Below the pieces are notes generated by a model, which saw nothing but the letters and a program-made list of their open reading frames with translations, had not been told where the DNA came from and made no database searches. A stretch of 64,000 nt of DNA, from positions 1,347,001-1,411,000 of the forward strand of contig NZ_CP086111.1 of assembly GCF_016806835.2 (NCBI RefSeq). The letters run 5' to 3'. This document shows positions 1-64,000 of the stretch, one piece after another. This DNA is from Skermanella rosea (GTDB lineage: Bacteria > Pseudomonadota > Alphaproteobacteria > Azospirillales > Azospirillaceae). A program made the position numbers and the translations under genes. Every line of letters starts with the position of its first letter. The stretch's first letter is position 1.

Positions 1-459
1 GGGCTGATGCTCCGCGCGCTCGACGAGCTGCAGCGGGACGAGGTCTATGTCTGCACCGGCGGCTCGCCGCGCTACGCGCTGTGGGGCGAGCTGATGAGCA
101 CGCGCGCCCGTACGCTGGGAGCGGCGGGGGCGGTGGTGGACGGGTTCCACCGCGACACGCTGGGGATCAGGAAGCTCGGTTTCCCGGTGTATTCCCACGG
201 CTCCTATGCCCAGGACCAGCGGATGCGCGGGCGGGTCATCGACTTCCGCTGCCCGATCGAGTTCGGCAACGGCGTCCGGATCGATCCCGGCGACGTGATC
301 GTCGCCGACATCGACGGGGTGGTGGTCGTTCCGGCCGACCATGCCGCCGACATCGTGGCACTGGCGCTGGAGAAGGTCGAGGGCGAGGAGAGCGTCCGGC
401 AGATGATCGAGCGGGGCGAGCGCACCGAGGACATCTTCGGGAGGACCGGCATCATGTAG
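1..459 (+). CDS. RraA-family protein (HMG aldolase / dimethylmenaquinone methyltransferase-like), 5' partial
   Basis: The frame is open from base 1, so the gene starts upstream of the window and only its C-terminal ~150 residues are seen. The segment AAGAVVDGFHRDT matches the RraA-fold core (G-x-V-x-DG-x-x-RD), whose Arg and Asp bind the oxo-acid and divalent metal in 4-hydroxy-4-methyl-2-oxoglutarate/4-carboxy-4-hydroxy-2-oxoadipate aldolases. The later run of DIDGVVVVP is also typical of the fold. The gene ends 75 bp before a solute-binding protein and heads an apparent catabolic operon with an ABC importer and an acid-sugar dehydratase. A role as aldolase or oxaloacetate-type decarboxylase in sugar-acid degradation is therefore likely. 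True RNase E inhibition (RraA) is unlikely in this context. Confidence 0.85.
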   Translation, partial: GLMLRALDELQRDEVYVCTGGSPRYALWGELMSTRARTLGAAGAVVDGFHRDTLGIRKLGFPVYSHGSYAQDQRMRGRVIDFRCPIEFGNGVRIDPGDVIVADIDGVVVVPADHAADIVALALEKVEGEESVRQMIERGERTEDIFGRTGIM

Positions 460-534
460 CGGAGTCGGAGAACGCGCCGGGCCCGGTGTTGCCTGATGGA
501 ACAATCAAAAAAACGAGAACGGGGAGAAGAAGCG

Positions 535-1902
535 ATGAAGTCACTGTTGGGTGCGGTTCTGGCCGTCTGCATGGCGGCGACGGCGGGCCAGGCGATGGCC
601 CAGGAAAAGCTGAACGTCTATTGGGTCAAGGGCTTCTACAAGTCCGAGGACGACGCGCTGTTCGAGGCGATCCGGAAGTTCGAGCAGAAGACCGGGGTCA
701 AGGTCGAGCTGTCCCAGTATCCCGTGCAGGACATGATCCCCAAGACGGTCGCGGCGCTGGATTCCGGCACGCCTCCGGATGTCGCCTATGCCGACGTCTA
801 TGATTTCCAGGTCACCGGCAAATGGGCCTTCGAGGGCCGGCTGGAGGATATCACCGACGTCCTGGAACCGATGAAGGACCGGTTCGCGCCGAACACCGTG
901 GAGACGGCGTACCTGCTGAACGAGAGCACGGGCAAGCGCGCCTATTACGCCTTCCCGATCAAGCAGCAGACCATGCATATCCAGTACTGGATCGACATGC
1001 TGAACGAGGCGGGTTTCCAGGAATCCGACATTCCCAAGACCTGGAAGGAATACTGGGCCTTCTGGTGCAGCAAGGTGCAGCCGGCCTACCGCAAGGCGTC
1101 TGGCCAGCGGGCCTACGGCATCGGGCAGCCGCTGGGCGTGGACAGCAGCGACTCCTTCTATTCGTTCCTGACCTTCGCCGACGCCTACAACGTCAAGATG
1201 GTCGATGACGACGGCAAGCTGCTGGTCGACGATCCCAAGGTGAAGGAAGGGCTGGTCGGCGCGCTGACCGACTATACCGAGCCGTACGCCAAGGGTTGCG
1301 CGCCGCCGTCGGCCACGAGCTGGAAGGACCCGGACAACAATGTCGGCTTCCACAACAAGACCACGGCCCTGACCCACAACGCGACCATCTCGATCGCGGC
1401 CAAGTGGCTGGACGACATGAACAACGCGACCCTGACCCAGGAGCAGCGGGACCAGGCCAAGAAGAACTATGACCAGCTGATCCGCACGGCGGGTTTCCCG
1501 CAGAAGCCCGACGGCAGCAAGATGGTGTACCGCGCGGCGGTCAAGACCGGCGTGATCTTCTCCAACGCCCGCAACAAGGAGCGCGGCAAGGAATTCGTGA
1601 AGTTCCTGCTGGAGGAGGAGAACCTGACCCCCTATGTCGAGGGCTCGCTCGGCCGCTGGTTCCCGGTCACCAAGGAGGGGCAGGAGCGTCCGTTCTGGAA
1701 GGCCGATCCGCACCGGCTGTCGGTCTACAACCAGTTCAAGGACGGCACCGTGACCTTCGAGTTCACCAAGAACTACAAGTTCACGATCCTGAACAACGAG
1801 AATGTCTGGGCCAAGGCGGCCAACCGGGTCATCAACGAGAAGGTGCCGGTGGACAAGGCCGTGGACGAGATGATCGCCCGCATCAAGGCGGTCGCGGGCT
1901 GA
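535..1902 (+). CDS. ABC transporter extracellular solute-binding protein (sugar type)
   Basis: 455-residue periplasmic binding protein of the family-1 carbohydrate type. I chose the ATG at 535 because GGGGAGAAG lies 5 bp upstream and because it directly opens a classical signal peptide (MKSLLGAVLAVCMAATAG, cleavage expected after AMA near residue 22). An in-frame ATG at 496 would add 13 charged residues before the signal and is unlikely. Downstream are two MalF/MalG-type permeases and a MalK/UgpC-type ATPase, so this protein delivers the ligand to that importer. The adjacent dehydratase and RraA-like enzyme suggest a sugar acid or oligosaccharide ligand, but the sequence does not show which. 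A strong stem-loop follows the stop codon. Confidence 0.93.
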   Translation: MKSLLGAVLAVCMAATAGQAMAQEKLNVYWVKGFYKSEDDALFEAIRKFEQKTGVKVELSQYPVQDMIPKTVAALDSGTPPDVAYADVYDFQVTGKWAFEGRLEDITDVLEPMKDRFAPNTVETAYLLNESTGKRAYYAFPIKQQTMHIQYWIDMLNEAGFQESDIPKTWKEYWAFWCSKVQPAYRKASGQRAYGIGQPLGVDSSDSFYSFLTFADAYNVKMVDDDGKLLVDDPKVKEGLVGALTDYTEPYAKGCAPPSATSWKDPDNNVGFHNKTTALTHNATISIAAKWLDDMNNATLTQEQRDQAKKNYDQLIRTAGFPQKPDGSKMVYRAAVKTGVIFSNARNKERGKEFVKFLLEEENLTPYVEGSLGRWFPVTKEGQERPFWKADPHRLSVYNQFKDGTVTFEFTKNYKFTILNNENVWAKAANRVINEKVPVDKAVDEMIARIKAVAG

Positions 1903-1917
1903 TCCCGGCACGATGAG

Positions 1918-1948
1918 GCGGAGGGGCGGCGGGACGCCGCCCCTCCGC
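1918..1948 (+). promoter_or_regulatory. Intercistronic stem-loop after the binding-protein gene
   Basis: A perfect 13-bp stem (1918-1930 pairs with 1936-1948) has a 5-nt GGGAC loop and no following T-run. It sits 16 bp after the stop of the solute-binding protein and directly before the first permease. By analogy with malE-malF type operons it probably stabilises the 3' end of the binding-protein mRNA and lowers permease expression. That role is inferred. Confidence 0.7.
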
Positions 1949-1973
1949 GGTGCCCGCTTCCTATTCCACCACA

Positions 1974-2858
1974 ATGGCGGACGCGATGAACACGGTAGCG
2001 GTTTCCGAAGCGGATGCCGAGGCCCCGCCGAAGCGGCGGGGCTGGTCGCCCACGCGGGTCTGGGGCACCATCCTGCTGGTGCCCTATATCCTGGTCTTCC
2101 TGTTCTTCGTGGTCTATCCCGTGTGCTACGGGTTCTGGCTGGCACGGGACCCGCAGAGCTATGTCCAGCTGTTCGAGGATCCGATCTTCGTCCGCTCGAT
2201 CTTCAACACGCTGGTCTTTCTGCTGATCGGCGTGAACCTGAAGATGCTGGTGGCGCTGCTGCTGTCGGGCTTCTTCCTGCACGACCGGATCTGGATCCGC
2301 TGGCTGTCCCTGATCTTCATCCTGCCCTGGGCGGTGCCGTCGATCCCGACGATCCTGTCCGTGCGCTTCATGCTGAACCCGGAATGGGGCGTGATCAACC
2401 AGCTGATCTTCCGGTTCACGGCCGAGGACGGGCCGAACTGGCTGAACGACCCGACGCTGGGGCTGACCTTCTCCATCCTGGTCCATATCTGGAAGAGCCT
2501 GCCGTTCTGGACGCTGATCCTGCTGTCCGGCCGGCTCGCGATCTCCAAGGACCTGTACGAGGCGGCCTCGGTGGACGGGGCGAGCTCGGTCCAGCAGTTC
2601 CGGTTCGTCACATGGCCGTCGATGAAGACGCTGTACGTGACCTGCACGGTGCTGTCGATGATCTGGACGCTGGGCGACTTCAACAGCGTCTACCTGCTGA
2701 CCGGCGGCGGGCCGGCCGACCTGACCCACGTGCTGGCGACGCTGGGCATCCGTTACCTGCGGCTGGACCAGGTGAACCTGTCCATGGCGGCGATCGTCAC
2801 GGCGCTGCCGCTGGTGCTTCCGCTGGTCTATTTCATGATGAGGCGGCTGTCCAAATGA
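1974..2858 (+). CDS. ABC sugar transporter permease (MalF/UgpA type)
   Basis: Inner-membrane permease of the binding-protein-dependent sugar importer family, with about six hydrophobic segments. The EAA loop that contacts the ATPase is visible (YEAASVDGASSVQQFRFVTW, about two thirds through). The start is uncertain: GTG 1950, ATG 1974 and ATG 1986 are in frame and none has a good ribosome-binding site. ATG 1974 is chosen because the GTG abuts the stem-loop. The protein ends in RRLSK, and the DNA encoding that tail is the first unit of a 17-bp tandem duplication reaching into the next gene. Confidence 0.9.
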   Translation: MADAMNTVAVSEADAEAPPKRRGWSPTRVWGTILLVPYILVFLFFVVYPVCYGFWLARDPQSYVQLFEDPIFVRSIFNTLVFLLIGVNLKMLVALLLSGFFLHDRIWIRWLSLIFILPWAVPSIPTILSVRFMLNPEWGVINQLIFRFTAEDGPNWLNDPTLGLTFSILVHIWKSLPFWTLILLSGRLAISKDLYEAASVDGASSVQQFRFVTWPSMKTLYVTCTVLSMIWTLGDFNSVYLLTGGGPADLTHVLATLGIRYLRLDQVNLSMAAIVTALPLVLPLVYFMMRRLSK

Positions 2859-2889
2859 AGAGGCTGTCCAAATGAAGAGACTTTCCCTG
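2838..2889 (+). repeat. Three-unit 17-bp near-tandem repeat at the permease-permease junction
   Basis: Units begin at ATG 2838, ATG 2855 and ATG 2872 with a period of 17 bp. The first encodes the MRRLSK-stop end of permease 1. The second is a complete six-codon mini-ORF (MKRLSK-stop). The third is the start of permease 2 (MKRLSL). Each stop overlaps the next ATG as AAATGA, so ribosomes can pass by re-initiation. This looks like a recent local duplication of the original coupled stop/start. Confidence 0.85.
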
Positions 2890-3723
2890 GCGGGGGTCGC
2901 GGGCGAGGCGAAGCTTCTGCTCATCGGCATCCCGGTCCTGATCTGGACCATGCTGCCGATCTACCACCTGTTCCTGTTCGCGATCTCGCCCCGGGACGCC
3001 GCCTTCTCCGGCAATGTCTGGCCGGAGGAGCCGACGCTGCGGAACTTCCAGATCGTGCTGAACCAGGACCACTACTTCCTGATCCATTTCTGGGAACAGC
3101 TCGCCAACTCGCTGATCGTCGCGATCGCGACCGGGGCGCTGACCCTGCTGGTGGCGACCTTCGCGGCCTTCGCGATCAGCAGGCTGAAGGTGGAGGGCGG
3201 GCGCACGGTGATGAACCTGGCGCTGTTCACCTATTTCATCCCGGCGGCCTTCCTGGCGGTGCCGATGTATCGGACCATGGGGATCTACGGGCTGCTCAAC
3301 AGCAAGTGGGCGCTGATCCTGGCGATGGTCACGGTGGCCTCGCCCTATGCGATCTGGGTGCTGAAGCAGGCCTCGGACAAGCTCCCCTACGAGCTGGACG
3401 AGGCGGCGGTGGTGGACGGCGCGTCGCCGCTGCAGCTGTTCTGGATGGTCTATCTGCCGCTGATGAAGCCCTCGCTGGTGGCGGTCGGGACTTATGCGCT
3501 GCTGCTGGCCTGGAACGAGTATCTCTACGCCTTCCTGCTGCTGTCCCGCGACACCGAGATCACCCTCCCGGTGGCGCTAGGCAACTTCCTGGCGGCGGAC
3601 GATTCGCCGTGGGAGCTGCTGATGACCACCGGGCTGATCTACGCGCTGCCGCCGGCGGCGATCTACTACGCCTTCAAGCGCTACATGGTCTCCGGCCTGA
3701 CCGCGGGTGCGGTGAAGAGCTGA
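2872..3723 (+). CDS. ABC sugar transporter permease (MalG/UgpE type)
   Basis: 283-residue second permease of the importer, with roughly six membrane segments. Its EAA loop reads YELDEAAVVDGASPLQLFWM around residue 175. The ATG at 2872 follows the 17-bp duplicated start region and is coupled to a six-codon mini-ORF ending at 2875. An ATP-binding protein follows after 33 bp. Together with the upstream permease it should form the membrane heterodimer. The substrate is not evident from sequence. Confidence 0.92.
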   Translation: MKRLSLAGVAGEAKLLLIGIPVLIWTMLPIYHLFLFAISPRDAAFSGNVWPEEPTLRNFQIVLNQDHYFLIHFWEQLANSLIVAIATGALTLLVATFAAFAISRLKVEGGRTVMNLALFTYFIPAAFLAVPMYRTMGIYGLLNSKWALILAMVTVASPYAIWVLKQASDKLPYELDEAAVVDGASPLQLFWMVYLPLMKPSLVAVGTYALLLAWNEYLYAFLLLSRDTEITLPVALGNFLAADDSPWELLMTTGLIYALPPAAIYYAFKRYMVSGLTAGAVKS

Positions 3724-3756
3724 TCGGGACCGTCATCGTCATTTGGGGAAGCAATC

Positions 3757-4821
<1,065 letters not shown>

Positions 4822-4827
4822 GGACCA

Positions 4828-5916
4828 ATGGCGAAACTTAGCTCCATCGAACCAGGATTCTACCGCATCCCGCTGCCTGTGGTGCTGACCGACAGCACCC
4901 ATGGCGAGATGAAGGCCTTCGAGCTGAACACCGTCCGGCTGCGCGATGCCGACGGGGCGGAGGGCGTCGGCTACACCTTCACCGTGGGGCGGAACGGCGG
5001 CGCCGTCGATTCCGTGCTGACCCGCGAGATCCCCGAGCTGATGCAGGGGGAGGAGGCCGACGCGATCGAGTGGCTGTGGCAGAAGGCCTGGTGGGCGCTC
5101 CACTATGGCGGGCGCGGCGGCCCGACGGTGCTGGCGCTGTCGGCCTTCGACATGGCCCTGTGGGACCTGAAGGCCCGGCGCGCCGGGTTGCCGCTGTGGC
5201 GGCTGCTGGGCGGCTACGATCCCCGGGTGCCGTGCTATGCCGGGGGCATCGACCTGGAGCTTCCGCTGGACGCGCTGCTCCGCCAGACCGACGACAACCT
5301 CGCCAAGGGGTTCCGGGCGATCAAGATGAAGGTCGGGCGGCGGAACCTGTTCGAGGACGTCGAGCGGGTCGCGGCGATGCGGCAGCACCTGGGGCAGGGC
5401 TTCCCGCTGATGGTGGACGCCAACATGAAGTGGGGGGTGGACGAGGCGATCCGCGCCGCCCGGGCGCTCCAGCCGTTCGACCTGACCTGGCTGGAAGAGC
5501 CGACCATCCCGGACGACCCGGCGGGCCACGCCCGCATCGTCCGCGAGGGCGGGCTGCCGATCGCAGCCGGCGAGAACCTGCGGACCCTGTGGGAGTTCAA
5601 GCTCTATATCGCGGGGGGCGGCGTGACCTATCCGGAGCCGGACGTCACCAACTGCGGCGGCATCACGCCCTTCATGAAGATCGCGCATCTGGCGGAAGCC
5701 TTCAACCTGCCGGTGACCAGCCACGGCGCCCATGACGTGACGGTGCATCTGCTGGCCGCCTGCCCAAACCGGTCGTTCCTGGAGGCCCACGGTTTCGGGT
5801 TGGACCGCTACATCGCGGAGCCGCTGCGGATCGAGGAGGGAGTCGCGGTAGCACCTGAGCGGCCGGGGCATGGGATGGAGTTCGACTGGAAGGGGCTGGA
5901 GAAGATCCGGGGCTGA
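4828..5916 (+). CDS. Mandelate racemase/muconate lactonizing enzyme family dehydratase
   Basis: 362-residue enolase-superfamily enzyme. The visible catalytic set is the KxK motif at K166/K168 (IKMKVG), metal ligands D197 (VDAN), E223 (LEEPT) and E249 (GENL), and His in SHGAHD at 299 or 302. This set is typical of mandelate-racemase-subgroup acid-sugar dehydratases, which abstract the proton alpha to a carboxylate and eliminate water. Located 6 bp after the ABC ATPase gene, it is probably the first intracellular step on the imported sugar acid, with the RraA-like protein acting later. The exact substrate cannot be read from sequence. Confidence 0.92.
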   Translation: MAKLSSIEPGFYRIPLPVVLTDSTHGEMKAFELNTVRLRDADGAEGVGYTFTVGRNGGAVDSVLTREIPELMQGEEADAIEWLWQKAWWALHYGGRGGPTVLALSAFDMALWDLKARRAGLPLWRLLGGYDPRVPCYAGGIDLELPLDALLRQTDDNLAKGFRAIKMKVGRRNLFEDVERVAAMRQHLGQGFPLMVDANMKWGVDEAIRAARALQPFDLTWLEEPTIPDDPAGHARIVREGGLPIAAGENLRTLWEFKLYIAGGGVTYPEPDVTNCGGITPFMKIAHLAEAFNLPVTSHGAHDVTVHLLAACPNRSFLEAHGFGLDRYIAEPLRIEEGVAVAPERPGHGMEFDWKGLEKIRG

Positions 5917-5926
5917 CCGCTTCCCC

Positions 5927-5954
5927 TTGACCGGAGACCCGCTCGCACTAGAAC
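5927..5954 (+). promoter_or_regulatory. Candidate sigma-70-type promoter for the radical SAM-udgX operon
   Basis: TTGACC (5927-5932) and TAGAAC (5949-5954) are separated by 16 bp, a plausible -35/-10 pair. The -10 overlaps the SOS box immediately downstream, which is the geometry expected for LexA repression. Inferred from consensus only. Confidence 0.5.
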
Positions 5955-5965
5955 ATTATGTGAAC
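5951..5965 (+). promoter_or_regulatory. LexA operator (alphaproteobacterial SOS box)
   Basis: GAACATTATGTGAAC is an exact GAAC-N7-GAAC, the direct-repeat LexA site of Alphaproteobacteria. It lies 16 bp upstream of the ATG of the radical SAM gene and overlaps a candidate -10 box. It implies that the radical SAM-udgX operon is induced by DNA damage. Confidence 0.8.
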
Positions 5966-5981
5966 GAGTGCGGGCGGGAAA

Positions 5982-7205
5982 ATGGAACTGCGAGAGAAGC
6001 TGGAGATCCTGGCGGATGCGGCCAAGTACGACGCGTCCTGCGCGTCGAGCGGGTCGGATCGCAAGAGTTCCGCCGGGACGAAGGACGGGATCGGCTCGAC
6101 CGAGGGCATGGGCATCTGCCATGCCTATGCGCCGGACGGGCGCTGCATCTCGCTGCTGAAGATCCTGCTGACCAATTTCTGCGTCTATGACTGCCTGTAC
6201 TGCGTCAACCGGCGGTCCAGCAATGTCCGCCGCGCCCGCTTCACGCCGGAGGAGGTGGTCAGGCTGACCCTGGGCTTCTACCGGCGCAACTATATCGAGG
6301 GGCTCTTCCTCAGCTCCGGCATCATCCAGAGCCCGGATTATACGATGGAGCAGCTGGTCCGGGTGGCGAAGATGCTGCGGGAGGACCATGGCTTCCGCGG
6401 CTACATCCACCTGAAGACGATTCCCGACGCCTCGCCCGAGCTGCTGGCCGAGGCGGGGCTGTATGCCGACCGGCTCAGCATCAACATCGAGCTGCCGTCG
6501 GAGCCATCGCTGGACCGGCTGGCGCCGGAGAAGGACGCGGGCGCGATCCGGCGTTCCATGGGGCGGCTGCGGCTTCGGATCGAGGAGGCGAAGTCCAGCC
6601 CGCGCGAGCCGCGCTTCGCGCCGGGCGGCCAGAGCACCCAGATGATCGTCGGGGCCGACGGGACCGACGACCGGGGCATCCTGGCGACCAGCGACCGGCT
6701 CTATACCGGGTACCGGCTGCGCCGAGTCTATTATTCCGCCTTCAGCCCGATCCCGGACGGCAGCTCCAGCCTGCCGCCGGGAGCGCCGCCCTTGGTCAGG
6801 GAGCACCGGCTGTACCAGGCCGACTGGCTGATGCGCTTCTACGGCTTCGACGCGGGGGAGATCGTGCCGGACGGCGGGCTGCTCGACCTGGAGATCGACC
6901 CTAAGCTGGCCTGGGCGCTGGTCAACCGCCACCGTTTCCCGGTGGATGTCAACAAGGCGGACCGGGAAAGCCTGCTGCGGGTGCCCGGCATGGGCGTACG
7001 TACGGTGGACCGCCTGCTGTCGATCCGACGCCACAAGGCCGTACGCCTGGAGGACCTGGGACGGCTGCGGGTACAGATCGCCAAGGTGGCGCCCTTCGTC
7101 ACCACGGCGGACCCGCAGGTGGGCCGCTCGCTGCTGGACCGGATCGACCTGCGGCAGAGGCTGGCGCCCCGGCCGGCGCAGCTGGCGCTGCCGCTGTTCG
7201 CGTGA
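5982..7205 (+). CDS. Putative DNA modification/repair radical SAM protein (UDG-linked family, TIGR03916-like)
   Basis: 407 residues. The radical SAM cluster motif is C67-x3-C71-x2-C74 (FCVYDCLYC). The N-terminus (LREKLEILADAAKYD) and the segment GICHAYAPDG are hallmarks of the radical SAM family that co-occurs with DUF4130/UDG genes. Near residues 320-350 a helix-hairpin-helix (VNKADRESLLRVPGMGVRT) suggests DNA binding. The reaction is not known to me. The immediate partner is the DUF4130-UdgX gene 7 bp downstream. A LexA box directly upstream indicates SOS control. The ATG at 5982 is preceded by a weak GGCGGGAA site. Confidence 0.9.
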   Translation: MELREKLEILADAAKYDASCASSGSDRKSSAGTKDGIGSTEGMGICHAYAPDGRCISLLKILLTNFCVYDCLYCVNRRSSNVRRARFTPEEVVRLTLGFYRRNYIEGLFLSSGIIQSPDYTMEQLVRVAKMLREDHGFRGYIHLKTIPDASPELLAEAGLYADRLSINIELPSEPSLDRLAPEKDAGAIRRSMGRLRLRIEEAKSSPREPRFAPGGQSTQMIVGADGTDDRGILATSDRLYTGYRLRRVYYSAFSPIPDGSSSLPPGAPPLVREHRLYQADWLMRFYGFDAGEIVPDGGLLDLEIDPKLAWALVNRHRFPVDVNKADRESLLRVPGMGVRTVDRLLSIRRHKAVRLEDLGRLRVQIAKVAPFVTTADPQVGRSLLDRIDLRQRLAPRPAQLALPLFA

Positions 7206-7212
7206 GCTTCCG

Positions 7213-8622
7213 ATGCACGCGGTTGAGCTGGCCCATCCCGTCGATTTCGAAGGCTGGCGCGCGGCGGCCCGGCGGATGGTGCTGGCCGACGCCCGGCCGG
7301 AGGCGGTGGACTGGCGGGTGGGCGCGCAGGCGGGACTGTTCGGCGATGCGGCGGCGCCGGTCGTTCCGGAAGCGGTACGGAACCGCGCGTTCACCGTGCC
7401 GAAGGACTTCCTGGAGCTGGCGGAGACCGTCGTCTGCCACCGCGATCCGGCGCGCTTCGCGCTGCTCTACGGATTGCTGTGGCGGCTGACCCATGGCGAT
7501 CCGAAGCTGCTGGAGGTCGTGTCGGACCGGGACGTCCACCGGGCCGAGGCCATGGCGCGGGCGATCCGGCGCGACATCCACAAGATGCACGCCTTCGTCC
7601 GGTTCCGCGAGCGGGAGGGGCATTATCTCGCCTGGTTCGAGCCGGACCACTTCATCGTGGAGCGCGCGGCGCCGTTCTTCGCCCGCCGGTTCGCCAACAT
7701 GGATTGGTCGATCCTGACGCCGGACCGAAGCGTCCATTGGGACGGGGAGACGCTGCATTTCACCCCCGGGGCCAGCCGGGCGGAGGTGCCCGACGAGGAC
7801 GCGCTGGAGGATTACTGGCGCAGCTATTATGCCAGCATCTTCAACCCGGCCCGGTTGAAGATCGCGGCCATGCAGTCGGAGATGCCGCGGAAATACTGGC
7901 ACAACCTGCCCGAGGCGCGGCTGATCGCCCCGCTGATCCGCGACGCCGGCCGCAGGGCCGCCGCCATGGTCGAGAGCGGCGTGACGCTTCCCGCGCCGAA
8001 ATCCGGGCGCTGGGCCGAGGCCGTGCCGGATGTCCGGGCGCCGGAGCCCGAGGGCGGCCTCCAGGCCTGTCGGCGCTGTACTCTGTGGCGGAACGCGACC
8101 CAGGCGGTCCCGGGCGAGGGGCCGATGGGAGCGCGGCTGATGCTGGTGGGCGAGCAGCCGGGCGACCAGGAGGACTTGGCCGGGCGGGCGTTCGTCGGGC
8201 CGGCGGGGCAGCTGCTGGACCGCGCGCTGGCCGAGGCCGGCATCGTGCGGTCGGACTGCTACGTCACCAACGCGGTCAAGCATTTCAAGTTCACGCCCCG
8301 CGGCAAGCGCCGCATCCACCAGAAGCCCGACGCCGGCGAGGTCGAGCATTGCCGCTGGTGGCTGGCGGAGGAGGTCGCGGCGGTCCGCCCGCGCCTGATC
8401 GTGGCCCTGGGCGCCACGGCCGGCCGCGCGCTGCTGCGCCGCGAGGTCGCGGTCCAGCGCGAGCGCGGCGCGGTCCTGCGGCTGGAGGAGGGCCGGTCGA
8501 TGCTGCTGACCGTCCACCCGTCGTACCTGCTCCGGCTGCCCGACCCGGCCGCGAAGAGGGCGGAGTACGATCGTTTCGTCACCGATCTGAGGCTTGCTAC
8601 CTCTTTTGCGATGACGCCGTGA
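7213..8622 (+). CDS. udgX: DUF4130 domain fused to UdgX-type uracil-DNA-binding protein
   Basis: 469 residues. The N-terminal ~230 residues match the DUF4130 (TIGR03915) type, and the C-terminal ~200 are a family-4-like uracil-DNA glycosylase fold. Motif 1 is GEQPGDQED (313-321), and the C-terminal motif is VHPSYLL (434-440). The UdgX-specific loop KRRIH is present at 365-369. In mycobacterial UdgX the equivalent His forms a covalent bond to the abasic site after uracil removal. C286 and C289 begin an iron-sulfur site, and C380 is a likely further ligand. The start at ATG 7213 is chosen because upstream codons belong to the overlapping frame of the radical SAM gene. Co-transcribed with that gene under a LexA box. 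Confidence 0.93.
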   Translation: MHAVELAHPVDFEGWRAAARRMVLADARPEAVDWRVGAQAGLFGDAAAPVVPEAVRNRAFTVPKDFLELAETVVCHRDPARFALLYGLLWRLTHGDPKLLEVVSDRDVHRAEAMARAIRRDIHKMHAFVRFREREGHYLAWFEPDHFIVERAAPFFARRFANMDWSILTPDRSVHWDGETLHFTPGASRAEVPDEDALEDYWRSYYASIFNPARLKIAAMQSEMPRKYWHNLPEARLIAPLIRDAGRRAAAMVESGVTLPAPKSGRWAEAVPDVRAPEPEGGLQACRRCTLWRNATQAVPGEGPMGARLMLVGEQPGDQEDLAGRAFVGPAGQLLDRALAEAGIVRSDCYVTNAVKHFKFTPRGKRRIHQKPDAGEVEHCRWWLAEEVAAVRPRLIVALGATAGRALLRREVAVQRERGAVLRLEEGRSMLLTVHPSYLLRLPDPAAKRAEYDRFVTDLRLATSFAMTP

Positions 8623-8665
8623 ACCCCGGCCGGTGGCATTCTCCGGTTATCGATGGGGAGTGACG

Positions 8666-8896
8666 ATGCAACCACGATTTGGCCATGCCGTACTGACCGA
8701 GGACGACCGGCGGCGCCTGCGCGACCGCCTGGAACGGTTGGGCGAGCAGAAGGTCCGGCTGATGTCGGGGGTCGACTGCGTACGCTATTTCGGCAACTGG
8801 CAAGCGGCCGAGCTGGTCGACGAGTGGCTCGAGATCAAGGATGCCGAACGCCAGGAGCAGTCCGGACTGCTGAGGCGCCTGTTCGGAAAGAAGTGA
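8666..8896 (+). CDS. Small hypothetical protein (76 aa)
   Basis: No family recognised. The ATG at 8666 has GGGGAG 5 bp upstream, and an in-frame ATG at 8633 lacks such a site. The product is hydrophilic and probably mostly helical (EDDRRRLRDRLERLGEQ near the N-terminus, QAAELVDEWLEIKDAE in the middle) with a basic tail LLRRLFGKK. It has no signal peptide or membrane segment. It lies 43 bp after udgX on the same strand, so it could be the third gene of the SOS operon, but nothing in it points to repair. Confidence 0.65.
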   Translation: MQPRFGHAVLTEDDRRRLRDRLERLGEQKVRLMSGVDCVRYFGNWQAAELVDEWLEIKDAERQEQSGLLRRLFGKK

Positions 8897-9243
8897 CCTC
8901 TTCCCCTTTCCGGCAATTGAGTTTCGCCGCCCGGGCGGCTAGGCGTACGCTTTCGGCCGTGCCGCCGGAGCAATTCGTCCGGGCAGAAGGGCAGGGACCG
9001 GATCATCCCTTCACTCGGCCGCCGCGTGACGTTACTATGGCGAATCCGGTTTACGGCACGGCGATTGAACATTCAGCCGCCGCCGTATGTTCCAGAAGGA
9101 TCTTGTCGCTGTCCCTGAAAGGCCATGAGCCCACGAACCTGGCCCATGAAACCGATCATGAAACCGATGCGGCCCCGAAGAGACCAGGCTGAAGAAGTAG
9201 CAAGCGCTTGGCGTGAGGCCGGTGCGGAGATTTGCAGGTGGAA
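8897..9243 (+). other. Intergenic region with no convincing gene
   Basis: About 350 bp between the small protein and pcs. A 14-bp GC palindrome (GCCGCCCGGGCGGC, around 8927-8940) lies just after the small gene but lacks a T-run. A 10-bp palindrome CAAGCGCTTG (9201-9210) lies 33 bp before pcs and could be an operator. Short open frames on both strands look like GC-rich shadows. Confidence 0.5.
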
Positions 9244-9981
9244 ATGACTTCCAGGATGACCGAAGTGACCGAGCCTTATTCCCACGTCCAGAAGGCCGCC
9301 GCCTGGGTGGTCCACGCCGTCACGGCGAGCGGGGTGGTGCTCGGGCTGATGGCCCTGCTGGCGCTGGTGGACAACAACGCCAAGGGCTGCCTGCTCTGGC
9401 TCGGCGCGGCCCTCCTGGTCGACGGGGTGGACGGGACGCTGGCCCGGAAATTCTCGGTCAAGCGGGTCCTGCCCAATTTCGACGGGGCGATCCTGGACCT
9501 GGTGATCGACTATCTGACATACGTGTTCATCCCGGCGATCTTCATCTACAAGTTCATCCCGCTTCCGGGGCCGCTCGAACTGGTGGCGGTCGCCTTCATC
9601 CTGCTGTCGGCGCTCTACTGTTTCTGCAACGTCAACATGAAGAGCAACGACAACTATTTCGTGGGATTCCCGGCGGTCTGGAACGTCGTGGCGCTGTACC
9701 TCTTCATCCTGGACCTGGATCCGGCGGTCACCTTCGCCCTGATCACCTTCTTCGCCCTGATGACCTTCACCACGGCCAAGTTCGTGCATCCCTTCCGGGT
9801 GCCGCACCTGATGCCGGTCAACCTCGCGATGACCGCGGTCTGGATGATCAGCAGCCTGCTGCTCGTGCTGGGCCAGCCGGACGACCCGCTGGTGCTGATG
9901 GTGCCGTGGATCGTCGCCTCCGCCTGGTTCACCGGCATCTGCGCCTGGCGGACCGTGCTGGGATACGCGCGCGGCGGCTGA
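9244..9981 (+). CDS. pcs: Phosphatidylcholine synthase
   Basis: About 245 residues with seven or eight membrane segments. It is a CDP-alcohol phosphotransferase of the Pcs type, which condenses choline with CDP-diacylglycerol in the inner membrane. The catalytic stretch near residues 63-90 reads DGVDGTLARKFSVK followed by FDGAILDLVID. This gives the DG-x2-AR...G-x3-D-x3-D pattern with the longer spacing usual in Pcs. The ATG at 9244 is chosen (GGTGGA just upstream), but TTG 9232 and ATG 9256 are in frame. Standalone gene followed by a strong terminator. Confidence 0.93.
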   Translation: MTSRMTEVTEPYSHVQKAAAWVVHAVTASGVVLGLMALLALVDNNAKGCLLWLGAALLVDGVDGTLARKFSVKRVLPNFDGAILDLVIDYLTYVFIPAIFIYKFIPLPGPLELVAVAFILLSALYCFCNVNMKSNDNYFVGFPAVWNVVALYLFILDLDPAVTFALITFFALMTFTTAKFVHPFRVPHLMPVNLAMTAVWMISSLLLVLGQPDDPLVLMVPWIVASAWFTGICAWRTVLGYARGG

Positions 9982-10010
9982 CCGGCCGGCGCCAAGCCCG
10001 AGATCACCGG

Positions 10011-10041
10011 GGCCCGCGGCTTGCCGCGGGCCTCTCTTTTT
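10011..10041 (+). terminator. Rho-independent terminator after pcs
   Basis: GGCCCGCGGC (10011-10020) is followed by TT and its exact complement GCCGCGGGCC (10023-10032), then TCTCTTTTT. A GC-rich hairpin plus T-rich tail 30 bp after the pcs stop separates it from the protease gene. Confidence 0.85.
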
Positions 10042-10132
10042 GCCCACTCCGTTTGTCCGGTGGACAACCCGGCACGGGTTCGTGGGAAACTCGACGCCGG
10101 TCGGTAGAGTCCTGGTAGGAGGAAGCATACCC

Positions 10133-11314
10133 ATGCGAAATTATGCGATCCTGCGAAATCTATCTCCCCTGGCAACCGCGGAGCCGTTCGAGCGCCGCGC
10201 CCGGAGCCTCGGCCGCGGAGCCGCGGTGATCCCGCCCGAGCCGATGATCGACGTGGCCCGGCTGACCTCGCGCCAGGTGCGGGAGGTCGCCCGCGATCCG
10301 GAAGTCCGCGGCATCGCCCCGATCATGCCGATCGCGCTGGTCCGGCCGTTCGAGGTCCCCGAGGCCGAGGCCGCGACCCAGGCCTGGGGCATCGGCGCGG
10401 TCCGGGCCGACGTCTCGGCCTTCAGCGGGGCCGGGGTCACCGTGGCGGTGCTGGATACCGGGATCGACGCCGCCCATCCCGCCTTCGCGGGCGTGGAAGT
10501 GGTCCAGGAGGATTTCTCCGGGTCGGGGAACGGCGACAGGCAGGGGCACGGCACCCACTGCGCCGGCACGATCTTCGGGCGAGACGTGGACGGTACGCGG
10601 ATCGGGGTCGCCCGCGGCGTCAATCGGGCCCTGATCGGCAAGGTGCTGGGCGACGACGGCAGCGGCAACAGCGACATGATCTTCCGCGGCATCCAGTGGG
10701 CGGTCCAGGAGGGCGCGCAGGTGATCTCCATGTCCCTGGGCTTCGACTTCCCCGGGCTGGTCGCCCGGCTGGTGGCGGACGGCTGGCCGCCGGAACTGGC
10801 GACCTCCGTGGCACTGGAGGGCTATCGCGGCAATCTCCGCATGTTCGACGCGCTGATGGAGATGGTCGAGGCGCGGGCCGCCTTCTCGACCGGGACCGTG
10901 CTGGTGGCCGCCGCGGGCAACGAGAGCCGGCGCGACCAGAACAGGGACTTCGAAGTCGCCGTGTCGATCCCGGCGGCGGCCCAGGGCATCATCTCGGTCG
11001 GCGCGCTGGGCCAGACCGGGGCCTCCCTGGGCGTGGCGCCCTTCTCCAACACCTTCCCGCAGGTCAGCGCCCCCGGCGTCAACGTGCTGTCGGCCCGGGC
11101 CGGCGGCGGGCTGGTCGCCCTGAACGGCACCAGCATGGCGACACCCCATGTCGCGGGCGTCGCGGCCCTGTGGTGGGAGGCCATGGGCGGCGCGCCGGCC
11201 CGGATCGCCGCGACGGCGGTCTCGGCGAAGATCCTGGCGTCGGCTCGCACCGAGGTCTTCCTGTCGGACGCGGACCCGGCGGACCGCGGGCTGGGGCTCG
11301 TCACGGCGCCGTGA
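10133..11314 (+). CDS. S8 family subtilisin-like serine protease
   Basis: 393 residues from the ATG at 10133, which has AGGAGGA 10 bp upstream. The ~75-residue N-terminal part resembles a short inhibitor/prodomain region (ARLTSRQVREVARDPEVRGI). The catalytic triad is D108 in AVLDTGID, H139 in GHGTHCAG and S334 in NGTSMATPH, with the oxyanion Asn in AAAGNES. No signal peptide or membrane segment is visible, so it is either cytoplasmic or exported by a non-Sec route. It is preceded by the pcs terminator and followed by a lipoprotein gene on the same strand. Confidence 0.92.
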   Translation: MRNYAILRNLSPLATAEPFERRARSLGRGAAVIPPEPMIDVARLTSRQVREVARDPEVRGIAPIMPIALVRPFEVPEAEAATQAWGIGAVRADVSAFSGAGVTVAVLDTGIDAAHPAFAGVEVVQEDFSGSGNGDRQGHGTHCAGTIFGRDVDGTRIGVARGVNRALIGKVLGDDGSGNSDMIFRGIQWAVQEGAQVISMSLGFDFPGLVARLVADGWPPELATSVALEGYRGNLRMFDALMEMVEARAAFSTGTVLVAAAGNESRRDQNRDFEVAVSIPAAAQGIISVGALGQTGASLGVAPFSNTFPQVSAPGVNVLSARAGGGLVALNGTSMATPHVAGVAALWWEAMGGAPARIAATAVSAKILASARTEVFLSDADPADRGLGLVTAP

Positions 11315-11385
11315 GCCGGCGGCCGGGGTGAACCACCGGGCCGGGCGGCGTGTTGTCGAGGAGGTTTCCGTCCCGTGAGGTCTCC

Positions 11386-11913
11386 TTGAAACGCGTCGTC
11401 CCCGGCCTGCTGCTGGCCGCCCTGCTGGCGGGCTGCCAAGCGCCCGTCCGCATGTCCAACATGATCGTCCCCGGCACCGAGCGGATCGCCGGGCAGACCG
11501 ACCGCGCGCTCGCGGTCCAGGTCGGCAGCGTGGGCGGAGGAAGCTCCCTGAATGTCCTGAACCAGATCCAGGTCTCCGACCTGGACCTGCGGGAGGCCCT
11601 GATCAATTCGCTCGCGGTGCGCGGCGCCCTGGCGGCGAGCCAGCCGCGCTACCGGGTCGATGCCGAACTGGTCCGCACGACCCGGGGCCTGCAGGAGATC
11701 CTGCTGGGGCTCAACGTGACGGCGGAGGTGGAGATCCGGTACCTGGTCACCGACGTGGCGACCGGAGCGGTCGTCTTCTCCCGGCCGATCGCCTCGACCG
11801 GGACCGCGTCCTCGTCGGACTATTTCAGCCCGACCGAGCGGACGCGCGTCGCGACCGAGCGGGCCATCCAGGACAACATGCGGAAGCTGCTGGCGGAGCT
11901 TTACGGTTTGTGA
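11386..11913 (+). CDS. Putative lipoprotein (175 aa)
   Basis: No named family recognised. From the TTG at 11386 the product starts LKRVVPGLLLAALLAGC, a typical lipoprotein signal with lipobox LLAGC. The mature protein is about 160 residues, predicted alpha/beta, with YRVDAELVRTTRG and VEIRYLVTDVATGAVVF. This is reminiscent of small periplasmic/outer-membrane lipoproteins that assemble with transporters. TGAGG precedes the TTG. An alternative GTG at 11350 would place 12 hydrophilic residues before the signal. It converges with the RND efflux operon. Confidence 0.75.
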   Translation: MKRVVPGLLLAALLAGCQAPVRMSNMIVPGTERIAGQTDRALAVQVGSVGGGSSLNVLNQIQVSDLDLREALINSLAVRGALAASQPRYRVDAELVRTTRGLQEILLGLNVTAEVEIRYLVTDVATGAVVFSRPIASTGTASSSDYFSPTERTRVATERAIQDNMRKLLAELYGL

Positions 11914-11955
11914 CCCGCCCCGGTCGCCCCCATTGCCCTTGAATCATCTGTATCA

Positions 11956-14900
11956 TCACTCCGCCGGCTGGCGGTTTCGCAGGCCCTGGAGTTGGCGGTT
12001 CAGGTCCTCCGCGACGGAATTGGCGGGGCGGGTGAAGCGGGCCAAGAGGTCGTAGAGCACCGGCGTGACGAACAGGGTCAGCAGGGACGCGACCGTCAGC
12101 CCGCCGATGATCACGGCGCCGATGGCGACCCGGCTCTCGGCGCCGGCCCCGCTGGCCAGCAGCAGGGGCACCGCGCCCAGCACGGTGGACAGCACCGTCA
12201 TCAGGATCGGGCGGAACCGGAGCGCCGATCCTTCCGTGATCGCCTGCCGGACGTCCATCCCCTCGGCGCGGAGCTGGTTGGCGAACTCGACGATCAGGAT
12301 GCCGTTCTTCGCCATCAGGCCGATCAGCAGCACCATCCCGACCTGGCTGTAGATGTTCAGGGACAACCCGCCCAACGCCAGCGCGGCGAGAGCGCCGGCG
12401 AGGCCGAGCGGCACCGTCAGCATGATGATCAGCGGATGGATGAAGCTTTCGAACTGGGCGGCCAGCACCAGGAAGACGATCAGCAGCGCGATCCCGAAGG
12501 TGACGGCGATGCCGCCCGAGGTCTCGAGGAACTGCTGGCTCTGCCCGGTATAGCTCAGCCGGCCCTCGGGCGGCAGTTCCTCCGCGGCGATCTCGTTGAT
12601 GTAGTCGATGGCGGACCCCAGGTCGTACCCGTCGGCGAGCGACGCCGAGATGGTGATCGAGGGCAACCGGTCGAATCGCTTCAGCTCGGGAGCCGCCGCC
12701 AGTTCCTCCAGCGTGACCAGGGCGTTGAGCGGGACCAGCGAGCCGTCGTCGCCGGACCGGACGAAGATGTTCTTCAGGTCGGCGGGCGTCTGGCGGTCGC
12801 TGTCGCGCGCCTGGATGATCACGGGATAGACCCGGCCGCGGTTGATGTAGTCCGTGACCTCGCGGGAGGCCAGCATGGTCTGGAGCGTGCTGCCGATCCG
12901 CTCGATCCCGATCTCCAGGTCGTCCGCCTTGCGGCGGTCGATCAGCACGTTGAACTGGGGCCGGGTCGCCTCGAAGTCGGTCTCCACGTTCTGGAGGCCG
13001 GGGTTCTCCAGGGCGCGGGCGACGATGCGGTCAGACCATTCCTGGATCGTGTCGTAGTCCTGGCCGCCGATCACCACTTGGAGCGGCGCGCTGCTGCCGC
13101 GCTGGCCCAGGCCGGCGGGATTGACCGGGAAGGCGCGGACGCCGGGAATGCCGCTGATGCCGGGGATGATCGAGTTCACGATCTCGCGCTGGCTCCGCTC
13201 GCGCTCGGCCCAGTCGGCCAGGCCGACCACCACGAAGCCGCGGCCCGGCTGGTTGCGGAACCCCACGATGGCGAAGATGCGCTCGGCCTCCCCGGACTCC
13301 CGCAGGGGAGCGAGGACTTCCTCGATGCGCCGCGCGTTGGCGTCGGTGTAGCCGGCCGTGGCCCCCTCGGGCGCGGTCACCGGGATGAAGAAGACGCCGC
13401 GGTCCTCCGTCGGGGTCAGCTCGCGCGGGAGGATGTCGTAAAGCAGGACGGTCCCGGCGGAGATGGCACCGGCCACCGCGAGCACCAGGACAGGCATGCC
13501 GAGCGCGCGCCTGAGGAGACGCCGGTAGCCATCCGCCATGGCGTTGAAAGCGCGCTCCAGCCCCCGGCCGATCCGTCCGGGCTTCTCGCCGCCGCGCAGC
13601 AGCTTGGAACACAGCATGGCGCACAGGGACAGCGCCACGAAGGTGGATATCGCGACCGCCGCGGCCATGACGACGCCGAACTCCGCGAACAGGCGGCCGA
13701 CCTGCCCCTCCAGCGTCGAGATCGGCAGGAAGACCGCGACCAGCGTCAGCGAGGTCGCGATCACGGCGAAGGTGACCTGCCTGGTGCCGAGGAAGGCGGC
13801 GGCCAGCGGATGCTCGCCTTCCTCCACCCGCCGCTGGATGTTCTCCAGCACGACGATCGCGTCGTCCACCACCAGGCCGATGGCGAGCAGGAGCGCCAGC
13901 AGGGTCAGGACGTTGATCGAGAAGCCGAAGGCATAGATGAAGGCCAGCGTGCCGATCACGGCGACCGGGATCGTGACGGCCGGGACGATCGTTGCGCGAA
14001 CGGAATGAAGAAACAGGAAGATCACCGCGATCACCAGCAGCACCGACATGCCGAGCGCGATCACCACCTCCTCGATCGACTGGGAGATGAAGGTGGCGTC
14101 GTCGGAGCTGACCATCACCGACATGCCCTCGGGCAGGGTGGGGCGCAGCGCTTCCAGCTCGGCGCGGACCTGGTTGCTGACCTCGATCGTGTTGGCCTGG
14201 GACTGGCGCAGCACGCCCAAGCCGACCGCGGCCTGGCCGTTGGACCGGACGACGGAGTCGTCATCCTCGACCCCCAGCTCGACCTGGGCCAGGTCGCCGA
14301 GGCGGACCGGGAAACTGCCGACCTGCGCCACGACGATGTCGCGGAACTCCTCCACCGTGCGCAGCCTTGTGTCGGTCCGGATGGTGAACTGGCGGGACAC
14401 CGATTCGAGCTCGCCCGCCGGCAATTCCACATTGTTCCGCCGCAGGGCCGATTCCACGTCGGCGACGGTCAGGTTGCGGGCGGCCAGCGCCTCGCGGTCC
14501 AGCCAGATGCGGATGGCGTAGCGCCGCTCGCCGAAGATCTCGACCTGCGCCACCCCGTTCAGCACCGACAGCCGGTCCACGATGAAGCGGCTGGCATAGT
14601 CGTTGATGTCGGCCGGCGTCATGCGGTCGCTGGTGATGGCGATGCGCATGATCGGCTGGGCGTCGCTGTCGGTCTTGACGATCTCCGGCGGGTCCGCCTC
14701 CTCCGGCAGGTCCACGGACACGCGGCCGACCGCGTCGCGCACGTCGTTGGCGGCCTGGTCGATATCGCGGGAGGTGACGAATTCGACCACGATGCGGCCG
14801 CGGCCGAGACGGCTGGACGAGCGGATGCTGCGGATGCCGTCCACGCTGCTGATGCCGCCCTCGATCACCTCGATGATCTCGGTGTCGATGATCTCCGGTG

Positions 14901-15060
14901 CTGCGCCGGGATAGGTCATGGTGATCGTGACGACCGCGGTATCGACGTCCGGCAGTTCGCGCACCGGCAGCCGCATCAGGGCGGCGATGCCGATGACGAC
15001 GATGAGCGCGCTGAGGACGATCGCGAGGACCGGGCGCTTGATGCTGAGGTCGGAGATCAT
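11956..15060 (-). CDS. RND efflux transporter permease (HAE1/AcrB-MexF class)
   Basis: 1034 residues, full length for a hydrophobe/amphiphile RND pump. The first membrane helix (KRPVLAIVLSALIVVIGIAA) leads into the porter domain. The proton-relay Asp pair is D399/D400 (LVVDDAIVVLEN) and the partner Lys is K918 (GLMAKNGILIVEF). It exports hydrophobic compounds from membrane or periplasm together with the membrane-fusion protein encoded immediately upstream, whose stop overlaps this start codon (ATGA). No outer-membrane factor gene is adjacent, so a distant TolC-like protein must serve. The sequence resembles multidrug pumps, but the substrate is not evident. Confidence 0.95.
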   Translation of the reverse strand: MISDLSIKRPVLAIVLSALIVVIGIAALMRLPVRELPDVDTAVVTITMTYPGAAPEIIDTEIIEVIEGGISSVDGIRSIRSSSRLGRGRIVVEFVTSRDIDQAANDVRDAVGRVSVDLPEEADPPEIVKTDSDAQPIMRIAITSDRMTPADINDYASRFIVDRLSVLNGVAQVEIFGERRYAIRIWLDREALAARNLTVADVESALRRNNVELPAGELESVSRQFTIRTDTRLRTVEEFRDIVVAQVGSFPVRLGDLAQVELGVEDDDSVVRSNGQAAVGLGVLRQSQANTIEVSNQVRAELEALRPTLPEGMSVMVSSDDATFISQSIEEVVIALGMSVLLVIAVIFLFLHSVRATIVPAVTIPVAVIGTLAFIYAFGFSINVLTLLALLLAIGLVVDDAIVVLENIQRRVEEGEHPLAAAFLGTRQVTFAVIATSLTLVAVFLPISTLEGQVGRLFAEFGVVMAAAVAISTFVALSLCAMLCSKLLRGGEKPGRIGRGLERAFNAMADGYRRLLRRALGMPVLVLAVAGAISAGTVLLYDILPRELTPTEDRGVFFIPVTAPEGATAGYTDANARRIEEVLAPLRESGEAERIFAIVGFRNQPGRGFVVVGLADWAERERSQREIVNSIIPGISGIPGVRAFPVNPAGLGQRGSSAPLQVVIGGQDYDTIQEWSDRIVARALENPGLQNVETDFEATRPQFNVLIDRRKADDLEIGIERIGSTLQTMLASREVTDYINRGRVYPVIIQARDSDRQTPADLKNIFVRSGDDGSLVPLNALVTLEELAAAPELKRFDRLPSITISASLADGYDLGSAIDYINEIAAEELPPEGRLSYTGQSQQFLETSGGIAVTFGIALLIVFLVLAAQFESFIHPLIIMLTVPLGLAGALAALALGGLSLNIYSQVGMVLLIGLMAKNGILIVEFANQLRAEGMDVRQAITEGSALRFRPILMTVLSTVLGAVPLLLASGAGAESRVAIGAVIIGGLTVASLLTLFVTPVLYDLLARFTRPANSVAEDLNRQLQGLRNRQPAE

Positions 15061-16178
15061 CCCGCCCGCTCCGCCACCTTGTCGGCGCTGTCCTCGGACG
15101 AGGGCGCCGGCTCCGACGGCAGTCGGACGGCCGCGCCGGGGCGCAGCCGCTGGAGACCCGCGGTGACGACGCGGTCGCCGATCCCGATCCCCTCGACCAC
15201 CTCGACCTCGCCGACGCGGCGCTGGCCGAGCCGGACTTCGACCCGTTCCGCCCGGGGCTCGGCCGGCGTCCCGACGATGCGGTAGACGAAGTTGGAACGC
15301 CCTTCGGCCAGCACGGCCTCCTCCGGGACCAGGATGGCGTCGGGGCGGGTGGACAGGGTGACCCGGGCCAGCATGAACAAGCCACCGGGCAGGCGGGCAT
15401 CGGGGTTGGGAAACTCGGCACGGACCCGGAACGACCGCGACACCGCGTCGATCCGGGTGTCTATGGCGGCGACGGCGCCGGTGAAGTCCGTGTCCGGGAA
15501 CGCGGTGCTGGTGGCGCTCACGGGCTGCCCCTGGCGGATCGCGCCGAAGAAGCGCTCCGGCACCGCGAATTCGAGCTCGATGACGGACAGGTCGTCCAGC
15601 CGGGTCAGCACCGTGCTGTCGGTGACGCGGGCGCCCACATCGACCTCCCGCAATCCGACGATGCCGGCGAAAGGCGCGTTGACCGTGCGGTCGCGCAGCC
15701 GCTGCCGTTCCGCCGCGACCCGGGCCTCGGCCGTCAGGAAGGCCGCCCGCAACTCGTCCACCCGCGCTTCCGAGACGGCGCTGTTGGAGACGAGCTGCCG
15801 GGCGCGCTCAAGCTGCGCCCTGGCATCGACCAGGACGGCCTCGGCCTCGGCGAGGTTCGCTTCCTGGATGCCGCGGTCGAGGCGGACCAGGGGCTGGCCC
15901 TGTTCGACGCGCTGGCCGGTCTCGAACAGGATCTCGTCCACCCGGCCGCTGTCGTCGGCGATCACCTCGATCGACTGGCGCGGCCGGGTCGTGCCGACCG
16001 CCTCGATCACCTCGGAAACCTCGCCCCGGCGGGCTTCGGCGACTTCGACGGGAACGGCGCGGGGACCCTCCTGGGCCTGCTGGGCGGCGTCGCCTCCCGA
16101 CGGGTCCAGGTACCACCAGGCACCGGCGGCAAGGGCGATCAGGACCAGGACGATGACGATCTGGCGGACCATGGTCAT
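15057..16178 (-). CDS. RND efflux periplasmic adaptor (membrane fusion protein)
   Basis: About 373 residues. A single N-terminal membrane anchor (VRQIVIVLVLIALAAGAWWY) is followed by a lipoyl/barrel-sandwich half (AVGTTRPRQSIEVIADDSGR), a coiled hairpin (VLVDARAQLERARQLVSNSA) and the beta-barrel/MP domain. It bridges the RND pump to an outer-membrane channel. The start at ATG 16178 is chosen over the upstream in-frame codon at 16241 because it directly precedes the anchor. A second ATG at 16172 is equally possible. The stop overlaps the ATG of the pump gene. Confidence 0.93.
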   Translation of the reverse strand: MTMVRQIVIVLVLIALAAGAWWYLDPSGGDAAQQAQEGPRAVPVEVAEARRGEVSEVIEAVGTTRPRQSIEVIADDSGRVDEILFETGQRVEQGQPLVRLDRGIQEANLAEAEAVLVDARAQLERARQLVSNSAVSEARVDELRAAFLTAEARVAAERQRLRDRTVNAPFAGIVGLREVDVGARVTDSTVLTRLDDLSVIELEFAVPERFFGAIRQGQPVSATSTAFPDTDFTGAVAAIDTRIDAVSRSFRVRAEFPNPDARLPGGLFMLARVTLSTRPDAILVPEEAVLAEGRSNFVYRIVGTPAEPRAERVEVRLGQRRVGEVEVVEGIGIGDRVVTAGLQRLRPGAAVRLPSEPAPSSEDSADKVAERAG

Positions 16179-16290
16179 CGAGCGGCTCGTAGCATGGAGA
16201 GTTCCCCGGCGGTGATTGGACCCCCTATAAGCTTGCCGCAAAGCGGCTCATGACAAGGGCAAAACGAACCGGGCACTTTTCGGCGCGGGC

Positions 16291-16379
16291 GCGCGAACCC
16301 CAAGCGGTTGCATCTTTCCCGGGAGGTTCGCGCAAGTGCCTGTCTGCGCCGTTATCCCAAAAGTAGATAACAGGACCAG
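16291..16379 (+). promoter_or_regulatory. Candidate CRISPR leader
   Basis: Sequence directly 5' of the intact CRISPR repeat. It contains a 9-bp inverted repeat (GCGCGAACC at 16291-16299 and GGTTCGCGC at 16325-16333) and a short AT-containing stretch before the repeat. Position and orientation fit a leader, because the repeat ends in ATTGAAAC and the degenerate copy is distal. Assignment is inferred. Confidence 0.45.
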
Positions 16380-16478
16380 GTCGCCTCTCATGCGGGGGCG
16401 TGGATTGAAACGATCACGGGGCTCCAATCAGCGACCTCAATGCTCGGTCGCCCTCCGCACGGTAAGCGCCTGCGCCGC
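16380..16478 (+). CRISPR. One-spacer type I-C CRISPR remnant (repeat-spacer-degenerate repeat)
   Basis: The repeat at 16380-16411 is 32 bp and ends GGGGGCGTGGATTGAAAC, matching the type I-C repeat consensus including the GTCGCC start. A 35-bp spacer (16412-16446) follows, exactly the usual I-C spacer length. A second repeat begins at 16447 with GTCGCCCTCCGCACGG (16 bp conserved) and then diverges, as terminal repeats do. No further unit is found 67 bp upstream or downstream. No cas gene lies within the window: the flanking genes are an efflux adaptor and a sugar-acid dehydratase. This is an orphan or collapsed array. Confidence 0.75.
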
Positions 16479-16536
16479 TGGCCACCGGGCGGAAGATGCG
16501 GTTGCCGCCAAGGCTGCCGCTCCAGGGGCCGGCGAC

Positions 16537-16820
16537 TCAATCCGACAGGCCGATCGTGAACGCCACGGCGGACGTGATCCGGGCCAGATCGTCGTCCGAG
16601 ACCCGGCCAATCACCGACCCGATGCGGCGGCGATGCACGGTCGGAGGCTTGTCTGCCATGGCCTGGGAAACCTCAGGCAGCCCGTTTTCGATGCTCGGCT
16701 AAGCGTTATGCGCAGGTCGCCGGCCACCAGTTCTTTCGTGCACTGGACGATCGCCACTGATGGATGGTGCTGCGGAATAGCGTCTGTCTGGAGGATCACC
16801 GCAGGGCGCGGTTTGGATGC
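16537..16820 (-). pseudogene. MazF/PemK-family toxin, truncated and frameshifted
   Basis: On the minus strand, from about 16814, one frame reads KPRPAVILQTDAIPQHHPSV and continues to LRITL, the core of MazF-type mRNA interferases. Near 16700 the reading must shift by one base to continue as PSIENGLPEVSQAMADKPPT, RRRIGSVIGRVSDDDL and a stop at 16537-16539. That second part matches the MazF C-terminus (PSxENGL...Q.M.DK...RRxRIG.VIG). A single-base deletion in the codon between ITL and PS explains the break. The N-terminal ~20 residues (usual RGDI/V...G) and any antitoxin are absent. It lies 60 bp from the CRISPR remnant. Confidence 0.75.
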
Positions 16821-16972
16821 ATTCTCTGCTTCAACCAAAAGCGGAGAATGCCTGTGTGAAGTTGCTCCGCATGGGGCGGAGTCGGAGCCGTCGCTTTTCT
16901 TCTTTCCGTTCGTCATCCGTGGGCTTCACCTGCGCATCCCTATGTAAGGAAGCTGGGTGAAGCCCGCGGGGA

Positions 16973-17000
16973 GATGCCCGGATCAAGTCCGGGCATGACG
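16973..17000 (+). repeat. REP-like palindrome, copy 1 (CCGGATCAAGTCCGG family)
   Basis: ATGCCCGGA (16974-16982), TCAAG, TCCGGGCAT (16988-16996), then GACG. The same core recurs at 22614-22628 and 43761-43775. Just upstream, GGGCTTCACC (16921-16930) and GGTGAAGCCC (16956-16965) form another inverted repeat. It is located between the CRISPR/MazF relic and the 3' end of the dehydratase gene. Confidence 0.75.
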
Positions 17001-17072
17001 AAAAGGGAGTGCTATTGCCTGTCCACTGTTCTCCTGAGGGCTGTGGCTCAGGCTCGACCGGGCCGCGCTACC

Positions 17073-18872
17073 TCAGTGCGAGTGGCGCGGCATGCCGCTG
17101 GTGTGGACGATGTCCTGGTACTTGACCGCCATCTCCAGGCATCCGCCGTCCGAGAGCTGGCCGACCAAGCCGCGGTAGAGTTCCTGCCAGGGCGTCTGGT
17201 GCTTCAGCTCCGGCAGCTTGAGCGCCGCGCGGCGGGCCGCGATCTCCTCGTCGGAAGCGAGCAGGTCGACGCGGCGCTTGCGCAGGTCCACCCGCACCTT
17301 GTCGCCGGTCTTCAGCAGGGCGAGCCCGCCGCCGACCGCCGCCTCGGGCGAGGCGTTCAGGATCGACGGGCTGGCCGAGGTGCCGCTCTGGCGCCCGTCG
17401 CCGATCGTCGGCAGGGAGACGATGCCCCGCTTGATCAGGTGGTCGGGCGGCTGCATGTTCACCACCTCGGCGGAGCCGGGATAGCCGACGGTGCCGCAGC
17501 CGCGGATGAACAGGATGCAGTTCTCGTCGATGTCGAGCGACGGGTCGTTGATCCGCGAGTGGTATTCCTCCGGCCCGTCGAACACGATCGCCCGGCCCAC
17601 GAAGGCGTCGGGATCGTCCGGGTTGGACAGGTACTGCTTGCGGAACTCGGGGCTGATGACGCTGGTCTTCATCACCGCCGAATCGAACAGGTTGCCGCCC
17701 ATGACGAGCATGCCGGCTTCTTCCATCAGCGGCTTGTCGTAGGGACGGATCACGTCGTCGTCCGGATCGGGCGCCCGCTCGACGTTCTCGCCCATCGGCT
17801 TGCCGGTGACGGTCGGCGCGCCGGTGTGGATGCGGCCGGCCTTGATCAGTTCCTTCATGACCGTCGGGACGCCGCCGGCCCGGTGGAACGCTTCGCCCAG
17901 GTAGAATCCTGCCGGCTGGCAGTTGACCAGCAGCGGGACGTCGTGCCCGAACTTCTGCCAGTCTTCCAGCGTCAGGTCCACGCCGACATGGCGGGCGATC
18001 GAGATCAGGTGCGGCGGGGTGTTGGTCGAGGCGCCGATCGCGGAGGCGACCACGATGGCGTTCTCGAACGCTTCCCGGGTCATCACCTTGCGCGGGGTCA
18101 GGTCCTCGCGGACCATGTCCACGATCCGCTTGCCGGTCAGGTAGGCGATCTGGCCGCGCTCGCGGTAGGGGCCGGGGATCGCGGCGCAGCCCGGCAGGGA
18201 CATGCCCAGGGCCTCGGCGATCGAGTTCATCGACAGGGCGGTGCCCATGGTGTTGCAGTGGCCGACGCTGGGCGCCGACGAGCTGACCATGTCCATGAAC
18301 TCGTCATAGCCGATCTTGTCGGCGGCGAGCAGGCGGCGCGCCTCCCACACCACCGTGCCGGAGCCGGCGAGCTTGCCCTTGTAGTGGCCGTCCAGCATCG
18401 GGCCGCCCGACAGGACGATGGCCGGGATGTTGACGGTCGCGGCACCCGCCAGCATGGCTGGCGTGGTCTTGTCGCAGCCGGTGGTCAGCACGACGCCGTC
18501 GAGCGGATAGCCGTACAGGACCTCGACCAGGCCGAGATAGGACAGGGTCCGGTCGAGCGCCGCGGTCGGCCGCTTGCCGGTTTCCTGGATCGGGTGGACC
18601 GGAAATTCCAGCGGGATGCCGCCGGCTTCGCGGATGCCGTCCTTGACGCGGGACGCCAGTTCGATGTGGTGGCGGTTGCAGGGCGCCAGGTCGCTGCCGG
18701 TCTGGGCGATGCCGATGATCGGGCGGCCGGACTGGATCTCCTGCCGGGTAAGCCCGTAGTTCAGGTAGCGCTCGATGTAGAGGGCGGTCATGTCGGGGTT
18801 CGACGGATCGTCGAACCAGGCTTGGCTGCGCAGTCTGCCCGAGGCGTTCTTCGCGGATGTCTCTGAGGTCAT
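17073..18872 (-). CDS. IlvD/Edd-family sugar-acid dehydratase (xylonate dehydratase-like)
   Basis: 599 residues from ATG 18872, which is preceded on its strand by a strong GGAGGGAGGGGAG site; the open frame extends upstream without one. It is an Fe-S dehydratase of the IlvD/Edd family. Likely cluster ligands are C65 (APCNRHH), C133 (TTGCDKTTP) and C206 (VGHCNTMG). The opening [20 protein letters not shown] and the C-terminal PRHSH resemble Caulobacter-type D-xylonate dehydratase much more than biosynthetic IlvD. L-arabinonate dehydratase is the main alternative. It would yield 2-keto-3-deoxy-pentonate, matching the alpha-ketoglutaric semialdehyde dehydrogenase gene at 47.5 kb. Divergent from the next gene. 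Confidence 0.9.
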
Positions 18873-19126
18873 GGTTCTCCCCTCCCTCCGTTCTTGTGAC
18901 CGCCAGTTTGGCTGGTATGGCAGTCCGGAACAATAGGGCGGAGGCAATAAATCTGCGGACGCAGGGTGAATGGCGCGGCGGAATCAGCCCGTCGCGCCCA
19001 GCCGGAATTGGCTAAAATTAACGATTTGTTGCCTCTCCTGATGGTATTCGACTCCTCTGGCAGTCGCGAGGCCTATGCGGGAAGAAAGATGAGCGCGCCC
19101 AACGGTCCAACCGGAGTGATGTGGCC

Positions 19127-20422
19127 ATGATGAATCGCCCGAGGCAGGATCGCCCGCCTCGCGACTGGGTACGCGTCAAGCCGGGGGAGAAGGCTGCGGC
19201 GGTTCCGGAAAAGCCGCAATACGACGACGAACGCCTGCTCAAGTTGCTGCAATCCGCCAAGCGCGAGTTGCAGGGACTTCGGCTGATTCATCTTCACCTG
19301 TCGCTCCTTCAGGACAAGAACTACGGCGACATCCACGAGATCAAGCGGGCAGTCCAGGCGATCGCCGACAATTCGGCTTATCTCCAGATGTTCACCCTGT
19401 CCAACGACGACGTGCTGATCCTGTACAAGGGCATCAAGTTCTCGACGATCACGGAGGCCTGCCAGAAGATCGAGAAGATGATGCTGTCCCGGACCAGGAT
19501 GACCGGGCCGAACGCCTACCGCGAGAACTCGCTCTACTCGATCATGGAGCTGTCGCTCAACTTCGTGAACGTCATCCGGTTCATCGAAGGCCTGGACAAG
19601 GACGGCGGCGGCGGGGATGCCTCCAAGGCGGCCACGAAGGAGCCGATCAGCCTGGAGGAACTGGCCAAGATCGAGCGCCAGATCGGAAACTTCGACCTGT
19701 CGCCCTTCATGCTCAACCAGCCGATCGTCGATATCCAGGCCCAGGAGGAGAACCGGCGCGAGTATTTCGAGGTCTACATCGCGGTCAAGTCCCTGGAGGA
19801 TCGCCTGAGCCCGGAGTTCGACCTCACGGCCAACCGGTGGCTGTTCAACTATTTCACGTCCAGCCTGGACCACGCGGTCCTGAAATCGCTGAACCACGGC
19901 GTCGACTTCATCCGGGGGCACAAGATCGGGCTCAACCTCAATCTGAGCACGATCATGTCATCGGCGTTCGTGAAGTTCGACGAGCGGCTGACCATGGAGC
20001 TGCGCGGCAACATCGTGCTGGAGATCAACAAGGCCGATCTGGTCGAGAACATCGACACCTACAAGGATGTCGTCGAGTTCGCGAACAACCGCGGCTACTC
20101 GATCTGCATCGACGGCATCACTCCGATGTGGGTCGAGCACATGGACCTGGAATACATGGCCTGCGACTATGCCAAGATGTTCTGGAGCAACGACCTTCTG
20201 GACATGGGCGAGGCCGCGCTGGAAAATTTCAGCGCGAAGATCCGCAGCCAGGAGAATTGCCGCTTCATCCTGGGCCGGTGCAGCACCGTGACCGGCCTGC
20301 TGTTCGCCCAGAAGCACGGCATCAACCTGGTCCAGGGGCGCATGGTCGATACCATCCTGCGCAAGGGCGTCAGGATCACGGACGCCCTGAAGATGGCCAA
20401 TATCATGGAGGCGGACGAGTGA
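19127..20422 (+). CDS. Degenerate EAL-domain-like protein
   Basis: About 431 residues, soluble. The N-terminal ~150 residues (LLKLLQSAKRELQGLRLIHL, and a segment with DDVLILYKG) are of unknown type. From about residue 200 the sequence follows the EAL fold: NQPIVDIQAQ, then YFEVYIAV where EAL would be, LNLNLSTIMS, VLEINKADLV, and C-terminal GINLVQGRMVDTIL. The EAL signature and the metal-binding acidic residues are not conserved, so it probably lacks c-di-GMP phosphodiesterase activity and may be a receptor or scaffold. GTG 19121 is an alternative start; GGAG upstream suits ATG 19127. Confidence 0.75.
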   Translation: MMNRPRQDRPPRDWVRVKPGEKAAAVPEKPQYDDERLLKLLQSAKRELQGLRLIHLHLSLLQDKNYGDIHEIKRAVQAIADNSAYLQMFTLSNDDVLILYKGIKFSTITEACQKIEKMMLSRTRMTGPNAYRENSLYSIMELSLNFVNVIRFIEGLDKDGGGGDASKAATKEPISLEELAKIERQIGNFDLSPFMLNQPIVDIQAQEENRREYFEVYIAVKSLEDRLSPEFDLTANRWLFNYFTSSLDHAVLKSLNHGVDFIRGHKIGLNLNLSTIMSSAFVKFDERLTMELRGNIVLEINKADLVENIDTYKDVVEFANNRGYSICIDGITPMWVEHMDLEYMACDYAKMFWSNDLLDMGEAALENFSAKIRSQENCRFILGRCSTVTGLLFAQKHGINLVQGRMVDTILRKGVRITDALKMANIMEADE

Positions 20423-20446
20423 GGGGCGGACCGATGCGGGGGGCGA

Positions 20447-20938
20447 TCAGCGTTTCAGGAACAGCAGGACGCCGTCGAACCAGTTCATGGCGATGAGGTC
20501 GGGTGACAGTTGGGTGATCCAGGAGCCCCGGTCGTAGGAGGGTCCGATGTCGCCACTTGCGCAGGTGATGAAATGGGTCGGGTGCGGAACGTCGGGGGAC
20601 GCGACGCCCATCGCGTCGGGCGAGGCGTCATAGGTTTCCTCGATCAGCGTCCGCAGCGGCAGGGCTTCCGTCGCGACGGCCGGCGACTTGCAGGTGTGGC
20701 CATCCATGGCGAGGCTGTCGCCGGCGACGTGGAGGCGCAGGGCCAGCAGGGCGGGATCGTCCGGTAGATAGGCGGTCACGCCCGCCGTGTTGACCTTGGC
20801 CGACGATGCCGACCAGGTACCGGCGAGGGCCGGCGGCACTTGGCCGGAGGCTGCCGGCGGCGCGTCGGCCACGCAACCTGCCAGCAGGAACGCGGCGGCC
20901 AGGGGTGCCCATGATCTTGCCGCGTTCCCGATGCTCAT
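20447..20938 (-). CDS. Small lipoprotein (163 aa)
   Basis: No family recognised. The signal is lipoprotein-type (RSWAPLAAAFLLAGC), and the lipobox Cys is about residue 22. The mature part contains GTWSASSAKVNTAG, a probable small beta-rich periplasmic domain, two Cys that could pair (HTCKSPA and ITCASGD), and an LLFLKR end. It faces the EAL-like gene convergently with a 24-bp gap and lies 57 bp downstream of the lysozyme gene on the same strand. Confidence 0.75.
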   Translation of the reverse strand: MSIGNAARSWAPLAAAFLLAGCVADAPPAASGQVPPALAGTWSASSAKVNTAGVTAYLPDDPALLALRLHVAGDSLAMDGHTCKSPAVATEALPLRTLIEETYDASPDAMGVASPDVPHPTHFITCASGDIGPSYDRGSWITQLSPDLIAMNWFDGVLLFLKR

Positions 20939-20995
20939 CGTCGAAAGCCCCTGTCACATGCCGATCCGGTCGGCCCGATGCGGTCGGCCGGGAGC

Positions 20996-21595
20996 TTACA
21001 CGGGCGTGTTGAACAGTTCCACTTCGAGATTGCGCCGGTTGACGAGGCCCTGGACCACCTGGCCGCCCGACTTGTTCCAGAGCTTGAAGCTCTCCGCCGC
21101 CGCGGCGAAGTCGCCCTTGTTGATGTTGGCGACGACCGAGCTGTTCTTGAAGTTGCCGCCGCCGATATTGTAGTCGAGCGACACCATCGCATCGAACTGG
21201 TTCTGGTTCACCGCGACCTTGACGTAGGTCTTGACGTCCTTCTCGTAGGGCGGAAGGGCGATGTTGAGCAACGCCTCCTCCTGCGCCTGGGTCAGGGTCA
21301 CGACGCCGGAATTGGCCTGGACGAAGGCCTTGGCGTTCTCGCCGGTCTTGCCCGCCGCCAGGGACAGGGTCTGCGCGGCGGCGGCGGAGACGCCGATATT
21401 CGTCAGGTCGGCAACGATCTGCGCCGCGGTGCGATGGCCGAGATCATAGCCCGGCCCGAGCGTCACGCCGCTGCTGCCGCCCGGCCAGTGGGGTTTGTTG
21501 CTGACGTTCTTCTGCGCTTCCCGATTGTAGAGGAAGGTCAGGCCGTTGGGGGAGACCCTCTTGTCGGCATTGGGGCCGCCGGCGTTTCCTGTCAT
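20996..21595 (-). CDS. Phage-type lysozyme/muramidase (pesticin-like, GH24-related)
   Basis: 199 residues. The N-terminal segment NGLTFLYNREAQ followed by GVTLGPGYDLGHRT matches the catalytic Glu plus TxGxGYDLG region of T4-lysozyme/pesticin-type muramidases. The later QFDAMVSLDYNIGGGNFKNS matches the conserved QxxALxSxxFNxG segment. It should cleave peptidoglycan between MurNAc and GlcNAc. No signal peptide is visible, so export would need a holin or another route, or lysis. No other phage genes are nearby. AT-richer sequence upstream (21600-21690) probably holds its promoter. Confidence 0.82.
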   Translation of the reverse strand: MTGNAGGPNADKRVSPNGLTFLYNREAQKNVSNKPHWPGGSSGVTLGPGYDLGHRTAAQIVADLTNIGVSAAAAQTLSLAAGKTGENAKAFVQANSGVVTLTQAQEEALLNIALPPYEKDVKTYVKVAVNQNQFDAMVSLDYNIGGGNFKNSSVVANINKGDFAAAAESFKLWNKSGGQVVQGLVNRRNLEVELFNTPV

Positions 21596-21721
21596 CGCAC
21601 ACCATAGTATTGAGTTGCATAGATCTAGCCCAATTGGCTAATCGGATAGTCTTATCGGGATAGATAAAAAGCAATATCTCTTTGGCGTGCAATGGATGGA
21701 GTCCCGGCACCGTAAAGGTTG

Positions 21722-22411
21722 TCAGATCTTCATGAAGACGACAGCGGCGCCCAGCGCCACGGTGCAGGCGGCAAGTACGCCCATGGCGATCCATACCCCT
21801 TTGTTCGCGCTGGCGGCGGGGCGCTGCTTGAGGCTGTTGTTCAGTTCGTGCAGGCTTTCGTCGATCCGCAGCAGGAACACCTCGATCCCGCCGACCTGCT
21901 GCTGAAGGGCCTCCTGGGCCGCCGCCAGAGCGTCGAGGCGCTGGTCCGCCCCGGGGGCGGCCTGCCCCTGCTTGAGCAGTTCGCGAAGGCCGCGCAGGAC
22001 CGTCTGCTGGTTGCGCTGGGTCGCGTCCATCAGGGCGGACATACGGAGCAGGGTCGGGCCGAGGACGCTTTCGGTCACGGCTTCGACGTCGGACGGCAGG
22101 CGCAGCGGGACGGTCTCGCCGGTGACGGGGGAGCGGGCGAGCGCGGTCGGCGCCTCGCCTTCGGCCAGGTCGAGGGCCGTTTCGAAGGCATGGCAGCCGT
22201 CCCCGACGCCGTTGGCCTTGAGGTCGTCGCGGGGCTGGTTGGCGAAGACCTTGGCGACCAACCGGTCGCCGACCCGGATCTCCACCTCCAGGTGGTCGGC
22301 CGGACGGGCGCGGTCCCAGGCCCATCCATAGAGCCGGCCGCCCTTGATCGCGTCGATCCGGCCGTCGATGTCGGCCGGCTGCGGGGCGAGTGTTTGTAGC
22401 ACTGCGGACAT
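21722..22411 (-). CDS. C-terminally membrane-anchored protein with a GWxxD module
   Basis: 229 residues from ATG 22411 (GGGAAA upstream); an in-frame TTG at 22435 is a weaker start. The N-terminal ~70 residues hold GRIDAIKGGRLYGWAWD...VEIRVGD...GCHAFE, a small beta module that also occurs in the glycosyltransferases of the neighbouring cluster. The middle (QRLDALAAAQEALQQQVGG) is a predicted coiled coil. The C-terminus is one membrane helix (GVWIAMGVLAACTVALGAAV), so the protein is probably tail-anchored. Function unknown; the module and position suggest a link to surface glycans. Confidence 0.8.
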   Translation of the reverse strand: MSAVLQTLAPQPADIDGRIDAIKGGRLYGWAWDRARPADHLEVEIRVGDRLVAKVFANQPRDDLKANGVGDGCHAFETALDLAEGEAPTALARSPVTGETVPLRLPSDVEAVTESVLGPTLLRMSALMDATQRNQQTVLRGLRELLKQGQAAPGADQRLDALAAAQEALQQQVGGIEVFLLRIDESLHELNNSLKQRPAASANKGVWIAMGVLAACTVALGAAVVFMKI

Positions 22412-22494
22412 TCGAATTTCCCGTACTGCGGACAAGTGCGTGGCGGCACTTTCTTATGCTTGGCTGTCCGGCACCTGATGCTAGCCGGTTCGCC

Positions 22495-22590
22495 GTAGGT
22501 CGGCCTCGGCCGAAGGCCGACGCCGACAGCGTGGCTGGAACGTTGATGCAGGGTGTCGGCGTTCGCCCTGACGGGCGAAGGCCGATCTAC
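22495..22590 (+). repeat. Imperfect long hairpin bounded by GTAGGTCGGC / GCCGATCTAC
   Basis: GTAGGTCGGC at 22495-22504 and GCCGATCTAC at 22581-22590 are inverted with one mismatch. Between them are further short GC palindromes (for example CGGCCGAAGGCCG and CGCCCTGACGGGCG). A shorter form of the same end (GTAGGTCGGC...GGCTAC) occurs at 43816-43838. Both copies sit within about 80 bp of a CCGGATCAAGTCCGG element. Confidence 0.6.
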
Positions 22591-22609
22591 GACCGCCCCC
22601 TTCTCGTCA

Positions 22610-22638
22610 TTCGCGGATCAAGTCCGGTCATGACGGAG
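22610..22638 (+). repeat. REP-like palindrome, copy 2
   Basis: GCGGATCAAGTCCGGTCATGACGG, with one mismatch in the stem compared with the other two copies. It starts 4 bp before the stop end of the pyruvyl transferase gene region on the complementary strand, in the 230-bp gap before the membrane-anchored protein gene. It could act as a transcription or mRNA 3'-end barrier. Confidence 0.65.
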
Positions 22639-22641
22639 AAG

Positions 22642-23823
22642 TTATGCCACCTGGAGGCGGCGGGGACGCGCGACGCCGTGGTGCATCTTGTGGTCGATGA
22701 AGTTCTCGTCGAGGAAGGCGCGCATGTCGCGGAAGCGCTGGTAGTAGGTGCGGTTGAAGCGGTCGAACCGCGCCTGGTCCCAGTAGTCCTCCAGCACGAA
22801 GGGCTTCTGCGAGAACACGTCGTAGCAGGGGATCGCGAAGGTCTCGGCGAACTCCACGGTCCGGCTGTCATAGCTGAAATAGATCGACGGCGTGCGGTTG
22901 GCGAGCGCCATCAGGTTGCCGTGCAGGCGGTAACCCAGCACGAGATCCTTGGAGCGCACCAAGTCCTCGTAGTCGGAGACGACGTCGGAATACCAGAGCT
23001 TGGTCTTGTAAAGCTCCTCCATCTCGGCGTCGAGGAACCACTTGCCGATCCAGCCATTGTTCTTCAGCTCGGCCAGGGCGTGGGCCTTCTGCTCGTCGGT
23101 GCCCCAGAGCAGCTTCTTCTCCTCGACCTCGCCCTGCATCATCATGACGATGTCGAAGCGGCGGGCCATCTCCTTGACCACGTCGCGGTGGCGGGTCAGG
23201 TAGGTCTCGATGTTCTGGGCGTAGGCGGCCGAGACCTCGCGGCGCATGGTGAACCCGACCTTCTTCACCTGGTCGAGCGGCGGCAGGTCGATGCGCAGGT
23301 CGGGATCGTTGTTGCGGAAGGCGGTCGGGCAGCCGACGATCCGGACGTTCTTGATGCCCAGGTCCCACAGCACTTCCGCGGTGTAGGTGCCGCGCACGCC
23401 GAGCGACGCGGACTTGTCGGCGATGATGCTCCAGATCCGCTTGCTCTGGTCGGACAGCTGGAGCTTGCCTTCCACCGGGGCCTGCGCGCCGACGCCGAAG
23501 GCCAGGATCGGAATCTTCAGCTTGGGCAGGACCTGCTCGGCGTTCTCCCAGTCCATGTGGCTGTGGATGTAGTTCGAGCCGCGCAGGAAGACATAGTCGT
23601 ATTCGGCGTTGTAGCGCTCGACGTCGCCCGGCTTGACGTTGCGGATCGCCAGGACGTCGAGCTTGTCGTAGTTCAGCAGCTTCAGCGAGGAGTCGAAGAC
23701 GAAGGCGTCGCCGATGTTGTGATAGTGGTCGATGTGCTTCTGGACCTGCTGGTACTCGTACCAGCGGACGCAGTCGTGGTTATAGACTTCGCCCGACGGG
23801 ATCATGACGAGGATCTTGGCCAA
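22642..23823 (-). CDS. Polysaccharide pyruvyl transferase family protein
   Basis: 393 residues, CsaB/WcaK-like. Two Rossmann-like halves are visible: an N-terminal part with HNIGDAFVFDS and DYVFLRGSNYIHSHMDW, and a C-terminal part with the family motif LGYRLHGNLMALANRTPSI. The family transfers pyruvate from PEP to sugars of surface polysaccharides to give ketals. It is the last gene of a minus-strand glycosyltransferase chain and starts 52 bp after the stop of the preceding GT4 gene. A GGAGAAA site precedes the ATG. Confidence 0.88.
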   Translation of the reverse strand: MAKILVMIPSGEVYNHDCVRWYEYQQVQKHIDHYHNIGDAFVFDSSLKLLNYDKLDVLAIRNVKPGDVERYNAEYDYVFLRGSNYIHSHMDWENAEQVLPKLKIPILAFGVGAQAPVEGKLQLSDQSKRIWSIIADKSASLGVRGTYTAEVLWDLGIKNVRIVGCPTAFRNNDPDLRIDLPPLDQVKKVGFTMRREVSAAYAQNIETYLTRHRDVVKEMARRFDIVMMMQGEVEEKKLLWGTDEQKAHALAELKNNGWIGKWFLDAEMEELYKTKLWYSDVVSDYEDLVRSKDLVLGYRLHGNLMALANRTPSIYFSYDSRTVEFAETFAIPCYDVFSQKPFVLEDYWDQARFDRFNRTYYQRFRDMRAFLDENFIDHKMHHGVARPRRLQVA

Positions 23824-23875
23824 GGGATTTCTCCTGGTGACTTTTTGACAGGTTGGAAGCGGCGGTTGGGAAGAT

Positions 23876-25240
23876 CTAGAGGGGCTGGGCCACGGCGCGG
23901 TCCAGCACCTGCGTGCCCTGCGCCGCGGCGGGTTTCGCCGGGATGTCCTGCGCGGCGGAGGCGCCGAGCAGGGCGTTGAAGATCTCGGTGTGCCGGCGGG
24001 CGCATTCCTGCCGGTCGATCGGCCGCTTGATCCGGGCGCGCAGCCGGTCCCACAGATCCGGGGTGCGGAGCACGTCGGTCAGGCGGTCGACCAGGTCCTC
24101 CACGCTGGCGTTGCGGAAATGCAGGCCGTCCACGTTGGCGGTGACCTTCTCGGCCATGCCGCCGATATTGCTGGCGATGACCGGGCGGCCGTGCAGGAAG
24201 GCTTCCTGGATCACGACCGGCGAGTTCTCCCACCAGATCGACGGGATGATCAGCCAGTCCACGTCCTTCATCAGGCTGGGCAGTTCCGCGGAGCGGTAGC
24301 TGCCGTAGAAGCGGACGCGGTTGCCGGCCTTCTCCGTCAATTCGTTGAACTTCTTCTGGAAGGCCTCGGGCTGGCGTTCCAGGTTGCCGCCGAAGATCAT
24401 CAGCGCGCTGTCGTCGCCCCAGTCCTTGTCGGAGACACGCGACACCGCCTCGACCAGCACGTGCAGGCCCTTGAACTCGGTCACCTGGCCGAAGAAGCCG
24501 AAGCGGTTGCGGCGGCCGCCCTTGGGCAGGGGACGGGGCGGCACGATGTCCTCCACCGTCAGGCCGTTCTCGATCATGCGGAACTTCTCGCGCGGCAGGC
24601 CCCAGTCGACGTAGCGGTCGATCAGGAATTCGCTCGGGCTGACATAGAAGTCCGCCATCTCCAGGAAGGTCTTGAGGAAGGCCTCGCGCTTGAAGAACTG
24701 GCTCTCCGGGATGTGGGGGAAGCAGTTGGTGCATTCCGCCGGCGAGGAGCGGTAGCACAGCGTGTTGCGGCTGGTCTTCACCATCTGGCCGTGATGGTGG
24801 CAGATCGACAGGTATTCGTGGAAGGTCACCACGACCGGGACCCGCGGCAGCGCCTGCTTGATCGCGAAGATCGTCTCCACCCCCAAGCCCAGGAAATGGT
24901 GGAAATTGATCACGTCGGGCTGGAGGTCCACCACGTAGCGGACGAAGTCCTGGCGCAGGCCGGGAAGATTCCGGTTCGAGCAGCGGAAATGGTCGTAGTC
25001 GTTGGCGTAGTAGAGGATCTCGCGCTCCTTCTGGCGGAGGCTCATCAGGGCGCTGTCCTTGTGCCGGTTGACCGGCGGGCCGACGCGGGCGAGGTAGAAG
25101 CTCTCCCAGCCCGGCAGGTCGTGGATGCCGTTGAACAGGTTGTAGGACGCCACCTCGGCGCCGCCGAGCGAGAAGGTCGGGTGGCCGTGGCTGATGATGA
25201 GGACTCGCTTGTCCGTCTTGACGCTGTCGGTGACGGTCAT
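23876..25240 (-). CDS. Glycosyltransferase family 4 protein
   Basis: 454 residues, GT-B fold. The N-terminus SHGHPTFSLGGAEVASYNLF gives the donor-independent Rossmann half, and the C-terminal half has PSIWWENSPVVIQEAFLHGR, the GT4 EX7E region. An insertion near residue 180 carries Cx7Cx2C (CYRSSPAECTNC) and is shared with the GT4 at 27.4-28.7 kb, suggesting a small zinc site. The two are clear paralogues. The start overlaps the stop of the preceding GT2 gene by ATGA. Confidence 0.92.
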   Translation of the reverse strand: MTVTDSVKTDKRVLIISHGHPTFSLGGAEVASYNLFNGIHDLPGWESFYLARVGPPVNRHKDSALMSLRQKEREILYYANDYDHFRCSNRNLPGLRQDFVRYVVDLQPDVINFHHFLGLGVETIFAIKQALPRVPVVVTFHEYLSICHHHGQMVKTSRNTLCYRSSPAECTNCFPHIPESQFFKREAFLKTFLEMADFYVSPSEFLIDRYVDWGLPREKFRMIENGLTVEDIVPPRPLPKGGRRNRFGFFGQVTEFKGLHVLVEAVSRVSDKDWGDDSALMIFGGNLERQPEAFQKKFNELTEKAGNRVRFYGSYRSAELPSLMKDVDWLIIPSIWWENSPVVIQEAFLHGRPVIASNIGGMAEKVTANVDGLHFRNASVEDLVDRLTDVLRTPDLWDRLRARIKRPIDRQECARRHTEIFNALLGASAAQDIPAKPAAAQGTQVLDRAVAQPL

Positions 25241-27423
25241 CGGTCAACGCTCCCGAGCGTGTGGGTGGAATGGAGGCGGGGCCATTTGCGCTCGAACCCC
25301 CAGCGGTCGACGAGGCCGCCGGTCTGGAGCCAGTATTCCTGGGCCTGGTCGCGCGGGCCCTCGTCCAGGGCGATCAGCTCGACCGTCGGCAGCCACAGGC
25401 AGGCATGGCCGGCGGCGCGCAGCTTCAGGCAGAAATCCACGCCCTTGTAGTCGGAGCCGACGAAGTCCCGGCTGAACCCGCCGGCTTCCAGGAAGGCGGC
25501 GCGGGGGATCAGGGCGCAGTCGGTCGAGGCGGCCTGCACGGCCGTGATCTCGCGGCCCTTCAGCCAGTCGCGCGAATAGCCGGCATATTGCGACACCGCC
25601 GAATCGGCGCTGATCCGCTGGATGCCGGCGAACCGGATCGAGTAGTCCTCGTAGAGCAGCGTCGGGCTGAGCATGCCGGTCCTGCCGCAGGCCTTGTAGG
25701 CCCGCTCCAGCTTCGACAGCCAGCCGGCACCGGTCGGCAGCACGGAGGGCGAGAGCAGCAGCAGCATGTCGGACGCGGCGTGCCGGACCCCCTCGTCCAT
25801 CGCCTGGTAGGCGTCATGGGCATGGGGGCAGGGGATCAGTCGGATCGAGAGGCCGTAGAAGTCGGCGAAGCGCCGGAGCGACGGGGACAGCCGCTCGTGG
25901 GCGGCGGCTCCGGCCGCGATGACGATCTCGGTCCCGTCGAAGTCCCGGTCCACCGCCAGTTTCGCCAGGGTCACGTCGATGTCGTCGCGCCCGTCGGCGA
26001 CCGGGATGACGACGGACAGCCGGGGAGCTTCCGCGGCGGTGCCCATGGCGTAGGCCGGGACGGTGATCTCCGAGGCGACGGGCGTCCGGCCCGCGGCCTG
26101 GACCAGCGGACCGATGTGCCGGGAGATGATGGTCTCCGCGGCGGGGTCGTTCAGGTTGACGGCGGAGAGCAGACGGCGCAGCGCCGGCGCCGTGGCCCGG
26201 GAGGTCGGCACGGGAACGAAGGCGCAGGAATCGTCGCTCAGCGACAGTTCCAGGTAGCGCTCCGGCTGTTCGGCGCAGGCGGCGGGTTCCGGAACGAAGG
26301 CGAGGAAGCCGTGGGCGTCCTGACCGGGCACGATCCTGCCGGCGAACAGGGCGTCGGCGGCGAAGGCCTCGCTGACGTCGCGGCGGTTGGTCCGGCACCA
26401 GTCCTGGTCGAAACGCGCCGACAGCCCGATGCCCTTCAGGGTGATCGAGGAGACATGGCGGTCGGGGTCGAGCACCCAGCCCGTCACCAGGGTGCCGGCG
26501 CCGGGGACCCGGACGGCGGTGTCCAGGCCGACGCGGACCGGCAGTTCCAGCCGGCTGATCGTCTCGAATCCCTCGTACTGGGCGTTGGACAGGCGCTTCA
26601 GCGCCCGCAGGACGGCCGGTTCGCCGGTCAGCGTCGGCAGCATCGCGCGCAGGTGCGGAACCGCGCTCCGATCGGTCAGGAGCGTGCGGTTCTCGAAGAT
26701 CTCCAGGTAGCACCAGCCCTTGGCGGCCTTGTGGTAGATCCGGCGGATCGCCGGCAGGTCCAGGGCGTCGGCACCGTGCAGGACGCCCAGCACGCCGCGC
26801 GCGGTGGACGGCAGGTCGGACCGTTCGAAGCTGCCGACCGTGCTCGGGAAGGTGAGGCAGCCGTCGGTCTCCACGATCAGGTCGCGCTCGCCGGCGGCGA
26901 GGCTGAACGACCAGCCCTGCACCAGCGCGCCCAGGCCGGTCATGCAGCCGAAGATCTCGGCGAAGCCGTCGGGCTGGGCCATGGCCTGGAGGAAGGCCAG
27001 CATCAGCCGGGTCACCCGCTCCGACGGCCCGGCCTCCCCGAGCTTCGCGTGCAGGAAGTCGAACACCACCGGCATCGCCTCCGGCATGTCCTCCTTCAGG
27101 GTGGACAGAAGCGTCCAGGGATTGATCTTGATGTTCTGGATCGCCGGGATCGCGTAGCGGGTGCCCCGGTCGGCTCCCGTGATGGAGAGGCGCTGGGGCC
27201 GGATCTGCGCGATGTTGTCGAACCGCAGCAGGGCCACGAACCACTGCGAGACCTCGTCCCGGTGCCAGAAGTGCCCGTCATAGCTGCCGGCGGCGCTGCC
27301 TTCGGAGAAGCTGGCGGTTCCCGAGGTCGGCAGCGCCCGGTCGATCCAGCCGAACAGCAGCAGCGTCTTCTCGTCCACCAGGACCGCGATCTGGATGTCC
27401 GCCTTCGGGGTGATCTCTTTCAT
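25237..27423 (-). CDS. Multidomain protein with C-terminal family-2 glycosyltransferase domain (possibly inactive)
   Basis: 728 residues. About 300 N-terminal residues of unknown type are followed by a module at about 310-430 (LVTGWVLDPDRHVSS ... RRDVSEAF ... AHGFLAFVPE), then a GT2 domain from about 485 (LSVVIPVADGRDDIDVTLAK). Where active GT2s have NxD the sequence is LLLLSPSVLPTGAGW, so the metal-binding Asp is missing. The later acidic site is DYKGVDFCLK rather than the usual ED-D. It may be a catalytically altered or scaffold enzyme. The start overlaps the stop of the upstream GT4 gene, and the stop overlaps the next GT4 start. Confidence 0.85.
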   Translation of the reverse strand: MKEITPKADIQIAVLVDEKTLLLFGWIDRALPTSGTASFSEGSAAGSYDGHFWHRDEVSQWFVALLRFDNIAQIRPQRLSITGADRGTRYAIPAIQNIKINPWTLLSTLKEDMPEAMPVVFDFLHAKLGEAGPSERVTRLMLAFLQAMAQPDGFAEIFGCMTGLGALVQGWSFSLAAGERDLIVETDGCLTFPSTVGSFERSDLPSTARGVLGVLHGADALDLPAIRRIYHKAAKGWCYLEIFENRTLLTDRSAVPHLRAMLPTLTGEPAVLRALKRLSNAQYEGFETISRLELPVRVGLDTAVRVPGAGTLVTGWVLDPDRHVSSITLKGIGLSARFDQDWCRTNRRDVSEAFAADALFAGRIVPGQDAHGFLAFVPEPAACAEQPERYLELSLSDDSCAFVPVPTSRATAPALRRLLSAVNLNDPAAETIISRHIGPLVQAAGRTPVASEITVPAYAMGTAAEAPRLSVVIPVADGRDDIDVTLAKLAVDRDFDGTEIVIAAGAAAHERLSPSLRRFADFYGLSIRLIPCPHAHDAYQAMDEGVRHAASDMLLLLSPSVLPTGAGWLSKLERAYKACGRTGMLSPTLLYEDYSIRFAGIQRISADSAVSQYAGYSRDWLKGREITAVQAASTDCALIPRAAFLEAGGFSRDFVGSDYKGVDFCLKLRAAGHACLWLPTVELIALDEGPRDQAQEYWLQTGGLVDRWGFERKWPRLHSTHTLGSVDR

Positions 27424-28721
27424 CGTCGTGAACTCCGCAACGTCGCGGCTGTCGTCAGGCCGTCATAGAGGCTGCGGTGCTCGGCGGCGCTCTCGGCCAC
27501 CGTCTGCACCGGCGAAATGTTGGAGGCGAGGCGCTGCCACAGGCCCGGCAGGGTCATCGCCCTGCGCATCGCGCGCGCCAGGTCGGCTGCGTCGCCGGTC
27601 CGGAAATGCAGCCCGTCATGGTCGTCGGTCACCGCCTCGGCCATGCCGCCGATGTCGCTGCAGATCACCGGGCGGCCCTGCTGGAAGGCCTCCTGGATCA
27701 CCAGGGGGGCGTTCTCCCACCAGATCGACGGCGTGATCACCCAGTCCACCGCGTTCAGCAGCCGCGCCATCTCGTCCCGGCGGTAGGCCCCGTGGCGGAT
27801 CACCCGGCCGCCGCAGGACTTCGCCGCCTCGTCGATCTCCGCCTTGAAGGCGTCGGACTGGAACGGCATGCCGCCATGGACGTGGAGGACGAAGTCCTCG
27901 TCCTTCTCCGCGAGCATCCGCGCCGCGTCGAGCGCCACCCGGATGCCCTTGTAGGGGTTGAGATTGCCGAAATAGCCGAAGACGTTGCGCCGCGCGGGGG
28001 ACTGCCCGGCGGTGGGTGCCGCGTCCGCCGGGGCGGGAGGGCGGCCGTTGCGCAGCACGGTGATCCGGTCGGCCGGGAGGCCCCAGGCGACGTAGCGGTC
28101 GCGCAGGAAGTTGCTGGGCGAGACGAAGCGGTCGACCAGCGACAGCATGCCCTTCAGGTGTTTTTCCCGGAGCACGAACTTGTCCGGGGTGCGCTCCGGG
28201 AAGCAGCGGTGGCAGGCGTCGGGGGAGGCGCCCGGGCACAGCCGGTGGCCGTCGGTCGTGACCATCTGGCCGTCGTTGGCGCAGATCGGATAATAGTCGT
28301 GCAGGGTATAGACGATCCGCGCCCGGGGCAGCACCCGGCGGATCAGGAACAGCATCTCCACGCCCAGCAGCAGGGTGTGGTGGATATGGACGATGTCGGG
28401 CCGGAACGACTGGAGCAGCGTCGAGAGGTCGGGGACGATGCCGTGCAGGTCGATCTGGCTCTGGTAGAAGCGGTCGAAATGCCCTGCCCACAGGACCAGC
28501 TCGTCCGAGCTGCGGCCGACCGTCTGGAAGTTGGTGCCCGGCTTCTGGTCGCGGTGGACCTTGTTGGTGCAGGCGAGGAACATCGCCTCGATCCCGTCCA
28601 CGTCCTTCATGTGGCGGAACAGGTCGTGGGCGAAGATCTCCGTCCCGCCGGGATGGAAGCTCGGATGGTTGTGGCAGACGAACAGGACGCGCGGGGCGGG
28701 GCGGGACCGGGACGACGTCAT
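27420..28721 (-). CDS. Glycosyltransferase family 4 protein (paralogue of the 24-kb GT4)
   Basis: 433 residues. The ATG at 28721 overlaps the stop of the methyltransferase gene (ATGA). The in-frame extension upstream to 29231 is only an overlapping shadow. The N-terminus VLFVCHNHPSFHPGGTEIFA and the C-terminal PSIWWENAPLVIQEAFQQGR are GT-B/GT4 hallmarks. It shares the Cx7Cx2C insertion (CPGASPDACHRC) and the following VSPSNFLRDRYVAWGLP with the 23.9-25.2 kb GT4, so the two arose by duplication. Probably adds sequential sugars to the same glycan. Confidence 0.92.
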   Translation of the reverse strand: MTSSRSRPAPRVLFVCHNHPSFHPGGTEIFAHDLFRHMKDVDGIEAMFLACTNKVHRDQKPGTNFQTVGRSSDELVLWAGHFDRFYQSQIDLHGIVPDLSTLLQSFRPDIVHIHHTLLLGVEMLFLIRRVLPRARIVYTLHDYYPICANDGQMVTTDGHRLCPGASPDACHRCFPERTPDKFVLREKHLKGMLSLVDRFVSPSNFLRDRYVAWGLPADRITVLRNGRPPAPADAAPTAGQSPARRNVFGYFGNLNPYKGIRVALDAARMLAEKDEDFVLHVHGGMPFQSDAFKAEIDEAAKSCGGRVIRHGAYRRDEMARLLNAVDWVITPSIWWENAPLVIQEAFQQGRPVICSDIGGMAEAVTDDHDGLHFRTGDAADLARAMRRAMTLPGLWQRLASNISPVQTVAESAAEHRSLYDGLTTAATLRSSRR

Positions 28722-29608
28722 GGCAGGGCGGCCTTTTCCAGCACCAGCAGATCCTGGTAGCTGACCGCGTTGGTCCGGCCGCACCAGGTGCCGTAGACGG
28801 TCGGCCGGGCCGGCTTCAGCCCGACCGAGGCGAAGAGGTCGAGCAGGAACGCCTCGTCGTGGGCGACCGCGGCCGAGGGGATCGCCGGGTCGGCCAGCCA
28901 GGTCGGGCCTTCCGCGTCCGGGTCGAAGGCCAGGCGCCGGTCGCCGCCGCGCAGGCCCTCGCGGGCGACATCGTTCATCAGGAACAGGCTGAGGAAGCAG
29001 CGTCCGCCAGGGCGCAGCAGGCGGCTGATCTCCCAGGCGTAGGCCAGGGCCTCGGCCGCCTGGAGATGGGTCAGCACGGAGGTCAGCAGCACGAAGTCGA
29101 AGCCCTGGTCGCGGAACGGCAGGGTGACGGCGGTCGGCTCGATCCGGCCCTGCGGATTGTACAGGTCGTTGGCCACGTCCATGTGGTGGAACCGGAACGC
29201 CGGATAGGCCGGGGTGATCGCGCGGGCACACCAGGCGATGCCGTCCGGCACCACGTCCATGCCGTCATAGGTGCCGTCCGTCAGGTACTGGGTCAGCGGC
29301 AGCGCCATGCGGCCGATGCCGCAGCCGATCTCCAGCACGCGGTCGGCCGGGCGCAGGTCGCCCAGCTTGACGAAATGCTTCAGGAACTCGGCCCCGATGG
29401 CGCGGAAATCGCCGTCGCCGACGAAGACGTTCTCCGGCGGGGGAACCGGCATGAAGCGGTTGCGGACGATCTGCTCGCACAGCCAGTCGATCCGCTGGGC
29501 GTCCCGCACGTCCTGGCGGACCAGCAGCTTGATCACGCGCTGGTTGGCGGGGACGGGGGTGGTCTGGGCGGGAACGGACGACGGGAGGATGGGTTGGGGC
29601 GTGCTCAT
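28718..29608 (-). CDS. Class I SAM-dependent methyltransferase
   Basis: 296 residues from ATG 29608, whose first bases overlap the stop of the upstream GT2. The SAM-binding motif is VLEIGCGIGRMALPL near residue 92, followed by YDGMDVVPDGIAW and DFVLLTSVLTHLQ. These are typical of small-molecule or sugar methyltransferases. In a chain of glycosyltransferases the likely substrate is a glycan or its nucleotide-sugar/lipid-linked precursor. The N-terminal ~40 residues are Pro/Gln-rich and probably disordered. Confidence 0.88.
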   Translation of the reverse strand: MSTPQPILPSSVPAQTTPVPANQRVIKLLVRQDVRDAQRIDWLCEQIVRNRFMPVPPPENVFVGDGDFRAIGAEFLKHFVKLGDLRPADRVLEIGCGIGRMALPLTQYLTDGTYDGMDVVPDGIAWCARAITPAYPAFRFHHMDVANDLYNPQGRIEPTAVTLPFRDQGFDFVLLTSVLTHLQAAEALAYAWEISRLLRPGGRCFLSLFLMNDVAREGLRGGDRRLAFDPDAEGPTWLADPAIPSAAVAHDEAFLLDLFASVGLKPARPTVYGTWCGRTNAVSYQDLLVLEKAALP

Positions 29609-31884
29609 GCTGCCGTAGTCTTTCTGCTGCGGTTGCGGCGGCGGGCCAAGGGACGGGGGGAGTCTTCGGCCGGCCAGTCCCGGCCCATCAGGTCTTCCAT
29701 CAGGCCGGACCAGCGGCCGGCATGGAGCCAGGCGTTGTATTCGGAGGCGACGCCGCGGGTGTAGCCGGCATGGCGGCTGATCGACTGGCGCTCCAGGTGG
29801 TAGAGCTCGACCGCCGGCACGTACCGGATCGCGCGGCCGGACGCCCGGACCTTGAGGCACAGGTCCGAGTCCTCGTAGTCGCCGATGATGTAGTCGGTGG
29901 TGAAGCCGCCGACCTCGCGGAAGACGTCGGCCGGCATCAGCAGGCAGGCCCCGGTGACGCCGGGGACCGCGCGGGGCACGCAGGCGGGGGCGAAGTCGCG
30001 CGGCATGCCCTTGTGATAGTGCTGGTTGATCCAGCGTCCGCGGTAGTCGCGGCCGAAGAACAGCCCGGCATGCTGGAGCGAATCATCCTCGAACAGCAGC
30101 TTCGGGCCGACGGCGCCGGTATCCGGCGACGCCTCCAGCGCCGCGACGAGCCGCGGCAGCCAGCCGGGCCGGTCGGGGATCACGTCGGAATTGAGGAACA
30201 GCAGGTGCCGGCCGCGCGCGACCGCGGCGCCCGCGTTGTTGGAGGTGGAGTAGCCGTGGTTGGCGGCGTTCACCACCAGGGTCAGAGGCAGCGCGTAGAG
30301 CCCGTGGAGTCCGTGCAGGTAGTGGCGCAACTCGTCGCGCTGCTCCGGGCTGTCGAGCACCAGGATGATCTCGGCCCCGTCCGCCATGGCCGGGTCGATC
30401 GCGAAGGCGGCGAGCTGGAAGCGCAGGAATTCCAGGTTGCGGTAGAGCGGGATCACCACCGACACCGCGGGATCGGCGACCGGAGTCCCGTAGCGGAAGG
30501 CCTCCGGGGCGGGAACCTCCGCCGTCATGGCGGCGTGGATCGGCGCCACGGCCGGGGCGATGCAGGTCTCCAGTGCCGCCTGGGTGACGAAGGGCGGGGG
30601 CATGCTGCCCAGCACGGCGGCGCGCACGTCGGCCGGGTTGAGCGGGCGGGGCGGCGGCACGATCTCGATCCGGCCGCCCGAGCGGAGCAGCAGCTCGCAC
30701 CGGTACTGGAGCGCCGGGGCCGGGTCGGGCGTGCCGGGGATCCAGGCGGCGAACCCGGCGGGCGAGGCCGACTTGTACATGGCCGCGACGTCCTCGCGCG
30801 GGAAGCGGTGGGGCAATGCTGCGAGGGTGCGCCGGTCGCCGAAGGGCGAGGTGATCCGCAGCTGCTCGACCATGCCGTGGGGATCGTGCAGCCAGCCGGC
30901 CAGGAACAGCCCGCCGTCGCCGGTCGACACGGCGACGTCGATGTCGCCGCCGACCGGCCGGTCCGCCGCCGCCACGTGGCGGCGGGGTAGGGGCATCAGC
31001 ACCTGGAACTCGCCCACGGCGGCCGCGGCCTGGGGCTCGTCGGCGGCGCGGAGCGCCAGCGCCCGGAGGACGTGGTCGCGGAGATACTGCGGGCACGGCT
31101 GGCGCCGTTCCAGCCATTCGAGCAGGGTCGGGAGGTCCGCCGGGGATGCCGCGACGGTGCGGCAGGCGAGGCCGCCGCAGCCGAGCAGGACGACCAGCGT
31201 CTCCGCACCGCACAGCGCCCGGTCCATCACCAGGTGGAGGGGCAGGCGGGCGCGCTTGTCCGGCACGGTGCCGACCGCGGGCGCGACCTCCAGCCGGCGC
31301 ATGCCGCCCGGGGTGATCACGACGGTCGCGGCGATCTCGCCGAACCCGGCCGAGACGCTGCCCTCGCACAGGGCGAGCTGCCGGGTCGGGGCGCAGCGGA
31401 CCGTCAGGGAGGAGGGATTGGGCGACAGCTCCAGGATCAGCCGGCGGCACAGAAGGGCGAACCGCCCGTCGTTCTGCAGGCTGAAGGCGCTGCGGCAGAA
31501 ATCCAGCAGCAGGCGGACCACGCGCAGGCGGGCGGCGCCGTCCAGGCCGCTCATCAGCAGGGCCGCGTCGAATTCGGTCCGGTCGGCGGAGTGGGACGTC
31601 GCGACCAGGCGGGAGGCTTCGTTCCGGAACGAGACGGTCCCGACGTCGGCCGGGCAGCGAAGCACCGCGATGCTCCGCTCCCCGCCCCAGGCGGTCGGCA
31701 CGGTCAGCAGGGTGTAGGGGCGCGGCACGTCCGCCCCGTCGATCGAGGGAACGATGCGGCCGGACCGGCCCGGCGCGGCGGTTTCCCAGACCGCCATGAC
31801 GAAGTCGCCGCCGACGCCGTGCAGGCGGGCGGTGGGAACGGCGGCGTCGGGATGGAGGGCCAGGACCGTCGGGAGCATCGGCAT
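29605..31884 (-). CDS. Multidomain protein with C-terminal family-2 glycosyltransferase domain
   Basis: 759 residues from ATG 31884; the frame continues to TTG 31959 and the true start is uncertain because no clear ribosome-binding site is seen. The N-terminal ~330 residues are unclassified. A module follows (LFLAGWLHDPHGMVEQLRIT ... FPREDVAAMY ... AGFAAWIPG) like that in the 25.2-27.4 kb protein. The GT2 domain starts about residue 475 (VSVVIPLYRNLEFLRFQLAA), with LNSDVIPDRPGW as the DxD-type site and DYEDSDLCLK as the later acidic motif, so it is probably active. It lies 79 bp downstream of the RTX gene. Confidence 0.88.
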   Translation of the reverse strand: MPMLPTVLALHPDAAVPTARLHGVGGDFVMAVWETAAPGRSGRIVPSIDGADVPRPYTLLTVPTAWGGERSIAVLRCPADVGTVSFRNEASRLVATSHSADRTEFDAALLMSGLDGAARLRVVRLLLDFCRSAFSLQNDGRFALLCRRLILELSPNPSSLTVRCAPTRQLALCEGSVSAGFGEIAATVVITPGGMRRLEVAPAVGTVPDKRARLPLHLVMDRALCGAETLVVLLGCGGLACRTVAASPADLPTLLEWLERRQPCPQYLRDHVLRALALRAADEPQAAAAVGEFQVLMPLPRRHVAAADRPVGGDIDVAVSTGDGGLFLAGWLHDPHGMVEQLRITSPFGDRRTLAALPHRFPREDVAAMYKSASPAGFAAWIPGTPDPAPALQYRCELLLRSGGRIEIVPPPRPLNPADVRAAVLGSMPPPFVTQAALETCIAPAVAPIHAAMTAEVPAPEAFRYGTPVADPAVSVVIPLYRNLEFLRFQLAAFAIDPAMADGAEIILVLDSPEQRDELRHYLHGLHGLYALPLTLVVNAANHGYSTSNNAGAAVARGRHLLFLNSDVIPDRPGWLPRLVAALEASPDTGAVGPKLLFEDDSLQHAGLFFGRDYRGRWINQHYHKGMPRDFAPACVPRAVPGVTGACLLMPADVFREVGGFTTDYIIGDYEDSDLCLKVRASGRAIRYVPAVELYHLERQSISRHAGYTRGVASEYNAWLHAGRWSGLMEDLMGRDWPAEDSPRPLARRRNRSRKTTAA

Positions 31885-31932
31885 CCGTGGAGTGTCAGGA
31901 GGGGTGGGATCGCGATGGCGCCGGGGGAAGCT

Positions 31933-31954
31933 GCGGCGGCCCGGAAGCCGCCGC
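31933..31954 (-). promoter_or_regulatory. Stem-loop between the RTX gene and the glycosyltransferase chain
   Basis: GCGGCGGC (31933-31940) and GCCGCCGC (31947-31954) form an 8-bp GC hairpin with a 6-nt loop, 9 bp beyond the RTX stop codon on the minus strand. There is no T-run, so it may only attenuate. It would let the RTX structural gene be expressed above the downstream glycosyltransferases (inference). Confidence 0.5.
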
Positions 31955-31963
31955 GGCAAGCCC

Positions 31964-32839
31964 TTAGCTGATCACGAAGAAGGCGTTCGGGTTGTTCTGG
32001 ACGTCCTCGGCGTTGACGTTCATCAGGGTGATGGTGTCGCCGTTGCCCAGGTCGACGACCGCGTTGCCGCCGGCGTCGAGCACCCGCGCCGCCATGTCGG
32101 CCGCGCTGGAGATGTCCAGGCCGTTGATGTTGCGGGCGATCTGCAAGATGTCCTCGCCGGCCTTGAAGTCCATCACGACGTCCTGGCCGCCGCCGCCGGT
32201 GAAGACGAAGGTGTCGCTCTCCGAGCCGCCGGTCAGGGTGTCGTTGCCCGCGCCGCCGTTGATGATGTCTTTGCCGGAACCGCCGAAGATGACGTCGTCG
32301 CCGGCCCCGCCGAACAGCACGTCGCTGCCGCTGTCGCCGCGGATGATGTCGTTGCCGTCGCCGCCCATGATGATGTCGTTGCCGGCGCCGCCCGACAGGG
32401 TGTCGTTGCCGGCGCCGCCGTCGATCACGTCGTGGCCCGCTCCGCCGTTGACGATGTCGTTGCCGTCGCCGCCGGTGATCACGTCGTCGCCCGGGCCGCC
32501 GTCGATGATGTCGTTGCCCGTGCCGCCGTCGATGATGTCGTTTCCGGCGCCGCCGGTGACGATGTCGTCGCCGGCCCCGCCCTGGAGCACGTCGCTGCCG
32601 GCGCCGCCGAGCAGGGTGTCGTTGCCCTCTCCGCCGAACAGCGTGTCGTTGCCGGCGCCGCCGTCGAGCAGGTCGCTGCCCTCTCCGCCGAACAGCATGT
32701 CGCTGCCGGTTCCGCCGAAGATCTGGTCGTCGCCGCCTTCGCCCATGAGGATGTCGTTGCCGCCGCCGCCGAAGACCACGTCGGCATCGGCCGAGCCGGT
32801 CAGGTAATCGTCGTAGGAGCCACCGGGAAGGGTTGCCAT
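31964..32839 (-). CDS. RTX calcium-binding protein, almost entirely repeats
   Basis: 291 residues. After about 22 N-terminal residues come roughly 21 consecutive GGxGxDxLx nonapeptides (about residues 24-212), which fold as a Ca2+-loaded beta-roll outside the cell. The last ~80 residues (DTFVFTGGGGQDVVMDFKAG ... NAFFVIS) are the usual uncleaved type I secretion signal region. No catalytic or adhesive domain is visible. GGAGG precedes the ATG. Type I secretion genes lie 1.5-4.6 kb upstream on the same strand, so it is the likely substrate of that exporter. It may be a surface layer or matrix component. Confidence 0.92.
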   Translation of the reverse strand: MATLPGGSYDDYLTGSADADVVFGGGGNDILMGEGGDDQIFGGTGSDMLFGGEGSDLLDGGAGNDTLFGGEGNDTLLGGAGSDVLQGGAGDDIVTGGAGNDIIDGGTGNDIIDGGPGDDVITGGDGNDIVNGGAGHDVIDGGAGNDTLSGGAGNDIIMGGDGNDIIRGDSGSDVLFGGAGDDVIFGGSGKDIINGGAGNDTLTGGSESDTFVFTGGGGQDVVMDFKAGEDILQIARNINGLDISSAADMAARVLDAGGNAVVDLGNGDTITLMNVNAEDVQNNPNAFFVIS

Positions 32840-33103
32840 ATCAAGCCTCCAGTAAAGGGATCAGCGAAGCATTGTTTCCATGCTCTCGATAGGAGGAAAC
32901 TAGCGCTCCAAATGTTAATCGAAGGTTAAATTTGGTTCTCTGTCGCAACTTTGTACCGAGACTAAAATAAGCTTTGGAAATACTCAAGCTCAGATTTGTA
33001 AATTCATAATCCTTTACTTTTAAAGGGGTGCTCAACAGCATGCGAATTGGTTAGAAAATCGAAGCAATAAAGCGTGATTCATTGTTTCCCCTTTAAGACG
33101 GGG
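32840..33103 (-). promoter_or_regulatory. AT-rich upstream region of the RTX gene
   Basis: 264 bp with a much lower GC content than its surroundings (for example TTAATCGAAGGTTAAATTTGG around 32912-32935 and CTTTACTTTTAAAGGGG near 33011-33028). No gene is seen. It separates the secretion/GT operon from the RTX gene and probably holds the RTX promoter. No specific -35/-10 pair is convincing. Confidence 0.5.
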
Positions 33104-34372
33104 TCAGGCCGTCGCCAATTCCCGCTGCGGTTCCCCGTATGTCTCCGCGCTGCCCGCGAGGTGGCGGATCAGTTGCAGATGCCGGGGAAGGAGGTCGGCC
33201 AGCGCGTAGCGTTCGAGCACGCGGCGGCGGGCGGCGGCGCGGATCGCGTCCGTCGCGACGCGCCGGTCGAGCGCGTCGGCGATCCTGGCCGCGATGTCGT
33301 CGGGCGAGAAGAAGTCGGCCAGCAGGCCGTTGACGCCGTGTTCGACCACTTCCCGTACCGCGGCGTTGTCGGCGGCCACCACCAGGCAGCCGGTCGAGAG
33401 CGACTCGAGCAGGGACCAGGACAGCACGAACGGCACCGTCAGGTAGACATGGACGTCGGTCGCCCGCAGCATGTCGCGGTAGATCGGGTATTCCAGCGGG
33501 CCGACGAAGTGCAGCCGCGAGCGGTCGAGGCCGGGCAGCTCGTCCAGCATCATCTGCTTGTAGGTCCGGCCCGGCGGCGGCAGCCTGCTGTAGGACACGC
33601 TGTCGTCGCCGCCGACCACGATGTGCAGGCCGGGACGCTCCCTGAGGAGGATGTCGGCGGCGCGCATGAACTGGGGAAAGCCGCGGTACGGCTCCATCCC
33701 GCGGGTCGCGTAGGTCACGACCTCCCGGGCGGCGGAGAGGTCCAGCCCGGGCAAGACCATCGGCGCGCCCGGCTCCGGCGAGAAGAAGCCGGTGTCGATG
33801 CCGTCATGCATCAGGGTCAGCTTGTTCTGGAACGCCGCCGGGAACTGGCCGCGCTGGAACACGGTCGGGCAGACGCCCCAGTCGCAGTTGGCCAGCTCCA
33901 TCTGGATCGCCGCGTTGCGGCTGCGGATCCGGCAGGCCTCGTCGGCGTTGACGGGACCGTCCAGGTAGTCGGCGTCGCTTCCCTTGGCGTGGTAGAACCA
34001 CTCGAAATAGCCCAGCAGGGGCGTGTCGGGGAAGGCGTCCTTGATGAACAGCCCCGGGCCGAATCCGGCATGGGCGCAGACCAGGTCGGGCACGAAGCCG
34101 TCGCGCTTCAGCCGGTCGCACAGCCGGTAGACCGCCTGCCCGTGCAGCACGGCGTCCTCGAACGGGCGGACATAGTGGTGGGTCTGGGGACCCGGCGGGC
34201 GCGACGGCGTGAAGACGCGCTTGTCCACGCCGGGGATCGACCCGGTCCGGTCCTTCGTGATGAAGACGACCTGGTTGGCAGGGTCTGCTGCCAGGGCCGC
34301 GGCCAGATGCTGGTAATGGCCGGGAAAATGGTTGTGCACGAACAGGATGCGCATGGCTCGCCGTCCGGTCAT
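33104..34372 (-). CDS. Glycosyltransferase family 4 protein
   Basis: 422 residues. ATG 34372 overlaps the stop of the HlyD gene (ATGA); ATG 34354 (MRILFVHNHFPGHYQHL) is a possible later start. The GT-B N-terminal half contains VCAHAGFGPGLFIKDAFPDT and GYFEWFYHAKG. The C-terminal half has FVLSWSLLESLSTGCLVVAA, the nucleotide-sugar binding E-x-x-x-x-G region. It forms an operon with the two type I secretion genes, an unusual pairing that suggests glycosylation coupled to the secreted RTX protein or to the same surface structure. Confidence 0.9.
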   Translation of the reverse strand: MTGRRAMRILFVHNHFPGHYQHLAAALAADPANQVVFITKDRTGSIPGVDKRVFTPSRPPGPQTHHYVRPFEDAVLHGQAVYRLCDRLKRDGFVPDLVCAHAGFGPGLFIKDAFPDTPLLGYFEWFYHAKGSDADYLDGPVNADEACRIRSRNAAIQMELANCDWGVCPTVFQRGQFPAAFQNKLTLMHDGIDTGFFSPEPGAPMVLPGLDLSAAREVVTYATRGMEPYRGFPQFMRAADILLRERPGLHIVVGGDDSVSYSRLPPPGRTYKQMMLDELPGLDRSRLHFVGPLEYPIYRDMLRATDVHVYLTVPFVLSWSLLESLSTGCLVVAADNAAVREVVEHGVNGLLADFFSPDDIAARIADALDRRVATDAIRAAARRRVLERYALADLLPRHLQLIRHLAGSAETYGEPQRELATA

Positions 34373-35712
34373 TCCTCTCGGAACGCCCGCCTCATGCTGT
34401 CGGTGATGGGGCTGAGGAAATAGTCGATCGCCCGCCGCTTGGCGTTGATCATGATGACTTCCGCGGGCATGCCGGGGACCAGCTCCACATGGTGGAGCGA
34501 CGCCAGCGACTCGGGGTCGAGCTTGACCCGCGCGGTGAAGTAGGACTGTCCCGTGCGCTGGTCGAGCACCTGGTCGGCCGCGACATACATCACGTGGGCG
34601 TCGATCGTCGGGACCTTGCGCTGCTTGTAGGCGCTGAGCCGGACGTTGGCGACCTGGCCGACCCGGATGCTGTCGATGTCGGCCGGGCTGACCTGGGCCT
34701 CGACCACCAACTCGTCGTCGACCGGGACCAGGTCCAGGATCGGGGCGCCCGCGCCGATCACGCCGCCCGGGGTGAAGAAGCGGATGTCGGTGACCTTGCC
34801 GTCCTGGGGAGCGACGACCTCCTTGCGCTGGACGATGTCGGTGGCGCCGCGGGACCGCTCGGTCATGTCCGCCAGCGTGCCCTGGGTCTGCTGGAGGGAA
34901 TCGGCGATCTCCGTCCGGCGGTCGTGCTTCAGGGACAGGATCTCCAGCTCGGCGGCGGCGATCGCCTGCTCGGCCTGGGACTCGTTGGCCGCCAGCTCGC
35001 CGACCCGGCCCTTCAGCTCGGCCGACAGGCGCTGCATCTCCAGCAACCGGGGACGGCGCTCGTAGCCCTTCTCCAGCAGGGCCTTGATGGTCCCCAGCTC
35101 CTCGTCGGTGTAGCGCAGGCGGTCGGCGGTGGCGCGGGACTGCGCCTTCAGGGCCGCGATCTGTTCCCGGAGCTGGTCGATCTTGCGCCGGTTGATCGCC
35201 AGCGACCCGTCGTAGCTGTCCCAGCGCGCCGCGAACAGCCGCTGCTCGGTCGCCATGGCGTCCGCCGCGACCGTGCTGCGCCTGCCGGCCTCGACCAGAT
35301 CGTCGGGAAAGACCAGCGAGCGCTGCTCCGCCTGCTCGGCGCGCAGGCGGGCGACCCGGGCCTGCGCTGTCCAGAGTTGGTTCTCGACCTGGCCCAGCAG
35401 GGCCTGGGCCTGGGTGCCGTCCATCCGCAGCAGGACCTGGCCCGCCTTGACCTGGTCGCCCTCCTTGACCAGCAGCTCGTGCAGGATGCCGCCTTCCAGG
35501 TGGGAAATGGTCTTGCGGTGGCTGTTGGCGATGACGGTGCCCTGGGCGATGGCGGCGCTGCTGAGATCCGCGGTCATCGCCCAGCCGAGGAAGCCGCCGA
35601 ACCCGACCAGCACGGCGACCGTGCCGGCGATCATGGTGTTGCGCAGCGACGGCTCGGGCGGCTCCGCCTCCAGGGTCACGGTCCAGACGGGATTGTTGGT
35701 CGGAAGCGTCAT
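34369..35712 (-). CDS. HlyD-family type I secretion membrane fusion protein
   Basis: 447 residues. A cytoplasmic N-terminus of about 25 residues and one membrane helix (TMIAGTVAVLVGFGGFLGWA) are followed by a lipoyl half-motif (ISHLEGGILHELLVKEGDQV, the PrtE/HlyD hallmark), a long coiled coil (about 95-290) and the C-terminal barrel (GMPAEVIMINAKRRAIDYFL). It links the inner-membrane ABC exporter to an outer-membrane TolC-like channel. Its start codon overlaps the stop of the ABC exporter gene. No TolC gene is adjacent. Confidence 0.95.
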   Translation of the reverse strand: MTLPTNNPVWTVTLEAEPPEPSLRNTMIAGTVAVLVGFGGFLGWAMTADLSSAAIAQGTVIANSHRKTISHLEGGILHELLVKEGDQVKAGQVLLRMDGTQAQALLGQVENQLWTAQARVARLRAEQAEQRSLVFPDDLVEAGRRSTVAADAMATEQRLFAARWDSYDGSLAINRRKIDQLREQIAALKAQSRATADRLRYTDEELGTIKALLEKGYERRPRLLEMQRLSAELKGRVGELAANESQAEQAIAAAELEILSLKHDRRTEIADSLQQTQGTLADMTERSRGATDIVQRKEVVAPQDGKVTDIRFFTPGGVIGAGAPILDLVPVDDELVVEAQVSPADIDSIRVGQVANVRLSAYKQRKVPTIDAHVMYVAADQVLDQRTGQSYFTARVKLDPESLASLHHVELVPGMPAEVIMINAKRRAIDYFLSPITDSMRRAFREE

Positions 35713-37475
35713 GATGCCTGTCCTGCCTGCGCGCCGTCCGCCAGGGTCTTGCCGGCCTTGACCAGCCGGGCCACATTGGGCGCGGTCGCGACCTGGCGCG
35801 TGCCGGGCGGGGCGGAGATCGCCTTCAGCACGTCGGCGCGGGCGCCGAACTGGTCGATCATGCCGTCCTTGAGGACCAGAAGCTTGTCCACCGCGGCGAC
35901 TACCGAGGGCCGGTGGGCGATCAGGACGACGGTCGTCCCGGCAGCCTTTGCCTTGGCGATCGCCTGGAGCAGGGCCTGCTCCCCGGCGTTGTCGAGGTTG
36001 GAGTTGGGTTCGTCCAGGACCAGCAGGCGCGGGTTGCCGAACAGCGCGCGGGCCAGGCCGATCCGCTGGCGCTGGCCGCCGCTCAGGCTGTAGGCGCTGT
36101 CGCCGACGCTGGTGTCGTAGCCGAACGGCAGCCGGCCGATCATCTCGTGGACATCGGCCATCTTGGCCGCGTTCACCACGTCCAGCGGGCTCGCCTCGGT
36201 CATGCGCGAGATGTTGTCCCGGATCGTGCCGTCGAGCAGGGATACGTTCTGGGGCAGGTAGCCGACGCTGAGGCCGAAGCTCTCCCGCTCCCACAGGAAG
36301 GTGCTGTGGCCGTCCAGGTAGATGCCGCCGGAGGTGGGCTCCCAGATGCCGACCAGCAGCCGCGCCAAGGTCGACTTACCGGCGGCGGAGGGGCCGATGA
36401 TCCCCAGCGTCTCGCCCGGCTCCAGCGAGAAGGAGATGCCCTTCAGCACCGCCTTGTCGACTCCCGGCGGAATATAGACGAGCCGGTCCACGCTCAGCCG
36501 GCCCTCGGGACGGGGCAGGGGCATGCTCTGGCGGCGGCCCTGGGTGCCGTTCAGCAGGCCGCGCACCCGGCCGAAGGCCGATAGGGCAAACACCCACTGG
36601 CGCCAGCCGTCGATCAGCTGCTCGAACGGCTGGAGCATGCGGCCCATCAGGATGCCGGCGGCCATGGCGCTGCCGGGCGACGCCTCGCGGTCGATCACCA
36701 GCACGCAGGCGGTCGAGATCATGGCGATCTGGAGGATCAGCCGGAGCGAGCGCGAGGCCGCCGTCAGCGCCTTGGCCGAGCTGTTGCCCCGGTTCAGCAG
36801 GTCGATCATGCGGTACTGGCTGCGCTCCCACCGCTTCGCCACGGCCGGCAGCATGCCCATCGCCTCGATCACCTCGGCGTTCCGGACGGTCGAGGCGATG
36901 TCGCTGAAGGACCGCGCCGCCGCCTCGTTGGCCTGGGCCAGCGGCCGCCGGGTCAGCAGGTCGGTCAGCACGCTCATCAGGAACAGCAGCACGGCGGCGC
37001 CCAGGGCCAGCCAGCCATAGATCGGGTGCAGCAGGAACAGGACGACCAGGAACATCGGCACCCACATCACTTCCAGCGGCACCGTGATCGCGCTGCCCGT
37101 GATGAAGGAGCGGAGGTCGTTGAGGTCGCGGATCGCCTGGGTGGAATTGCGCTGGCTGCCGTGCAGGGTGTCGATCACGGCGGCCTGGAGGGTCGGGACG
37201 TTCAGCCGCCGGGAGATCAGGTCGCCCATGATCAGGAAGATCCGGGTCCGGATGAAATCCAGCACCGCGTAGAGCATCAGTCCGCCGACCGCGACGACCG
37301 CGAGCATCACCAGGGTGTCGGTGCTGCGGCTGGTCATCACGCGGTCGTATACCTGCATCGTGTAGAGCGGCACGATGAGCATCAGAATATTCACGAAACA
37401 GCTGAGCACGGCAGCAAAGACCATGCCCCTGCCGAGATGCCGCAGCGTGCTGCGGAGTAGTGCGTGGTCATTCAT
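35709..37475 (-). CDS. Type I secretion system permease/ATPase (PrtD-like)
   Basis: 588 residues from ATG 37475; an in-frame TTG at 37511 is less likely. Six membrane helices in the first ~300 residues (no N-terminal C39-like domain) are followed by an ABC domain with Walker A GPSAAGKST, signature [10 protein letters not shown] and Walker B LLVLDEPNSNLD. The PrtD/AprD type exports RTX proteins with uncleaved C-terminal signals. It heads the operon with HlyD and a GT4. The likely substrate is the 291-residue RTX protein just downstream; the 979-residue RTX at 52 kb is another candidate. Confidence 0.95.
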   Translation of the reverse strand: MNDHALLRSTLRHLGRGMVFAAVLSCFVNILMLIVPLYTMQVYDRVMTSRSTDTLVMLAVVAVGGLMLYAVLDFIRTRIFLIMGDLISRRLNVPTLQAAVIDTLHGSQRNSTQAIRDLNDLRSFITGSAITVPLEVMWVPMFLVVLFLLHPIYGWLALGAAVLLFLMSVLTDLLTRRPLAQANEAAARSFSDIASTVRNAEVIEAMGMLPAVAKRWERSQYRMIDLLNRGNSSAKALTAASRSLRLILQIAMISTACVLVIDREASPGSAMAAGILMGRMLQPFEQLIDGWRQWVFALSAFGRVRGLLNGTQGRRQSMPLPRPEGRLSVDRLVYIPPGVDKAVLKGISFSLEPGETLGIIGPSAAGKSTLARLLVGIWEPTSGGIYLDGHSTFLWERESFGLSVGYLPQNVSLLDGTIRDNISRMTEASPLDVVNAAKMADVHEMIGRLPFGYDTSVGDSAYSLSGGQRQRIGLARALFGNPRLLVLDEPNSNLDNAGEQALLQAIAKAKAAGTTVVLIAHRPSVVAAVDKLLVLKDGMIDQFGARADVLKAISAPPGTRQVATAPNVARLVKAGKTLADGAQAGQAS

Positions 37476-37957
37476 GCAGGGGACGGGCTCCAAAGCGGGC
37501 GCTGGGTGCAATGCAATATTGGGGCAAATTGTTAAACGGGCGTTAAACGGCCGTTTCCCGGAAAATCGAGCTGATTGAAACCTTCAGCTTTCTTTGAAAA
37601 AAGGGATAAATTCGAAACAAAATGGTGTGCTGACCGGTACGGTATGAAGAACCGGCCCGGATCCGGGCGGTGCGCCGACGCGGCTGGATCGGAACTGGAT
37701 TCAAACGAAATTCCGTTTGGTTTAACTGGATGTCTGTAGTGCTTTTTCTCAAATAAAACTGGTTAATATTCAAATATGCATCTAGGATGCATTAACTTGC
37801 GGGTAATAATCGCATGATAATTCTTGTGCTCAATGGGGCCGGAACCAGCCGGCCTTCAGAGTTTCCCGCATCAAGAGTCGCCGAAACCGCGGTAGGAAGG
37901 ACCAGAAATCCTCCTGTGCCCTTCGGAGCTTGGCGCGGCTCAATAAAGGAGCTTTAC
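37476..37957 (+). promoter_or_regulatory. AT-rich divergent promoter region between the secretion operon and galE
   Basis: 482 bp without a credible gene. It contains a short direct repeat (GTTAAACGG at about 37531 and 37543), several A/T-rich tracts and a perfect palindrome ATGCATC-TAG-GATGCAT at 37776-37792. AAAGGA precedes the galE ATG. It likely carries promoters in both directions; the palindrome is a candidate operator for an unidentified regulator. Confidence 0.5.
37776..37792. promoter_or_regulatory. 7-3-7 palindrome, candidate operator
   Basis: ATGCATC, TAG, GATGCAT is a perfect inverted repeat in AT-rich DNA, about 165 bp before galE and 300 bp before the secretion operon. No known regulator consensus is claimed. 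Confidence 0.35.
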
Positions 37958-38983
37958 ATGCCTCATCAGGAAACGGTTCTGGTCACCGGCGGCGCCGGCT
38001 TCGTCGGCAGTCACTGCGTCGCCGAACTGGTCGCCCGCGGCTATTCGGTGGTCGTTTTCGACAATCTGCAGCAGGGGCACCGCGCCGCCGTCCCGGCCGA
38101 AGCCGAACTGGTGGAGGGCGATCTCGCCAGCCCGGCGACGCTGACCCGCCTGTTCAGCGCCTTCCGCTTCGATGCCATCCTGCACTTCGCCTCGAACTCC
38201 CTGGTGGGGGAGTCGATGCGCAACCCGCACCTTTACCTGCACGACAACGTGGTGAACGCGCTCAACCTGGTGCAGTTCGCGGCCGACAACGGCGTCCGGC
38301 GCTTCGTGCTGTCGTCCACCGCCAACCTGTTCGGCATGCCGGACCGGATGCCGATCGACGAGAACACCGAGATCGATCCCGGCAGCCCCTATGGCGAATC
38401 CAAGTTCATGATCGAAAGGATCCTGCACTGGGCCGACAAGGTGCACGGCATGCACTCGGCCTGCCTGCGCTATTTCAACGCAGCCGGAGCCCATCCCGAC
38501 GGGCACCTGGGCGAGGACCACGATCCCGAGACGCACCTGATTCCGCTGGTGCTCGACGTCGCGGCTGGAAAGCGGCCGCATATCGAGATTTTCGGCGACG
38601 ACTACCCGACCCATGACGGCACCTGCATCCGGGATTACATCCACGTGTCCGATCTGGCCGATGCGCATATCCGGGTCCTGTCGGCGCTGGATCACCGGAG
38701 CTGCCGCTACAACCTGGGCAACGGCAAGGGCTATACGGTACGCGAGGTCATCGAGACGGCCCGCAGGGTGACCGGGCGCGACATCGCGGTGAAGGTCGGC
38801 GCGCGGCGCCCCGGCGATCCGCCGGTCCTGATCGCATCGAGCGAGCGGATCCGCAAGGATCTCGGCTGGGATCCGCGTTTCCCTGATCTGGAAACCATTA
38901 TCCGGCATGCCTGGGATTGGCGTTGCCGCAACCCTGGCGGATACGAGTCCGGACCGGTTCGCGAACTGGTCGCTGTCGGGTAG
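37958..38983 (+). CDS. galE: UDP-glucose 4-epimerase
   Basis: 341 residues, normal for GalE. NAD-binding [10 protein letters not shown] (residues 9-18), FDNLQQGHR after the second strand, the SSTANLFG segment and YGESK supplying the catalytic Tyr and Lys are all present. It interconverts UDP-Glc and UDP-Gal, supplying galactosyl donors for the surrounding polysaccharide and glycosylation genes. The ATG at 37958 is chosen because AAAGGAGC lies just upstream; the open frame extends further but without a site. Monocistronic as far as can be seen. Confidence 0.92.
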
Positions 38984-39349
38984 CAAGATAAATACAGCGG
39001 ATTTACGGTTCTTTTACAACTCTGAGCAAGGGTAAGAGACGAATGTAAGTACGGGTTTTACCCTGTCGGGGATGGGAAGAATGAGCGGGAAAATCGCACA
39101 TAAGAATAGTTCGAATTTAGCGACGAATTCCCGCTCGGAATACCGCTGGGAGGAGACGGCCGACTGCCGGACCCGGTACCAAACACAGAAGCGCAGCTTT
39201 ATTACCTCGACGAGGAAAACAACGTGCCTACCAATGGACTGGCCTTCAAACACAGCATCCAGCCGGCTCAGACGGAAAAGCTGTCCAATGGCGTGCTTCC
39301 CAGGCCCGACGGGATCGAAGCTGCACGCATCGGACGAGGGGAAGAGGGC
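38984..39349 (+). other. Intergenic region upstream of the MarR-like gene
   Basis: 366 bp. A 9-bp inverted repeat GAGCGGGAA (39083-39091) / TTCCCGCTC (39128-39136) with a 36-nt spacer flanks an AT-rich stretch and could be an operator. An in-frame GTG at 39224 would extend the downstream gene by 42 codons, but those codons show weak GC at third positions, so I treat the stretch as non-coding leader. Confidence 0.45.
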
Positions 39350-39898
39350 ATGAACGGCTTTTCCCGCTCCGAAACCGCGGCCACCAATCAGGTTTCCGAC
39401 GGTGCCGACGAGCAGCGGCCGGGACGGACCCCCGCGACCGCGATCTACCACGACATCGCCCGCATCGTCGAACGCATGCACCGCCGCTTCCTCGACGTCG
39501 TCCGCGTCGAACTGGGGCGGGTCGGCATCGACGACATCAGCCCCGTCCAGGTGCTCATGCTGATGAATATCGGGACCGAGGAACTTTCGGTCCGCGACCT
39601 GATGGAGCGCGGGTACTATCTCGGTTCGAACGCGTCCTACAATCTGAAGCAACTGGTCGAGACGGGCTATGTCGACCGGGCCCCGTCGCTGCGCGACCGC
39701 CGGTCGGCCCGCCTGCGGCTGTCGGAGAAGGGCATGAACCTGTGCGGCGAACTGCGCAGGCTGGAGGCGACCCAGGCCGACGCGCTGATCCGCACCGACG
39801 ACGACAACGTCGATTTCGACACCACGTACCGCACCCTCCGCCGGCTGGAGCGTGCCTGGAGCGACATCATCCGCTACGACGAGCGCGATTTCGACTAG
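39350..39898 (+). CDS. MarR-like winged-helix transcriptional regulator
   Basis: 182 residues from ATG 39350, with GGGGAAGAGG upstream. After a disordered ~30-residue N-terminus, a winged-helix domain is seen: VQVLMLMNIGTEELSVRDLM, then the recognition region GYYLGSNASYNLKQLVETGY and the wing DRRSARLRLSEKG, typical of MarR/LdtR-type repressors. The target is unknown. The inverted repeat 210-270 bp upstream could be an autoregulatory site. The alternative GTG 39224 start is discussed under the intergenic entry. A perfect 28-bp inverted repeat lies just after the stop. Confidence 0.85.
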   Translation: MNGFSRSETAATNQVSDGADEQRPGRTPATAIYHDIARIVERMHRRFLDVVRVELGRVGIDDISPVQVLMLMNIGTEELSVRDLMERGYYLGSNASYNLKQLVETGYVDRAPSLRDRRSARLRLSEKGMNLCGELRRLEATQADALIRTDDDNVDFDTTYRTLRRLERAWSDIIRYDERDFD

Positions 39899-39906
39899 CG
39901 GACCGG

Positions 39907-39987
39907 GAAACCGGGGTCGGACCACCATTTCCCCGGAATGTTGTCGCGATGGAACGCTTGGGGAAATGGTGGTCCGACCCCGGTTTC
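39907..39987. repeat. 81-bp element with perfect 28-bp inverted arms
   Basis: The left arm 39907-39934 and right arm 39960-39987 are exact reverse complements around a 25-nt centre. Each arm contains the internal palindrome-like GGGGTCGGACCACC. It begins 9 bp after the MarR-like stop and ends 50 bp before the next ATG. Such GGGGTCGGACC hairpins are reminiscent of REP/RAYT-associated elements, so it may be a solo mobile hairpin that also acts as a terminator. No transposase is near. Confidence 0.8.
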
Positions 39988-40036
39988 ACTCGCCGGCGCC
40001 CGAACTGGTATCGTTCCCGACGCGGAAACGAAGGAC

Positions 40037-41224
40037 ATGATCACTACTTCCGTCAATTGCGCGCTGAGCTATGCCGACGTCCAGCGGCTGCTGGCCGATC
40101 CGTCGCCCGATGCCCGGATCGCGACCGTGTCGAAGCTGGTCGCCGATCTCGAAGGCGGTGACCTTGCCGGCCTCGAGGAAGCCATCGCGACCGACATCCT
40201 GCACCGGCTTGCGATGGATGCCGAAGCCGTGGTCCGCGAGGCGGTGGCCTGGCAGATCCACAACAGCCCCCTGCTGACCGGCTCGCTGGCCGCCCGGCTT
40301 GCGCGCGACATCGGGCGGGTGGCGTTCCCGGTCCTGCGCAACGCTCCCCATTTGACCGACGAGCTCCTGCTTCAGGTCATCGCCGACCGGGATGCCGAGA
40401 AGCAGCTGGCGATCGCCGGGCGCCCGGAGGTGTCGCCGCGGGTCGCCGACGCCATCGTGGAAACCGACAATGTCACGGTGATCGTCCGCCTGCTGCGCAA
40501 CGACGGCGCGGCGATCCGCGATGCGACGCTTCAGAGAACCCTGGACCGGTACGGTACGCTAGGCGCGGTCAACGAGGCCATGGCCGGCCGCTCCGGCCTG
40601 TCCCTGGCGGTGATCGAGAAGCTGATCGCCTACGTTTCCGAGGAGATCCGCAGCCGCTTGGTGGAACAGCACCGCCTGTCGCCCGTCCTGGTCGCGGAGA
40701 TCGTCGGGCGCGGCCGGGACGCCGCGACCATGCTGCTGCTGAAGCCCCTGGCCGACAGCACGGCCGACCTGGAAACGATGGTGCGCCATCTCGACCGCGA
40801 CGGACGCCTCAGCCCCTCCCTGATGCTGCGCGCGCTGTGCGCCGGCGAGATCGACCTCCTCACCATCGGCCTTGGCGTACGGGCCGGCGTCCCGGTGGAG
40901 ACGGCGCGCCTTCTGGTCTGGGACGACGGCCCGCTGGGCCTCCGGGCGATCTTCGAGAAGGCCGGGTTTCCGCAGGCGCTGCTGCCGCCCTTCCGCGTCG
41001 CGATCGAGGTGGTCAAGCGGATGGGCTATGACGGGCACGACGCCGGACGGGAGGACTACCAGGTCGCCGTCCTGGCTCGGGTCTTCCAGGAGTGCGGCGC
41101 GATCGAGGAGCGGATGGTCGACGACCTGCTGCTGCAGCTTTTCGACCAGAAGTCGGACGAGGTGATCGAGCGGGCGATGGAGCGGGCGGGAATGCCGTTC
41201 CATCCCGTCCGCGCCGCCCGCTGA
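40037..41224 (+). CDS. DUF2336 domain-containing protein
   Basis: 395 residues, all-helical and HEAT-like. Regularly spaced short repeats of helices are visible (VVREAVAWQIHNSPLL, EKQLAIAGRPEVSPRVADAI, TLDRYGTLGAVNEAMAGR). DUF2336 is common in Rhodospirillales and other Alphaproteobacteria, where its function is not established in what I know. The ATG at 40037 is chosen; the open frame upstream runs through the 81-bp hairpin and is not coding. No signal peptide or membrane segment. The following ChaC-like gene is on the same strand. Confidence 0.85.
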   Translation: MITTSVNCALSYADVQRLLADPSPDARIATVSKLVADLEGGDLAGLEEAIATDILHRLAMDAEAVVREAVAWQIHNSPLLTGSLAARLARDIGRVAFPVLRNAPHLTDELLLQVIADRDAEKQLAIAGRPEVSPRVADAIVETDNVTVIVRLLRNDGAAIRDATLQRTLDRYGTLGAVNEAMAGRSGLSLAVIEKLIAYVSEEIRSRLVEQHRLSPVLVAEIVGRGRDAATMLLLKPLADSTADLETMVRHLDRDGRLSPSLMLRALCAGEIDLLTIGLGVRAGVPVETARLLVWDDGPLGLRAIFEKAGFPQALLPPFRVAIEVVKRMGYDGHDAGREDYQVAVLARVFQECGAIEERMVDDLLLQLFDQKSDEVIERAMERAGMPFHPVRAAR

Positions 41225-41319
41225 AAGGGGCTTCCGGCTGCAAAGGCGTTGAAAAAGCCGCGATGCTTGACGATGTTCGGCATCGCCGCCTTTCCGCTTC
41301 CGGTACGATTGCCGCCTTC

Positions 41320-42021
41320 ATGCCTCTTTCAGACCAGCCGACGCCTGTCCCGCTGACCCGCGAGGAACTTCTCGACCATGATCGCCGCCGCAGGATGATG
41401 GAGGCGTATCCATGGATGAAGACCTGGACCGACGAGGAACTGGACCGCTCGCTGGAACAGACCCTGAAGGCCCGTCCGGCGCACGGCGCGGGGAACGGGG
41501 ATGTCTGGGTCTTCGCCTATGGCAGTCTGATCTGGAACCCGACCTTCGCTTTCGTCGAGCGGCGCACGGCCCGGATCCGCGGCTATCACCGGCGCTTCTG
41601 CCTGCGCGCCGACATGGGGCGGGGATCGCTGGAGCGCCCCGGCCTGTTCCTGGGCCTGGACCGCGGCGGCCAATGCGCCGGCGTCGTTTTCCGCATAGCG
41701 GAACAGCAGGCCCTGCATGAGTTGACGCTGCTCTGGCGGCGCGAAATGATCACCGGGGCCTATGTTCCGCGATGGTTGAAGGCCGAAACCGAAGAGGGGC
41801 CGGTTCATGCCATCGCCATGACGATAAACCGGAATTACTCGCGCTATGTGGGCGACTGGACCCACGCGGAGACAATCAAGGCCATAGCCATGGCAGAGGG
41901 GCGGTTCGGCCGTTGCTCGGACTATTTGTTCAATACGGTTGAATACTTGGCGGAATTGGGGTTGCGGGATCGCATGCTGGAGCGCATTGCCGCAGAGGTA
42001 CGCCGATTTCTTTCTGACTAG
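41320..42021 (+). CDS. ChaC-like gamma-glutamylcyclotransferase
   Basis: 233 residues. The family's substrate-binding strand VFAYGSLIWNPTF is near residue 65, and the catalytic Glu is in WRREMITGAYVP. ChaC enzymes degrade glutathione to 5-oxoproline and Cys-Gly in the cytosol. The start is uncertain: ATG 41320 gives the usual length, while the in-frame ATG 41263 adds 19 residues. Neither has a strong ribosome-binding site. It lies about 95 bp after the DUF2336 gene. Confidence 0.9.
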   Translation: MPLSDQPTPVPLTREELLDHDRRRRMMEAYPWMKTWTDEELDRSLEQTLKARPAHGAGNGDVWVFAYGSLIWNPTFAFVERRTARIRGYHRRFCLRADMGRGSLERPGLFLGLDRGGQCAGVVFRIAEQQALHELTLLWRREMITGAYVPRWLKAETEEGPVHAIAMTINRNYSRYVGDWTHAETIKAIAMAEGRFGRCSDYLFNTVEYLAELGLRDRMLERIAAEVRRFLSD

Positions 42022-42134
42022 AGTCGCGCCACTGCCACACCCCCAAAGAGAGAGTGGACATTGCAGGTCGGATATCACTTAGTTCATGAACCCCAAAGGT
42101 TCTCCTGCCAACCAGTATCCGGTTACGTCCAAGT

Positions 42135-43730
42135 ATGATCACAGATGTGCGCAACTTGTCCGATGGGACGGTGATCGACTCCGACATCTGCATCGTGGGA
42201 GCCGGTGCGGCCGGGATCACGCTGGCGATGGAGCTGATCGGACATAATTTCTCGGTCAACCTGCTGGAAAGCGGCGGGCTCGACTTCGAGGACGACGTCC
42301 AGGCGCTGAACGACGGCGACTGCGTCAGCGAGCACAAGGTCGACCTGATGTGGACCCGTCTGCGTTATTTCGGCGGCACGACCGGCCATTGGGGCGGCAA
42401 CTGCGCTCCGCTCGACGAACGCGATTTCGAGGCCCGTTCCTGGGTGCCCGACAGCGGATGGCCGATCGCCAGGAAGGACCTCGAAAGGTTCTACCCGCGG
42501 GCGTACCGCTACTGCGAGCTGCCGTCCGACGACTACTCGGTCGAACACTGGGCCGAGGTATCGGAGAAGTTCCGCAGGAGCCGGATCCCGGTCACCGGCG
42601 AGGAGATCGGCGAGAAGCTGTTCCTGAAAAGCCCGCCGACCCGTTTCGGCGACGTCTACCGCGCCGACCTCGCGAAGCCGGACAGCCAGTGCACGGTCTA
42701 TCTCCACGCCAACGTCGTCGAGATCGAGGCCGGCGAGGACGCTTCCGAGGTCCTGGGCCTCCGGACCCGCGACGTGAGCGGGCGTGGCTGCCGCTTCACC
42801 GCCAGGATCTTCATCCTGGCGACCGGCATCGAGAACGCGCGTCTCCTGCTGCTGTCCAACAAGGTTCGCCCCAACGGGCTGGGCAACGACCACGACGTGG
42901 TCGGCCGCTACTTCATGGCCCACACCACCATCCGCACCGGCCGGGCGATGCTGGAGGTGCCTAAGGAGACGGTGCGGTTCTACGGCCTGGACACCTGGGC
43001 CACCCGGTTCGAGAGCGGCGGCGCGCCCTTCATGAACGCCCTGCAGCCGACCTACCCGGTCCAGGAGCGCGAGGGCATGCTGAACAGCGTCGTGTTCCTC
43101 GACGAGTCCTACGAAGGGGAGCACGCCCCGGGCTTCGTGGCGCTGCGCAAGATCGTCAAGCAGATCATCCAGGGTCGCATACCCGACCGACTCGGCGAAA
43201 ATCTCGGCAAGGTGATCGGCGACCTGGATTCGGTCGCCAAGGCGCTTTATGCGCGGGCCAGCGGCAACAGCGACTACCGGGCCGTGGAAATGCGCTATTT
43301 CGCGGAGCAGGCGCCCAACCGCGACAGCCGCGTCATGCTCGGCCCCGAGCGCGACTCGCTCGGGCAGAACCGGCTGGTGCTCGACTGGAGGCTCCAGCAG
43401 ATCGACAAGCACACGATCCTACGGACCCAGGATCTGGTCGCCCGCGAGTTCGGCAAGCTCGGCGTCGGCCGCCTTCAGGTCCAGTTCGAGAACGAAGAGG
43501 ATCCCTGGCCGACGACCATCGATTCGTCGGCGCACTTCATGGGCACGACCCGGATGCACAAGGATCCGCGCCAGGGGGTCGTGGACGAGAATTGCCGGGT
43601 CCACGGCATCCGGAACCTGTACATCGCCGGCGGGTCGGTGTTCCCGACGGCCGGGGCGACGATGGTGACGATGAACATCGTGGCCCTGGCCGTGCGTCTG
43701 GCCGACCACCTGATCGGCAAGCTGGCCTGA
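42135..43730 (+). CDS. GMC-family FAD-dependent oxidoreductase
   Basis: 531 residues. The FAD dinucleotide motif is SDICIVGAGAAGITLAMEL near residue 15, followed by RYFGGTTGHWGGNCAPLD (the GGTS/T-HW region of the GMC family) and the C-terminal SSAHFMGTTRM with catalytic His and GGSVFPTAGATMVTMNIVAL. It oxidises an alcohol or sugar; there is no signal peptide, and the donor is unknown. Neighbours give no pathway. It is followed by a nested hairpin that probably terminates transcription. Confidence 0.92.
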   Translation: MITDVRNLSDGTVIDSDICIVGAGAAGITLAMELIGHNFSVNLLESGGLDFEDDVQALNDGDCVSEHKVDLMWTRLRYFGGTTGHWGGNCAPLDERDFEARSWVPDSGWPIARKDLERFYPRAYRYCELPSDDYSVEHWAEVSEKFRRSRIPVTGEEIGEKLFLKSPPTRFGDVYRADLAKPDSQCTVYLHANVVEIEAGEDASEVLGLRTRDVSGRGCRFTARIFILATGIENARLLLLSNKVRPNGLGNDHDVVGRYFMAHTTIRTGRAMLEVPKETVRFYGLDTWATRFESGGAPFMNALQPTYPVQEREGMLNSVVFLDESYEGEHAPGFVALRKIVKQIIQGRIPDRLGENLGKVIGDLDSVAKALYARASGNSDYRAVEMRYFAEQAPNRDSRVMLGPERDSLGQNRLVLDWRLQQIDKHTILRTQDLVAREFGKLGVGRLQVQFENEEDPWPTTIDSSAHFMGTTRMHKDPRQGVVDENCRVHGIRNLYIAGGSVFPTAGATMVTMNIVALAVRLADHLIGKLA

Positions 43731-43740
43731 TTCCAACCTT

Positions 43741-43788
43741 CCTCCGTCCTGCGGGAGATGGCCGGATCAAGTCCGGCCAAGACGGAGG
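43741..43788 (+). repeat. REP-like palindrome, copy 3, nested in a longer hairpin (probable terminator)
   Basis: Inner palindrome TGGCCGGA (43759-43766), TCAAG, TCCGGCCA (43772-43779). Outer arms CCTCCGTC (43741-43748) and GACGGAGG (43781-43788) are exact complements. It starts 11 bp after the GMC oxidoreductase stop. A GTAGGTCGGC...GGCTAC short hairpin follows at 43816-43838, repeating the arrangement seen at 22.5 kb. Confidence 0.7.
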
Positions 43789-43862
43789 GGGAGCGAAGCG
43801 GCGCGCGGCAGCCATGTAGGTCGGCCGCGCCCGGCTACGATGAAGGGGTATTGGCGCCAGCC

Positions 43863-44018
43863 TCAGTCGGAAATCGGGTACGTGACGATGTCCACGGCGG
43901 CGCCCGTCACCGTCACGGCGGCGGAACCGACGGTGGTGACCGCCCCGACCGTGGTGCCCACTATGCCGCAGCCGCAAAGGTTAGTGAGCAGGCAAAGTAA
44001 AGCGGTAATTCGAACCAT
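43863..44018 (-). CDS. Tiny lipoprotein (51 aa)
   Basis: A short minus-strand gene. ATG 44018 opens MVRITALLCLLTNLCGCGIV, a lipoprotein-like signal with Cys at 15 and 17, followed by GTTVGAVTTVGSAAV and a stop at 43863. Gly/Thr/Val-rich mini-lipoproteins of this GCGxVGTTVG type are common in Alphaproteobacteria but their role is not known to me. AGGA lies 9 bp upstream of the ATG. It is divergent from the antiporter gene and lies between it and the GMC oxidoreductase repeat region. Confidence 0.65.
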   Translation of the reverse strand: MVRITALLCLLTNLCGCGIVGTTVGAVTTVGSAAVTVTGAAVDIVTYPISD

Positions 44019-44217
44019 GGATGCGCTATCCTGAAGCCGGCCATACCTCGATGGTATCGGCCATGCCTCCTTTGATGCACTATCCGGTTCCCGGCCACAA
44101 GACCGTCATGATCGATCCTCAAACTGTTCCAGGCCCGAGGGCCGCGTTGATGCAAACTGGCCGGGGCCGCGCACGCGGCCTTACGTTCTCCTGATCGATG
44201 CTCACCGGGTTTCCGAC

Positions 44218-46704
44218 TTGAACGACCTCATCCTCTTCATCCTGGTCATCAGCGCCCTGCTCGTGGTCGCAAGCGTCCTTCAACCCCTGGCCGACCGGCT
44301 GCGGCTGCCCCATTCGGTGCTGCTCGCCGCGGTCGGAGTCGCGATCGCGGCCGCCGCGGTGACGCTGGTCCCGACCGGGGAGCCGCGGATGGTCAGCGAG
44401 GCGGCCGCGGCCATCGCCGAGATGTCGTTCAGCTCCTCCACATACATCCTGGTGTTCCTACCGGCGCTGCTGTTCCAGGCGGCGCTGACGATCGACGTCC
44501 GGCGGATGATGGAGGACGCGGCCCCGATCCTGCTCCTGGCGGTGGTCGCCGTGTTCGTCGCCACCGCGGTGATCGGGCTGGCGCTGTGGCCGCTGGCGGG
44601 GGTGCCCCTGGTGGTCTGCCTGATGCTGGGATCGATCGTGGCGACCACCGACCCGGCCGCGGTCATCGCGATCTTCCGCGACATCGGGGCGCCGGCGCGG
44701 CTGGTCCGGCTGGTCGAGGGCGAGAGCCTGCTCAACGACGCCGCCGCCATCGCGATCTTCTACGTCCTGCTGGAGATGATCGTCTCGGGCGACGAGCCCG
44801 ACCTGCTGATGGGCGCCTGGGACTTGGCGCTGGACCTGGGCGGCGGCACCGTGCTGGGAATCGTCGGAGCGCGGCTGGCGGTGGCGGTGATCCCGCTGCT
44901 GCGCGGCAGGCGCACGGCGGAGGTGACCCTGACCCTGGCGCTGCCTTACCTGATCTATGTCACCGGCGACCACTTCCTGGGGGTCTCCGGCGTCGTCGCG
45001 GTGGCGGTGGCCGGGCTGGTGTTCGGTGCGGGCAGCCGCTCCCGGTTGTCGCCGTCGGGATGGGCTTACCTGGACGCGGTCTGGGAGCAGGTGGCCTTCC
45101 TGGCGGGATCGCTGGTCTTCATCCTGGCGGCGCTGATGGTGCCGAAGCTTCTGGTGGGAGTCAGCGCGCACGACGGCTTCCTGCTGCTGGTGATGGTCGC
45201 GGCGGCGCTGGCCGCGCGCGCCCTGGTCCTGTTCCTGCTGCTGCCGCCGCTGACCCTGCTGAAGCTCAGCGCCAGGATCAGCAATTCCTACAAGCTGGTG
45301 CTGACCTGGGGCGGGCTGCGCGGGGCCGTAACCCTGGCGCTGGCCCTGTCCGTGACCGAGGCGCGCGGCATCGAGGGCGAGGAGCAGCGGCTGGTGACGG
45401 TGCTGGCGACCGGCTTCGTGCTGTTCACCCTGTTCGTCAACGGCACGACGCTTCGCACGGTGATCAAGCTGCTCGGGCTGAACCGGCTGTCGCCGCTCAA
45501 CCAGGCGCTCCGCACCCAGGTTCTGGCCCTGTCGCTGGCCGAGGTCCGCGACTCGGTCCAGGAGACCGCCCAGGAATACGAGTTCCCGCCGACCGTCGCC
45601 CGCGCGATCCAGAAGCCCTACGACGCCCGGATCGCGGAGGTCACCTCGGCCGGCAGCCTGGAAGAGCGGATCTCCGACCGCGACCGGATCACGCTGGGGC
45701 TGATCTCGCTCGCCAACCGCGAACGTCAGCTTGTGCTGGAGCACCACGGCCTTCAGACCGTGTCGGGCGACATCATCGAGGCGCTGCTGCGCAACGCCGG
45801 GGAGATCTATGACGGCGCGCGGACGGGCGGCAGGATCGGCTACAACCGTGCAGCGCGCAAGATCCTGCGGCTGCCGCGGGCGTTCCGATTCGCCTATTCG
45901 CTGCACCGCTGGACCGGGGTGGAGCGTCCGCTCGCCCGGCAGGTGTCGAAGCGGTTCGACAAGTTCCTGGTGCGCCGCCTGGTGCTGGAGGAGCTGATCC
46001 GCTTCAACAGCCGCAGCCTGAAGCCGCTGCTGGGGGACCGGGTCGCCGAACTGCTCGGCGAGGTGCTGGGCGGCCGGATGGAAGCCTCCTCCAAGGCGTT
46101 GGACGCGCTGGAGCTGCAATATCCCGAATACGCCGAGGCGCTGAGCCAGCGGTTCCTCCGCAAGTTCGCGCTCCGGCGGGAGATGGCCCGTTACGAGAGC
46201 CTGTTCCACGACGGGCTGATCGGCCAGGAACTGTTCGAAGACCTCCGCCGAGGCGTCGAGGTGCGGCGGCGCGAGGCCGACCGGCGGCCCAAGCTGGACC
46301 TGCGGCTCGACAAGGTGGCCCTGATCGCCCAGGTGCCGCTGTTCAACGGCCTGGAGCCGAACGACATGGCGCGGCTGGCCAAGATCCTGCGGTCCCGCCT
46401 GGCGCTGCCCGACCAGACCTTCATCCGCGCCGGGGACCGCGGCAACGCGATGTACTTCATCTCCTCCGGCGCGGTCGAGGTGGTGCTGCCGGATCGCCGC
46501 ATCCGGCTGGGACGCGGCGACTTCTTCGGCGAGATGGCCCTGCTGGACGGCGGGCCGCGCCGGGCGGACGTGGTGGCCCTGACCTACTGCACGCTGCTGG
46601 AACTGCGCTCCGGCGACTTCAGGAAGTTCCTGAAGGCCAACCCGCACATCAGCGAGCGGATCGACCAAGTCGCCCAGGAGCGCGGGGTGAAGCGGGTGGC
46701 CTGA
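44218..46704 (+). CDS. Na+/H+ antiporter (NhaP/CPA1 type) with C-terminal cyclic-nucleotide-binding domain
   Basis: 828 residues. About 12 membrane helices in the first ~420 residues carry the CPA1 ion-site motifs ATTDPAAVIAIFRDIGAP and GESLLNDAAAIAIFY. A helical cytoplasmic linker (about 430-690) leads to a cNMP-binding domain (about 695-815) with the phosphate cassette FFGEMALLDGGPRRADVV. That cassette includes the conserved Arg, so cAMP or cGMP gating is plausible. It exchanges monovalent cations for protons at the inner membrane. The start codon appears to be TTG 44218; no better in-frame start is seen. Confidence 0.92.
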   Translation: MNDLILFILVISALLVVASVLQPLADRLRLPHSVLLAAVGVAIAAAAVTLVPTGEPRMVSEAAAAIAEMSFSSSTYILVFLPALLFQAALTIDVRRMMEDAAPILLLAVVAVFVATAVIGLALWPLAGVPLVVCLMLGSIVATTDPAAVIAIFRDIGAPARLVRLVEGESLLNDAAAIAIFYVLLEMIVSGDEPDLLMGAWDLALDLGGGTVLGIVGARLAVAVIPLLRGRRTAEVTLTLALPYLIYVTGDHFLGVSGVVAVAVAGLVFGAGSRSRLSPSGWAYLDAVWEQVAFLAGSLVFILAALMVPKLLVGVSAHDGFLLLVMVAAALAARALVLFLLLPPLTLLKLSARISNSYKLVLTWGGLRGAVTLALALSVTEARGIEGEEQRLVTVLATGFVLFTLFVNGTTLRTVIKLLGLNRLSPLNQALRTQVLALSLAEVRDSVQETAQEYEFPPTVARAIQKPYDARIAEVTSAGSLEERISDRDRITLGLISLANRERQLVLEHHGLQTVSGDIIEALLRNAGEIYDGARTGGRIGYNRAARKILRLPRAFRFAYSLHRWTGVERPLARQVSKRFDKFLVRRLVLEELIRFNSRSLKPLLGDRVAELLGEVLGGRMEASSKALDALELQYPEYAEALSQRFLRKFALRREMARYESLFHDGLIGQELFEDLRRGVEVRRREADRRPKLDLRLDKVALIAQVPLFNGLEPNDMARLAKILRSRLALPDQTFIRAGDRGNAMYFISSGAVEVVLPDRRIRLGRGDFFGEMALLDGGPRRADVVALTYCTLLELRSGDFRKFLKANPHISERIDQVAQERGVKRVA

Positions 46705-46725
46705 ACGACTCTACCGCTCCCATCC

Positions 46726-47472
46726 TTATCGGCCGCCGGAGACCGGCACCAGCGCGCCGCAGACATAGGACGACCGCTCCGACAGCAGCCAGACGATCGC
46801 CTGCGCCACCTCCTCGGCGGCGCCGACGCGCCCCTCCGGGACGCCGCCGACCAACCTTTCGAGCCGGCCGGGGATGCCGCTGGCGTCGTGGATCTCGGTG
46901 TCGATCAGGCCGGGATTGACGGCATTCACCCGGATGCCTTCCGGCCCCAGCTCCTTCGACAGGCCGATGGTCAGGCTGTCCACGGCGCCCTTGCTGGCGG
47001 CGTAGTGGACGAACTCGTTGGGGGAGCCCAGCGCCGCCGCGCGCGACGATACGTTGACGATCACGCCGCCCTGGCCGCCGCGGCTCCTGGCCATGCGCCG
47101 CGCCGCCTCGCGGGCGCACAGGAAGGGGCCGACGACGTTGATCGCCATCACGCTCTCGATCGTCTCCGCGGCCAGGTCGAGCAGCTTGCCCGCGGGGCCG
47201 GTGATGCCGGCATTGTTGACCAGCCCGGTCACGGGGCCGAGCTGGTCGTCCACGGCGGCGAACAGGCGCATCACGTCCTGCTCGCGCGCCATGTCGCCCT
47301 GCACGGCGATGGCCCGGACCCCGTGGGAACGGGCGTTGCCGGCGACCGCCTCGGCCTTGGCCTTGTCGCGCAGGTAGTTGACGCAGACGTCCCAGCCCGC
47401 CTGGGCGGCCAGGCGGACCGTCGCGGCGCCGATGCCGCGGCTGCCGCCGGTCACGACGAGAATTCCAGCCAT
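46726..47472 (-). CDS. SDR-family oxidoreductase
   Basis: 248 residues, classical short-chain dehydrogenase. The NAD(P) motif is GGSRGIG (9-15), the structural motif VNNAG, and the active site NVSSRAAALG followed by HYAASKG gives Ser-Tyr-Lys. The substrate is unknown. It is transcribed 59 bp behind an alpha-ketoglutaric semialdehyde dehydrogenase gene, so a sugar or aldonate dehydrogenase role in pentose catabolism is possible but not shown. Converges with the antiporter gene (21-bp gap). Confidence 0.92.
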   Translation of the reverse strand: MAGILVVTGGSRGIGAATVRLAAQAGWDVCVNYLRDKAKAEAVAGNARSHGVRAIAVQGDMAREQDVMRLFAAVDDQLGPVTGLVNNAGITGPAGKLLDLAAETIESVMAINVVGPFLCAREAARRMARSRGGQGGVIVNVSSRAAALGSPNEFVHYAASKGAVDSLTIGLSKELGPEGIRVNAVNPGLIDTEIHDASGIPGRLERLVGGVPEGRVGAAEEVAQAIVWLLSERSSYVCGALVPVSGGR

Positions 47473-47531
47473 CACCTTGTCTCCCCTATCAGTCTTCTTC
47501 TTGTTGGTCCCCGCAGGGTCCGGCCTTGCCG

Positions 47532-48962
47532 TCAGGGCAGGATGTAGGAGGTCTTCACCGTGGTGTAGAACTCCGCCGCGTAGCGACCCTGCTCGCGGGG
47601 GCCGTAGCTGGACGCCTTCCGGCCGCCGAACGGCACGTGGTAGTCGACGCCGGCGGTCGGCAGGTTGACCATCACCATGCCGGCCTGGGAGTTGGCGCGG
47701 AAATGGTTGGCGTGCTTCAGCGACGTGGTGGCGATGCCGGCCGACAGGCCGAACTGGGTGTCGTTGGCGACGTGCAGCGCCTCCTCGTAGTCCTTCACCC
47801 GGATCACCGTGCCGACCGGGCCGAAGATCTCCTCCCGGTTGACCCGCATGTCGTTGGTGGTCTCGGCGAACAGGCAGGGCGACATGTAGAAGCCCGGCGT
47901 GTCGCGGTTGAGGCGGTCGCCGCCGAACACCTTGCGGGCACCTTCCTCCTGGCCGATCGCGACGTATTTCAGGTTCTGGTCGAGCTGGCGCTGGTCGACC
48001 GCCGGACCCATCTGGGTCTCCGGCTTCAGAGCGTCGCCGACCACAAGCTTGGAGATCCGCTCGGCCACGGCATCGACGAAGCGGTCGTGGATGCCCTGGG
48101 TGACGACCATGCGGGACGATGCCGTGCAGCGCTGGCCGGTCTGGAAATAGGCGCCGTTGACCGCGATGGAGACGGCGGTGTCCAGGTCGGCGTCGTCGAG
48201 CACGACCAGCGGGTTCTTGCCGCCCATCTCCAGCTGGAACTTGATCATGCGCTCGACGGCCTGGGCCGCCACCTTGCGGCCGGTCGGCACCGATCCGGTG
48301 AAGCTCAGCGCGTCCACGCCGCCGATCAGCGCCGAGCCGATCTTCGATCCCGAGCCCATCACGAGGTTGAAGACGCCTTCCGGGATGCCGGCCCGCGAGA
48401 TGATGTCGGCCAGCGCCCAGGCGCAGCCGGGGGTCAGCTCGGCCGGCTTCAGGACGACGCAGTTGCCGTATGCGAGGGCCGGGGCGATCTTCCAGGCGGG
48501 GATCGCGATCGGGAAGTTCCAGGGCGTGATCAGCCCGACCACGCCGATCGGCTCGCGGGTGATCTCGATCTCGACGCCGGGGCGGGTCGAGGCCAGCTTC
48601 TCGCCCTGGAGGCGCAACACCTCGCCGGCGAAGAACTTGAAGATATGGCCGGCGCGGGTCGCCTCGCCGACGCCGTCGGCCAGCGGCTTGCCTTCCTCGC
48701 GCGCGAGCAGCCGGCCCAGCTCGTCGCGCCGCTCCAGGATCTCGTTGCCGATCTTCTCCAGCATGTCGGCGCGGTTCTGGATCGGGGAGCGGGACCAGGC
48801 CGGGAAGGCGGCCCGGGCCGCCGCGACCGCCTGCTCGACCTGCTCCGCCGTCGCGGCGGCGTATTCCCCGACCACGTCGTCGGTGTTGGACGGATTGATG
48901 TTGCGGATGACGTCGGTGCTTTCGACCCAGTTCCCCGCGATGAGATTCCTGTTGATCGTCAT
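47532..48962 (-). CDS. Aldehyde dehydrogenase, alpha-ketoglutaric semialdehyde dehydrogenase type
   Basis: 476 residues. Catalytic C279 (GQRCTASS), general base E245 (LEMGGKNP) and the NAD-site Asn in TPWNFPIAIPAWK are all present. The opening NLIAGNWVES and the region QRCTASSRMVVTQGIHDRFV resemble Azospirillum-type KGSADH, which makes 2-oxoglutarate in the non-phosphorylated pentose and aldarate pathways. This fits the xylonate-type dehydratase at 17-18.9 kb and the acid-sugar dehydratase operon at 1-5.9 kb. GAGGGGAA lies upstream of the ATG. Confidence 0.9.
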   Translation of the reverse strand: MTINRNLIAGNWVESTDVIRNINPSNTDDVVGEYAAATAEQVEQAVAAARAAFPAWSRSPIQNRADMLEKIGNEILERRDELGRLLAREEGKPLADGVGEATRAGHIFKFFAGEVLRLQGEKLASTRPGVEIEITREPIGVVGLITPWNFPIAIPAWKIAPALAYGNCVVLKPAELTPGCAWALADIISRAGIPEGVFNLVMGSGSKIGSALIGGVDALSFTGSVPTGRKVAAQAVERMIKFQLEMGGKNPLVVLDDADLDTAVSIAVNGAYFQTGQRCTASSRMVVTQGIHDRFVDAVAERISKLVVGDALKPETQMGPAVDQRQLDQNLKYVAIGQEEGARKVFGGDRLNRDTPGFYMSPCLFAETTNDMRVNREEIFGPVGTVIRVKDYEEALHVANDTQFGLSAGIATTSLKHANHFRANSQAGMVMVNLPTAGVDYHVPFGGRKASSYGPREQGRYAAEFYTTVKTSYILP

Positions 48963-49117
48963 GTCTGCCGAGTTCCCCTCTCGTCCTTGGTCGCCGCGTT
49001 GGTCGCGGCGCTGATCGTTGGCTGCCATGCTGGCAGGACCGAGCCGGTATGACCACCCGTAAATGCGCCTGGACGGGGAAGGTTCGCGCAAGGCTGATAT
49101 GGCGTGCTGCCGCACCG

Positions 49118-51529
49118 CTATTCCGGGGAGCCGGCACCCAGGGGCTCCGCTCCGCCCGGCAGGTCCAGGGCGAAGCCCAGGAACCGGGTTGTCTGCGTCC
49201 TGCTGAAATTGTTGTCGCTGACGAGGACGAGGCTCTGGCGGCCATCCGGAAGCACCGGTCCCAGCGCCAGCCCTTCGACGTTGCCGAGCGGAAGTCCGAG
49301 CTTGGACAGGTCCAGCAGCAGTTCCTTGGCCGCCGGTACGGGAGCCGGCCGGCCGGCGAGGCCGTGGATGCCGGAGATATCGTCGGCATCGCCGATGCGC
49401 ATCTCGAACAGCTTGATCGCGTGCTCCGCTCCCGTGCCGAAGGACCGTTCCAGCGCCAGCAGGGTGCCCTGGTCGTCGAGGGCGAGCAGTTCGACCAGGC
49501 CGCTGAGCGCGAATCCGCCGGCGGTCTTCGGCGCGGCGGCGATCGCCTCGGTCGGGTAGAGGTATTCCGCCTTCACTCGGCCGCTCGCGGTATCGAAGGC
49601 CAGGATCCGCACGGGACTTCCGCGGTCGAGGCTCGCTTCCGGGCCATCCTGGGCCAGCGCGTTCTCCGTGGCGGAATAGAGAGTGCGGCCGTCGGGCGTG
49701 AGGGTCAGGCTCTCGAAAGCGAGGTTGTTTCGGACACCCTGGGCGCCTTCCCCGTCGGGCAGGAACTTCGACGGCACCTCCAGCGACCGGAGCTGCCGGC
49801 CGTCCGGGCCGAACTCCGCCACGAAGGGCGGCACACGGTTGCCGGCGTCGCCTTCCGACGCGATGAACAGCGTTCCCCCGGCGCTCAGGGCGATGCCTTC
49901 GGGGTCCGCCGCGCCGTCCGGGAAGGGCCGCCCGTCCGGGGTGGTCAGGTTGACGGCCGCCGTGACGGCGACGTCGCCGTCGGCCAAGCGCCCGTCCGAG
50001 AGATCCAGGTCGAGCGTATGGAAGCGCGGCGCGCCGGTCTCGCCGCCGCGGCTGTCGGAGATGGCGTGGAACGATCCCGTCGCCGGGTTCCAGGCGAGGC
50101 CCGACAGCCCGCCGACCTCCGTACCCTCGAACCTGAAGCCGGCGGGAAGGGTCGCGACGCCCAGGAATTCGATCTCGGTTCCGTCGCGGAGCACCCGGGC
50201 CGCGATGCCGGGATGGTCGGTGAAGAAGCCGTCCGCGCCGAGCTCGGCCAGCAGCCTGACCTGTTCGGGCAGGGTCAGCGCCGTGCCGTCCGGCTCCAGC
50301 GGAAGGAAATTCTCCTCCGCGCGCAGGGTATAGGGATGGACCAGCAGGCCGGCCTCGTGGGCATCCCGGATCAACGGCCGGATCTCCCCGGTCAGGCGGG
50401 AGACGACCCGGGCGGCGCCGTCGCCGTCCGCATCCACCGGCCGGTCGAGCCTTTCCCGCAGGAGGATGCTGTCGATCCAGGGGCCGATGCCTTCGGCATA
50501 CCGGGCGGAGATGTGCTTCAGGACGTCGGGCGCGACGAGATCGCCGTAGCCGGTCTGCCGGCCGATCGCGATCGGAAACCCGTCGTAGACCGACATGTCG
50601 GCGCCGCGTGCCGCGTTGTCCGGATCGGCGTTGAAGGCGATGTCATAAGGTGCCGAGAAACCGCCGGACCCGCGGAGGCTGCCGAGCAGCTGGACCAGCG
50701 GCAGGTCGATGCCGGCGGCCGGCATGGTCTTGTCCTGGAGTTCGATCAGGTTGGCGACTTCGAAGCTCTGGATGAAGACCCGGGATGGATCGGTGAAATC
50801 CTGCTCGGCCAGGGTCCGGACCAGGGTGCCGCCCAGGTCGGCCCGGATCGACGAGCCGCCGTCGATGACATCGAGCTGCCCGTTGCGGTTGGCGTCCTCC
50901 CCGGGGTCCAGGATGCCGTCGCCGTCCCGGTCCTCGTTCTGGCGGGTGCCTTCCAGGGCGTGGTAGGTGGGGTGCTTGGTTTCCGCATATATCCCGACCT
51001 TGCGGCCGGTCTCGGCTTCCACCTGTTTGACGAGCCGGACGATCTCCTCCAGCGTCGGGATCTCGAACCGGCCGTCATAGGCCGCGTTGTCCGGCCGGAT
51101 CGCGGGGATGCGCTCCCGCGCGCCCAGCTGCTTGATCTCGGCCAGCGAGAAATCCTCGCTGAACCATCCGGCCACCGCCTCGCCGTCCATCAGCTTGATG
51201 GCGAACCGGTCGGCGAAGTCGGGCCTGCCGTCGCCATCGCCGTCGAATTCGGCGACGTCGGTGGTTCGCTGGGTGACGACGGGACGGCCGTCGGCGCCGA
51301 ACAGGATGTTGCCGTCCGCATCGAGGCGGACCTGCGCCAGCAGGTTCTCGTGACGGGCGATCAGGACGCCGTCCCGCGTCGTCACCAGGTCGGGTTCGAT
51401 GAAGTCGGCGCCCAGTTCGATGGCGAGACGATATGCCTCAAGCGTGTGCTCCGGGCGGGAGCCGCTCGCTCCCCGGTGGCCGATGACGATGGGGGTTGCG
51501 GCGATCTGCGTCCCCTGGCCCTGCATCAT
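49118..51529 (-). CDS. Glycerophosphodiester phosphodiesterase fused to esterase-like (phytase-like) domain
   Basis: 803 residues from ATG 51529, which has GGAGGAG just upstream. The N-terminal GDPD domain shows IGHRGASGSRPEHT with H18/R19, E45 and D47 (FIEPD) and H60. Within it, DGDGDGRPDFAD and DRDGDGILDPGEDANRNGQL are EF-hand/dockerin-like Ca2+ loops. From about residue 470 the sequence has the beta-propeller 'esterase-like activity of phytase' character (GLSGLAWNPATGSFHAISD). It probably hydrolyses glycerophosphodiesters and possibly another phosphate ester. No Sec signal is seen, so export by type I secretion or cytoplasmic action are both open. Confidence 0.85.
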   Translation of the reverse strand: MMQGQGTQIAATPIVIGHRGASGSRPEHTLEAYRLAIELGADFIEPDLVTTRDGVLIARHENLLAQVRLDADGNILFGADGRPVVTQRTTDVAEFDGDGDGRPDFADRFAIKLMDGEAVAGWFSEDFSLAEIKQLGARERIPAIRPDNAAYDGRFEIPTLEEIVRLVKQVEAETGRKVGIYAETKHPTYHALEGTRQNEDRDGDGILDPGEDANRNGQLDVIDGGSSIRADLGGTLVRTLAEQDFTDPSRVFIQSFEVANLIELQDKTMPAAGIDLPLVQLLGSLRGSGGFSAPYDIAFNADPDNAARGADMSVYDGFPIAIGRQTGYGDLVAPDVLKHISARYAEGIGPWIDSILLRERLDRPVDADGDGAARVVSRLTGEIRPLIRDAHEAGLLVHPYTLRAEENFLPLEPDGTALTLPEQVRLLAELGADGFFTDHPGIAARVLRDGTEIEFLGVATLPAGFRFEGTEVGGLSGLAWNPATGSFHAISDSRGGETGAPRFHTLDLDLSDGRLADGDVAVTAAVNLTTPDGRPFPDGAADPEGIALSAGGTLFIASEGDAGNRVPPFVAEFGPDGRQLRSLEVPSKFLPDGEGAQGVRNNLAFESLTLTPDGRTLYSATENALAQDGPEASLDRGSPVRILAFDTASGRVKAEYLYPTEAIAAAPKTAGGFALSGLVELLALDDQGTLLALERSFGTGAEHAIKLFEMRIGDADDISGIHGLAGRPAPVPAAKELLLDLSKLGLPLGNVEGLALGPVLPDGRQSLVLVSDNNFSRTQTTRFLGFALDLPGGAEPLGAGSPE

Positions 51530-51678
51530 GGTCTCCTCCGTCCCGGCCCGGTCTGGCGCCGATGGGAGAACAGGTGGGGGTGCCGTGTCGATCGGTCGCA
51601 TGAAATTTCCATGTCAGGCACAGCGAACGGGCGGCCCGGCGGTTGGCATAGTCGAGGAAACCACGGGACGGCGGAGCC

Positions 51679-51840
51679 ATGCTGAGCAAACTGCGTGAAC
51701 TGATCGGGCGGATGGGCCGGGCCATGCGAGAGCGCGCCCATGTCATGTCGGAACTGGAGAAATCGGAAGGCGACCTGGACAGGAGCCTGCGCCGGTACGG
51801 CAAACCGCCGCGTCGCCGCGGATCGGACGAGGACTCGTGA
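51679..51840 (+). CDS. Small basic hypothetical protein (53 aa)
   Basis: ATG 51679 with GGCGGAG just upstream opens MLSKLRELIGRMGRAMRERA, a charged amphipathic helix, and ends RRYGKPPRRRGSDEDS. No family recognised. It is divergent from the phosphodiesterase gene. The coherent amphipathic pattern and site favour a real gene, but the length leaves doubt. Confidence 0.45.
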   Translation: MLSKLRELIGRMGRAMRERAHVMSELEKSEGDLDRSLRRYGKPPRRRGSDEDS

Positions 51841-51892
51841 CGCCCAGCCCGCCGCCGGTACTCAAGCGGACGTTGGAATGGTATGGATTTCG

Positions 51893-52021
51893 ATGAACTT
51901 TCGGTCGGTTACCGAAGCATCTTCGATGAAACGGCAGGATCAACGTCAAATAGAACGACTATCTGCGATGTTCTATGAAGAATATTCACGCAAAGTCGAA
52001 GCATTGTCAAATTTGTCCTAA
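51893..52021 (+). CDS. Possible very small protein (42 aa)
   Basis: ATG 51893 (or 51926) opens a lower-GC frame ending QIERLSAMFYEEYSRKVEAL plus four residues. The composition is unlike the GC-rich shadow frames around it and looks helical and soluble. There is no clear ribosome-binding site, so this is tentative. It lies 56 bp before the large RTX gene and may instead be its leader. Confidence 0.25.
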   Translation: MNFRSVTEASSMKRQDQRQIERLSAMFYEEYSRKVEALSNLS

Positions 52022-52077
52022 AGATGTAATTAACTGGTCACGGGTATCTTTTGGAGGTCTACTTTTGAGGTGCCTCC

Positions 52078-55017
52078 ATGTCCAGCGCTCCCGTTCTTTG
52101 GTCTGCCCCAATCCTTAAGTTGAATCACACGGTCATCGATCTGAGCAAGACCGGAGCGAGAACCTCGTGGGAGTTCTCGAGTGATGAAGACGTCCTGTTC
52201 ATCGCGTCCGATGAAGTCAGGACCCTCGATCGGCTTCAGACGAAAGGTGGAAACAACATCGTCGTGATCGGCGGCAAGTTCGAGCCGAACGATCACACGA
52301 CGGCGGTCGCCACCCTGAACTTCACCCATGTTTCCGGATCGGTCTATGTGGAAGGCGTCCATATCGACCATCAGTATGCCGGCGAGAAGGACGCCATCTC
52401 CGTCTACAGCGCGGAAGGCAAGCAGGCCAACTTCACCCTGCAGAACTCGCTGATCGAGAACGTCAAGGGCAGCTACTACGGCATCCACGGCGATGTCTTC
52501 CAACCCCAGGGGCCGATCGGCGACATCAAGTTCTACAACGTCACGGCGTCCACGACTTACCAGGGCCTGTTCCTGCAGCCCAGGGATCCGATCAAGTCGG
52601 TCGAACTCGAGAACGTGGAGATCCGGAAGCTGCCGGGCGGCGACACAAAGTCCTGGTTGTATTACTTCTCCCAGCCCGGCGACCACTTGTATCCGGTCTC
52701 GCTCAAGAACGTCTACGTCACCGAGCAGCCGGGCCAGCGGGCCGAGTACAACTCCGTCTACCCTCCGATCGGGCTGGGCGGCGCGGTCCGCTCCGGGGAC
52801 ACGATCACCTTTCCCAATCTTCCCTATTCCGGGTCCATGAAGGTCGGAACCGCGGGGTTCGTCTCGGCGGACAAGGTCGGCCTCGGCTATGAGGCGAGCG
52901 GCCTCCCGGCTTCCGGCGCCTTCCGCGGAACCGCCGGCGACGACGTGTTCCAGGGCGGCTCCGGGACCGATACCCTCGACTACGGCTGGGTCCCGTCCGC
53001 GGTCGTGGTCGACCTGGTGCTCGGCAAGTCGAGCGGCGGGGGCGGCAACGACCGGTTCAGCGGCATCGACAATGTCAAGGGCTCCGCCCATGCGGATCGG
53101 ATCGTCGGCAATTCCGGAGGCAACGTGCTGGCGGGCGGGGCCGGCGACGACAGCCTGTCCGGCGGGGGTGGCAACGACCGTCTGGTCGGCGGGGCGGGCA
53201 GGGATACCCTCCGCGGGGACGCGGGCGACGACTGGCTCGAGGGCGGGCAGGGCGACGATGTCCTGGACGGCGGTTCCGGCTTCGATACCGTCGACTATTC
53301 GGCCGCCCCGGGCGCGGTGGCGGTCGATCTCAATGCCGGGACCGCGTCGGGGGGCGACGGGACGGACACGCTCATCTCCATCGAGGCGGTGGCTGGTTCG
53401 GCCTTCGACGATACCCTGATCGGCAACTGGACCGTCAATTATCTGGCGGGCAACGCCGGAAACGACGTGCTGCGGAGCGGCGGCGGTGACGACTGGCTCT
53501 CGGGTGGAGCCGGCAACGACATCCTGGACGGCGGGACCGGTGCCGACAGGATGCTGGGCGGCGCCGGAGACGACACCTATTACGTCGACAATGTCGGCGA
53601 CACGGTCGAGGAGAACGCGGGCGAGGGCGTCGACACCGTCTATTCCACGGTTTCCTGGACCCTGGGCGCCAACGTCGAGAACCTGACCTTCACCGGCTAC
53701 GCGAGCCTGACCGGGCGCGGCAACGGGCTGGCCAACGTGATGAGGGGCGGCAATGGGTCGGATACGCTCCACGGGCTGGGCGGCGACGACAGGCTCTATG
53801 GCGGTGCCGGTGGAGATTTCCTGTATGGCGGCGACGGCAACGACACCCTGGACGGCGGCGACGGCAACGACACCCTGAAGGGCGGCAACGGCAACGACAC
53901 CCTCCAGGGCGGCGCCGGCAACGACTGGCTCGAAGGCGGGGCGGGTGCCGATACGATGATCGGCGGCGCGGGGAACGACACCTATATCGTCAACGACGTG
54001 ACCGACATCCTGGTCGAGCGCCCCGGGGAGGGTACAGACACCGCCAGGGCGACGGTATCCTACGTCCTCGCCGCCGAGGTCGAGAACCTGAACCTGGAAG
54101 GGGGTTCCGCCCTGTCCGGAACCGGCAACGCGTCCGCCAACGTGATCCGGGGCAACGCCGCGGACAACATCCTGAGAGGGAGGGGGGGCAACGACACCCT
54201 GCACGGCAACGCGGGGAACGACTGGCTGGACGGTGGCGACGGCAACGACATGCTCTACGGGGGCGACGGCGACGACCTGCTGGAAGGCGGCGCCGGCAAC
54301 GACCGCCTCGACGGCGGGACGGGCGCGGACCGGATGATCGGCGGGTCGGGCGACGACACCTACTACGTGGACAATGCGGGAGACGAAATCTTCGAGGTGC
54401 CCGGCGGCGGCATCGACCTCGTGTGGTCCTCGGTCTCGCTGGCCATGGCGAACGAAGTCGAGAACCTGATCCTGGTCGGGACGGGCAACCTGGACGGCAC
54501 CGGCAACGGCCTCGGCAACAAGATCCAGGGCAACGGCGGCGCGAACCTGCTGCGAGGGGGCGGCGGCGACGACTGGCTCCGGGGCTGGGACGGCAACGAC
54601 CGGCTCGAAGGCGGGGACGGGAACGACGGCCTGGACGGCGGGGCCGGGAACGACATCCTGATCGGCGGCGCCGGGCGCGACCGGCTGTCCGGCGGAGCGG
54701 GGGCGGACCGGTTCGTCTTCAACTCGGTCGAAGACAGCGGGCCGGGATGGGGACAGCGGGACAACATCCTGGACTTCCAGCCCGGGATCGACATCATCGA
54801 CCTGAGGGCGATCGATGCCGACACCACGCTGGCGGGCGACCAAGCCTTCGCCTTCATCGGCGGTTCCGCCTTCGGCAAGGTCGCCGGCCAGCTCCGGTGG
54901 TACGAGGCGAACGATTTCCGGATCGCCCAGGGCGACGTGAACGGCGACGGGGTGTCCGACTTCGAACTCCAGATCACCGGCCCCGCGACGATCGAGAAGT
55001 CGTTCTTCCTGCTCTGA
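52078..55017 (+). CDS. Large RTX protein with beta-helical N-terminal domain
   Basis: 979 residues. The N-terminal ~280 residues (TVIDLSKTGARTSWEFSSDE, then NNIVVIGGKFEP, then FTLQNSLIENVKGSYYG) look like a right-handed beta-helix as in polysaccharide lyases/epimerases. About 60% of the rest is GGxGxDxL Ca2+ repeats in blocks. Three ~65-residue linkers of the form DDTYYVDNVGD...VENLTFTGYASLTGRGNGLAN separate the blocks. The end (DRFVFNSVEDSG ... DILDFQPGIDIIDL-like, VNGDGVSDFEL) is the serralysin-type C-terminal module and type I secretion signal. Possibly a secreted polysaccharide-modifying or matrix protein; it is next to the exopolysaccharide locus. Confidence 0.9.
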   Translation: MSSAPVLWSAPILKLNHTVIDLSKTGARTSWEFSSDEDVLFIASDEVRTLDRLQTKGGNNIVVIGGKFEPNDHTTAVATLNFTHVSGSVYVEGVHIDHQYAGEKDAISVYSAEGKQANFTLQNSLIENVKGSYYGIHGDVFQPQGPIGDIKFYNVTASTTYQGLFLQPRDPIKSVELENVEIRKLPGGDTKSWLYYFSQPGDHLYPVSLKNVYVTEQPGQRAEYNSVYPPIGLGGAVRSGDTITFPNLPYSGSMKVGTAGFVSADKVGLGYEASGLPASGAFRGTAGDDVFQGGSGTDTLDYGWVPSAVVVDLVLGKSSGGGGNDRFSGIDNVKGSAHADRIVGNSGGNVLAGGAGDDSLSGGGGNDRLVGGAGRDTLRGDAGDDWLEGGQGDDVLDGGSGFDTVDYSAAPGAVAVDLNAGTASGGDGTDTLISIEAVAGSAFDDTLIGNWTVNYLAGNAGNDVLRSGGGDDWLSGGAGNDILDGGTGADRMLGGAGDDTYYVDNVGDTVEENAGEGVDTVYSTVSWTLGANVENLTFTGYASLTGRGNGLANVMRGGNGSDTLHGLGGDDRLYGGAGGDFLYGGDGNDTLDGGDGNDTLKGGNGNDTLQGGAGNDWLEGGAGADTMIGGAGNDTYIVNDVTDILVERPGEGTDTARATVSYVLAAEVENLNLEGGSALSGTGNASANVIRGNAADNILRGRGGNDTLHGNAGNDWLDGGDGNDMLYGGDGDDLLEGGAGNDRLDGGTGADRMIGGSGDDTYYVDNAGDEIFEVPGGGIDLVWSSVSLAMANEVENLILVGTGNLDGTGNGLGNKIQGNGGANLLRGGGGDDWLRGWDGNDRLEGGDGNDGLDGGAGNDILIGGAGRDRLSGGAGADRFVFNSVEDSGPGWGQRDNILDFQPGIDIIDLRAIDADTTLAGDQAFAFIGGSAFGKVAGQLRWYEANDFRIAQGDVNGDGVSDFELQITGPATIEKSFFLL

Positions 55018-55033
55018 TCCGGTCGCCCAAGGC

Positions 55034-55073
55034 GGAAGGAGCCGCCCGGCGGTCGTGCCGGGCGGCTCCTTCC
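55034..55073. terminator. Bidirectional terminator between the RTX and wzc-like genes
   Basis: A perfect 17-bp GC-rich stem (55034-55050 with 55057-55073) and a 6-nt loop lie 16 bp after the RTX stop and 19 bp from the convergent autokinase stop. The stem edges are AAGG/CCTT. Its position between convergent genes supports termination in both directions. Confidence 0.8.
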
Positions 55074-55092
55074 CGTTCGGACGACTTCCGGA

Positions 55093-57336
55093 TCAGTTCC
55101 GGAAGTAGCTTTCGTACTTGGCGCCGTAGGGGCTGTAGATCCCCTTGTCATAGCTGGCGTAGCGCCGCATGTGGACCTGGGTGAGGACGGACGTCACATG
55201 GATGTCGTCGGCGAACCGGCGAAGCTTGCGCAGGCCGGCCAGGGCCGCCGACTTCGGCGTCTTGCCCCACTGGACCAGATAGATGCACTGGGCCGCCATG
55301 GACGCCAGGATCGCCGCGTCATGGACCGCGCCGATCGGCGGGCTGTCGATGATCACCAGGTCGTAGTCGTGCGACGCCATGGTGACGAACTGCTGCATCC
55401 GGTCGGAGTTCAGCAGGAAGTCCGGCTCCGGCGTGGGTGTGAAGGACGGGGCGACGTCCACGCCCAGGCGCGGGTCGTGCCGGGGAACGGATTCGTAGGG
55501 CAGGCCCCGCTGAAGCATCGTGCTGAGGTCGATGCCGCCTTCCCGCTGGCGTCGGCTGGTTGCGCGCCGGCGCAGGTCGCCGTCGATGATCAGGACCTTG
55601 CGGCCCATCCGGGCCATCTGAACGGCGAACGCCTCGCAGAACGTGGTCTTGCCTTCGCCCGGCGCCGTCGAGGTCACGAGGATCACGTTCCGGCCGGTGG
55701 TCGCCGTTCCCGCCTGGGTGGCATGGGCGATGTCGCGCATTCCCTGCGCGAAGGTCGAGCCGGGCCGGTCGCGGAGATAGGCGCCGGGGTTCTTGGCCCT
55801 GGACCGGGTCAGGCGGGGCACCAGGCCGAGGACCGGGACGTTCAGGGACGCCTCGACGCTTTCCAGGCTGCGCATGCTGCGGTCGAGCAGGTCACGCAGG
55901 ATGGCGGCGACGGCTCCCAGCAGGATGCCCAGGATGGCGGCGCCCACCAGCATCGGGACCTTCTGCGGGAAGGAGGGGAAGATCGGCGCCGCGGCGGCCG
56001 ACACGACCGACAGGTCGGGAGCCGACAGGCGTTCCGGGTTGTCGATCGCCTTGTACTGGGCGAGCGTCTCCTCGAAGGTCGCCCTGAGCGCCCGGGCCTC
56101 GCTTTGGAGTTGGTCCAGCTGGGCGCGGGCCTGGCCCTGGCCGCCGATCTCCTCGGACAAGGTGTTGTAGGCCCGTTCCAGGCTGACCTCGCGCGCCTTG
56201 AACGCGACCACGTTGGAGGCCAGGCCGGAAACGATCCGGCGCATCTCCGCCTGGATGTCGTTCTGCACGGCCGCGAGCCTGGAGCGCAGCTCGATGATCA
56301 CCGGATGGCGCCGGCCCAACTGGGACTGCTCCGTCAGCTGCCGCGACAGCTCGCCTTCCTGGTCGCGCAGCCGCTGGATGACCGGAGAGTCCAGCATCTC
56401 GGCCACCGCGCCGCCATTGCTCATCGCGTCACGCGCCGACTGCAGCTTGGCTTCCGCCGTCTGCCGCTCGGCCCGGAGCTGGACGAGCTGGGCGTTCATC
56501 TCCGACATGCGCTGGACGAGCACGGGGCCGCTTTCCGTATCGACCAGGTTGTTCTCGGCGCGGAAGGCCTGGACCTTCTGCTCCGCGTCGCGAACCTGCT
56601 CGCGCAACTGGTTGAGGGATTCGCCGAGCCAGCCGGTGGCCGAACGGGCCAGGTTCAGCTTCTCGGCGCTCCGATAGGCCAGATACTCCTCGACCAGCGT
56701 GTTCGCGATGCGGGCCGACTTGGACGGATCGGAGGAATGGAAGCCGACGAGGATCGACAGGGACCCGGCATCGTTGGAGACGCTCAGGTTCTTCACCGTC
56801 GAATCCACGGTCATGTAACGGATGCCCTCCTCGGTGGGGGGTGGCCCGCCGCCGCGGACGAATCCGACGACCGTGGAATAGGCCTTCTCCCAGATCCGGG
56901 AGAGCGCGCCCTGGTTGGGGTCGTCGAGCACGGGATTGAACTCCGGGTCCTCGACGAGGCCGAGCCGGTCGACCACCCGCCCGACGATCGTGCGGGACTT
57001 CATCACGTCGATCTCGGAGCGCAGGCCGGCGTCCTCGCCGGAAAGGCCCGGCAGCAGGGCTTCCAGGCCGCTCCCCTTGGCGGCCCCGCTCTCGGCCTTC
57101 AGAAGGACCGACGACGAGTATTGGGGAGCCATCTGCGTCAGGACCGTGCCCGCCAAGGCGGCTGTCAACAGCGCCACGGCAAGGATCAGCCATCGCTCCC
57201 GGTACAGCAGCGAGAAGAACCTCGACAGGTCGATGATCCGGTCTTCCTCGGGTGGACGTATCTGGAGGACGACGGAGCCGCCCTCTCGTGCTGGAGGCAG
57301 CTCCCTGGATGGGGCGGAAAGTTGGTTACGTGCCAC
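55093..57336 (-). CDS. Polysaccharide biosynthesis tyrosine autokinase (Wzc/ExoP type)
   Basis: 747 residues from GTG 57336, with GGAGGAAC upstream. The N-terminal Wzz-like chain-length domain is bounded by membrane helices (ERWLILAVALLTAALAGTVL near residue 55 and VPMLVGAAILGILLGAVAAI near 470), with a long periplasmic coiled coil between. The C-terminal BY-kinase has Walker A TAPGEGKTT around K563, Walker A' KVLIIDGDLRRR and Walker B LVIIDSPP. The Tyr-rich tail (RYASYDKGIYSPYGAKYESY) is the autophosphorylation cluster. It controls polymer length and export of a capsular or exopolysaccharide. Confidence 0.93.
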   Translation of the reverse strand: MARNQLSAPSRELPPAREGGSVVLQIRPPEEDRIIDLSRFFSLLYRERWLILAVALLTAALAGTVLTQMAPQYSSSVLLKAESGAAKGSGLEALLPGLSGEDAGLRSEIDVMKSRTIVGRVVDRLGLVEDPEFNPVLDDPNQGALSRIWEKAYSTVVGFVRGGGPPPTEEGIRYMTVDSTVKNLSVSNDAGSLSILVGFHSSDPSKSARIANTLVEEYLAYRSAEKLNLARSATGWLGESLNQLREQVRDAEQKVQAFRAENNLVDTESGPVLVQRMSEMNAQLVQLRAERQTAEAKLQSARDAMSNGGAVAEMLDSPVIQRLRDQEGELSRQLTEQSQLGRRHPVIIELRSRLAAVQNDIQAEMRRIVSGLASNVVAFKAREVSLERAYNTLSEEIGGQGQARAQLDQLQSEARALRATFEETLAQYKAIDNPERLSAPDLSVVSAAAAPIFPSFPQKVPMLVGAAILGILLGAVAAILRDLLDRSMRSLESVEASLNVPVLGLVPRLTRSRAKNPGAYLRDRPGSTFAQGMRDIAHATQAGTATTGRNVILVTSTAPGEGKTTFCEAFAVQMARMGRKVLIIDGDLRRRATSRRQREGGIDLSTMLQRGLPYESVPRHDPRLGVDVAPSFTPTPEPDFLLNSDRMQQFVTMASHDYDLVIIDSPPIGAVHDAAILASMAAQCIYLVQWGKTPKSAALAGLRKLRRFADDIHVTSVLTQVHMRRYASYDKGIYSPYGAKYESYFRN

Positions 57337-57611
57337 GGTAAGTTCCTCCAGCGCAACCTTTCGGTTCGGTCACCACAAATGCGAGAGAAGAAGATCGCAA
57401 TACATGTTGATCTTGTTCCTGACCGGCTATCATGTAACTCTGCATGTTCCTCAACATACTATTTCACATCAAATGACGTGTACTCTCGCCCGGTATTCCA
57501 GGACGCTAGCTTTAGCATCGATTCTTTGCATCTGCAAAGGCGCGACTTGTTCGAATCTCCGGATGCCTGGGGCTATCCGGATACCGGCGGTCTTTCGGAA
57601 GGTTCACGACC
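57337..57611 (-). promoter_or_regulatory. Upstream region of the autokinase gene
   Basis: 275 bp, lower in GC than its surroundings (for example ATGTTCCTCAACATACTATT around 57443-57462), without a credible gene. It probably contains the promoter for the minus-strand autokinase gene and the 3' end of the Wzy-type transcript. No specific box is claimed. Confidence 0.4.
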
Positions 57612-58859
57612 CTACGATCGGATTGCCTCTCGCGTAGTCACGATGGAGACAGGATAACCTTCCCCGGCGTTCGACCGGGGGTTCGGCGTGATGCGGCGGA
57701 GCAGCGCCATTTCCCGCGCTTCCTGGCAGATCAACAGGATTATCAGGCCGTAGATCGGGCTGAGCTTGTTGCTGCCCGCGGTGATTCCCATCATGCCGGT
57801 GATCATGCAGTAGACCGAGGTCACCAGCGCGGGAGACAGCACGCCGAAAGCGCGGGTATAGGCGATACCGCTCCTGATGGTGGAGATGAAGAAGGCGGTG
57901 AGCAGCAGGGCCGCCGGCCAGCCGTTCTCGAACGCGGCGTTGAGCCACATGTTGTGGGCATGGGCGGGAACCCAGTTCCACTTGTCGACCGCGCCGAAAC
58001 GGAACGTCGCCAGCCCGTGGCCGACGATCGGTTCATCGCGGATGGCGTCGAGCGTCATCAGCCAGATCGGGATCCGGTTGGTCAGGGTGCCGTCGGCATC
58101 GCCCCGGGACAGCAGGGTCGCGGCGATGATCATCAGGCAGGCTCCCGCTACCCCGCTGAGGGTCAGCAGCAGGAACGTGCTGCCCATGTCCCGGCGGAGG
58201 CGGTAGATCATCACCCCCAGGATCATGAGCATGGACACCGCCGTGAAGAACCGCGCCTGCGTCCCGGCGAGGGATGCCAGGCAGACGGCGAGCACGGAGC
58301 ACAGGACGAGGACCCGCCGGCTCAGGCCGTGCTCGCGGTCGGTCAGCCACATCATGACGAAGGTCGCCGCCAATCCCGTCAGGAGCGCCAGACGCTGCTC
58401 GTGGGTCAGGATGCTTTTGAACCGCCAGATGAAGGGATTGTCCGACAGCATGGCGGTCTGCCCGGCGGCCAGCCCCAGCCAGCCCATCAGGCTGACCACG
58501 ACGGCCGAGGCGACGAAGGCGCGCATCGACAGGTCGGTGGGCAGGCCCGACAGGCCGATGCCGACCAGCACCGCCAGGACGAGTATGGTCAGGGCGAAAG
58601 CGGATTCCGCGACGTTGCCGGACCAGACCGTCGTCACGGCGACCCATCCCAGGTATGCGAGCAGCCAGACCACCGGAGGCGACGCCACCACGGCGTGGGG
58701 CATCCGCATCAGGCGCGGGCTCAGCAGGAGCACCGCGCCGCCGAGGATCAGCGGCACGAAGGGGGCGAACAGGCGGCGCTCCTCGTCGCCGAAGCGCGGC
58801 GACTGCACCTCTGTCAGGGTGAAGGCGACGAACGCCAGAAACAGGAGGAAACGACTCAT
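57612..58859 (-). CDS. O-antigen ligase/polymerase family membrane protein (Wzy/WaaL-like)
   Basis: 415 residues with about 10-12 hydrophobic segments and a larger periplasmic loop containing the family motif region (IVGHGLATFRFGAVDKWNWV followed by PAHAHNMWLNAAFENG). The H-x-H/N and ExG pattern is typical of PF04932 O-antigen ligases and polymerases. It polymerises or transfers undecaprenyl-linked glycans on the periplasmic face. Being next to Wzx- and Wzc-like genes makes a polymerase (Wzy) role more likely than ligase. The start overlaps the stop of the GT2 gene (ATGA). Confidence 0.88.
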   Translation of the reverse strand: MSRFLLFLAFVAFTLTEVQSPRFGDEERRLFAPFVPLILGGAVLLLSPRLMRMPHAVVASPPVVWLLAYLGWVAVTTVWSGNVAESAFALTILVLAVLVGIGLSGLPTDLSMRAFVASAVVVSLMGWLGLAAGQTAMLSDNPFIWRFKSILTHEQRLALLTGLAATFVMMWLTDREHGLSRRVLVLCSVLAVCLASLAGTQARFFTAVSMLMILGVMIYRLRRDMGSTFLLLTLSGVAGACLMIIAATLLSRGDADGTLTNRIPIWLMTLDAIRDEPIVGHGLATFRFGAVDKWNWVPAHAHNMWLNAAFENGWPAALLLTAFFISTIRSGIAYTRAFGVLSPALVTSVYCMITGMMGITAGSNKLSPIYGLIILLICQEAREMALLRRITPNPRSNAGEGYPVSIVTTREAIRS

Positions 58860-59881
58860 GGAATTGCCTTGGGTGCGCGGCGCTCGATCGTGAGTATACG
58901 ATCAAGAAGCGGGCGCGTGACCCGGTCCATCGGCTTTCCTGCCAGGCTACTCAGGATGAGATAAGCAGCCTTGAAACGCCGCGAGGACAGGTGTTTCGCC
59001 GCCAGCTGGTGGGCCTGCGCGGCGTTCCCGAAGAGCATCAGCTTGGAGGCGGCCTTGAAGATCTGGGCCTGGATCGACTGCTCTCGGAGCGCCACCATGG
59101 TGTCGATGCCGTGCGCCTTCAGCTCGGTCAGCCGCTCCTCCTGGAGGGCCGGGCTCAGGTGCGAGAGCTGGACCGCCAGCTGCGTGAAGCGGACCTGCCT
59201 GCTCAGCTTCGCGGGCTCGAACGAGACGCCGTCGAACTGGACATAGCGGTCGTACAGGACCTCCGGAACGACCGCGAACCTGCCTTGCCCGATCAGCCTG
59301 AGCCACAGGTCGTAGTCCTGGGAGAAGGTGAACTCGCTCCTGTAGCCGCCGGCCCGCTCATAGGCGTCCCGGCGGAACATCACCTCGCCGTGCGAGAAGA
59401 TGTTGCTCTTCCTGAGCTTTTCGACGGTGAGGCCGTCGGCCGACGGGGTCCGCACCCGGACCATGCCGCTGCCTTCCACGATGTTGCGGTAATGGCAGCC
59501 GACCGCGACCACGTCGGGGTTCCTCTCGAACATCTCGACCTGCCGGGCCAGACGGTCGGGAGCCGACGCGTCGCCCGACCCCTGGACCGCGACGTAGCGC
59601 CCCCTGGACCGGGCGATCGCGTTCATGATGCCCCGGGTGAACCCGGTGTTCCGCTCGTGGTGGATCACGGTCAGGCGGGGATCGTCATAGGCGTCCAGCT
59701 GCCTTCCGGTATCGTCCTTCGAGCAGTCGTTGAACGCGATCAACTCGAAGTCCCGGAAGCTTTGGCCGAGGATCGAATCGACGGTCCGCCGGACCAGGGG
59801 GCCGCGGTTGTAATAGCCGGTGACCACGGAAACCAGGGGCGCGGACGGGCGCACGGGATTTTGGTTTCGTTCAGGCGACAT
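58856..59881 (-). CDS. Family 2 glycosyltransferase
   Basis: 341 residues. The GT-A N-terminus is LVSVVTGYYNRGPLVRRTVD, the nucleotide-binding acidic site is YVAVQGSGDASAPDRL (GSGDxS), and further motifs are MFRRDAYERAGGY and FSQDYDLWLRL, with the catalytic Asp in the last. It adds a sugar to the lipid-linked repeat unit at the cytoplasmic face. Its ATG lies inside the last codons of the flippase gene (11-bp overlap), and its stop overlaps the Wzy-like start, so the genes are translationally coupled. Confidence 0.92.
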   Translation of the reverse strand: MSPERNQNPVRPSAPLVSVVTGYYNRGPLVRRTVDSILGQSFRDFELIAFNDCSKDDTGRQLDAYDDPRLTVIHHERNTGFTRGIMNAIARSRGRYVAVQGSGDASAPDRLARQVEMFERNPDVVAVGCHYRNIVEGSGMVRVRTPSADGLTVEKLRKSNIFSHGEVMFRRDAYERAGGYRSEFTFSQDYDLWLRLIGQGRFAVVPEVLYDRYVQFDGVSFEPAKLSRQVRFTQLAVQLSHLSPALQEERLTELKAHGIDTMVALREQSIQAQIFKAASKLMLFGNAAQAHQLAAKHLSSRRFKAAYLILSSLAGKPMDRVTRPLLDRILTIERRAPKAIP

Positions 59882-61187
59882 GGAGCTTCCTTTGGCGGCG
59901 CACGATCTTCAGGGACAGGTTGCGAAGGATGCTCCACAGTTCCCGGGGGCGGATGAGCAGAACATCGATCGGGGACGTCTTGAACCGTCTGCAGAACAGG
60001 ATCAGGATTCCGACCGCCCCGGCGGCCTGGACGATCACGGTGGCTGCCGCCGCGCCGATCAGGCCGTATTCCGGGATCAGCAGCCAGCACAGAACCCCCT
60101 GGACGACGATGGAAGGCCCGAGCACCGCCGTGCCGGCGAGGGGCTGTCCCTGGGAGGCGAGATACATCTGGAGCATGCGCGCCAGCGCCCCGAACGGTGC
60201 GCCGATCATCAGGATCCGCAGGGCACCGACGGCTGGCAGGAAGTCGCTGCCGAGCATCAGGTACACGACCGGCTCCGCCCCGACCGCGAGGACGACCGAG
60301 ATGCAGATGAAGAGGAAGACCGAGAACCGGATCATGCCCAGCGCCGAGGCGAGATCCTCGGCGCGGCCCGACTCCCTGACGCCCTGCGAGAAAAGGGTGG
60401 TGCCCACGGCGACCGCGATCTCGGAGAAGATCTCGCAGAGCTTGGACACGCCGAAATAGCGGCCGGCATCGGCCAGCGAGGAAAGCGTGTTGACCAAATG
60501 GGCGACCAGGAGGCCGTTGCCCATGTAGAGGGAGTAGGGAAGGATGTACTTCATCCCCGTCCGCTGCAGACGCCAGAACCCCGCCAGTTCCAGGGGAGCC
60601 CGGCCGGCGGCGCCGAGGCGCAGGGTCCACCCGACATAGGCGGCGGCCGCCAGCTGGCCTCCGAACGTCGCACCCAGCGCGAATTCCAGGGTCACGTCGT
60701 CCAGGAGCGCCATGGGGGCGAGAAGCGCCAGGGGGATGATCCGCCCGATCAGGTCGGCCCAGGCGAGCTGCTCGACCTTGCCCTCGCCCAGGTTCATTCC
60801 CTGGTAGATGTTGACGAACAGCATCGGCAGGAGCATGGCGACGGCCAGCCCCTTGGAGACGGGCGAGATATCCTCGTAGGGCCACAGGAGCAGGGTCGCG
60901 ATGGCCAGCGACGCCAGCGAACTGAGCACCCAGCTGATCAGGCTGGCCTGCTCGATCTGCGCGCGGCTCGCCGCCTGCTGGCCCAGGCTCCTGGCTCCGG
61001 CCTGGCGCATTCCCAGATGCCCGACCGAGGACAGGAAAAGGGCCACCAGCGCCGAATAGGCGTAGAAGCCGAACTCGTGGGAGTCCAGCGCCCGCGCCAC
61101 CACGAGCAGGGTCAGCAGGGCGGTGAAACGGACAAGCAGGCGCGACGAGAACAGCAGCGCCGCCTGACCGAGGGGTTTGAGCCGCAT
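59871..61187 (-). CDS. Oligosaccharide flippase (Wzx-like, MOP superfamily)
   Basis: 438 residues with about 12 membrane helices and few charged loops. The N-terminus FSSRLLVRFTALLTLLVVAR and DSHEFGFYAYSALVALFLSS resemble polysaccharide-type MATE/MOP flippases. It would move the undecaprenyl-linked repeat across the inner membrane for the Wzy-like polymerase encoded two genes downstream. It starts 9 bp after the murB stop and overlaps the GT2 gene. Confidence 0.9.
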   Translation of the reverse strand: MRLKPLGQAALLFSSRLLVRFTALLTLLVVARALDSHEFGFYAYSALVALFLSSVGHLGMRQAGARSLGQQAASRAQIEQASLISWVLSSLASLAIATLLLWPYEDISPVSKGLAVAMLLPMLFVNIYQGMNLGEGKVEQLAWADLIGRIIPLALLAPMALLDDVTLEFALGATFGGQLAAAAYVGWTLRLGAAGRAPLELAGFWRLQRTGMKYILPYSLYMGNGLLVAHLVNTLSSLADAGRYFGVSKLCEIFSEIAVAVGTTLFSQGVRESGRAEDLASALGMIRFSVFLFICISVVLAVGAEPVVYLMLGSDFLPAVGALRILMIGAPFGALARMLQMYLASQGQPLAGTAVLGPSIVVQGVLCWLLIPEYGLIGAAAATVIVQAAGAVGILILFCRRFKTSPIDVLLIRPRELWSILRNLSLKIVRRQRKLHVA

Positions 61188-61196
61188 CGCCTATTC

Positions 61197-62105
61197 TCAA
61201 ATCAGGAAGGTGACTTCGGGGTCCAGGGCGACATCGAAACGCGATGCGACGGACTCCTGGATGTGTTCGACCAGGTTCCTGATGTCGTCGGACGTGGCCG
61301 CACCGGTGTTCTCGATCCAGTTCGCATGCTTGTGGCTGATCATGGCGCTGCCGATGCTGCAGCCCTTCAGGCCGGCATTCTCGATGTACCAGCCGGCCGC
61401 GGCGCCGCCCGCCGGCTGCTTGAAGGTGCTTCCGGCGGTGCGGCGGTCCAGCGGCTGCTTGGCATGCCGGTCCGCCATGTGGGACCGGATCTCGGACATG
61501 AGTTCCTTCGGATCCCCCATCGAGGGGCCGCGGAAGACGACTTCCGTGACCATCCACCGCTTCTCCGCCAAGCTGCTCTGCCGGTAGTCGAGGCCGAGTT
61601 CGGCGGCGGGGACGGTGGCGATTTCACCGGAGGTGAGGTCGACCACCGTGGCGGCCTCGAGGATCGTCGAGATCTCCCGGCGTCCCTTGGCGGTCAGGCC
61701 CGCGTTCATGGCGGTCCCGCCGCCGACCGAGCCCGGGATGCCGACCAGGAACCCGAAGCCGGCGATCCCGGCGCGGGACGCCGTGCGCGCCAGCTTGGGC
61801 AGCTGCACGCCAGCGCCGGCACGCACCGTCGATCCCTCGACCTCGATGTCGGTGAAGCTGTTGCGCAGGCAGATCACCAGGCCGTCGAAGCCGCGGCTGT
61901 CGATCAGGACGTTGGAGCCGCGGCCGAGCACCCGGACGGAGATGCCGGATTCCCGGCACCGCCGCAGGACGTCGGGCAGGGCATCGCCGTCGGGTTCCCA
62001 GAACCACCGCGCCGTTCCGCCGACCTTCCAGGTCGTGTAGGGGTGGAGCGGTTCGTCGCACCGGATCGGCCGTTGCGTAGTCAGCCCGGCAAAGGGGTCA
62101 GGCAT
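61197..62105 (-). CDS. murB: UDP-N-acetylmuramate dehydrogenase (MurB) in an exopolysaccharide operon
   Basis: 302 residues, short (type II) MurB. The FAD-binding parts are YTTWKVGGTARWF (23-35), GRGSNVLI (61-68) and VGIPGSVGGGTAMNAG (121-136). The catalytic residues are present: R175 (DYRQS), S226 (AGSTFKQP) and E297 (DPEVTF). It reduces UDP-GlcNAc-enolpyruvate to UDP-MurNAc with NADPH. The ATG at 62105 lies inside the last 25 bp of murA. A murB is normally in the cell-division cluster; here it sits between murA and a Wzx-like flippase, so it is probably a second copy serving polysaccharide synthesis (inference). Confidence 0.88.
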   Translation of the reverse strand: MPDPFAGLTTQRPIRCDEPLHPYTTWKVGGTARWFWEPDGDALPDVLRRCRESGISVRVLGRGSNVLIDSRGFDGLVICLRNSFTDIEVEGSTVRAGAGVQLPKLARTASRAGIAGFGFLVGIPGSVGGGTAMNAGLTAKGRREISTILEAATVVDLTSGEIATVPAAELGLDYRQSSLAEKRWMVTEVVFRGPSMGDPKELMSEIRSHMADRHAKQPLDRRTAGSTFKQPAGGAAAGWYIENAGLKGCSIGSAMISHKHANWIENTGAATSDDIRNLVEHIQESVASRFDVALDPEVTFLI

Positions 62106-63493
62106 GCTGCGCCTCGCTTGTTGAGAGGAGTATTCTGTTCCGCGGACGACGCGGGAGAGTAGGCTGCGTTGACCCGCTGGATTCTGGCCCCGAGGGACGA
62201 CAGCACGGTCGCCAGGTCGGCATAGCCGCGGTCCAGCTGGTAGACGTTTCCGATCGACGTCCGGCCCTCGGCCGCGAGGGCGGCGACGACGACCGCGGCA
62301 CCTCCACGGATGTCCGTTGCCTGAACGTCGGAGGCGTGAAGCCGTTCCACGCCCTCGACCACGGCAATCTTGCCTTCCTGGCCGTTGACGCAGGTGAATC
62401 CCCCGTCGATCACGTCGATGCGGGCGCCCATCCGCACCAGTTCCGGGCAGTACCGGAAACGGTCGTCCAGGATGGTCTCGGTCACCCGCGAGGTGCCCCG
62501 GGCAAGGGACATCATGACGGTATGGAGCGGCTGGATGTCGGTGTGGAAGCCTGGATAGGGGCGGGTGGAAACGTCCCGGGCGGTCAGCCTGTCGGGGCAG
62601 GCGACGCCGAACCCGGTCGCCGTCGGCTGGACCCGGAGGCCCGCGGCCTGCCAGACCTCGAATTCGTTGGCGAGGTATTCCGCGCCGACGCCGGTCACCA
62701 GGGCCTCGCCGCGGGTGCAGGCCACCGCCGCCGCCAGCGTCGCCGCGAAGACGCGGTCGCCCAGGATCTGGTGCGAAACGCCCCGCAGCTTCTGCGGGCC
62801 GGTGACCGAAAGGGTGCGGTTGGCGTCCCAGGCGATCTCGGCTCCCATGGATTGCAGGAGCGTGATCGTGTCGATGACTTCGGGGTTCAGGGCGGCGTTG
62901 TGCAGGATCGACTGTTGCCCGACCCGTCCCACGGCCGCGAACAGGAAGTTCAGGGTGGCCCCGAACGACGGATAGTGGAACGACGTCGTGACGGTTTCCG
63001 GCTTGGGGCCGCCGCAGATGCTGAACGACCGCTCGTTGTCGAAGACGAAGTAGCCGAAGTCCGAAAACAGCTGCGCGTGCAGGTCGTGCTTGCGGCTCCC
63101 CAACGAGCAGCCGCCGACGCCGGTCAGGTCGGCGGGAACCTGGTAGAACGCCGACAGGCCCATGAGCAGCAGGACATGGCGGAACCGCGTCGACAGTTCG
63201 GGCGAGAAGGCCCCGCCGTGCCAGCCGCCGCCGTCCAGGGTGAGGGTGCTGGGTCCATCGAAGGTTATCCGCACGCCGTGAGCGCCCAGGGTCGTGATCA
63301 TCAGCCTGACGTCGGCGAGATCAAGCGGCACGTTGGTCAGCGTGGTCGGCTCCCTGGACAGGCACGCCGCGACGAGGGCCGGCAGCGTGGCGTTCTTGGC
63401 GCCGGGGACGCGGACCTGCCCGGTCAGACGCGCGCCGCCCTCGATCGAGATGAAATCCGTGGCGTTGTTGGCAACGGGGCGAGGGGTCCACAT
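62081..63493 (-). CDS. murA: UDP-N-acetylglucosamine 1-carboxyvinyltransferase (MurA) in an exopolysaccharide operon
   Basis: 470 residues, about 50 more than usual because of N- and C-terminal extensions. Catalytic residues are present: K33/N34 (GAKNATLP), C129 (VGGCSLGSR, the PEP/fosfomycin Cys), R134, D319 (PGFHTDIQ) and the late Arg in LDRGY. It transfers enolpyruvate from PEP to UDP-GlcNAc. The sequence is divergent from housekeeping MurA (for example HTVMMSLARGTSRVTETILD). It is the first gene of the murA-murB-wzx-GT2-wzy operon, and AAAGGA lies 9 bp before the ATG. Probably a paralogue for surface-glycan synthesis. Confidence 0.88.
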   Translation of the reverse strand: MWTPRPVANNATDFISIEGGARLTGQVRVPGAKNATLPALVAACLSREPTTLTNVPLDLADVRLMITTLGAHGVRITFDGPSTLTLDGGGWHGGAFSPELSTRFRHVLLLMGLSAFYQVPADLTGVGGCSLGSRKHDLHAQLFSDFGYFVFDNERSFSICGGPKPETVTTSFHYPSFGATLNFLFAAVGRVGQQSILHNAALNPEVIDTITLLQSMGAEIAWDANRTLSVTGPQKLRGVSHQILGDRVFAATLAAAVACTRGEALVTGVGAEYLANEFEVWQAAGLRVQPTATGFGVACPDRLTARDVSTRPYPGFHTDIQPLHTVMMSLARGTSRVTETILDDRFRYCPELVRMGARIDVIDGGFTCVNGQEGKIAVVEGVERLHASDVQATDIRGGAAVVVAALAAEGRTSIGNVYQLDRGYADLATVLSSLGARIQRVNAAYSPASSAEQNTPLNKRGAACLTPLPG

Positions 63494-64000
63494 GCATCAG
63501 GTCCTTTCGATGTGGGTTCGGCCGGCCTCGGCTTCAAAGACTGAGGGCCGTCGGGCCGGTACCCTGAACGATCGGTTCGAGATCGCGGGTGCCGTGAAGA
63601 ATTCGGGAAACGGGAGTGGATGACCGGAGAAGCCCGGTCACCGGAACATCCCGGAGTGCATAAGGGAAACGGATCGCCACCGGGCGACCCGTCTGGCGAT
63701 GCCGGCGCGCGACGCCTGCCGGTCCGGCTTGTCGCCGCCGGGTCATCTTCCTGGCGGGCTCCGGTTCGGGATCGTTCGCAGGGGGACTTTCGGCATGTCC
63801 GGGGATCGGACTGTAAGCAGGGGTCTGTGGACTCATCGATCGTGGTGAGGCTTCCGGGGCGGGAACTTCTGTCGTCGCGTGACGCTTCCAATAGGCCAAG
63901 TGCCTATCAAAGCCGGTTGTGAAAGTCGGTTCAATACTGTCCGACTCAAAGAATAGGATTGGTATAAATTTGTCACCGACAACGTTCCTTAAAAAGAATG
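63494..64000 (-). other. Region upstream of murA, no convincing gene
   Basis: 507 bp to the end of the window. Open frames on both strands (63620-63922 plus; 63534-63834 minus) lack third-position GC preference and good ribosome-binding sites, so I do not call them. The last ~80 bp (63920-64000) are AT-richer and may be a promoter for the minus-strand operon or for a gene beyond the window. Confidence 0.45.

Follow-up and report, generated by a model that had tools for sequence, protein, structure and literature searches.

The 64,000-nucleotide stretch of Skermanella rosea DNA analysed here (the window) carries a second murA-murB pair at the head of a Wzx/Wzy-type polysaccharide operon, and a related pair adjoins a flippase and the same type of glycosyltransferase in a distant bacterium, Paenibacillus senegalensis. 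The arrangement is genuine and unusual, and two lineages conserve it. We propose that the dedicated transferase-reductase pair probably makes a UDP-linked O-lactyl N-acetylhexosamine (HexNAc), which the adjacent GT2 glycosyltransferase would put into a Wzx/Wzy polysaccharide.

The operon is placed on the reverse strand. Its first gene encodes a MurA-like enolpyruvyl transferase of the polysaccharide-locus type (470 aa, 62081..63493; Pfam EPSP_synthase) and overlaps by 25 bp the gene of a MurB of the UDP-N-acetylenolpyruvoylglucosamine reductase type (302 aa, 61197..62105; FAD_binding_4 and MurB_C). A Wzx-like flippase (438 aa, 59871..61187) follows after 9 bp, a GT2 glycosyltransferase and candidate lactyl-sugar transferase (341 aa, 58856..59881; Glycos_transf_2) with an 11 bp overlap, and a Wzy-like polymerase or O-antigen ligase family protein (415 aa, 57612..58859; Wzy_C) with a 4 bp overlap. 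These five genes constitute the coupled run; the gene of a Wzz/Wzc-type polysaccharide co-polymerase with a C-terminal P-loop domain (747 aa, 55093..57336; Wzz and AAA_31) lies 275 bp downstream. The layout agrees with that described in an earlier sequence-only reading of the region: both frames, their coordinates and strand, the 25 bp overlap and the run into flippase, GT2 and Wzy-like genes. Wzx-like, Wzy-like, Wzz/Wzc-type and glycosyltransferase proteins are thus all present as in known Wzx/Wzy exopolysaccharide operons, the flippase with a Polysacc_synt_3 score of 22.5 bits, slightly below the Pfam cut-off of 23; unlike those operons, this one contains an enolpyruvyl transferase-reductase pair.

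Neither an initiating sugar-phosphate transferase nor an outer-membrane exporter was found among the Pfam-scanned proteins in the vicinity of the operon, and visual inspection of the gene calls, over the window plus 29 kb beyond it, revealed no murC or other mur gene. Convergent with the operon, on the forward strand, lies the gene of a 979 aa RTX-repeat protein (52078..55017) whose membership is uncertain; at its position in the loci of two sister species, frames were seen by eye that start like the window RTX protein or fall in its repeats. Two Core-2/I-branching-type transferases and one RTX protein are encoded directly past the window end. A shared frame upstream of murA (63534-63899) was rejected as a gene, dN exceeding dS in all three pairs, and promoter and terminator scans stayed at chance level. 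In comparisons of the window with the two sister genomes, dN/dS was 0.05 and 0.09 for murA, 0.15 for murB (one pair only) and between 0.06 and 0.27 for the flippase, GT2, wzy and co-polymerase genes. Given these low values, murA and murB look maintained.

The same genome (7.76 Mb in 7 contigs) contains, by profile search, a housekeeping murA at C1:1018306-1019580 (559.9 bits) and a housekeeping murB at C1:4169058-4169900 (165.8 bits), both above the respective cut-offs, the latter in a division cluster that, from its gene calls read by eye, ends in ftsA, ftsZ and lpxC; a third match to the MurA profile reaches 49 bits. The window pair is therefore a second copy, and the objection that it might be the sole murA and murB of the organism fails.

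The window MurA contains K33, N34, R105, C129, R134, D319, R396 and R422. K22, N23, R91, C115, R120, H125, D305 and R397 are kept in the four MurAs found at polysaccharide loci (window, two sister species and P. senegalensis), these E. coli numbers being derived from the offset of the organism's housekeeping MurA relative to E. coli motifs; we assume catalytic roles for K22, N23, R91, C115, R120, D305 and R397. The catalytic residues that had been named from the sequence, C129, K33/N34 and D319 of MurA and S226 and E297 of MurB, are all in place. An AlphaFold2 model of the MurA-like protein (mean pLDDT 81, below 50 in the C129 loop, residues 127-134) has the MurA fold, the first 43 PDB matches of this predicted model in Foldseek being MurA, with TM scores by query length of about 0.76-0.83. 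The protein has about 11 additional residues near 362-372 in comparison with the housekeeping MurA. Conservation of the reactive cysteine in all four MurAs leads us to expect inhibition by fosfomycin. This speaks against a spare MurA that lowers sensitivity to the drug, a role that would also leave unexplained why murB, the flippase and the GT2 are its neighbours; with nothing direct in its favour, we regard it as highly improbable.

The scores of the MurA-like enzyme bear on the nature of its product. The curated MurA equivalog TIGR01072 has a cut-off of 392.7 bits, which the organism's housekeeping MurA exceeds (560.3) and which neither of the two polysaccharide-locus MurAs scored, those of the window (347.9) and of the P. 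senegalensis locus (383.6), attains. Both exceed the cut-off of 297 of the broader subfamily NF006873 (359.4 and 392.3, respectively). On control genomes, 10 of 14 TIGR01072 matches pass, the other four being archaeal, and since these also fail, a score below the cut-off is not enough on its own to indicate a new substrate. MurA identity in the curated sense is thus not attained by the window enzyme, and the claim that it would work like MurA stands.

A narrower form of our proposal, whose probability overlaps with that of the general one, is that the acceptor is altered (an epimer, or a deoxy- or uronic-acid HexNAc) and the product is not muramic acid. Besides the two low TIGR01072 scores, it draws on a comparison with 28 of the 29 housekeeping MurA sequences, all but the divergent PsC3 copy. 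Among 139 columns invariant in at least 90% of those rows, the four polysaccharide-locus MurAs all retain the housekeeping residue at 79 and all share the same substitution at 22. Five of the 22 (A92H, P121K, V163F, F328L and E329D; H106, K135, F177, L342 and D343 in the window MurA) are at positions given for the MurA site in two docking papers (PMC10816260, PMC12402399). A precedent is NikO, the enolpyruvyl UMP transferase of nikkomycin synthesis (PDB 4fqd), a MurA relative that serves a secondary pathway and transfers enolpyruvate to another acceptor (PMC6801904). However, the fixed changes are not significantly enriched in the pocket (5/16 against 17/123, p = 0.08 at the 90% limit; 5/17 against 24/163, p = 0.11 at the 80% limit), lysine at 121 also occurs in one housekeeping row, the division-cluster MurA of P. 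senegalensis, and the failure at TIGR01072 is shared by the archaeal controls. NikO itself differs in its UMP acceptor and antibiotic pathway, is 25% identical to the predicted model by structure alignment and ranks below 43 MurA chains. We consider an altered acceptor possible, although somewhat short of an even chance. UDP-MurNAc itself or another lactyl sugar would either fit an enzyme that scores below the equivalog cut-off.

The window MurB scores 192.4 bits on TIGR00179 (cut-off 144.5) and 292.4 on NF010480 (cut-off 259), and the P. senegalensis locus MurB is likewise above both (230 and 297.6). R175, S226 and E297 are kept in the window MurB, where they align with identical residues of the P. 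senegalensis locus copy and of the organism's own housekeeping MurB; S226, E297 and R175 are presumably the active-site Ser, Glu and Arg. The retention of these residues, the purifying selection on murB and its position beside murA in all four polysaccharide loci argue against the enolpyruvyl intermediate itself being the polymer decoration, with MurB acting partly or elsewhere. That idea would find some encouragement in the fact that MurA is the more clearly distinct member of the pair in trees, and we think it very unlikely.

Within the family (82 genomes) a close MurA orthologue, 96-97% identical, is present in two genomes besides that of the window (G079 and G080), that is, in three of 82 family genomes and three of five genus members. 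These two sister species have the same operon, with protein identities of 90-98% gene by gene and an intact murB in G079. The two genus members devoid of the pair (G078 and G081) keep the flanking antiporter and class II ribonucleotide reductase genes, with the operon absent between them. The remaining full-length family matches to the window MurA are 36-39% identical, and there are partial matches to a split gene of G061 (40% and 44%) and in G003 (26%). Eight second MurA loci in six family genomes (two each in G052 and G053, one each in G059, G060, G061 and G065) were considered as candidates of the same type; all proved to be of the housekeeping type, being 59-67% identical to the housekeeping MurA of the window organism but 36-39% to its polysaccharide-locus copy.

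Among 84,980 species genomes scanned by sequence pattern, a single strong relative emerged, the MurA of P. senegalensis JC66, 47% identical over 428 columns. This value exceeds that of any full-length family match outside the orthologues; the other five pattern-scan loci are 25-32% identical. Two Clostridiales MurAs from the scan were rejected, as their ORF lists contain no recognisable polysaccharide neighbours and they group with other P. senegalensis MurAs; archaeal matches (L051-L053) are 25-26% identical. Profile searches were made in three sets. Among 398 genomes of the window's phylum (E <= 1e-85; sister genomes not included), 71 have a match and the window's own is the only one of the type, with 1000 bits against 312 or less for the other 70. 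P. senegalensis is the sole member among 398 genomes of the Paenibacillus phylum (E <= 1e-110) and among 104 genomes of the Paenibacillus family (E <= 1e-100). Phyla other than these two were covered by exact 8-residue patterns alone, which miss diverged members. The 24 pattern matches in viral contigs include no relative, and the best identities among the matches listed are 37.7% for plasmids (15 of 134 records) and 35.8% for phages (5 of 43). The polysaccharide-type MurA is rare in the sampled genomes. Conserved linkage with polysaccharide genes, on which the sequence-only reading depended, thus holds for two sister species and a Paenibacillus and does not extend through the family.

The P. 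senegalensis locus starts with proteins resembling Wzz and Wzc, a gene that by eye is galU-like, an initiating transferase of the Bac_transf family and three GT4-type transferases; next come murB and murA, then a flippase (Polysacc_synt), a GT2 and a GT4, and the locus ends with a nucleotidyl transferase carrying a mannose-6-phosphate isomerase domain and a UDP-glucose/GDP-mannose dehydrogenase. The gene order is murB-murA, as opposed to murA-murB in the window, and a scan of ten P. senegalensis proteins gave no Wzy-like match. Of all P. senegalensis proteins, the locus GT2 is by far the closest to the window GT2 (199 bits, 44% identity over query residues 9-237), the next match being at 82.6 bits; in the five genus genomes the best non-orthologous GT2 reaches 90.5 bits. 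The flippases of both loci are 23% identical over 424 columns, a value that taken alone says little about kinship. Another murB-murA pair of P. senegalensis lies in the division cluster, at a distance of 45 kb from the polysaccharide locus, and the genome contains three more MurA-like genes; adjacency of murB and murA is ordinary in Paenibacillus. It is reported that murA is up-regulated with a Paenibacillus flocculant polysaccharide, a response interpreted there as peptidoglycan (PMC7031244).

In a MurA tree of 35 rows, for which the program flags long branches and odd letter make-up, the four polysaccharide-locus MurAs occupy one side of a branch with 100/100 support and a stem of 2.79 changes per column. 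Whether this copy belongs to a clade linked to polysaccharide loci had been raised in the sequence-only reading; the four members do form a distinct clade tied to wzx and GT2 genes, which comprises three of 82 family genomes and one Paenibacillus. The clade bears on whether the pair might be spare peptidoglycan enzymes that provide extra UDP-MurNAc for the wall, their operon position being an accident of gene gain. Extra MurA copies in Gram-positive bacteria supply wall synthesis, and P. senegalensis has four more MurA-like genes above 240 bits; the catalytic residues kept in MurA and the MurB scores above the equivalog cut-offs would suit such a role as well. Yet in the distant organism, too, the neighbours of the pair include a flippase and a GT2 of the same type, and its MurA clade is set apart by a long stem from 29 housekeeping rows. 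We hold wall supply to be unlikely.

The kinship of the MurBs is weaker, and MurA is the more clearly set apart of the two proteins. The four polysaccharide-locus MurBs group at 95/64 (not starred) in a tree of 34 rows, and at 89/91 (87% of bootstrap trees; not starred) in a larger tree that contained the 30 Bacillota MurBs most similar to that of the window, 12 of 28 rows of the window's class and both housekeeping copies. A group of its own, with 100/99 support, unites the housekeeping MurBs of the class and does not contain the window's second MurB. The latter is 41% identical to the division-cluster MurB of P. senegalensis vs 39% to its polysaccharide-locus MurB, which occupies the 32nd row of the matches, below 31 other Bacillota MurBs, the best of them 45% identical to the window protein. 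The nearest of these (45% and 43%) were rejected as further members: three of four regions fetched (L139-L141) are, by eye, division clusters, and the fourth (L142) has no MurB among its gene calls. A plasmid MurB of P. cellulosilyticus was also rejected, as it stands in an annotated division cluster. Taken together, the trees are suggestive of a shared MurB history of the four loci. The pair may be of Bacillota-like origin, with transfer between phyla; that the window organism is far from Paenibacillus rests on the housekeeping-copy trees and on the placing given in the sequence-only reading.

For the favoured pathway of a dedicated lactyl-sugar donor, the following mechanism is plausible. 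The MurA-like enzyme would transfer enolpyruvate from PEP onto a UDP-HexNAc, and MurB would reduce the product to an O-(1-carboxyethyl) HexNAc in UDP-activated form, either UDP-MurNAc or a sugar closely analogous to it; this two-step enolpyruvyl transfer and reduction is expected from the families, fold and catalytic residues shared with housekeeping MurA and MurB, from which the pair differs in being second copies inside a Wzx/Wzy operon, with a MurA that forms its own clade below the equivalog cut-off. The adjacent GT2 would place the lactyl sugar in an undecaprenol-linked repeat unit, which Wzx would flip and Wzy polymerise under length control by the Wzz/Wzc protein. The acceptor sugar, donor role, GT2 assignment and polymer composition are what we infer in this scheme. 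A dedicated pair would keep the donor apart from peptidoglycan control. Several MurA structures contain, by their PDB titles, both UDP-MurNAc and a PEP adduct, which we take to be a product-locked state; on this argument an operon with its own pair could escape control of the wall pathway.

Against the proposal it can be argued that the arrangement is known from two separate lineages only and that the housekeeping pair already makes UDP-MurNAc. The reading made from the sequence had UDP-MurNAc, or the enolpyruvyl intermediate, as donor for an exopolysaccharide; a polysaccharide role fits best, given the linkage and the separate housekeeping pair, but the sub-cut-off score of MurA weakens the identification of UDP-MurNAc itself. 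A more tentative extension, which we would not put beyond a fair suspicion, is that the distinct MurA subfamily, its partner MurB and the GT2 form a transferable cassette, shared by distant bacteria, whose product for secreted polysaccharides is a UDP-lactyl aminosugar distinct from UDP-MurNAc.

Residues of the predicted type have counterparts in O-antigens, and by NMR a lactyl ether is marked by signals near 1.4 ppm (CH3) and 78 ppm (C2) (PMC9912281). That of Proteus vulgaris O15 reportedly contains 4-O-(1-carboxyethyl)-GlcNAc, and a study of Shigella boydii 17 is said to have dealt with two genes for glucolactilic acid; if these genes were homologous, the present system would be a new branch of that theme and not its first case. 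N-acetylisomuramic acid in Proteus penneri 62 and 4-O-(1-carboxyethyl)-glucose in Shigella dysenteriae are described in PMC10609480, and the chemistry is to that extent already known. In the literature searched we found no description of a murA-murB pair in a Wzx/Wzy operon and no worked-out pathway for a lactyl-ether aminosugar outside peptidoglycan. MurA and MurB relatives that accompany a flippase and one GT2 in two organisms far apart represent a directly testable pathway, and they offer natural variants for probing the acceptor choice of MurA, a major antibiotic target. If the proposal is true, muramic-type chemistry would occur outside peptidoglycan by means of dedicated enzymes, and peptidoglycan would not have to be the source of the muramic-type residues of soil or biofilm matrix.

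Just 5′ of murA, an open frame at window 63534-63899 is common to the genome of Skermanella rosea and the two sister genomes that carry the operon. Since dN exceeds dS for this frame in all three genome pairs, it is probably not a gene.

RTX-repeat proteins flank the operon on both sides, one encoded at window 52078-55017 and the other at L006:11330-13114, just past the window end, and by eye frames similar to both are located at matching places in the two sister loci. The N-terminal part of the former protein gave no match in a Pfam scan, and reads like a beta-helix. A separate frame at window 49118-51601 joins a glycerophosphodiester phosphodiesterase domain to an esterase-like phytase domain.

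The window holds a second cluster (20996-37511), which includes an RTX-type protein, several GT4/GT2 proteins, a polysaccharide pyruvyl transferase (22642-23823; PF04230) and, as judged by eye, a secretion-ATPase-like gene. Genes resembling this cluster were seen, also by eye, near the same flank in the two genus members lacking the operon (G078 and G081).

In Paenibacillus senegalensis (G462), five MurA-like genes score above 240 bits (loci L065-L069), a count that takes in the copy of its polysaccharide locus.

Upstream of the Skermanella operon, and on the same strand, lie two Core-2/I-branching-type transferases (L006:13132-14953; PF02485), both retained in the sister genomes with 88-91% identity. 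It is possible that they provide further transferases for the polymer of the operon.
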